Below are positions 1 to 26,338 of a DNA stretch of 26,338 nucleotides, one piece after another. Location: the IMG/VR virus record IMGVR_UViG_3300031772_000240, positions 1 through 26,338 of that record; one strand, written 5' to 3'. Position 1 is the stretch's first letter. The number at the start of each line of letters is the position of its first letter. Below the pieces are notes generated by a model. That model searched no databases and was not told the origin of the DNA. It worked only from the letters and a program-made list of their open reading frames with translations. This stretch comes from a virus. The translations under genes and the position numbers were made by a program.

Positions 1-1
1 A

Positions 2-196
2 TGCGAGATAGGGCTGGACTTGCGCGACGGCGAGGCGTGGTGCTCTCACTGCGACGGCGTGTTCACGCGGCTCACCACGCGGCTCAGGGCGGTGTGCTGG
101 CAGCGTCGGGCGTTCCCTGGTGCGCGGCACGTTGATGGTGTGGTAGTGTTCGAAGCGCGCGGCAACGAAGCGCAGGAAGGCGAAACGGATGAATAA
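2..196 (+). CDS. Partial small Cys-rich protein, 3' end only
   Basis: The reading frame is open from the window edge and stops at TAA 194-196, so the N-terminus lies outside the window. About 64 residues are visible. They contain a Cys-x-x-Cys pair inside WCSHCDGVF and another Cys in the AVCW segment, which suggests a small zinc-ribbon or metal-binding fold like other miniproteins in this cluster. The 3' end overlaps the start of the next gene by eight bases, the normal arrangement for co-transcribed phage genes. No function can be assigned. The polar, Glu-rich tail is consistent with a free cytoplasmic protein. Confidence 0.6.
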   Translation, partial: CEIGLDLRDGEAWCSHCDGVFTRLTTRLRAVCWQRRAFPGARHVDGVVVFEARGNEAQEGETDE

Positions 197-695
197 GGGG
201 TTTGAGGTCGGTGATGCTGTGGAGTATCGGGGACGCTCGGCGTCGACCATCAGGCCGTGGCTTGAGGGCGTCGTGGACGGGGTGTTTCTTGAGGGCTTGA
301 GGATTCGCTCGCTCGGTGGCCGGGTGGTCGTACACACCGTTCGGCTTGCGGACGTGCGTCGCTCGCGCAAGCGCAAGGAGGTGAGTGAGATGCGCATTGC
401 CCCGAAGGGCGCTGCGGCTCGCGGTCCCGCTCGGAACGAAGCCTACCTGGCATACGTTCGCGCCAAACCGTGCGCTGGCTGCGCGGCTCCTGGTCCCAGC
501 GATCCGCACCACTATGGGCTGCGCGGCGTCGCTCAGAAGGCAAGCGACTACCAGACCACTCCGCTCTGCAGGCGTTGCCACGATTCATTCCACGACACCC
601 GGGAGTTGCCCGGGCGCAACGTCGCAGAGACACGCGGCGATCTCCTGGCGGCTCAGGTCGCGCTCCTGGTGCGCTGGATCGAGGTCGGAGCATGA
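189..695 (+). CDS. HNH endonuclease-like protein with N-terminal basic extension
   Basis: This 168-residue protein carries a Cys/His cluster of the phage HNH class: Cys95-x-x-Cys98, the pair His107-His108, then Cys127-x-x-Cys130-His131 and His135 in a PLCRRCHDSFH context. Families with this layout (DUF968 and Ref-like nucleases) are metal-dependent DNA nucleases that act in phage recombination or packaging. The first 65 residues form a separate small beta-rich, basic segment (VGDAVEYRG near residues 7-15). A very strong ribosome site, AAGGAGGTGAG at 375-385, precedes an in-frame ATG at 390. A shorter 101-residue HNH-only product is therefore plausible. It overlaps both neighbours. The nuclease-fold call is fairly secure; the biological role is inferred. 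Confidence 0.75.
   Translation: MNKGFEVGDAVEYRGRSASTIRPWLEGVVDGVFLEGLRIRSLGGRVVVHTVRLADVRRSRKRKEVSEMRIAPKGAAARGPARNEAYLAYVRAKPCAGCAAPGPSDPHHYGLRGVAQKASDYQTTPLCRRCHDSFHDTRELPGRNVAETRGDLLAAQVALLVRWIEVGA
375..392 (+). promoter_or_regulatory. Strong internal ribosome binding site before in-frame ATG 390
   Basis: AAGGAGGTGAG (375-385) is nearly a full anti-SD complement and ends four bases before an ATG at 390, in the same frame as the gene starting at 189. It would give an HNH-only protein of 101 residues. Either the true start is 390 and the upstream frame is a short separate reading frame without its own stop, or two nested products are made. Confidence 0.5.
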
Positions 696-1009
696 ACGCT
701 CAGCTGTGCCTGGACGAGTGGGACGAGCGTGAGCGGGTGCTTGATGCGCTTCATGTGGTGCGCGCTCGACTGGTGGGCGAGGCTCACATCGTAGCTGGCA
801 AACTTGCGCTCCAGCACGGCGGCGTGACGTCGCCCGAAGTCCTGGGAGAGCTATCGCGCATCGGATATGCCGACGACCTGGCGCGCGTCGACCACCGCTT
901 TATGGGCGCTGTATTTCGTGGCCAGGAATGGGAACGTGTTGCCTGGCGGTCTGGTCCCGAATCGGGTGCATCGCACTGCAGGCCAGTCGCGGTCTGGAGG
1001 CTCCGATGA
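692..1009 (+). CDS. Small winged-helix-like phage protein (GAVFR motif)
   Basis: This 105-residue protein starts at ATG 692, which overlaps the stop of the HNH gene. Its second half contains the pattern VTSPEVLGEL, a short spacer, DHRFMGAVFR, then a terminal PVAVWRLR. I recognise this arrangement from a widespread family of small phage proteins that look like winged helix-turn-helix modules. They usually sit among early or replication genes and have no proven activity. The N-terminal 40 residues are predicted helical and charged. Its position between the HNH nuclease and a zinc-ribbon protein suggests a nucleic-acid-binding role, but this is inference. It overlaps the next gene by four bases (ATGA). 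Confidence 0.7.
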   Translation: MNAQLCLDEWDERERVLDALHVVRARLVGEAHIVAGKLALQHGGVTSPEVLGELSRIGYADDLARVDHRFMGAVFRGQEWERVAWRSGPESGASHCRPVAVWRLR

Positions 1010-1275
1010 GCGTCCCATGTCGGTCCTGCAAAGCCGATATCTTCTGGGCCGTCACGGTCAACGGAAAGGCCATCCCGCTCGACGCCATGCCCGACCCGGC
1101 TGGCGTGATGGTGCTCCGCGCTCCCGAGGGAATGCCCGAGGACCAGGAAAGCTACGACGAGCCGATGCGGGCGCTTCACGTTTCGTCGCTGCGGATCACC
1201 CCGGAGAGCGGCGACAGATACACGTCGCACTTCGCTACATGCCCAAACGCGAAGCAGCACAGGAGAAGCCGATGA
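1006..1275 (+). CDS. Small zinc-ribbon-like phage protein
   Basis: This 89-residue protein starts at ATG 1006, with GGAGG at 996-1000 as ribosome site. An N-terminal Cys-x-x-Cys (CRSCKADIFW) is followed by a short strand pattern (NGKAIPLDAMPDPAGVMVL) and a C-terminal His-x4-Cys (HFATCPNA), the expected spacing for a compact zinc site. This is a common small family in phages of high-GC hosts: one metal-binding half at each end, with a conserved Gly-Lys-x-x-Pro-Leu-Asp turn. Function is unknown; nucleic-acid binding is the usual guess. It is part of the tightly overlapped cluster. Confidence 0.7.
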   Translation: MSVPCRSCKADIFWAVTVNGKAIPLDAMPDPAGVMVLRAPEGMPEDQESYDEPMRALHVSSLRITPESGDRYTSHFATCPNAKQHRRSR

Positions 1276-1553
1276 TCACCCGGGAAACAACCGCAGCCGA
1301 AGCCAAGATCCCAGCGGCCACCCTGGAAGCGCTCAAGCGCTACGTCCTGGACGGCAAGCTGGACGACAATCAGTTTGTCGAGGCGTTGCTCTGCAACGAT
1401 CTCCGGCGCACGTTCGGCGTGGCCGACGCTACCAACGCTCCTGCCATCGGTGCTTGCGTGCTTTTCTGCCACTGGGAAATCCCCGGGCAGTGCTGGGGCT
1501 CTCGGGATGCTGTGCTGCGCTGGACACGTCGCGACCGCGACGACGCAGAGTGA
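1272..1553 (+). CDS. Conserved small phage protein of unknown function
   Basis: This 93-residue protein starts at ATG 1272, preceded by AGGAGAAG. Its core reads LKRYVLDGKLDDNQFVEALL, then CNDLRRTFGVAD, and ends with a Cys-Trp-Gly-Ser followed by a Trp. This layout matches a small phage family I have seen repeatedly near early or middle genes (an amphipathic helix, an N-D-L turn, then a Trp-rich end). The family has no experimentally known role to my knowledge. The protein is soluble and probably helical. It overlaps both neighbours by 4 bases. The coding call is good; the function is open. Confidence 0.65.
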   Translation: MITRETTAAEAKIPAATLEALKRYVLDGKLDDNQFVEALLCNDLRRTFGVADATNAPAIGACVLFCHWEIPGQCWGSRDAVLRWTRRDRDDAE

Positions 1554-1747
1554 ACCTCGCCATGCTGCCTGCCTACTCCAACTCCCACCCGTGCCCCAAG
1601 TGCTCCGGCAAGCGCACCGCTCGCGCTTCCCAGCGCTCTCCCGGCAAACGATCCACCACTGAAGTCTGGCTCTGTCAGGAGTGCCAACACGCTTTCAACA
1701 TCGCGCTCCCAGCGCTCACACTTCGGGAGGTGAAGAATGCCAAGTGA
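1550..1747 (+). CDS. Zinc-ribbon miniprotein
   Basis: The frame can start at GTG 1550 (overlapping the previous stop) or ATG 1562; no strong ribosome site settles this. The product is 61-65 residues with two Cys-x-x-Cys knuckles, CPKCSGKR and LCQECQHAF, separated by about 25 residues. This is the classic zinc-ribbon spacing used by transcription-factor and primase-type ribbons. The basic stretch between the knuckles fits nucleic-acid contact. The protein ends inside the start region of the next gene (11-base overlap). The specific role is unknown. Confidence 0.65.
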   Translation: MNLAMLPAYSNSHPCPKCSGKRTARASQRSPGKRSTTEVWLCQECQHAFNIALPALTLREVKNAK

Positions 1748-2309
1748 TACCGAAAAGCCTACCAAGGACGTGCTTGGTTCCAGGCGCTACCAGGACTTGA
1801 CGGCTTACGAGCGCGGCGAGGCACTGGCGCTGGCCGATGAGTTGATGCTGCGCATGGTCATCCCGCGTCGCATCGTGGCGGCGCTCCGGCAGCAGTACTC
1901 AATCAGCGGCGGGTGCGCCAAGCGCTTGCTCGACCAGGCGGGTGAGGCGGTCGACAAAGTGATCTCCACGGGGCTCGCTCGGCGGCGCGAGCAGCACATC
2001 AGGGCTCAGTGTCGCCTGTACGAGCGAGCCTGGACCGATGGCAAGCTGTCTATCTGCCTGGGGGTGCTCCGCGCCATTGCCGAAGTCGAGGGCTTCAACC
2101 GGCCAATCCAAATTGAAACGACCGCTACGGGCGTCGGCGCTGGCGAGGTGTCGGCCTGGGAACGCGATGCGGCTGGACGTCCACCTGGCGACATTCAGCA
2201 CTACCTGGCACATGGATGCTGGCCTGAAGAATCCCCCAATCCGCCAAACGGCTCCGGCGCTCCCGACGCCACGGCTGCGAGGTTTGTGTTCCCACTGACG
2301 AGGCACTGA
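1737..2309 (+). CDS. Helical DNA-binding protein, possible small terminase-like
   Basis: This 190-residue protein has a good ribosome site (GGGAGGTGAAG) directly before ATG 1737. The N-terminal half holds a helix-turn-helix-like segment (VAALRQQYSISGGCAKRLLD, about residues 44-63). It is followed by a long helical region with REQHIRAQ, DGKLSICLGVLRAIAEVEG and NRP. HTH plus the 'many-times-tested helical pair then GxNxP' pattern resembles small terminase subunits or phage recombination/DNA-binding proteins. The C-terminal 50 residues are proline- and glycine-rich and likely disordered. It lies 5.6 kb upstream of the large terminase, which is unusual for TerS, so the assignment is tentative. 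A generic DNA-binding protein is the main alternative. Confidence 0.55.
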   Translation: MPSDTEKPTKDVLGSRRYQDLTAYERGEALALADELMLRMVIPRRIVAALRQQYSISGGCAKRLLDQAGEAVDKVISTGLARRREQHIRAQCRLYERAWTDGKLSICLGVLRAIAEVEGFNRPIQIETTATGVGAGEVSAWERDAAGRPPGDIQHYLAHGCWPEESPNPPNGSGAPDATAARFVFPLTRH

Positions 2310-2311
2310 AT

Positions 2312-2644
2312 ATGGCAAACGATGAAAACGAGCGTCCACGGCTTGAGCGGGTAGCCGGAAAACTGGCTCAGCTGGAACGGATGGCTGAATACCGGGAGTC
2401 CAAGATTAAAGCCGGTGCCCTCACTGGCGACGGTCATTTTCTCAAGGCCGAAGCCAGTGCGCTCCGGGCTGCCTGCGATGCGCTGCGCTGGCACCAGGCT
2501 GAAGTCAACGGGCTCGACCAGCCGATTCTGGCGTTGCAGGAGGTTCTGGACGTGGTGCGCTCCGAGGTCGGGGAACGGGCGTCGGTAGCGATCATGGCCG
2601 TGCTACAACGTGCCGACCGCGTGCTCGCGGAGTGGGACGCCTGA
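2312..2644 (+). CDS. Hypothetical helical protein
   Basis: This 110-residue protein starts at ATG 2312, three bases after the preceding stop, without a convincing ribosome site, so translational coupling is likely. The sequence is almost entirely charged helix, with heptad-like Leu/Ala spacing around residues 10-60 and again at 75-105 (LALQEVLDVVRSEVGERAS). A short coiled-coil or helical bundle is the likely fold. No catalytic motif, Cys cluster or membrane segment is seen and I do not recognise the family. Its stop overlaps the next start by one base. Confidence 0.6.
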   Translation: MANDENERPRLERVAGKLAQLERMAEYRESKIKAGALTGDGHFLKAEASALRAACDALRWHQAEVNGLDQPILALQEVLDVVRSEVGERASVAIMAVLQRADRVLAEWDA

Positions 2645-2949
2645 TGGAAGTCTCACGGCAACCATCCCTGGCTCAGATTCGTGCGCTGGCGGCGAAGCTG
2701 GAAGCCGAGGACCGCCGCATCCAGGCCGCCAAGGCCAAGGTCGCCGCTGGCGCTCCCAACATGGAGATTATCTGGGATCGGGTACGCACTCCGGCGACCC
2801 GGCTCATCGTTGCTGGCTTGCAGCAACACCGGGCGCAGGCCACACCGCACTCCCGGCGTGCCTGGTCGGCGCTGTGCAGGCGTGCGCTGCGCCACGGCTT
2901 GCTCCGCTCGGTTGAGGCATCGACGGCTCCTGACGGGGCTCAGGAATAG
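2644..2949 (+). CDS. Hypothetical basic protein
   Basis: The start is placed at ATG 2644 because it forms a TGATG junction with the upstream gene; a GTG at 2632 in the same frame is possible but overlaps more. The 101-residue product is basic and Ala/Arg-rich, with a helical N-terminus (LAQIRALAAKLEAEDRRIQA) and a second basic helix near HSRRAWSALCRRALRHG. It could bind nucleic acid through charge, but no known domain is visible. It is the last gene before a 95-bp spacer with an inverted repeat and promoter-like boxes, so it may end the first transcription unit. Confidence 0.55.
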   Translation: MEVSRQPSLAQIRALAAKLEAEDRRIQAAKAKVAAGAPNMEIIWDRVRTPATRLIVAGLQQHRAQATPHSRRAWSALCRRALRHGLLRSVEASTAPDGAQE

Positions 2950-2969
2950 GCTGGCTGAAAGGCGGCGTC

Positions 2970-3012
2970 GGTCACTTGCGATCGATAGCCGAGTGACCTA
3001 GTGTCTCACTTG
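2970..3012 (+). promoter_or_regulatory. Promoter/operator-like spacer with inverted repeat
   Basis: GGTCACT (2970-2976) and AGTGACC (2992-2998) form a perfect 7-bp inverted repeat with a 15-base spacer. TCACTTG occurs at 2973-2979 and again at 3006-3012, and AGTG-TCT-CACT (3000-3010) is a second small palindrome. The repeat overlaps promoter-like boxes TTGCGA (2976-2981) and TAGTGT (2999-3004), spaced 17 bases apart. A repressor binding here would cover the promoter of the gene that starts at 3045. The symmetry is seen directly; the promoter and operator roles are inferred. Confidence 0.5.
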
Positions 3013-3044
3013 TCGGCGTTGTGTCGGCGGTAAGGAGTTTGCTG

Positions 3045-3815
3045 GTGGCTCATGTGAGGAAAGTGATCGAATCCGGCGGGGTGATGGCTGTCCTGCTGAA
3101 TGCTGGGGTGGACCTGCGAGATGCGTTTGTCGTGTCTAAGGCGGTTAGCTCCGGCGAGGTGTCGATGGCATTCGTATGGGAGAGCGGGATCATCGCGCCC
3201 AAGGAAATGGTGGCGCTTCTGGCCTACGCTCGGGTGCCAAGGTCGCTGCAATGGCACGCGGCGTGGCACGCGATCTCCTGGGTAGGGAATCCCGGCGCAC
3301 CTCCTGGCGAGGAAGCGGGCGCAGAGCGCTTTCAGCCCTGGCAGGGCTTGGCCGACGCGGTGCTGTCCTGGTCAAGCGATATGTGGTCCATGCGCGGCGC
3401 GGCTCCACCCGCGTCCATGCCGGTGCCCAACAACCGGGTGCTGCGCCACCAGGTCACGGCGCACGCGATGCGCGTCGGCCCGAGCGTCCGCGCATTTGAC
3501 TTGTCGCTGGCGCGGTCGATGTTCGGCTTGCTCGAAACGTGCGGCGTCGGTGCGTGCGACTGCGGCGAGGCTCACCAGGCTGAGTTCGACGCCCTGATGG
3601 CGCGCTCTATCTACAGCATCGTGGAATCGATGACGCTCGGCGCTGGGCTGGATATCGCCAAGGCTCCGCAGGGCGACGAGGCTGAGCAGGCCGCGCAGAA
3701 GGCGCTCTACGGTAGCTGCGCACGCCAGGTCAGCAGGCTGATAGCCAGCGTGGTCGGCTGGGACGTGGTGCTGGACGGCGAAGTCTTAAGCGACGCTCCT
3801 GGGGGTGCAGCATGA
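3045..3815 (+). CDS. Hypothetical protein, first gene after the operator-like spacer
   Basis: GTG 3045 is chosen because AAGGAG (3032-3037) lies seven bases upstream; a GTG at 3021 in the same frame has no ribosome site. The 256-residue product has a hydrophobic helical N-terminal third (VIESGGVMAVLLNAGVDL). A Trp-rich middle follows (AAWHAISWVGN, QPWQGLADAVLSW, SDMWSM), then a Cys-rich stretch TCGVGACDCGEAHQAEF with four Cys/His candidates for metal binding. The C-terminal half is helical. I do not recognise the family. It begins what may be a separately regulated operon running towards the terminase. Confidence 0.6.
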   Translation: MAHVRKVIESGGVMAVLLNAGVDLRDAFVVSKAVSSGEVSMAFVWESGIIAPKEMVALLAYARVPRSLQWHAAWHAISWVGNPGAPPGEEAGAERFQPWQGLADAVLSWSSDMWSMRGAAPPASMPVPNNRVLRHQVTAHAMRVGPSVRAFDLSLARSMFGLLETCGVGACDCGEAHQAEFDALMARSIYSIVESMTLGAGLDIAKAPQGDEAEQAAQKALYGSCARQVSRLIASVVGWDVVLDGEVLSDAPGGAA

Positions 3816-3910
3816 CCGCTCGGGTGCTTTGGGGCGTGGTCGAGCTTGTCGTGTGCGCGGCGTTTCTCCTGGTGCTGGCGCTCGCGGCTGGCGGCGGGGT
3901 TTCGCCATGA
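3812..3910 (+). CDS. 32-residue single-pass membrane peptide
   Basis: ATG 3812 overlaps the upstream stop (ATGA) and the TGA at 3908-3910 overlaps the next ATG at 3907, so the frame fits the local coupling pattern at both ends. GGGGGTG about eight bases upstream is a usable ribosome site. The peptide has a short polar head, then about 20 hydrophobic residues (VVELVVCAAFLLVLALAAGG), a textbook single transmembrane helix. Such phage peptides can act as membrane-targeted inhibitors or lysis accessories, but no motif points to either. It is small, so the coding call rests on the overlaps. Confidence 0.55.
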   Translation: MTARVLWGVVELVVCAAFLLVLALAAGGGVSP

Positions 3911-4170
3911 CCGACCCGAAAAGCCGGGTGACCGATGTCGCCACCATTCAGGCGATGTCGAACCTCATCGCGGAGGCTGGCCGGTTTGGCGGTCGGCGGT
4001 TCCCGCTCCTGGGGGAACTGGCGGCTCAAGTCCACACGTTCTACGGCGAGGAAAAGCGGCTCCGGCTCATCCGGGAACTGCACGACCTGGCTCGGGCGCT
4101 GGAGTCGCGACGCTCCGAGGACGTGCAGGATGCTCGGCGCTCGGCGCTGAGCGGGAGGTTCCGGCCATGA
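3907..4170 (+). CDS. Hypothetical small basic protein
   Basis: ATG 3907 overlaps the stop of the membrane peptide. The 87-residue product is charged and largely helical, with the segment MSNLIAEAGRFGGRRFPLLG followed by ELAAQVHTFYGEEKRLRLIR. No Cys cluster, membrane segment or catalytic motif is present. The family is not recognised. Position and coupling imply co-expression with the MazG-type gene that overlaps its 3' end by four bases. Confidence 0.6.
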   Translation: MTDPKSRVTDVATIQAMSNLIAEAGRFGGRRFPLLGELAAQVHTFYGEEKRLRLIRELHDLARALESRRSEDVQDARRSALSGRFRP

Positions 4171-4919
4171 AAGTCTCGCTCTATCCCTTGCTCGATTGCG
4201 GGCGCTGCGGAATCCCCACCGAGCATCGGTGCCTGGGTGGCTACCAGCGCTCCACCGGGGCGCTCACCTACGAGTGCATCGCTTGTCACTCCATTCGCCA
4301 AGGCCGGGGCACCGAGATTGAAATGCCAGCTGCGGTTCCCGGGGTCGGGGAAGAGGCGGTGCTCGCTCTGCTCAAGGATGTGGATGCGCGAGCCCTGGAG
4401 TCGGAGGTTGCTCGCTTGCTCCGGCGAGAGGCGACTCTCCTGGTCGAGATTGAGCGCCTACAGGTCCAGGTCGATGACGAAGGCGCTGAAGCCGAAGTGA
4501 CCCGGCTGCATGAGGCGTTGCTGGGTCAGGAACGCGCGACCGACAACGTGCGTGCGTTGCTGATCGCGGCTCGGGCCGAGATTGAGAACCTACAACCACG
4601 CACCGACCGAGCCGACGCCCTATACGCCGAAGCGGTGAGAGCCTGGGGCGCTGACGCTCAGCTGGACATGGTCGTGGAAGAATGCGCGGAACTGATCGTG
4701 GCGATGCAGCACTTGCTGCGCGGGCGCTCTGCCAGCACTCGCTCGGTGATCGAGGAACTGGCCGACGTGACGATTATGGCGGCTCAGGCGCGGCTCATCG
4801 TCGGCGCGGAGATGGTAGACCGGGCAATCGCAGGAAAGCTGTTCAGGCTGCGCGAGCGGCTGGACGAGCACAGCGTCGAGCGGTGTCGGGTTCAATCAAT
4901 CGTGAAAGGGGAGGGCTGA
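4167..4919 (+). CDS. Zinc ribbon - coiled coil - MazG-like pyrophosphohydrolase
   Basis: This 250-residue protein starts at ATG 4167, with GGGAGG at 4153-4158. Three parts are visible. Residues 11-40 hold Cys11-x-x-Cys14 and Cys37-x-x-Cys40, a zinc ribbon. Residues 68-145 form a Leu/Glu-rich coiled coil. Residues 150-235 carry EECAEL (171-176) and EELADV (196-201), the paired Glu-x-x-Glu and Glu-x-x-Asp metal sites of all-alpha NTP pyrophosphohydrolases. MazG-family enzymes hydrolyse NTPs or dNTPs to monophosphates, and phage versions may cleanse nucleotide pools or lower alarmones. The N-terminal fusion is unusual and may target the enzyme to nucleic acid or a partner. Fold confidence is high; substrate is unknown. 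Confidence 0.75.
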   Translation: MKVSLYPLLDCGRCGIPTEHRCLGGYQRSTGALTYECIACHSIRQGRGTEIEMPAAVPGVGEEAVLALLKDVDARALESEVARLLRREATLLVEIERLQVQVDDEGAEAEVTRLHEALLGQERATDNVRALLIAARAEIENLQPRTDRADALYAEAVRAWGADAQLDMVVEECAELIVAMQHLLRGRSASTRSVIEELADVTIMAAQARLIVGAEMVDRAIAGKLFRLRERLDEHSVERCRVQSIVKGEG

Positions 4920-4922
4920 GTT

Positions 4923-5117
4923 ATGGCGGCGAGGCGTGATCATCAGGGCGCGTGCAAGACGTGCCTAATCGTGTGGTCCTGGCGTGGCCTGATCGGGTTC
5001 CGCCTGGCATCGTGCCCAAGGTGTGGGCTGGCTCTGGTGCGGGCGTTCCCGGGCACGAAGGGCGAGCGCATCAATGCCATCCCGGCGTTCCGCGACATGG
5101 AGGTGTTCAGTGAGTGA
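4923..5117 (+). CDS. Zinc-ribbon miniprotein
   Basis: This 64-residue protein starts at ATG 4923, behind a good ribosome site (AAAGGGGAGGG, 4905-4914). It has two Cys-x-x-Cys pairs, CKTCLIVW and CPRCGLALV, about 17 residues apart, with aromatic residues between them: a compact two-knuckle zinc ribbon. It is related in style, though not obviously in sequence, to the ribbons at 1006-1275 and 1550-1747. Function unknown; nucleic-acid or protein binding is likely. Its 3' end overlaps the next gene by eight bases. Confidence 0.65.
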   Translation: MAARRDHQGACKTCLIVWSWRGLIGFRLASCPRCGLALVRAFPGTKGERINAIPAFRDMEVFSE

Positions 5118-5457
5118 GCAAGGCGAAAATCAGGATCGCGCTGACCACGAGGCGATGGTGCGGGACGTGGCGCGCACGCTGGAGTGCGACGAGGCGCTTC
5201 TGGCGTCGCTCAAGGCGGTGCTGAGCGCTTGCGTGGTTCAGGCGGGGCTGAAGAATCTACCACCCGCTGCGGTGGTCGCTTCGATGGCATCCCTCATGGG
5301 CGTCGGTGTGCGGCACTCGGCTACGCAGGAGGAATACATGATGCTGGTCGACATGATGTACTCTCTCAGGCTGGACCTGCACGACAAGGGGCTGGCCAAG
5401 CGGGTGCTCATCGTGAATGGCCAGGAAACAACCTCCAAGCCTGGAGACGCGAACTGA
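5110..5457 (+). CDS. Hypothetical helical protein
   Basis: GTG 5110 is the chosen start because GGAGGT (5099-5104) precedes it at a normal distance and it overlaps the upstream stop. The 115-residue product begins with an acidic, polar tail, then a helical body (DEALLASLKAVLSACVVQAG, PAAVVASMASLMGVGV, EEYMMLVDMMYSLRLDLHD). The hydrophobic pattern fits a soluble helical bundle, not a membrane protein. The family is not recognised. Its stop overlaps by one base the start of the SpeD-like gene, so the two are probably translated together and could be partners. Confidence 0.6.
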   Translation: MSEQGENQDRADHEAMVRDVARTLECDEALLASLKAVLSACVVQAGLKNLPPAAVVASMASLMGVGVRHSATQEEYMMLVDMMYSLRLDLHDKGLAKRVLIVNGQETTSKPGDAN

Positions 5458-5948
5458 TGGAAGGCAAGCACGTCAAGGTTCTGGTGCGCGGGAACGCGAT
5501 CAAGCTCGGCAACCCAGACCGGGTGCATGCTTTTCTCGGGCTCGCGGTAGAACGGCTCGGGATGCGCGAACTGACCGAGGCGCGGGTGATCGACGTGCCT
5601 CTCCAGGTTCGGGCGCTCGGCGCGGTTCCGTTTGAGGACGAGGGCGGCGTCACCGCAGAGGGGTTCGGCGTCGCTCGGGCGGTGCGGGGCACAGTGCGCA
5701 GTCTGGCCGTCTCCTGGCTCGCAGGGCTGGCTCAGACGGCTCCGGCGCTGGTGGGCTCGGTGGTGCTGTCAACGAGTCATGTAGCGATCCACACCTGGCC
5801 GTTGCGGCGGCTCGCGGTGATTGACGTCTACTCATGCCGCGACTTCGATGAAGCCCTCCTGGGGGAACTGGCCGAGTCATGGTTTGAAGCCGACCGGGTG
5901 CTGGTGCGCGACCTGTCGTGGTCGCTTTCCTGGGACGAGGGAGAATGA
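5457..5948 (+). CDS. speD: S-adenosylmethionine decarboxylase (SpeD)-like pyruvoyl enzyme
   Basis: This 163-residue protein starts at ATG 5457 in a TGATG junction. The hallmark is STSHVAIHTWP (105-115) followed by AVIDVYSC (120-127), which aligns with the SpeD signature ESH-x-x-IHTWPE and the AxDxFTCG segment. SpeD proteins cleave themselves before the Ser to form a pyruvoyl cofactor. Here that Ser is Ser107, the proton-donor His is His112 and the catalytic Cys is Cys127; the Glu before the Ser is replaced by Thr106. The classical reaction decarboxylates AdoMet for polyamine synthesis, but some relatives decarboxylate ornithine or arginine. An extra 40-50 residues lie before the signature compared with the short bacterial form. 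The next gene is a predicted methyltransferase. Family call firm, substrate unknown. Confidence 0.75.
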   Translation: MEGKHVKVLVRGNAIKLGNPDRVHAFLGLAVERLGMRELTEARVIDVPLQVRALGAVPFEDEGGVTAEGFGVARAVRGTVRSLAVSWLAGLAQTAPALVGSVVLSTSHVAIHTWPLRRLAVIDVYSCRDFDEALLGELAESWFEADRVLVRDLSWSLSWDEGE

Positions 5949-7087
5949 CCAAGCGCAAGACTGTTCTCGCGGGCGACGAGGCGGCGGTGTGGTGTCACCC
6001 GACCGAGTTGGCCCCGTGGCCAAAGAATCCGCGCCGCAACGACGGTGAGCCTGTCGAGGCTGTGATCGCCAGCATCAAGCGGTTCGGGTTCGGTTCCCCG
6101 ATCACCGCTCGGCGCGCGAACAACGAGATCATCGGTGGGCATACGCGGTGGAAGGCTGCGACCGCTATGGGGCTCGACCGGGTGCCGGTGCGGTTCCTGG
6201 ACCTGTCGGAAAAGGAGGCGCACTTGCTGGCGCTGGCCGACAACCGGCTCAACGAGAAGGCGGCGTGGGACGTTCCGATGCTGAAAGGCATCCTCGACAC
6301 CGTGACAATCGGTGACGCGGCGCAGGTCGGGTTCAGCGCGGACGACGTGTCGGTGATGGCCGACCAGGTGATGGCCGAAGGCGGGCAGCTTGAACTGGTG
6401 CCTGACGGCCCTATCGTGGTGCAGCGGTGGCGAACGGCGCTCACGCGGCACACGCTCTCGATGCCTGCGAGGCTCCTGCTCCAGTATGCGCTGACCGGAA
6501 ACGGGTTCATGGACTACGGCTGCGGTCGCGGTGACGACGTGCGGATTCTGCGCGCGGCTGGCGTCGACGCTCACGGGTGGGATCCGCACTTCGCTCCGCT
6601 CGCACCAAAGGTCGAAGCGGGCGCGGTGAATCTCGGGTTTGTGCTCAACGTAATCGAGGACGTGGAGGCGCGTTCAGAGGCGTTGCTGGGGGCGTGGGCG
6701 CTCACGACGGGCGTCCTGTCGATCTCAGTGATCTGCGGCTCTGGTGCGGCTCTGGTGCGACCGAAGCGCTACAGCGACGGGGTGCTGACGAATCGCGGCA
6801 CGTTCCAGCGGTTCTACTCTGCCGACGAGTTGCGCGAGTATGTCGGCCTGGTGCTCGGCGTCGACCCGGTGCAGGTGACAACCGGCGTGGTCTACGCATT
6901 CCGCGACCCGGCGGCTGCGGAACTGTTCCTGGCCACTCGAAAAGTGCACGAGGCTCGGGTCGAGGCGCTGAAAGCGGACGGCAACCACCTGGTGGTGCAG
7001 GCGGTGCTGCCTGGCGACAAAGAGCGTGAGCGCGAGATGATCTGCGACATCGCAGAGGGGTGCGGTGGAACGTGGGAACTGAAGTAG
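5945..7087 (+). CDS. ParB-like domain fused to Dnd-associated-type methyltransferase
   Basis: This 380-residue protein starts at ATG 5945 (ATGA overlap). Residues 25-110 are a ParB/Srx-type domain: NPRRNDGEPVEAVIASI, GFGSPI, then GGHTRWKAA (64-72), the nucleotide-binding box, and LADNRLNE. Residues 165-325 match the putative methyltransferase linked to DNA phosphorothioation islands: RHTLSMPARLLL, then FMDYGCGRGDDVRIL (188-202) as AdoMet site, GWDPHFAP, VNLGFVLNVIEDVEAR (228-243), and DGVLTNRGTFQRFYSADEL (278-296). A charged helical tail follows. ParB-like domains in phages are often paired with PAPS-reductase-like genes, as here with the overlapping downstream gene. A role in DNA modification or protection is likely; the target base or backbone is unknown. 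Confidence 0.8.
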   Translation: MTKRKTVLAGDEAAVWCHPTELAPWPKNPRRNDGEPVEAVIASIKRFGFGSPITARRANNEIIGGHTRWKAATAMGLDRVPVRFLDLSEKEAHLLALADNRLNEKAAWDVPMLKGILDTVTIGDAAQVGFSADDVSVMADQVMAEGGQLELVPDGPIVVQRWRTALTRHTLSMPARLLLQYALTGNGFMDYGCGRGDDVRILRAAGVDAHGWDPHFAPLAPKVEAGAVNLGFVLNVIEDVEARSEALLGAWALTTGVLSISVICGSGAALVRPKRYSDGVLTNRGTFQRFYSADELREYVGLVLGVDPVQVTTGVVYAFRDPAAAELFLATRKVHEARVEALKADGNHLVVQAVLPGDKEREREMICDIAEGCGGTWELK

Positions 7088-7944
7088 AGCGGCTGGCTGG
7101 TCGGCGCGTCGTGGCAGCGATCAGCGGTGGCAAGGACTCGGCGGCAATGTCGCTGCACCTCACCGAGCTTGGCGTCGAGCACGATAGGGTGTTCATGGAC
7201 ACGGGCTGGGAACGTCCTGCGACGTATGAATATCTGCGCGGGCCGCTGACCGAGAAGCTGGGGCCGATCGTGGAGGTCGGCAGACCCGGCGGAATGGTGC
7301 AGCTGGTGCGCGACAAAAAAATGTTCGCGGGGCGGATCGCGAGGTTCTGCACCGAGGAACTGAAGTTGGCTCCCATGAAAGCGTACATCCAGGGCCACGA
7401 GCATGACGTCGTCAACGCTGTAGGCGTGCGCGCTGCGGAATCCCTGTCCCGCGCAAAACTGACACCGTGGGAGTGGTCGAGCGGGCTCGATTGCGAGGTT
7501 TGGCGTCCGGTGCTCCGGTGGACGTTTGACGACGTGGTCGCGATACACAGGCGGCACGCCCTGGAGCCGAATCCGCTGTATGCGCTCGGCGCTGAGCGTG
7601 TTGGGTGCTGGCCTTGCATATTTGCGCGCAAGGACGAGATCCGCTTGCTCGCGGAGATGGACCCGGCGCGCATCGCGGAGATCGCTGCGCTGGAAACGGA
7701 GTTGGACGCTGGCCAGGCAATTCGTGCGGCTGCCAAAGGCGTGCCGGTGAAGCGGCGACCGACGTTTTTTTCTCGGCCAGAGTTCGCTGACGGCGTAGGG
7801 CACACGCCGATCGCCAGGGCTGTCGAATGGTCGCGCACGGCGCACGGCGGAAATCAATTTGAGCTTTTCCACGATCCCAGCAACGCGGGCTGCATGCGCT
7901 GGGGAATGTGCGACACGGGCGACGACAAGGAAGATGCCGAGTAG
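7060..7944 (+). CDS. PAPS reductase / DndC-like ATP pyrophosphatase
   Basis: This 294-residue protein starts at GTG 7060 (GTG 7072 is an alternative), overlapping the ParB-methyltransferase gene by 28 bases. The PP-loop SGGKDS lies at 22-27. RFCTEELK (95-102) and GVRAAES (122-128) are the next conserved boxes of the PAPS reductase family. A four-Cys set, Cys183 and Cys186 in GCWPC with Cys278 and Cys284 in GCMRWGMC, suggests an iron-sulfur or zinc site as in DndC and related enzymes. The family activates substrates with ATP and handles sulfur. It is much shorter than DndC and no DndD or DndE is visible. With the preceding gene it suggests sulfur-based or ATP-activated DNA modification; sulfate assimilation is the alternative. 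Confidence 0.8.
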   Translation: MRWNVGTEVERLAGRRVVAAISGGKDSAAMSLHLTELGVEHDRVFMDTGWERPATYEYLRGPLTEKLGPIVEVGRPGGMVQLVRDKKMFAGRIARFCTEELKLAPMKAYIQGHEHDVVNAVGVRAAESLSRAKLTPWEWSSGLDCEVWRPVLRWTFDDVVAIHRRHALEPNPLYALGAERVGCWPCIFARKDEIRLLAEMDPARIAEIAALETELDAGQAIRAAAKGVPVKRRPTFFSRPEFADGVGHTPIARAVEWSRTAHGGNQFELFHDPSNAGCMRWGMCDTGDDKEDAE

Positions 7945-9439
7945 CGTGGCCAGTCCCGCTCCTGGTCGCGTAGACCCGCTGGTGGCGGCTCGGGCGCTGC
8001 GCTCGGCGCAGGTTGTCGAGGCGCGGCGCTCGGTGGCAGCGTTCACCGAGTTGGCGATGACCGACGAGGCGACGGGTCGCCGCATGCGGAACGCGGAGTT
8101 TCACCGAGAGTGGCAAGCGCACCTCTCTGCTCACCGGCTTGCGGTGCTGGTCGCTCCGGTCGAGCACGGCAAGACCCAGCAGATCGTGTCGAAGGTCATC
8201 CACGCTCTGGGTGGCAATCCGGCGCTCCGCATAGGTCTGATCAGCAACACATCATCCCAAGCGGAAAAGGTGCTCAGGCAAGTTCGCTCCACGATCGACC
8301 GCAACGAAGCTGTGCGCGAGGTGTTCCCTGACCTGAAGCGCTCGACCCGGGAAGAGGATCCCTGGCATAGCTCCGCGATCACGGTCGAGCGCACCACGAC
8401 CGCCAAGGATCCCAGCGTCCAAGCGCTCGGCGTGTTCGGGCAGATCGTCGGCTCCCGGCTGGACGTGATCGTGCTGGACGACGTGCTCGACTTCGAAAAC
8501 ACGCGCACCGAGGAACAGCGCGCGAAGTTGCTGGAGTGGTTTGACACGTCCGTTCTGACCCGGCTCACCGATGGCGGGTGCGTGTGGTGCATCGGCACGC
8601 CCTGGCACCAGGACGATCTGCTCAACGTCCTGTCGAGTCGGCCTGGGTTCGTTGCGCTCCGCTACTCAGCGGTCAAGAACCCGGACGCGAATCCATCGGG
8701 CTGGGTTCCGCTCTGGCCGCAGGTCTGGTCGGTGACTCGCCTTGTCGAGCGCGCGGCGAACACGCTGGAGTCGGTGTTCCAGCGCAAGTATTTGTGTCGG
8801 GTGCGGCTCGATGCGTCGGCGCGCTTCAAGCAGGCGTGGCTCGACCGCATGACTCAGCTGGGAAAGGGTCTGACGTTCTACGCCGAAGCGCCAAAGGCTC
8901 AGGGCGGCGTCCGGTCGTTGCCGTGCTTCACCGGCGTCGATCTCGGCATCGGGCTCGGTGACTCGGATGCGCTCACGGTGCTGTTCACGCTCGCGCTCCG
9001 CGACGACGCGCGTCGCCTGGTGGTGAACATCGAGGCGGGCCACTGGCAGGCTCCCGAGATCCTGGACCGCATCGTGTCGCACTACCGGCGGTATAGCTCG
9101 GTGATCTTTGTGGAGTCGAACGCGGCGCAGGCGTTCATCACCCAGCTTGCCAACGAGCAAGTCCCGGTCGCTGCGTTCCACACGGGCGCGAACAAGTGGG
9201 ACGAGGAATGGGGCGTCGAGTCCCTGGCGGTCGAGATGCGCGGTATGCAGTGGGTTCTACCCTCCGGCGCAACCGGCGAGTCGCTACCTCCAGAGGCTCG
9301 GGCATGGCTGCGCGAGATGCTGTATTTCTCACCAGGCGCTCACACGGGCGATCGGCTCATGGCGTCCTGGCTCGCTCGTGAAGCGCTGCGCCGATTCTCT
9401 GCTTCGAAAAGAACGCGGATCGACACTCAGAGCCGGTAG
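7934..9439 (+). CDS. terL: Terminase large subunit
   Basis: This 501-residue protein starts at ATG 7934, with AAGGA at 7927-7931, overlapping the upstream gene by 11 bases. It is the packaging motor that pumps DNA into the prohead and cuts concatemers. ATPase motifs: APVEHGKTQ (74-82, Walker A variant with Glu-His-Gly-Lys-Thr), DVIVLDD (177-183, Walker B), and IGTPWH (220-225, coupling motif). The C-terminal RNase H-like nuclease shows Asp336 in GVDLGIG, Glu394 in FVESNAAQ and Asp473 in TGDRLM as metal ligands. Length is normal for the family. It heads the packaging and head module. The predicted small subunit is not adjacent. Confidence 0.93.
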   Translation: MPSSVASPAPGRVDPLVAARALRSAQVVEARRSVAAFTELAMTDEATGRRMRNAEFHREWQAHLSAHRLAVLVAPVEHGKTQQIVSKVIHALGGNPALRIGLISNTSSQAEKVLRQVRSTIDRNEAVREVFPDLKRSTREEDPWHSSAITVERTTTAKDPSVQALGVFGQIVGSRLDVIVLDDVLDFENTRTEEQRAKLLEWFDTSVLTRLTDGGCVWCIGTPWHQDDLLNVLSSRPGFVALRYSAVKNPDANPSGWVPLWPQVWSVTRLVERAANTLESVFQRKYLCRVRLDASARFKQAWLDRMTQLGKGLTFYAEAPKAQGGVRSLPCFTGVDLGIGLGDSDALTVLFTLALRDDARRLVVNIEAGHWQAPEILDRIVSHYRRYSSVIFVESNAAQAFITQLANEQVPVAAFHTGANKWDEEWGVESLAVEMRGMQWVLPSGATGESLPPEARAWLREMLYFSPGAHTGDRLMASWLAREALRRFSASKRTRIDTQSR

Positions 9440-9460
9440 CACTGAGGGCGTGGTCGGTGG

Positions 9461-9472
9461 TAGGCTCCGCGC
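9461..9472 (+). promoter_or_regulatory. Possible leaderless -10 box before ATG 9473
   Basis: TAGGCT at 9461-9466 ends exactly six bases before ATG 9473, where no Shine-Dalgarno site is visible. This geometry is that of a leaderless transcript starting at the A of ATG, common in actinobacteria. No strong -35 box is evident (weak TAGCAC at 9437-9442). Treat as tentative. Confidence 0.35.
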
Positions 9473-9889
9473 ATGCGCTTCGAACTGCGACGTTCAATTG
9501 GTGCTGGTGCTGCGGCTGATGCTGACCCAAGGGCAAACCCGGGCCTGGTCCCTGACGAGGCGATCTTGCGGATCCCGGCTGCGCTCCGCAACACCGACGC
9601 TCCCCCACGGCGGCTCCTGATCGGTGCCGAGGGAACGGCGGCCCAAGCCATCACGGTCGAGGTCTGGACTCAGGACGAGCCCGACGACCCTGGCGCGAGC
9701 ATGCTCACGCTCCCGGCTCCCGGGCAGAGTGCGGCGCGGCGGTTCTACCAGGCCACCACCGCTCCAATCGCGTTTACCGTTGGCACGCTGCGCGAGTTCA
9801 CGCTCAATCTCCCCGGGGCTGGGATCGTCTACATTCGCGTAACGACGGCTCCAGCTGCGGCGTCGGTGTTGCTTGTCGCGGTCGCCTGA
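9473..9889 (+). CDS. Putative small virion (decoration-like) protein
   Basis: This 138-residue protein lies between terminase and portal. It has no Cys and is rich in Ala, Pro and Thr. It is beta-predicted in the second half (PIAFTVGTLREFTLNLPGAG, IVYIRVTTAPAA), with a proline-rich loop in the middle. This composition is typical of small capsid decoration or stabilisation proteins and resembles the style of the products at 16691 and 17469, but no family is recognised. The start lacks a ribosome site and may be leaderless. It is followed by a 14-base gap holding the portal's GGAGG site. Confidence 0.55.
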   Translation: MRFELRRSIGAGAAADADPRANPGLVPDEAILRIPAALRNTDAPPRRLLIGAEGTAAQAITVEVWTQDEPDDPGASMLTLPAPGQSAARRFYQATTAPIAFTVGTLREFTLNLPGAGIVYIRVTTAPAAASVLLVAVA

Positions 9890-9903
9890 GCGGAGGCTGA
9901 CCG

Positions 9904-11550
9904 ATGGCCGACGGTATTCTGGCAGCAGGGGAAACTCTCTACCCCGATCTTGACGGCATCGACCTGCAGGTCACTTGCGGCTGCGAGCGGTTCCGCCACC
10001 TGGACATGATGGAGTCGTATTTCCGCTGCACGCAATACGACGCTCGGCGCTACACCTGGGACGGCAACCGGCGCGGGTACGACGGCGAGTCAGACATCGC
10101 TCCTGGCTGGTACGTCCCACTGAAGCTGCGACGTCCGTCCGCTCGCTACGATCTCCCGAGGCTGATCGTCGGGCGTCTGACCGCGATGGTGTTCGGCGCT
10201 GAGCGGTTTCCGCAGCTGGTGGTAGAGGGCGACGAGGACGCCCAAGACTATGTGCGCGAACTGGCGCGCGAAGCTCGGCTGAACATCAAGTTGCAGGAGA
10301 TGCGCGACAAGGGCGGCGCACAGGGCACCGGCGTCCTGTCGTTTGGGTTTGTCGATGGCAAGCCCCGGGTGAACGTCCACAACGCCAAGCACGTCACGGT
10401 GCTCCGCTGGGCCGATCGCTACCTGTTCCGACCGGCTGCGGTGCTGGAGTGCTACGCATACAAGCGGCTGGTCTACGATCGCGCAACCGGGCGCACGCGC
10501 GAGGTCGTGGTCTACTTCGCTCGCTACTGGGATGAGAAAGAGGAAGTCGTATGGGATCCGATCTCGGAGGAGTCCGCTCGGCGTCCTGGCTTCTGGCCGT
10601 CGCTCCCCAAGGCCAGGGCTGAGCACGGACTCGGGTTTTGCCCGGTCTACTGGACCCAAAACCTGCCTGATTCGGATGGCATGGACGGCGACTCCGACTT
10701 CCAAGGCCAGACCGATCGCGCTGACGAGATGAATGTCCTGCTTTCGGCCACCGGCAAAGGGACAATCGCCAACGTCGATCCGACCCTGGTGATCAAAGAC
10801 GACCCGGTGATGAATGGCGGCACGGTGCGTAAGGGCTCCGACAACGCCATCTATTCGAAGGGCGGCGCTGAGTACCTGGAGCTACGCGGCGACTCGCTCA
10901 AGGCGGCGCTGGCGCTCCTGGCCGAGCACAAGGCGCAGGCGCTGGACACTGCCAGCGTGGTGCTCGGTGACCCGAGCATGGCGGGCAAGGCGGCGTCGGC
11001 GGCTGCGCTGCGCGTGCTCTACCTGCCGATGATCAACCAGGCCGACAAGCTGCGCGAGCAGTACGGTCAGACGGTGTGCATCCTGATGCGCGACATGCTG
11101 CGCGCTGCGAAGCAAGTCGGCGCTCGGGCTGGCGGCGAGATCGTCGTCACCTCCGACGGGCAACGGATGCAGCGCTTCCCGGCGGTCACGCTCGATCCCC
11201 GAGTCGAGGACGACGTCATGGTGGCGCGCACTCCGGGCACCCGCGATTCGGTCACGATAAACTGGCCACCCTACTTCCCGAATAGCTGGGCCGATACCAA
11301 GAGCGCGGTGGATGCTCTGGTCGCCGCATCGGGTTCCAAGTCGATCATCAGCCGTCGCACGGCGGTGGAAAACGTCGCTCCGCTGTTCGGCATTGCCGAT
11401 GTCAACGAGGAACTGGAAGCGATGGACCAGGACAAGGCCACCGATGTCGCTTTCGCTCAGCAGGCGCTCGCGCTGGCGGGCGACGAGGGCGGCGGCGCGG
11501 GGAACGGTTCCGGCTTCACCGGAGAACGGCAGAACGACGGCGAGGATTAG
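9904..11550 (+). CDS. Portal protein (SPP1 gp6-like)
   Basis: This 548-residue protein starts at ATG 9904, with GGAGG at 9892-9896. It forms the dodecameric ring through which DNA enters and leaves the head. Supporting features: length and position directly after terminase and before a MuF protein; the N-terminal RRPSARYDLPRLIVGRLTAM, typical of the wing/clip start of SPP1-type portals; the GDEDAQDYVRELAREA stem helix; the conserved GGTVRKGSDNAIYSKGG region; and helix LAALLAEHKAQALDTASVV-like residues leading into the crown. The acidic, Gly-rich C-terminus is normal for portals. Family call is by synteny and overall pattern, and is confident. Confidence 0.85.
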   Translation: MADGILAAGETLYPDLDGIDLQVTCGCERFRHLDMMESYFRCTQYDARRYTWDGNRRGYDGESDIAPGWYVPLKLRRPSARYDLPRLIVGRLTAMVFGAERFPQLVVEGDEDAQDYVRELAREARLNIKLQEMRDKGGAQGTGVLSFGFVDGKPRVNVHNAKHVTVLRWADRYLFRPAAVLECYAYKRLVYDRATGRTREVVVYFARYWDEKEEVVWDPISEESARRPGFWPSLPKARAEHGLGFCPVYWTQNLPDSDGMDGDSDFQGQTDRADEMNVLLSATGKGTIANVDPTLVIKDDPVMNGGTVRKGSDNAIYSKGGAEYLELRGDSLKAALALLAEHKAQALDTASVVLGDPSMAGKAASAAALRVLYLPMINQADKLREQYGQTVCILMRDMLRAAKQVGARAGGEIVVTSDGQRMQRFPAVTLDPRVEDDVMVARTPGTRDSVTINWPPYFPNSWADTKSAVDALVAASGSKSIISRRTAVENVAPLFGIADVNEELEAMDQDKATDVAFAQQALALAGDEGGGAGNGSGFTGERQNDGED

Positions 11551-11553
11551 CCG

Positions 11554-14500
11554 GTGGCAAGTCCTGACGACGCGCTGATGACGTCAATCGGGCGCGCTCA
11601 GCGCCTAATGGATGCAGGGGCCGACGGCGCTGGCTTGCTCAAGATGCTCCAGGGCGCTGACCTGGACCTGAAGAAGCGGCTCAGTACGGTCGCGATCTCG
11701 CATGGGCTCGCTTCCACGTTCTCGGGCGCTCAGGCGCAGGCGTACATGCTGCAGGCGGCGGTCGTCACCGAGTACGTCAAGGGGCGCGTGGCGGGGCTCA
11801 CGCACGCTTCTGCGTCAATGGGATACCAGCAGTCGGCGGTGGCGGCTGGCGCGCTCCTGAACCAGCTGAACGTCGCGTTCACCGGCGTCACGATCCCGCT
11901 CCGGCTGCGAGAGGCGGGGCAGATCGGCGGCGTGGTCGCTGCGGGGTTCCAGCCCTTGCTGGCTCAGCACGCGACGTCCGTCGACCGCTACGGGCACGCC
12001 ATGATCGGTGAGTTCCGCCAAATCATGATGCGGGGAATGGTCGCGGGAGCCACCAACGGGCAGCTTGTGGACGCCCTGGTGGGCCACGGCGGTCCCAAGG
12101 GGCCAGCGGTCAGCCTGGCGGCTCGGGTCGATCCTGCGACCGGCAAAGTGGTTCGACTGCGCGAGCAGGACATTCCCGAGGGACTGTTCGTGCGCAAGCG
12201 CTACTGGGCTCAGCGCATCGTGCGCACCGAGACCGCTCACGCGCAGAACGAGGGCGCGCTCCAGGCGATGCACGAGCAGGCCAAGGAGTTTCCCGACATG
12301 GGAAAGAAGATCCTGGCGGTTCTTGACAACCGGACGGCCCCCGACTCGCTCTATGTGCATGGTCAGGTTCGCGGGCTCAACGATCTGTTTCAGGACGGCG
12401 CGGGTCGGCAGTACCTCCGTCCACCTGGTCGCCCAAACGACCGAGAGACGATCGTGCCCTGGCGGCTGGCGTGGGCTGAAACTCCCTACTCGGCTCCGGT
12501 GCCACCCGAAGAAGTTGCGCAGGCTCAGATGGCGCATCAACCGGCTGGCCAGGCTCGGCGGCTAATGGTCGAGCAGCTGACCGAGCAGGCGGCGGCGGAA
12601 CACGAGGTCGCGGCTCCGGCGTGGCATGGGCTCCAGCGGGTGCAAGCCCTGGTCCAGACGAAGCGCTCCGAGATCGCGGTCCAGGAACAGCAGGAGGCGA
12701 CGGCGGCTCTGGCTGCGAAAGCGGAAGCGGCTGCCAAGGTCAAGGCGCTCAAGGACAAGCTGAAGGCGCAGATCGCGGCTGCCAAGGCGCAGGCGGCGGC
12801 TGATGCGCAGGCGGCTGCCACGGCGGCTGCGAAGCTCCAGGCGGAAGCCGAAGCGACTGCGGCGGTGAAGGCCGCTGAAGTCAAGGCCAAGATGGACGCC
12901 AAGGCGGCTGCGGCGCTGGCGGGCACTCCGGCTGGCAAGGAGGCGGCGCACGGTGTGCAGCTGGCGGCTGCGGTGGAGAACCTGAAGGCGCACCCGGCTG
13001 GCATTGAGAAGGCTCTTGCCTCGATGCTGAAAACGAATCCGAAGTGGTTCGCGCTCCTGTACGACAAGTACGTCAAGGGGTGGGGCGGGCTGTCTCCGAA
13101 GTTCATGGACAACGCCAGCACAGGCTCGGTGGCGTCGCTCGCGAAGAAGCTCGGCGCGGTGGTCCCGCCCAAGCAGAAGAAGGTCGCTCCGATGGCTCCT
13201 GGTGCCATCCCGACGCACACGAAGAAGGGCATCCCATTCATCAGCGAGATGCCGACTGCCGAGGACGTGCTGAAGAAGTACGACCTGAAGCTGGTCGGCA
13301 ACTACCTCGATATCCACGACAAGACGACCGGCGGGAAGCTCGGCTACCTCATGGTCGAGGGCAGCGGCTACTCGGTTTCTCCACCGCTGACGACCGGGAT
13401 GCAGACCAAGACGTTTATCGGTCGCTCGGCGTTGCCGGAGGCGATTCAGTACGGGCTCGCGGTGTCCAAGAAGATCCAGGCCGACAAGGCGGCTCCGGCT
13501 CCGGTCGCGAAGGCGGTTCCGGTTCCGGCTCGGGCGGCGGCTCCGGCGTCAAAGTACAAGGCGTGGAAGCGCAAAGCGATCACTGAAGATCCGGCTGACG
13601 AGTTGGAGAAGCGCTGGAACACGCGACGCGCTGGTGTTGGTGTCGCCGCTGATGGCGATCAGGTCGATGGTCAGTCGATCACCGTGCAGCAGGAAACGGA
13701 CATGGACGGTCGGGTGATGCTGGTCGCTCGATTCAAGATCACGGAGCGGGCTCGCGCTGGCGCGCTGAAAAAGATTGCAGCCGCGACCAACCCTGTCGAT
13801 GAGGGCGGCGTGTCGAAGTGGGTAGCCGGGAGCCGCTACGGCGGGGTGGCGTATGAGAAGCTGGACCCGGCGCTGTCGGAAATCCGTCGCGTGCCGGTTG
13901 CTCCGGGCGAGGAAGCGACTCTGGTTCCTGCGGTCGAGTCAATCAAGAGATTGCGGTCGAAGGATTCCAGCGTGATGCTATTGACCGGCGAGAGGTCAGA
14001 ATCCGACGGGTCGCTCGGTGCTGTTCACAACGCGGTGGAGATTCGCGTTCCGATGCCGACGTCGGGAAAGAAGTTCGACGCCATCGCAGCTGCGGCGATG
14101 GAAACTCTCGGGGTCGACATCAGCAAGCTGCCTGACAAGCGTGCGCAGCAGGCGTCGCTGCAGGCGTCGCTGATTCGCAAATACGGGTTCGGGCCACGTC
14201 AGTCGGACCTGACAAACGTGCTCGACAGTCGTGGTGTCAGTACTCGGCAGATGCAGGATGAGATCGAGATAATCTACAAGCGAACGCTCGGTGGCCTACC
14301 GGACGATGAGCGGAAGATGATGGAGAGCACCGCAGCCGACGCCAAGCTGGTCGAGGTTGCTCCTGGTCACGTTGCGCTGTTCTCTCAGTCGCTGGCCGAC
14401 AAGGCCGTTGCGAACGGTCGCATCGTCTACCACTCGTTTTCTAAGGGCACCGAGTTTGTCATGCAGCAGGTATTTGCTCGCAACGGTGGCGTGGCCAGCG

Positions 14501-14946
14501 GCTCATCGCTCCTGTCGTCGCGTGAACGCTACCAGCGGGGCGTGTTCATAGACGGCTGTTCGACCCCGAGAGATTTCGCCACGGGTGGCGCTGACTCGGT
14601 GTTTACGCGGCTGTCGAATGTCGCGAAGGTGGACGATCAACTGACTCAGAACTCCATGATAATCGATCCCAGTGAGCTTGGCAGGCTCGACCGCTATGCC
14701 TTCAACGAGGACAAATATGGACGTGTTCTGGCTGGCGAGCGGCGCATGGAATCGGAGGTTCTGAGCGCGACCGGGCGGGACGGATCTGACAACGAAACGA
14801 TGTTCCGGCACTCGATCTCGATGCAGTCGGTGCGTCGGGTAAAGATAGCCAAGCGCGACGTGCGGGAAGGTGTTATTCTGTCGTTGCGTGAGCAGGGTGT
14901 AAGCGAGATGAACGGCATCCCGCTGGACGAGTTTTTCGGAAGCTGA
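11554..14946 (+). CDS. MuF minor head protein with C-terminal DarT-like ADP-ribosyltransferase domain
   Basis: This 1130-residue protein starts at GTG 11554, three bases after the portal stop. Residues 1-310 are the MuF/SPP1 gp7-type head-morphogenesis domain, ending with RIVRTETAHAQNEGALQAMH, DNRTAPDS, PPGRPNDRE and PWR. Residues 350-460 are an Ala/Lys coiled-coil stalk; 480-670 holds unknown small domains with Ala-Pro linkers. Residues 950-1130 resemble a DarT-type ADP-ribosyltransferase in motif order: VYHSF with His960, GGVASG, RERYQRG from Arg990, GGADSVFTRL from 1011, and NETMF with Glu1081 at the site of the catalytic Glu, followed by a SISMQSVRRVKIA strand. MuF proteins can be carried in the virion, so the enzyme may be delivered with DNA. 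MuF is firm, ART strongly suggested, target unknown. Confidence 0.8.
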   Translation: MASPDDALMTSIGRAQRLMDAGADGAGLLKMLQGADLDLKKRLSTVAISHGLASTFSGAQAQAYMLQAAVVTEYVKGRVAGLTHASASMGYQQSAVAAGALLNQLNVAFTGVTIPLRLREAGQIGGVVAAGFQPLLAQHATSVDRYGHAMIGEFRQIMMRGMVAGATNGQLVDALVGHGGPKGPAVSLAARVDPATGKVVRLREQDIPEGLFVRKRYWAQRIVRTETAHAQNEGALQAMHEQAKEFPDMGKKILAVLDNRTAPDSLYVHGQVRGLNDLFQDGAGRQYLRPPGRPNDRETIVPWRLAWAETPYSAPVPPEEVAQAQMAHQPAGQARRLMVEQLTEQAAAEHEVAAPAWHGLQRVQALVQTKRSEIAVQEQQEATAALAAKAEAAAKVKALKDKLKAQIAAAKAQAAADAQAAATAAAKLQAEAEATAAVKAAEVKAKMDAKAAAALAGTPAGKEAAHGVQLAAAVENLKAHPAGIEKALASMLKTNPKWFALLYDKYVKGWGGLSPKFMDNASTGSVASLAKKLGAVVPPKQKKVAPMAPGAIPTHTKKGIPFISEMPTAEDVLKKYDLKLVGNYLDIHDKTTGGKLGYLMVEGSGYSVSPPLTTGMQTKTFIGRSALPEAIQYGLAVSKKIQADKAAPAPVAKAVPVPARAAAPASKYKAWKRKAITEDPADELEKRWNTRRAGVGVAADGDQVDGQSITVQQETDMDGRVMLVARFKITERARAGALKKIAAATNPVDEGGVSKWVAGSRYGGVAYEKLDPALSEIRRVPVAPGEEATLVPAVESIKRLRSKDSSVMLLTGERSESDGSLGAVHNAVEIRVPMPTSGKKFDAIAAAAMETLGVDISKLPDKRAQQASLQASLIRKYGFGPRQSDLTNVLDSRGVSTRQMQDEIEIIYKRTLGGLPDDERKMMESTAADAKLVEVAPGHVALFSQSLADKAVANGRIVYHSFSKGTEFVMQQVFARNGGVASGSSLLSSRERYQRGVFIDGCSTPRDFATGGADSVFTRLSNVAKVDDQLTQNSMIIDPSELGRLDRYAFNEDKYGRVLAGERRMESEVLSATGRDGSDNETMFRHSISMQSVRRVKIAKRDVREGVILSLREQGVSEMNGIPLDEFFGS

Positions 14947-14948
14947 TC

Positions 14949-15269
14949 ATGGAACCGAATTGGCCAGAGGCGGCATTGATTGAGCAGGGCGATGGCCTGG
15001 TGGCTCTTGCTCCGCGCATGGCGCGGGTGGACCACACGTTTGTGGTGTTCTGGTTTGAGGCGCAGCACGAGCGGGGCGTGGTGTGCCAAGAGTTGAACGA
15101 CTCTCAGGCTCCGGCGCTCATCACGTTCACTGGCCAGAATGGTCGGCTATGGCGGTTCCGGCAGCTGACGGTCGATCTCTGGAATGAAAAGGTCGCGGCG
15201 CAGACCATCGGCAAGGTTCGCTTCAAGACCGAAGCGCAGATGATGGAGTCGCTGAACCGAGAGTGGTAG
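14949..15269 (+). CDS. Unknown 106-residue protein between ART and macrodomain genes
   Basis: ATG 14949 lies two bases after the MuF-ART stop, so it is probably translated by coupling. The product is rich in aromatic residues and beta-predicted (HTFVVFWFEAQHERGVV, PALITFTGQNGRLWRFRQ), with a helical C-terminal end. It has no signal, membrane segment or Cys cluster. The family is not recognised. Being placed directly after an effector-like domain and before a macrodomain, it could hold the ART inactive during assembly (an immunity or chaperone protein). An ordinary head-completion protein is equally possible. Confidence 0.6.
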   Translation: MEPNWPEAALIEQGDGLVALAPRMARVDHTFVVFWFEAQHERGVVCQELNDSQAPALITFTGQNGRLWRFRQLTVDLWNEKVAAQTIGKVRFKTEAQMMESLNREW

Positions 15270-15277
15270 CGGGCCGT

Positions 15278-15310
15278 CCGTTACTAACGGTTTGGCGGTC
15301 CAGTCGGACC
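15278..15310. promoter_or_regulatory. Two adjacent palindromes before the macrodomain gene
   Basis: CCGTTA-C-TAACGG (15278-15290) is a perfect 6-bp inverted repeat around one base, shaped like a protein-binding operator. Seven bases later GGTCC-AGTC-GGACC (15297-15310) is a perfect 5-bp hairpin with a four-base loop. They fill most of the 55-base gap between 15269 and the start at 15325. The second could be a weak terminator or a site controlling the macrodomain gene. No clear promoter boxes are seen. Confidence 0.5.
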
Positions 15311-15324
15311 AGTAAGGCGGAAAC

Positions 15325-15861
15325 ATGGAACTGAGAACACCGTTCGTAACGCGGGCTGGCTCACTGATTCCGGTGGTCGGCAATCTCTGGGATTACCACG
15401 ATGCGGGCTGGCGGGTGGTCGTCACCACAAACATCGGGTGGCACCCGGCCACGCTGGCGAACAACATGGGGGCGGGCTCGGTGGCGGCTGCGGCTCGTAC
15501 TTGGCCTGACCTGCAGACCTGGTATGGGGCGCTCTGCAAGAAGCACGGCAACGCGCTCGGCGTGGTTCAGTATCGCTCGCGGCGGCTGATGTTCCTGCCT
15601 GTCAAACCGTTGCTGTCGGTTTCGGATCCCGAGCGCTCCTGGGATCAGGAAGCCAGCATGCCGCTGATCGATCGCGGACTCCACGATCTGAGCCGGATCG
15701 CTCTGAGCGAGGTCGGGCCGCGCATCGCTCTGGCGTTCCCTGGATGCGGCAACGGCGGGCTGAGCAGGCGAGCGGTGCTACCGCTGATGCAGCGCTGGCT
15801 CAGTCCCGCTGCGCGGGCTGGGGTGGTGCAGGTTGTAGAGTTTGATCTGAGTTCGTTCTGA
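15325..15861 (+). CDS. Macrodomain protein, DarG-like ADP-ribosyl hydrolase candidate
   Basis: This 178-residue protein starts at ATG 15325 behind AAGGCGGA (15313-15320). It shows the ordered motifs of a macrodomain: VVVTTNIGWH (31-40) with Asn36; NNMGAGSVAAAA (46-57), the ADP-ribose-binding Gly loop; PDLQTWYGALCKKHG (61-75); LMFLPVK (88-94); and ALAFPGCGNGGLSRRAVLPL (135-154), the second phosphate-binding loop. Macrodomains bind or remove ADP-ribose; DarG is the antitoxin that strips it from DNA modified by DarT. The fold here occupies the whole protein, without DarG's extra C-terminal DarT-binding domain. Two genes upstream lies a DarT-like domain, which argues for an eraser or self-protection role. 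Fold very likely; activity inferred. Confidence 0.8.
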   Translation: MELRTPFVTRAGSLIPVVGNLWDYHDAGWRVVVTTNIGWHPATLANNMGAGSVAAAARTWPDLQTWYGALCKKHGNALGVVQYRSRRLMFLPVKPLLSVSDPERSWDQEASMPLIDRGLHDLSRIALSEVGPRIALAFPGCGNGGLSRRAVLPLMQRWLSPAARAGVVQVVEFDLSSF

Positions 15862-15922
15862 GGTAGCTTTGCCTGCGTGGGGCGCGTGCCACCTACCCCC
15901 CGGAGTCGCGCGTCCTGCCGAC

Positions 15923-15962
15923 CCGCCCCACCCGTTGCGTTATGAGCATCGGCGTGGGGCGG
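15923..15962 (+). terminator. Long-loop inverted repeat after the macrodomain gene
   Basis: CCGCCCCAC (15923-15931) and GTGGGGCGG (15954-15962) are perfect 9-bp arms with a 22-base loop. The stem is very GC-rich but no T-run follows. It sits directly before promoter-like boxes at 15963-15991. Termination of the upstream unit or a regulatory hairpin are both possible. Confidence 0.4.
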
Positions 15963-15991
15963 TTCACTTTCCGCGCTCGGCGTGGCATGCT
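15963..15991 (+). promoter_or_regulatory. Possible promoter for a leaderless gene at 15999
   Basis: TTCACT (15963-15968), a 17-base spacer and CATGCT (15986-15991) resemble sigma-70-type boxes. The -10 box ends seven bases before ATG 15999, where there is no ribosome site, so a leaderless message is plausible. The same 7-base geometry occurs before ATG 16404. Predicted by eye only. Confidence 0.4.
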
Positions 15992-15998
15992 CCGGCGC

Positions 15999-16370
15999 AT
16001 GGACAAACCCAGCGATGTCGTGTTCAGGCCGTTCTCACTTCCCGGCGACGAGGCAAAGGTGCTCGCGGACTGGAAGCGGGAACACCCCGAAGAGGCTGCG
16101 GAGGTCGCTCGGTTTCCCGGCGACCAGACAGAGTCTGAGCGCGCGGCTCGGATGTACGAACACGCAATGGGCGAACGCGCCGAGTTGATGCAGCGCCAAG
16201 GGTGGCCGCAATCGGGCTGGTCGGACGACTCCAGCCAGCCGCAAAGCTCGGCGGGCGTGGCGCGCGACGCTGACCTGGCGGAACAGCGGCGGTCGCTGCG
16301 CGGCGGGCTGAGCGACGCTCCTGGCGATGCGCGGGCGACCGACGACAACCGAAAGCCGTTCAAGCTGTAG
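15999..16370 (+). CDS. Hypothetical acidic small protein
   Basis: ATG 15999 is preferred to the in-frame ATG 15942 or 15987, because the upstream ones lie inside an inverted repeat or promoter-like boxes and have no ribosome site. The 123-residue product is charged and low in hydrophobics. It has helical DEAKVLADWKREHPEEAAEV and ERAARMYEHAMGERAELMQR segments, then a Ser/Gln-rich and Asp/Arg-rich tail. It is probably a partly disordered head-associated or accessory protein. No family recognised. The next gene begins 33 bases later, again with promoter-like boxes in between. Confidence 0.5.
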   Translation: MDKPSDVVFRPFSLPGDEAKVLADWKREHPEEAAEVARFPGDQTESERAARMYEHAMGERAELMQRQGWPQSGWSDDSSQPQSSAGVARDADLAEQRRSLRGGLSDAPGDARATDDNRKPFKL

Positions 16371-16396
16371 ACGTGCGGCGCGCGTCGTGGCATAAC
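16368..16396 (+). promoter_or_regulatory. Possible promoter for a leaderless gene at 16404
   Basis: TAGACG (16368-16373), 17 bases, then CATAAC (16391-16396), ending seven bases before ATG 16404, which has no Shine-Dalgarno site. The local string GTGGCATAAC parallels GTGGCATGCT before the gene at 15999. Weak match to consensus; reported because the geometry repeats. Confidence 0.3.
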
Positions 16397-16403
16397 GTCG
16401 GGC

Positions 16404-16658
16404 ATGGCAAATTTCCCATTCCCCCGGTCGTCTGATTCGGCAAGTGGTCCCGATCTCGGCTCCGAGCAGGATCCCGAGTTCACTCAGGACGGCGCACCTG
16501 GTGGCCGGTCGCTTGGCGACGATCTGCCGAGCGTGGCGGTTCCCGGTGGCCAGCCGTTCATCCTGACGGGGTATTCCCCTCAGTCGGACCAGGACTCGCT
16601 CCCGGCTCCCGGCTCTACCGACGGCAACGGCAAGGCTCCCGAAGGCAACCGGCGCTGA
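16404..16658 (+). CDS. Hypothetical disordered Ser/Pro/Gly-rich protein
   Basis: This 84-residue protein starts at ATG 16404. Its composition is dominated by Ser, Asp, Gly, Pro and Gln with few large hydrophobics (for example SSDSASGPDLGSEQDPEF and a C-terminal GSTDGNGKAPEGNRR), so it is almost certainly disordered. Such short proteins near capsid genes can be scaffold-like or virion-internal, but nothing specific is recognised. No ribosome site is visible; a leaderless transcript may serve it. The coding call is moderate because low-complexity sequence in a GC-rich genome is easily open by chance. Confidence 0.45.
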   Translation: MANFPFPRSSDSASGPDLGSEQDPEFTQDGAPGGRSLGDDLPSVAVPGGQPFILTGYSPQSDQDSLPAPGSTDGNGKAPEGNRR

Positions 16659-16690
16659 TCCTTTGGTTCGGTTTGCCTGGAGGTCGATGA

Positions 16691-17419
16691 ATGGGCGCTC
16701 AGCAAGTTGAGTTGACGGGTCAGATCACGGTCGGCGGCTCGGCTTGCGCTGACTCCTGCGTCGGCGGCTCGCTCAAGCAGCAGTCGCTTTCGCTGCGTTG
16801 CTCTGGCCAGTGGTATCCGGCGGTGGTGTCCACCGATGTCCCGGTGCAGATTCAGACGGCTGGCGCGGTCGGCGCGGCCTGGGTCGAAGCTCCCACGACT
16901 GACGCGCTCGACAAGATCGAGCTTCTGATGCTGCGCGGCAACGCTCCGATGCGCGTGCGCGTCGGCGCTGCGGTGGCTCGGTTGCTGAGCACGGCGGTCG
17001 TGTTCCCTGTCACGTTCGTTGCTGAGACCCTGATCTTCATGGTGGACGGCGGCGCGGCAATCACATGCACGTTCACCGCTGGGGTCAAGACGGCGCAGCA
17101 AATCGTCAACGCGCTCAATGCTGCGGCTGCGCTAGCTGGCGGGCTCGCGGTGCTGCCGTGGAGCGTCGACACGAGTGGTCAGATCGCCCTCTCGGGCGTG
17201 GCAACCGGCGTGCAGGGCGCGGTCGCGGTGACCGGCGGAACAGCCCAAGCGATGCTCGGGTTCGCTGTCACGAGCACCGCTGTCGGCGCTGGAGCCGATA
17301 CCGACTTCGTCGGGCTCTACCTGGTCGAGTATGGTCGTGGCTCAATCCTGGCTCCGTCCCGGGTCCAGGTGAGCGGCATCGGCCAGCTGGAAGTGTTCGC
17401 GGCAGGCACTACCGCCTGA
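16691..17419 (+). CDS. Putative virion structural protein
   Basis: This 242-residue protein starts at ATG 16691 behind GGAGG (16679-16683); ATG 16687 is out of frame. The sequence is beta-rich with many Ala, Gly, Val and Thr. Residues 130-215 show a pattern recurring in phage and flagellar-type structural proteins: TAQQIVNALNAAAALAG, SGQIALSGVATGVQGAV, then GGTAQAMLGF. This suggests an outer-surface or tail/neck beta-domain. Two N-terminal Cys (SACADSC) could pair or bind metal. Position between packaging and scaffold genes supports a structural role. The following terminator-like hairpin suggests its message can end independently. Confidence 0.6.
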   Translation: MGAQQVELTGQITVGGSACADSCVGGSLKQQSLSLRCSGQWYPAVVSTDVPVQIQTAGAVGAAWVEAPTTDALDKIELLMLRGNAPMRVRVGAAVARLLSTAVVFPVTFVAETLIFMVDGGAAITCTFTAGVKTAQQIVNALNAAAALAGGLAVLPWSVDTSGQIALSGVATGVQGAVAVTGGTAQAMLGFAVTSTAVGAGADTDFVGLYLVEYGRGSILAPSRVQVSGIGQLEVFAAGTTA

Positions 17420-17426
17420 CCGCACG

Positions 17427-17450
17427 GCGCGGGTGTTCCGCGCTTTATCT
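17427..17450 (+). terminator. Hairpin terminator
   Basis: GCGCGG (17427-17432), loop GTGTT, CCGCGC (17438-17443), then TTTATCT. A perfect 6-bp GC stem followed by a short T-rich run is a rho-independent terminator layout. It lies eight bases after the stop of the 16691 gene and before the ribosome site of the next one. Confidence 0.6.
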
Positions 17451-17468
17451 GACAAAGGAAACAACGCG

Positions 17469-18116
17469 ATGTCTCGATCACTCCGCACCGTTCTCAACGA
17501 GTCCAATCCCAACAAGATATCGGACGCCATGAAGGCGGTGCGCGTCGGTGACGCGCTCGCGGTCCTGCCGCGTCGCATCGCGGCTGCGGTCGTGGCGCAC
17601 GTCCTGGTGCTGCCGGAGGACGCCAAGGCGGCGGTCATTCTGCAATGCCTGGTCACGGCGGGCGGCGTCACGGGCCGCTTCACGGCGGTGTCGGCAGACG
17701 CGACTCCGGCGACAACCGAGTGCGGCGTGAATGCCGCTGGCAACATCCAGTTTCTCGCTGCGGACGCTGTCACGCTCGCAGAGGTGGTCTACGTCCCGAT
17801 GGAAGGCGGCGTGGTCGAGGACTTGCTTCCGGTCGCAGCCGACGTCGGCACGTTCCTGCAGAGCCGCAAGGCGCAACAGCTTCTGGCTGTCACGGCGACC
17901 GCTGGCGGCGCTCCGGGCGTCAAGACCCTGGTCACGCTGCGCGGCGCGACCCCGGCGGCTGGCTCGTGCGCCATCAACCTGCTCGGCACTGGCGTCGTGT
18001 TCGCCGCTGCGGACGCGATCACCGCTTGCACGGCTCGCTACGTCGCGCAGCCCGGTGTCGGCGGCGCTTCGGGTCCGATCGGCAGCGTGCTCGACGCGCA
18101 GCAGTCGGCGCTGTAG
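17469..18116 (+). CDS. Putative capsid decoration or virion protein with internal duplication
   Basis: ATG 17469 is chosen because AAAGGAAA lies at a normal distance and the frame upstream crosses the terminator. The 215-residue product is Ala/Val/Gly-rich and beta-predicted. Two halves look alike: residues 78-110 (ATPATTECGVNAAGN, then IQFLAADAVTLAEVVYVP) and 160-194 (ATPAAGSCAINLLGTG, then VVFAAADAITACTARYVA), so a domain was duplicated. Small two-domain beta proteins next to scaffold and capsid genes are often head decoration proteins. It is flanked on both sides by terminator-like hairpins, which fits a highly expressed structural gene. The family itself is not recognised. Confidence 0.6.
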   Translation: MSRSLRTVLNESNPNKISDAMKAVRVGDALAVLPRRIAAAVVAHVLVLPEDAKAAVILQCLVTAGGVTGRFTAVSADATPATTECGVNAAGNIQFLAADAVTLAEVVYVPMEGGVVEDLLPVAADVGTFLQSRKAQQLLAVTATAGGAPGVKTLVTLRGATPAAGSCAINLLGTGVVFAAADAITACTARYVAQPGVGGASGPIGSVLDAQQSAL

Positions 18117-18132
18117 TCGCGAGAATTTCAGA

Positions 18133-18179
18133 TGAGCGCCGCCGCTCACCGGCTCCTATCCGGTGGGCGGCGGCGTTCG
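18133..18179 (+). terminator. Strong hairpin terminator
   Basis: The core arms CGCCGCCGCTCACCGG (18137-18152) and CCGGTGGGCGGCGGCG (18160-18175) pair over 16 positions with one G-T, closed by loop CTCCTAT. The stem can extend about four more pairs, to 18133/18179. AATTTATGTAAA follows, an AT-rich if imperfect tail. It lies 17 bases after the stop at 18116, a clear transcript end or attenuator. Confidence 0.7.
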
Positions 18180-18237
18180 CAATTTATGTAAACACCTTGA
18201 CGCCACGGCTGCGGATTTAGCCGGATGAGGAAAAGCC

Positions 18238-18939
18238 ATGTTCATCACCAACCTATCCCGAGGACCGCTGCGCGCGCCTGAAGGCGAGCCAACTGGAGGG
18301 GGCGCACCAGCCGATCCTCCAGCGCCTCCAGCGCCACCGGCACCCGAGCCGCCGACCTCGATCACGCTGACGTCGGAGCAACTGCGCGACCGGCTGGATC
18401 GCAGCAAGACCTCGTTTCTTCGGGCGCACGGATTCGGCAGCGAGGAAGAACTGAAGGCGCTTAAACAGCGCGACGCCGATCGCGCAGCCACCGAGGAAAC
18501 AAACCGCAAGGCCACAATGACTCGCGAGCAACAGCTTCAAGAGGAGCTTGCGCAGGAGCGGGCCGGTCGCGCAGCGTCCGACGAGCGGGCGCAGCGAGCA
18601 TCGTTCGACCGACACGTCGCTGGCGTGTGCGCAACGCTCGGCGTCAGGAATCTCGACTACGCGACGTTCCTGGTCGAGCAAGCCGCTCAGGCAACGCCAG
18701 ACGGCGCAGAGTTGGACGTGCAGGTATGGCTGCAAGCTCGGATGGAATCGCACCCTGCGACTCGTGCGGCGCTCGGAATGGACGCCCCGGTGTCGACTGT
18801 GGTCGATCCGGTCACGACCGTCCCAGGCTTCAATCCGCCAGCGCCGCCACGCCCCGGCGCGCCACCTCAGACCAACGATGCGTTCGGGATGGACGCGGCA
18901 ACGTGGATGGCGCGTCGCGAAGCACTCGGCATCACTTGA
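18238..18939 (+). CDS. Capsid scaffolding protein
   Basis: This 233-residue protein starts at ATG 18238, with GAGGAAAAG upstream. It lies immediately before the major capsid gene, the usual scaffold position. It has a proline-rich disordered N-terminus (PADPPAPPAPPAPEPP), a charged helical/coiled-coil centre (EETNRKATMTREQQLQEELA onward, about residues 82-125), and a Pro/Gly-rich C-terminal tail ending in FGMDAATWMARREALGIT. The last helix, often basic in scaffolds, binds the inner capsid surface. No protease signature is present. The length and composition match scaffolds of SPP1/N4-like heads. It would be expelled or removed during head maturation. Confidence 0.75.
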   Translation: MFITNLSRGPLRAPEGEPTGGGAPADPPAPPAPPAPEPPTSITLTSEQLRDRLDRSKTSFLRAHGFGSEEELKALKQRDADRAATEETNRKATMTREQQLQEELAQERAGRAASDERAQRASFDRHVAGVCATLGVRNLDYATFLVEQAAQATPDGAELDVQVWLQARMESHPATRAALGMDAPVSTVVDPVTTVPGFNPPAPPRPGAPPQTNDAFGMDAATWMARREALGIT

Positions 18940-18964
18940 ACCTGACGCGGCGCGGTGATACGCT
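18936..18964 (+). promoter_or_regulatory. Promoter for the major capsid gene
   Basis: TTGAAC (18936-18941) and TACGCT (18959-18964) are separated by exactly 17 bases, the best sigma-70-type match in the window (TTGAxx and TAnnnT). Transcription would start near 18971, giving a leader of about 93 bases before GTG 19064. The -35 box overlaps the scaffold stop codon. Confidence 0.6.
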
Positions 18965-19063
18965 CGCGCTCAATCAGTAGGCACTCGCGCTACGCACACG
19001 ACGGCGGTTCCTGTCGGCAATCAGCGAGAGCACACTTGAGGTCCACCACAACGGAGGTGTCTC

Positions 19064-20452
19064 GTGTCGCTCGCACTCGCAGGAATCCCATCGCAAATTC
19101 AGAATCTTCTCCAAGACCGCACACTCGAGCGCGTCTTCCACGACAACCTGTTTCCTCGCATGCTCTTCCGAGCAGAGGCGCGCCCCGAAGTCTGGGCCGC
19201 GAACCTTGGCGAGCGCATGATCTTCACCCGTGCGGGCGCGATCCCGGTCGACACGACTCCGCTCGTGCCCGGTCAGGATCCGATCCCGAGCACCTACGCC
19301 ACCGAACAGTGGGAGGCCGAAGCTCGCCAGTTCGCCAAGACCATCGACACGCACATGCCGTCGAGCGTCACCGCGCTCGCGTCGCTGTTCCTGCGTAACA
19401 CGCAGCAACTCGGTCTGAACTCCGCGCAGACGATGAACCGTCTGACCCGCGACCCGCTGTTCACCGCCTATCTCGGCGGCGAAGCGATGATGAAGACGGC
19501 GGCGCTCGCGGCTGCGACCACGCTTCACGTCACAACGCTGAACGGCTTCACCCAACAGATCCAGAACGGTCGCCTGAGCGCGGTGTCGGCGGTCAATCCG
19601 CTCGTCATTCGTTTCTCGACCGCAGAACCGGCGAACACCGTCGTCGGCTTCGTGCCTGACGTCGCAGCCGAGCCCAACGGCTCCGGCACGCTGTCGCTTG
19701 GCGCGGCGCTTGTGGGCGGCTTGGCGCTCCGTGTCGGCGTGTTCGCAGCCACTCGCAGCCGTCGCTTGCGCGTCGGCGCTGGCGCGACGGTGGATGCGCT
19801 TGTCGCAGCCAACATCATCACCCTGAACGACATCATCGCTGGCGTTTCGCGGCTGCGCGCACAGAACGTGCCTCCGCATCCCGACGGGCGCTACCACGTC
19901 CACATGACCCCGGCGGCTGAGGCCGAAATCTTCCAAGACAATCACTGGCAGCGTCTGCACCAGTCGTTGCCCGACGGCGCGCCCTACCGCGACCTCGCGA
20001 TCGGCGAAGCGGTCGGCTGCTACTTCTACCGAAACACCGAGAACCCCGACGCACAGAGCACGCAAGCGTCGCGAGCGTTGTCGGATCCCGGCGGCGCTGG
20101 ATTCGCTGTCCTCGCGCCCGAAATCGGCGGCGAGATCATCAACGCGGCGGGCGTTCCCGTGCTGCGGACCATCATCACCGGCGGTGGCGCGATCTATGAG
20201 AAGTACATCGACGAGGGGCAGTACATCACCGAGGCGGGAGTGACCGGTAAGATCGGTCAGTTCAGCATCATCAACGGCGGCGTCGCGATTATGACCCGCC
20301 GCATTCGGTTCATCCTGCGCTCGCCGCTGGACCGCATGCAGCAGCTTGTGTCGCAGACGTGGTCGTGGTCGGGCGACTTCCCGATCCCGTCCGACGCCCT
20401 CTCGGGCGACGGCGCTCGCTTCCTGCGGGCGGTCGTGATCGAGCACGGTTAG
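19064..20452 (+). CDS. Major capsid protein (N4 gp56-like)
   Basis: This 462-residue protein starts at GTG 19064, with GGAGG at 19053-19057. It lies directly after the scaffold. The sequence has features of HK97-fold capsid proteins of the N4 gp56-like class: N-terminal helical segment (LLQDRTLERVFHDNLFP), an E-loop-like beta stretch around GERMIFTRAGAIPV, a long central region with TAYLGGEAMMKTAALAA, and the conserved C-terminal DGRYHVHMTPAAEAEIFQD and DLAIGEAVGCYFYRNTENP. The 124-base leader and its own promoter, together with a strong downstream hairpin, fit very high expression. No decoration insertion is obvious. Confidence comes from order, length and motif. Confidence 0.85.
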   Translation: MSLALAGIPSQIQNLLQDRTLERVFHDNLFPRMLFRAEARPEVWAANLGERMIFTRAGAIPVDTTPLVPGQDPIPSTYATEQWEAEARQFAKTIDTHMPSSVTALASLFLRNTQQLGLNSAQTMNRLTRDPLFTAYLGGEAMMKTAALAAATTLHVTTLNGFTQQIQNGRLSAVSAVNPLVIRFSTAEPANTVVGFVPDVAAEPNGSGTLSLGAALVGGLALRVGVFAATRSRRLRVGAGATVDALVAANIITLNDIIAGVSRLRAQNVPPHPDGRYHVHMTPAAEAEIFQDNHWQRLHQSLPDGAPYRDLAIGEAVGCYFYRNTENPDAQSTQASRALSDPGGAGFAVLAPEIGGEIINAAGVPVLRTIITGGGAIYEKYIDEGQYITEAGVTGKIGQFSIINGGVAIMTRRIRFILRSPLDRMQQLVSQTWSWSGDFPIPSDALSGDGARFLRAVVIEHG

Positions 20453-20472
20453 TTCTAAGGCACGAACACTCG

Positions 20473-20520
20473 ACGCCTTGACCTGCGGCATGTACGCTGC
20501 GGGTCAGGGCGTTGTGCTTT
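20473..20520 (+). terminator. Strong hairpin terminator after the capsid gene
   Basis: Arms at 20473-20489 and 20496-20512 pair over 17 positions without bulges (three are G-T), closed by loop ATGTAC. TTGTGCTTT follows at 20512-20520. It begins 21 bases after the capsid stop. This is the most convincing terminator here and would limit read-through to the connector genes. Confidence 0.8.
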
Positions 20521-20530
20521 GGAGGGTGTG

Positions 20531-21046
20531 ATGAATCTCGACACGATGACTCGCGACCAGTTGATCGAGCAGGCCGATGCCTTGGGCCTCGAGATTCCGA
20601 AGGGCGCATCGAAGGCTGCGGTGCGGTCGGCGGTGGAGGATGCAATCGCGCAGAAGCATCTCGCGGTGACGACACCGCTTGTCGTTGGCGCATTGACCGC
20701 CGAGCAGCGTGTGCTGCTGGCTGGCGCAAGCGACACTGAGATCGAGCAGGTTCTGCTCGACCCGGTGGTCCCGTCCTGGTGCAAGGCCGAATTTATGGCC
20801 GAGCTTGGGCGGCGTTCCGCATCGGGCCGGAAGTCGCAGATCGCCGAGTACATCGTGACGAAGGGCGGGCGCTACTTCGTTCCCGGCCACGGGACCGTGC
20901 TGCCGAACGGCTCGGTCATATCGGCAATGACTCATAACCTGGACGACGTGCGGTCGCAGGGCATTGAGTTTGAGCCGCTTGTCGGTCGCGTGGAGGCGTA
21001 TGAGGACCAGCTTGGATTCGTGAAGACCAGAATCATCGGAGGCTAG
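20531..21046 (+). CDS. Head-associated protein with SAP/HeH-like N-terminus
   Basis: ATG 20531 is selected because GGAGGG (20521-20526) lies four bases upstream; an earlier in-frame GTG at 20519 lies against the terminator tail. The 171-residue product begins with MTRDQLIEQADALGLEIPKG and a following VRSAVEDAI helix, the layout of a short helix-extended-helix (SAP/LEM-like) motif, often found at the end of phage capsid-neighbour proteins. The rest is mixed alpha/beta with KGGRYFVPGHGTVLPNGSV. Position directly after the capsid gene suggests a head-stabilising or connector-associated protein. No catalytic motif is seen. Confidence 0.65.
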   Translation: MNLDTMTRDQLIEQADALGLEIPKGASKAAVRSAVEDAIAQKHLAVTTPLVVGALTAEQRVLLAGASDTEIEQVLLDPVVPSWCKAEFMAELGRRSASGRKSQIAEYIVTKGGRYFVPGHGTVLPNGSVISAMTHNLDDVRSQGIEFEPLVGRVEAYEDQLGFVKTRIIGG

Positions 21047-21049
21047 TCA

Positions 21050-21457
21050 ATGGCGTTCACGGAACAGCAGAAGGGCCGCGTGCTCCACCATCTAGGATAT
21101 CCGAACTGGTCGATGCTCAGTAACGGCATCCAACTCGGCTTCCCCGCTGGCGCGCAGCCGCTGTTCCTGGTCGAACAGGCATTCAAGCTGCTGACGCCCG
21201 ACGGCGAGGCCGAGGTCGCAAACGATATCTGCGAGTGCGACGCCATCGAGTGCCAGTTGACCGACGCCAGGTCGCGTTTCCGGGCGCTGGAAATCGGCGA
21301 GCTAAAGCTGAACCCGCACGAGCCGCGCCAACTGCGCCAGGAGCTTTTCTGGTGGAGGAATAAGCTGTCGGATGACCTCGGCGTCGCTCCGAATCCTCGC
21401 TCGATGATGGCGTTGTCGGGTGAAGCTGGAGGCATTAACGCTCGGGTGCTGAGGTGA
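21050..21457 (+). CDS. Putative head-tail connector (adaptor)
   Basis: This 135-residue protein starts at ATG 21050, three bases after the previous stop. It is helical with a conserved-looking hydrophobic/aromatic face (HHLGYPNWSMLSNGIQLGF near the N-terminus) and a C-terminal RQLRQELFWWRNKLSDDLGV helix. Its size, helical bundle prediction and place as the first of the small genes after the capsid match gp15/gp6-type adaptors, which join portal and tail. Family not proven by motif. It overlaps the next gene by four bases. Confidence 0.6.
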   Translation: MAFTEQQKGRVLHHLGYPNWSMLSNGIQLGFPAGAQPLFLVEQAFKLLTPDGEAEVANDICECDAIECQLTDARSRFRALEIGELKLNPHEPRQLRQELFWWRNKLSDDLGVAPNPRSMMALSGEAGGINARVLR

Positions 21458-22059
21458 GCAATCCGCGCCTGATGCAGCCTGGTCGCGACCCGGCGCTGCA
21501 TCCTAATCGCGCTCCGGGCAGGTCGCTCGTGGAGTCGCTTGGCGGCGTCGTGGATTCGCTGCGTCAGCTTGCGACTGACTTTGGATTGCGGCCCTACCGC
21601 ATTTTCAGCGTCGTGGTGAAGTGGACGGGTGGAAGCTCAGGTCGCGGCGACGCGGTCGTAGTGAGCGAGCGCGAGCTACTGCCAACGCCCAAGCTGGTCG
21701 ACACGGCATCGCTGGAGGGCGAGGCGACTCCCGGCGGCTACCTCAATCGCGGCTCGGTGCGGCTTGTCCAAGTGTCGCCGCGCTATACCGAGGACGACGC
21801 CAGAGCGTTGTTTCATGTGCAGCCGCTCCCGACCGACATGGACGGCTTCATCGAGATGCGTATCGACGCTCGCGACGGCTCGACCGAGCGTCGGCGCTTC
21901 ACGGTCAAGTCGGTTCCGTTCCGCAACGCGGGCCGGTTCGAATGGGTCGTGCCGCTGACCTCGCAGCAGGGCGATCGCTCGCGATCTGGCGAGGTGCTGG
22001 AGGATGTGCAGTCGCCAACCGAGGTCAGAGTCGCCAGGTTACGAAGCGGGGTTCCCTGA
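21454..22059 (+). CDS. Putative head-tail joining or neck protein
   Basis: GTG 21454 overlaps the upstream stop. The 201-residue protein has a disordered N-terminal 30 residues, then a beta-rich core (PYRIFSVVVKWTGGSSGRGD, DGFIEMRIDARDGSTERRRF, KSVPFRNAGRFEWVV) and a polar tail. Beta-barrel proteins of this size in this slot commonly act as stoppers or head-completion proteins. No signature is strong enough for a specific name. It shares a TGATG junction with the next gene, so stoichiometric translation is likely. Confidence 0.6.
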   Translation: MSNPRLMQPGRDPALHPNRAPGRSLVESLGGVVDSLRQLATDFGLRPYRIFSVVVKWTGGSSGRGDAVVVSERELLPTPKLVDTASLEGEATPGGYLNRGSVRLVQVSPRYTEDDARALFHVQPLPTDMDGFIEMRIDARDGSTERRRFTVKSVPFRNAGRFEWVVPLTSQQGDRSRSGEVLEDVQSPTEVRVARLRSGVP

Positions 22060-22547
22060 TGGCCTACAGGCTCGATCTGTCGAGTTTCGCGAACGTGGTC
22101 GGGCAGCTACCGCCCAAGATTGAAAAGGCCGTCATTCGCGGGCTGGTGAGCGCGGCGATGCGCGGCGTCAGCGTGTGCGTGGAGAATATCGGCACTCGGA
22201 ATCCAGCCACCGGCACACCGCCCGCAGTCGATGAAGGCGACCTGCAACGCTCCGTGTCGTTTCACCGCATCCCGTTCGGCGCAATGATCGTCGTGGACGC
22301 TCCGCATGCGTCGATGGTGGAATACGGCACCCGACCGCACACGCCACCTCTGCAGCCGCTGATCGATTGGGCCATGCGCAAGTTTCAGGTCGACGAAGTG
22401 GAGGCCAAGAAGATCGCGTGGGGCGTTCGTGGGAAAATCAAGAAGGTGGGCACGAAGCCACGGCGCTACATGCACCGGACTGTGATACAACTGCGGCTGA
22501 AGATCGTGCCCGAGGAGATCGAGCGCGAGTTGAAGGCGATGCCGTAG
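22059..22547 (+). CDS. HK97 gp10-like tail/neck completion protein
   Basis: ATG 22059 overlaps the previous stop by one base. The 162-residue protein shows the gp10-type layout: an N-terminal helix after MAYRLDLSSFANVVGQLPPK, a helix EKAVIRGLVSAAMRGVSV, then TGTPPAVDEGDLQRSVSF, and MVEYGTRPHTPPLQPLIDWA, where the VEYGT-x-x-H/K-x-x-P motif is characteristic of the HK97 gp10/tail-component family. The C-terminal basic helix with PRRYMHRTV fits the same family. Such proteins join or complete the tail at the neck. Good confidence for the family. Confidence 0.75.
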   Translation: MAYRLDLSSFANVVGQLPPKIEKAVIRGLVSAAMRGVSVCVENIGTRNPATGTPPAVDEGDLQRSVSFHRIPFGAMIVVDAPHASMVEYGTRPHTPPLQPLIDWAMRKFQVDEVEAKKIAWGVRGKIKKVGTKPRRYMHRTVIQLRLKIVPEEIERELKAMP

Positions 22548-22558
22548 GAGCGTTTGCG

Positions 22559-22702
22559 ATGGCGAAAATTAAGGGTCTGGGCGATATGAAGTTCGGTGCC
22601 AAGGCTGCGGTCGCAAAGGCTCTCCCCGTTGGGCCTGTAGCGAAGAAGCCTGGGAAGCCGGTCCCGTTCGATAAGGTCAAGGGACTGGCGAAACAGCCGT
22701 GA
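22559..22702 (+). CDS. 47-residue basic peptide
   Basis: ATG 22559 has AGGAG (22546-22550) at a good distance and its 3' end overlaps the next start by four bases, supporting a real gene. The product is a Lys/Ala/Pro/Gly-rich, strongly basic peptide (MAKIKGLGDMKFGAK at the N-terminus) with no hydrophobic core, so probably extended or disordered. It might bind nucleic acid or a neighbouring structural protein. Function unknown. Confidence 0.55.
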   Translation: MAKIKGLGDMKFGAKAAVAKALPVGPVAKKPGKPVPFDKVKGLAKQP

Positions 22703-23340
22703 CGCTGCGCACGGTCGTCGGGTCGGACACGTTCCCACTGGCGGCGATCGGGACACTCGACCCGCGCAATGCGGCGGCTGAAGTGCTCGTCGCTTACCTG
22801 CGGTGCGCTCAGTTCCGACGCGGCGGCGGCACCGCGAACGACGAGCCGTTCGCTTTGGAGCGCGTCGAACCCTGGTGGCCTGATCCAAAGCGCGGAATCG
22901 CGTATCCGAGCGCCAGCGTTATCGATGGCGAGAAAATACCCTACGAGCCGCAGAACTTCGTTCCGGTGGCGCTTGAGCACACTTGGCATGTGTACGGCGA
23001 CGACACGGTGGTTTGGAAAACCGGCGAGGCGGTGATCGCGTTCCGGCTGGACTTCTGGTGTACCGACGACCCGACCAGGGAAGCTATCGCTGCGCGGGTG
23101 CCGTCCCTGTTCAACCCCGGCGAAGGCTATGTGGGAGTCCGACTGGCGGGGCATCCGAGGTATTTCGGCGCTCCCGTAAGGGCAACGCTGGTCGGAAACA
23201 GGCGCGTGGACACGCCCGAGTCGGTGTACGGTCGCGAACGCAACCTCGCTTGCACGGTGCGATGCGAAATTGACGTGCTGCAGCTAAGGTGCGCGGTTCC
23301 GCTCGATCCGAGGGTGCGCCTGACGGTGGTGCAGCCGTGA
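22699..23340 (+). CDS. Virion protein, first of a tandem paralogous pair
   Basis: This 213-residue protein starts at GTG 22699, overlapping the upstream stop. Segments such as [51 protein letters not shown] and [20 protein letters not shown] recur almost unchanged in the next gene, so both came from a duplication. Overall it is mixed beta/alpha without catalytic motif. The position after gp10-like genes fits a tail-terminator or neck/tail structural role. A single copy would be enough for ring assembly; two copies may form a mixed ring. Family name not recognised. Confidence 0.65.
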   Translation: MTLRTVVGSDTFPLAAIGTLDPRNAAAEVLVAYLRCAQFRRGGGTANDEPFALERVEPWWPDPKRGIAYPSASVIDGEKIPYEPQNFVPVALEHTWHVYGDDTVVWKTGEAVIAFRLDFWCTDDPTREAIAARVPSLFNPGEGYVGVRLAGHPRYFGAPVRATLVGNRRVDTPESVYGRERNLACTVRCEIDVLQLRCAVPLDPRVRLTVVQP

Positions 23341-24113
23341 CTCATCTCGCACCAGGCACCGCGCTCGACGTTGTAGTCGGACCAGACACCTATCCCATCG
23401 CCAGGATCGGCACCCTGGACCCGCGCAACGCGATGGCCGATGCGCTGGCGACGTTCCTACGGTGCGCGACGTTCCGGCGCGGGGGCGGGCTTGTAGCGGA
23501 CGAGGACTTCGCTTTGGAGCGCGTCGAACCCTGGTGGCCTGACCCGAAGTTCAGCATCGACTACCCGAGCGCCAGCATCATCGAGATAGACGAGATCCCG
23601 TATGAGGCGCACGCGCTTACACCGACACCGCTTGAGCACACTTGGCATGTGTACGGCGACGACACTGTGGTCTGGAAAACAGGCGAGGCGGTCGTATCGT
23701 TTCAGGTCGATCTGTGGGCGACCGACGATCCAACTCGGGAAGCGATGCTGGCTCGCTTGCCATCGCTGTTCAACCCTGGCGAGGGATACGCTGGCGTCCT
23801 GCTGGAAGGCGAGGCGGGGTATTTCCGCGCTCCCGTGCGCGCCACGCTGCTCGAGTACGAGCGCATCGACACGCCCGAAACAGTGTACGGGCGCGAGCGG
23901 CGTGCGCTTTGCGTCGTGCGTTGCGAGGTCGATGTTCTGCAACTGCGATGTGCTGTTCCGCTCGATCCTCGCGTGCGCCTGATAGTCACCGAGGGTGACG
24001 CTACTGGCATTCGGATCGTCGTTGTTATACCGTTTGACGCCATCATGCGCGACTCCGACGACCTGCCGATTGCGCGCAACTCCGACGGCCTGTTCATATT
24101 GCGGGATCCCTGA
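23337..24113 (+). CDS. Virion protein, second paralogue with C-terminal extension
   Basis: GTG 23337 is used because it overlaps the upstream stop (GTGA). The 258-residue product is a paralogue of the preceding gene over its first 210 residues, including [20 protein letters not shown] and the shared [15 protein letters not shown] and PLDPRVRL boxes. It adds about 45 residues, [20 protein letters not shown] and a polar end, that the first copy lacks. The extra end may contact the collagen-like fibre encoded immediately downstream (stop and start overlap by one base). Structural role inferred. Confidence 0.65.
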
Positions 24114-25714
24114 TGCCGGATCCAAACGGCAGACCGTTTCTCTCGGAAGTTCTTGACGACGCCAATGGGACAATTCTCTACGACCCGACGCTGAACGGCG
24201 GGCGCGGCGGAATCAAATCGGGAGTTCCATCCGGTCCACAAGGCGCGCAAGGCGCGCAGGGCGCACAGGGCGCGCAGGGTTTTCAGGGCGCTGTCGGCGC
24301 GCAGGGCGCTGTCGGCGCTCAGGGCGCTCAAGGTGCTGTCGGCTCGCAGGGCTCTGTCGGCGCGCAAGGGTCACAGGGCACTCAAGGGTTTCAGGGCGCG
24401 GTCGGCGCGCAGGGTGTTCAGGGTTTTCAGGGCACTCAGGGCAATCAGGGCACTCAGGGTTTTCAAGGCGCGCAGGGTGCGACGGGCGCGCAAGGTGACG
24501 TCGGCGCTCAGGGCGCTCAGGGCGCGCAAGGTGCAACCGGCGCTCAGGGCGCGCAAGGTGCAACCGGCGCGCAAGGCGCAACCGGCTCACAAGGCGCGAC
24601 TGGTGCGCAGGGTGCGCAGGGCGTAGTCGGCGCTCAAGGTCCGCAGGGCGATGTCGGCGCAACCGGGTCGCAAGGCGCGCAAGGCGCGCAAGGCGCTGTC
24701 GGTGCGCAGGGTGCACAGGGTGCGACTGGTGCACAGGGCGCGACTGGCTCGCAAGGCGCTACCGGCGCTCAGGGCACTCAAGGATTCCAAGGCGCTACCG
24801 GCGCTCAGGGCACTCAAGGATTCCAAGGCGCTACCGGCGCTCAGGGCACTCAAGGATTCCAAGGCGCTACCGGCGCTCAGGGCACTCAAGGATTCCAAGG
24901 CGCTACGGGTGCGCAGGGTGCGACTGGCGCTCAGGGCGCTCAGGGCGCAACCGGCGCTCAAGGCGCTACGGGTGCGCAGGGCGCACAAGGCGCGCAAGGT
25001 TCACAGGGTACTCAAGGCGTTCAAGGCGCGCAGGGTACTCAGGGCGCTCAGGGCAGCGCCACCGGACGCTTGATCGGAGTGCAGCGCAAGACGTCTGGCA
25101 ACTACACGCCGACGTCTGGCACCGCATCTATCATCGTGTATGGGATCGGCGGTGGCGGTGGCGGTGGCGGTGGCGAACAAGGCGTAGGCACGCAAGGCGT
25201 CGGCGGTGGCGGCGGCGCTGGTCAGTACATCACGCACCGAGAGACCGGCATCGGAGCGGGGCCATATACGGCTACCTACGGCGCGGCGGGCGCGGGTGGC
25301 ACTGCGGGAAACAACGCGGGCTCGGCTGGTGGTTCATCGACGCTCGCGCTTTCAGTCACGCTCACGGCGGCGGGAGGCGGCGGTGGTGCCTCGATGGCTG
25401 CCGCATCCTTTTCAGCCTTTGCAGTAGGTGGATCCGCTGGCACCGGCACGAGCAATGCGAACCTAAGCACCCAAGGCAACGGTCCCGGCGAATCAGGCTC
25501 ACGCGACTCAGCGAGCCAGCAGCACAGCGGCGCAGGCGGAAGCTCACCGCTCGGAAGCGGCGGGCAGGCGATCTACAATAGCTCTGCAGTCGGCAACGCG
25601 GGCACCGGCGACGGTGCAGGCGGTGGCGGGGCGAACGCTACCGACGCAGGCAACGCAAACCGCGCAGGCGGTGCGGGCACGGCGGGCGTGTGGATCATTT
25701 ACGAGTACGCATGA
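24113..25714 (+). CDS. Collagen-like and glycine-rich fibre protein
   Basis: This 533-residue protein starts at ATG 24113. After a 40-residue head, residues 41 to about 316 consist of some 90 Gly-x-y triplets dominated by GAQ, GAT, GTQ, GFQ and GAV, a collagen-like triple helix rich in Gln and lacking much Pro. The remaining 215 residues form a glycine-rich domain with Gly runs from about residue 345, resembling polyglycine receptor-binding tips. A trimeric rod with a C-terminal adhesin is the natural reading, probably a tail or head fibre contacting the host surface. The N-terminal head would attach to the virion. Repeat number is likely to vary. Confidence 0.85.
24755..24906 (+). repeat. 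Perfect 36-bp tandem repeats within the collagen-like gene
   Basis: A 36-base unit encoding [12 protein letters not shown] is repeated identically three times from 24773 to 24880. A preceding half unit and a fourth unit that diverges after 24906 flank it. All copies keep frame. The absence of silent differences between copies shows recent expansion or gene conversion. Confidence 0.85.
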
Positions 25715-26338
25715 AAGAACAGCAAGCGGCTGCGCGCATCACAGTCATCACGCCGACACATGCGGCGTCGGCTCGATATCTGGTGGATGCGTACTGGTCG
25801 CTGCGTAAGCAAACGGTGCAGAACTGGCGCTGGCTGATCGCCGTCACTTCGATGAATGTGGATCTGCCTCCCGAGTTGCTTGCGGACGACCGCGTGCGGG
25901 CGATCCCCTACTCTCAGGCGCTGTTCCCGGTGCGCGGTCAAATCGGTCAATACAAGGCGGCACTCTCGATGGCGGCAGGCACCGAGTATGCGCTGGAGCT
26001 AGACGACGACGACGAACTGTTTCCGCGTGCGATTGAGCGTGTGCTGGCTGCGTTCGATGCTGGCGCTGACTTCGTTTCTAGCGACTGCGCCTACTGGCGC
26101 GACAACCTCGATGGCTCCCACGAGTCGAGTTGGGGCGAGTACCCGTTCGGCAAGCTCTACGGTTGGGAAGATCCGTACCCGGTGTCTTACCGTGGGATGG
26201 AGTTGCTGGCCCAACACGCGCCACCAGTGACGCACCAGAACATCCGGCGCGTGGAGTGGTCGCCTGATCACTTGAGGGCGTGGAGGATGTCGGCTTATGC
26301 CGCTGTCGGCGGTCACGACGAGTGCATGGCTGTCGGCG
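25711..26338 (+). CDS. Family 2-type glycosyltransferase, truncated by window end
   Basis: ATG 25711 overlaps the fibre stop (ATGA) and the frame stays open to the window edge, giving at least 209 residues. The N-terminus ITVITPTHA (10-18), then [20 protein letters not shown], matches GT-A glycosyltransferases, which start with a TPTYN-like strand and an 'SL..QT..NWE' helix. [12 protein letters not shown] (94-105) contains the Asp-x-Asp that holds the nucleotide sugar through a metal ion. The likely role is to transfer a sugar from a nucleotide donor. Location beside the collagen-like fibre suggests that it glycosylates the fibre or other virion proteins. DNA or host-surface sugar modification is an alternative. 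C-terminus not seen. Confidence 0.8.

What the first reader, a model, noticed from the sequence alone, without database searches (positions are those of the whole stretch)
15325..15861. Stand-alone macrodomain inside the head gene cluster
Seen: TTN, NNMGAG and FPGCGNGG loops in macrodomain order over the full protein. Known: macrodomains (DarG, TARG1) remove ADP-ribose. Inference: the phage carries its own eraser, either to protect its DNA from the MuF-linked ART or to defeat host DarTG defence. An insertion of several residues (GWHPATLAN) between the TTN strand and the Gly loop differs from DarG as I know it.
Basis: partly seen in the sequence, partly recalled or inferred. Interest (0 to 1): 0.75.

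Follow-up and report, generated by a model that had tools for sequence, protein, structure and literature searches.

The report
Phage macrodomain paired with head-protein ART
A phage gene for an ADP-ribose-removing enzyme sits in an exchangeable cassette directly behind a head protein that ends in a probable ADP-ribosylating toxin, so it most likely protects the cell that makes the toxin, although no activity has been shown.

Summary
The gene at 15325-15861 (+, 178 aa) encodes a real stand-alone macrodomain. The predicted fold (pLDDT 91.8) matches DarG first (Z 17.1) and TARG1 next (Z 15). DarG's essential Lys80 and Asn22 correspond to K94 and N36. It is not a DarG: the DarT-binding C-terminal domain is missing.

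The gene is part of a cassette: MuF head protein with a C-terminal domain (CTD), then a 106-aa ORF (P0004), then the macrodomain. A sister phage (95% identical downstream) has exactly this block, 12607-15951, replaced by a kinase-like CTD plus another small ORF, and no macrodomain. In a survey of MuF relatives, 7 of 8 phages with an ART-like CTD encode the macrodomain and 0 of 10 without one do (only about 3 independent contrasts). In another phage, CTD + P0004 + macrodomain sit behind an unrelated MuF. The window's CTD is a distant DarT-like ART by profile comparison; its fold could not be confirmed.

Best explanation: enzymatic arm of immunity to a head-borne ART, like BAH for Bxa. This is inferred from genomics; no activity is shown. 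Most other phage records with this CTD lack the macrodomain, so it is a lineage-specific addition. Counter-defence against host DarTG is not excluded.

The parts
15325..15861 (+). stand-alone macrodomain, 178 aa (P0001), DarG/TARG1 class
15424..15477 (+). loop 1: TTN-IGWHPATLAN-NMGAG (res. 34-51), with N36 = DarG N22 and the family-conserved extra residues
   Evidence: DarG N22 role from PMC5179494
15604..15606 (+). K94, equivalent of the catalytic Lys80 of T. aquaticus DarG; invariant in the 8 MuF-linked copies
   Evidence: PMC5179494
15739..15762 (+). Gly loop PGCGNGGL (res. 139-146), ADP-ribose loop (DarG G117-G121)
14949..15269 (+). 106-aa ORF (P0004), acidic; its family directly follows this CTD type; candidate specific inhibitor of the CTD
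11554..14946 (+). MuF-type minor head protein, 1130 aa, with long linker and C-terminal toxin-like domain
14161..14946 (+). CTD: DarT-like ADP-ribosyltransferase candidate (H960, F1017, E1081); AlphaFold model poor
12607..15951 (+). exchange block: non-homologous between window and L015/L014 while both flanks align (78% upstream; 95% and 79% downstream)
15942..16370 (+). conserved flank gene downstream of the cassette (same slot in relatives)
7859..9439 (+). terminase large subunit
   Evidence: phrog_38, 1.5e-57
9904..11550 (+). portal protein
   Evidence: phrog_64, 1.2e-10
19064..20452 (+). major head protein
   Evidence: phrog_1357, 1.9e-9

Best explanation
The macrodomain is the enzymatic arm of immunity against the toxin-like ADP-ribosyltransferase carried at the C-terminus of the neighbouring MuF head protein. 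Steps shown: it is a DarG/TARG1-class macrodomain with the catalytic Lys and Asn; it belongs to the exchangeable CTD cassette; it accompanies ART-type CTDs and not other CTDs in this phage group. Steps inferred: the CTD ADP-ribosylates something in the cell (for the DarT-like CTD perhaps DNA thymines); the small ORF binds and restrains the CTD during assembly; the macrodomain removes ADP-ribose that escapes, so that virions with the toxin can be built without poisoning the producer or the phage genome; the MuF-ART is then carried in the head and delivered on infection.
For: Fold and residues: with DarG mutagenesis from PMC5179494. Cassette swap with homologous flanks between window and L015; the CTD also has lower G+C (58.8% against about 65% in neighbours). 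Co-occurrence in the MuF-N-terminus survey: 7 of 8 ART-CTD phages have the macrodomain (six adjacent, one 8.4 kb downstream in the same slot), 0 of 10 others (Fisher p 0.00025). Two well-supported sister contrasts: window/L014 and L009/L029. Same CTD + small ORF + macrodomain behind a different MuF subtype in L047/L048. No ARH or NADAR hydrolase in the 14 records searched. The CTD is DarT-like: Pfam DarT is the family hit by most members (5 of 36, best E 0.0096) and hhalign score 33.0 (E 0.0011) against 100 shuffled decoys with a maximum of 16.5. Precedent: Bxa, a prophage MuF-ART with a hydrolase (BAH) and a binding immunity protein (Bsi), PMC11699363.
Against: The macrodomain was not found in 41 other records carrying this CTD family (many are fragments), nor in L019 and phage Pan1, so this ART does not need it. 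It is the small ORF, not the macrodomain, that tracks the CTD almost everywhere. Four relatives pair the macrodomain with R-S-E ARTs that look arginine-specific (ExE); by established knowledge macrodomains do not cleave ADP-ribosyl-arginine. The phylogenetic contrasts are only three (sign test p 0.25). The CTD fold was not confirmed. Related phage macrodomains occur without any MuF-ART (L140, L142-L153). No biochemical data.
Confidence: 0.55

Rival explanations
1. Counter-defence: the macrodomain, made late or carried in the virion, reverses ADP-ribosylation by host DarTG or removes soluble ADP-ribose signals made by host defences; its place next to a MuF-ART reflects a general 'ADP-ribose' island.
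For: Same class as DarG's own antitoxin domain. Iyer et al. (PMC9503650) predict that phage macrodomains mostly counter host ADP-ribose signals and may be packaged. Relatives without MuF-ART exist in other phages. Phages do encode anti-DarT factors (AdfB, PMC11481870).
Against: The gene is exchanged together with the CTD and is absent when the CTD is not an ART, which counter-defence alone does not predict. It lies among late head genes, whereas AdfB is expressed early.
Confidence: 0.2
2. Accessory or passenger: the small ORF is the only real immunity protein; the macrodomain is a cassette passenger or handles ADP-ribose released by CTD NADase activity rather than adducts.
For: The small ORF follows almost every CTD copy, often with a 4-nt overlap or small gap; the macrodomain is present in a minority. 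Its pairing with ExE ARTs is hard to explain as adduct removal.
Against: Catalytic residues stay invariant across strongly diverged copies (about 40-47% identical), so the enzyme is under selection. It is retained with two different ART clades and two MuF subtypes.
Confidence: 0.15
3. Virion cargo acting with the ART: both are packaged, and the macrodomain erases or edits ART marks on the incoming phage genome or host targets after injection, as a timing switch.
For: Genes lie inside the head cluster beside the portal and MuF. [quoted passage not shown]
Against: The macrodomain is not fused to any head protein in the eight MuF-linked copies; no proteomic data.
Confidence: 0.1

Closest known systems
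Bxa / Bsi / BAH of a Bacteroides stercoris prophage (PMC11699363)
   Same: MuF-type N-terminus with C-terminal ART; two immunity genes next to it, one small and one an ADP-ribose hydrolase
   Different: BAH is an ARH1-like hydrolase; here the hydrolase is a macrodomain, and the window's CTD is DarT-like; function untested here
DarTG toxin-antitoxin system (PMC5179494)
   Same: DarG-class macrodomain with the K80 and N22 equivalents; a DarT-like domain next door
   Different: DarG's C-terminal DarT-binding domain is absent; the DarT-like domain is fused to a phage head protein; a separate small acidic ORF lies between
TARG1 (C6orf130)
   Same: Fold (Z 15) and catalytic lysine
   Different: About 14% identity; the position of TARG1 Asp125 is not conserved in this family
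phrog_335 / 'phosphatase' or Appr-1-p phage macrodomains
   Same: Best library family for P0001 (E 8.7e-10); similar extra residues before the Gly loop in phage relatives
   Different: Relatives L142-L153 are not placed in a MuF-ART cassette
MuF polymorphic toxins (PMC5576092)
   Same: Variable C-terminal toxin-like domains on MuF, followed by small ORFs, swapped between phages
   Different: Adds an enzyme to the immunity side; temperate life of this virus not shown
PARG macrodomains protecting against RhsP2 (PMC11833690)
   Same: Macrodomain hydrolase that relieves an ART toxin
   Different: PARG class, not encoded with the toxin; RNA 2'-OH adduct

Membership tests
Macrodomain superfamily | six-stranded mixed sheet fold with ADP-ribose loops | tested here: met
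   AF2 pLDDT 91.8; DarG Z 17.1, TARG1 Z 15
Macrodomain superfamily | ADP-ribose binding or hydrolysis | not testable with these tools
   residues conserved only
DarG / TARG1 class | catalytic lysine and the Asn of the first loop | tested here: met
   K94 and N36 align with K80 and N22 (PMC5179494); invariant in 8 copies
DarG antitoxin | C-terminal DarT-binding domain after the macrodomain | tested here: not met
   protein ends after the macrodomain; only positions 26-139 of 338 matched, 32.7 bits against cut-off 250
DarTG system | stand-alone DarT gene next to it | tested here: not met
   no PF14487 match in G001, the longer contig of the same virus; instead a DarT-like domain fused to MuF
MuF polymorphic toxin system | MuF N-terminal domain with variable C-terminal domain | tested here: met
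   PHROG head morphogenesis 5e-7, Pfam Mu_F below cut-off; CTD swap
MuF polymorphic toxin system | toxic CTD neutralised by downstream gene | not testable with these tools
   needs expression assays
MuF polymorphic toxin system | encoded by a temperate phage | tested here: inconclusive
   eight larger upstream ORFs gave no integrase, but the record is a fragment
ADP-ribosyltransferase (window CTD, DarT-like) | ART fold | tested here: inconclusive
   model pLDDT 59, no fold match
ADP-ribosyltransferase (window CTD, DarT-like) | sequence kinship with H..Y/F..E ARTs including the catalytic Glu | tested here: inconclusive
   Pfam DarT in 5 of 36 members, best E 0.0096; hhalign E 0.0011, score 33 against decoys at most 16.5; the Glu (E1081) is invariant in the family

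The most novel reading that the evidence does not exclude
A head-borne, split DarTG: the phage fuses a DarT-like DNA-ADP-ribosylating domain to its MuF head protein for injection, and keeps the DarG functions as two separate genes, a small inhibitor and a free DarG-type macrodomain. The same macrodomain is re-used with other ART classes whenever the toxin module is swapped. The virus also encodes an amino acid:DNA transferase cassette, so its own thymines may be modified and shielded from a thymine-targeting ART.
Probability: 0.2. Interest if true: 0.85.

Novelty: new variant of a known kind. Interest (0 to 1): 0.6.

Why it matters
If true, macrodomains join ARH hydrolases as dedicated enzymatic immunity in MuF phage toxin cassettes, and DarT/DarG-like chemistry appears as a head-delivered phage weapon rather than a host defence. 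It also gives an uncharacterised CTD family (65 viral loci found here) a testable activity and a candidate inhibitor family.

Tried and rejected
Pfam-A on the macrodomain: no hit. PDB sequence search with CTD profiles: nothing. ARH (PF03747) and NADAR (PF08719) as alternative erasers in 14 related records: none. Stand-alone DarT in the virus's longer contig and the L003 record: none. A link between the CTD and thymine hypermodification: ADDT found in 1 of 30 records only, the window's own virus. The idea that every ART of this type needs the macrodomain: rejected. Close relatives of P0004 in annotated phages: none.

Full report
OBSERVATION. The ORF 15325-15861 (+) encodes 178 aa with TTN, NNMGAG and PGCGNGG in macrodomain order. 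Library hits: phrog_335 8.7e-10, PADLOC DarG 1e-7, NCBIfam DarG 4.5e-8 over positions 26-139 of 338 and below its cut-off. A profile of six relatives hits M. tuberculosis and T. aquaticus DarG macrodomains at 9e-7 and 8.6e-6. AlphaFold2 gives pLDDT 91.8. Best structures are DarG 5m3e (Z 17.1, 2.7 A over 145 residues) and TARG1 (Z 15.2). DarG residues whose mutation abolishes or cuts activity, K80 and N22 (PMC5179494), correspond to K94 and N36, both invariant in eight relatives. They sit in the loop after strand 30-36, next to the distal-ribose site by homology, so they may affect substrate choice (inference).

SURROUNDINGS. The window is a viral record of 26,338 bp. A second contig of the same virus (G001, 36.6 kb, 100% identical over the 12-13 kb compared) extends upstream. 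Upstream of the macrodomain lie the terminase, portal and a 1130-aa MuF-type head protein, then a 106-aa ORF starting 2 nt after the MuF stop, then after 55 nt the macrodomain; downstream lies the major head protein.

CASSETTE. In L015, a sister phage, window 7975-12607 aligns at 78% and 15951-23915 at 95%, but 12607-15951 does not align. There the MuF C-terminus is PI3/4-kinase-like (PF00454, E 0.0032, below cut-off), followed by one other small ORF, and no macrodomain was found in the record. The C-terminal domain, P0004 and the macrodomain are thus exchanged as one block. The CTD has 58.8% G+C against about 65% in neighbouring genes.

CO-OCCURRENCE. A profile of the MuF N-terminus found 24 loci. 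After removing duplicates and truncated ones, eight carry ART-like CTDs (window, L003, L005, L006, L007, L009, L019, L026) and ten do not (L014/L015 kinase-like; L018 and L028 with HExxH motifs; L022; six short MuFs). The macrodomain is present in seven of eight and none of ten. In the L026 phage it lies 8.4 kb downstream in front of the same conserved flank gene. Fisher p is 0.00025, but relatedness leaves three independent contrasts, in which the macrodomain follows the ART in 2.7 on average and never goes the other way (p 0.25). The query profile was built from macrodomain-bearing loci, which may bias the sample. L047/L048 carry the window-type CTD on a different MuF subtype that my MuF profile does not match, followed by a P0004 homologue and the macrodomain. 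The eight MuF-linked macrodomains form one group (support 88/85, not decisive) that does not sort by ART type.

WHAT THE CTD IS. In L003, L006, L007 and L009 the CTDs show R-S-E ART motifs (FRG/WRG/YRG, an S-rich strand, ExE), with weak Pfam ART hits for L006 and L009. The window-type CTD belongs to a family found at 65 viral loci, mostly at the end of large proteins. In 36 members an H, an F/Y strand and a Glu are conserved. Pfam's DarT is the family hit by most members (5 of 36, best E 0.0096). HMM-HMM comparison with DarT proteins drawn from bacterial genomes gives score 33.0, E 0.0011 over 199 columns, against at most 16.5 for 100 shuffled decoys, 15.5 for the reversed alignment and about 14 at most for unrelated families. 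With a narrower set of seven DarT sequences the score is 25.6 and the best of 100 decoys reaches 22.2, so this evidence is moderate. The invariant Glu (window E1081) aligns with DarT's QAE glutamate. The fold itself was not confirmed. It may correspond to the 'N4-like' ART family reported fused to MuF (PMC9503650); this was not tested.

SMALL ORF. Nearly every CTD copy with sequence downstream is followed within a few nucleotides by a gene of about 105-140 aa, or in some large phages by a longer one. P0004 homologues were detected after the nearest ten or so copies. In the L006/L007 group a different small ORF family fills this slot. So the small ORF changes with the CTD type while the macrodomain stays.

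MECHANISM. By analogy with Bxa (PMC11699363), where BAH reverses ADP-ribosylation and Bsi blocks the toxin, I propose P0004 as the blocking partner and the macrodomain as the eraser (inference). The main tensions are: the macrodomain is missing from 41 other records with this CTD family, from L019 and from Pan1; and macrodomains are not known to cleave ADP-ribosyl-arginine, the expected product of ExE ARTs (established knowledge). It may therefore act on other adducts or on by-products.

NOVELTY. Macrodomain antitoxins (DarG), MuF-ART toxins and hydrolase immunity (BAH) are each known. A macrodomain in a swappable MuF-ART cassette was not found in the papers searched. Most subscription papers are not held, so this is not proof of priority.

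Noticed in passing
L042:2456-5195 (G001, longer contig of the same virus): P-loop kinase (PF18751), PLP enzyme and amino acid:DNA transferase (PF18724, 3.2e-21): a thymine hypermodification-like cassette; no thymidylate-synthase-like gene found in the contig.
   Followed up: partly
L071-L134: The window's CTD belongs to a widespread uncharacterised phage domain family, often at the end of 1000-3000 aa proteins, almost always followed by a small ORF.
   Followed up: partly
L014/L015:11000-12709: Sister phage's MuF ends in a PI3/PI4-kinase-like domain with its own small downstream ORF, another probable toxin module of the same slot.
   Followed up: partly
L018:9600-10550 and L028:8500-9984: MuF proteins whose C-terminal parts carry HExxH (HEELH, HETLH), peptidase-like.
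   Followed up: no
L010:8226-10228 (Desulfuromusa MAG): An ART-like gene that resembles DraT followed by a DraG-like hydrolase fused to a macrodomain of the same wider family (read from sequence).
   Followed up: no
L142, L145-L150: Relatives of the macrodomain in other phages sit next to sulfotransferase-like and glycosyltransferase-like genes, not next to MuF-ART.
   Followed up: no
L051:5772-8555 (Pseudanabaena phage Pan1, UXO93730): Annotated head morphogenesis protein carries a divergent copy of the CTD followed by a small ORF; no macrodomain found in the genome.
   Followed up: partly
L042:7849-10739: MoxR AAA ATPase and VWA protein pair in a phage.
   Followed up: no
window 5918-7087: ParB_N domain followed by a methyltransferase-like domain in one protein.
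   Followed up: no
window 24113-25714: Protein with many PHROG tail-fibre and collagen-like matches.
   Followed up: no
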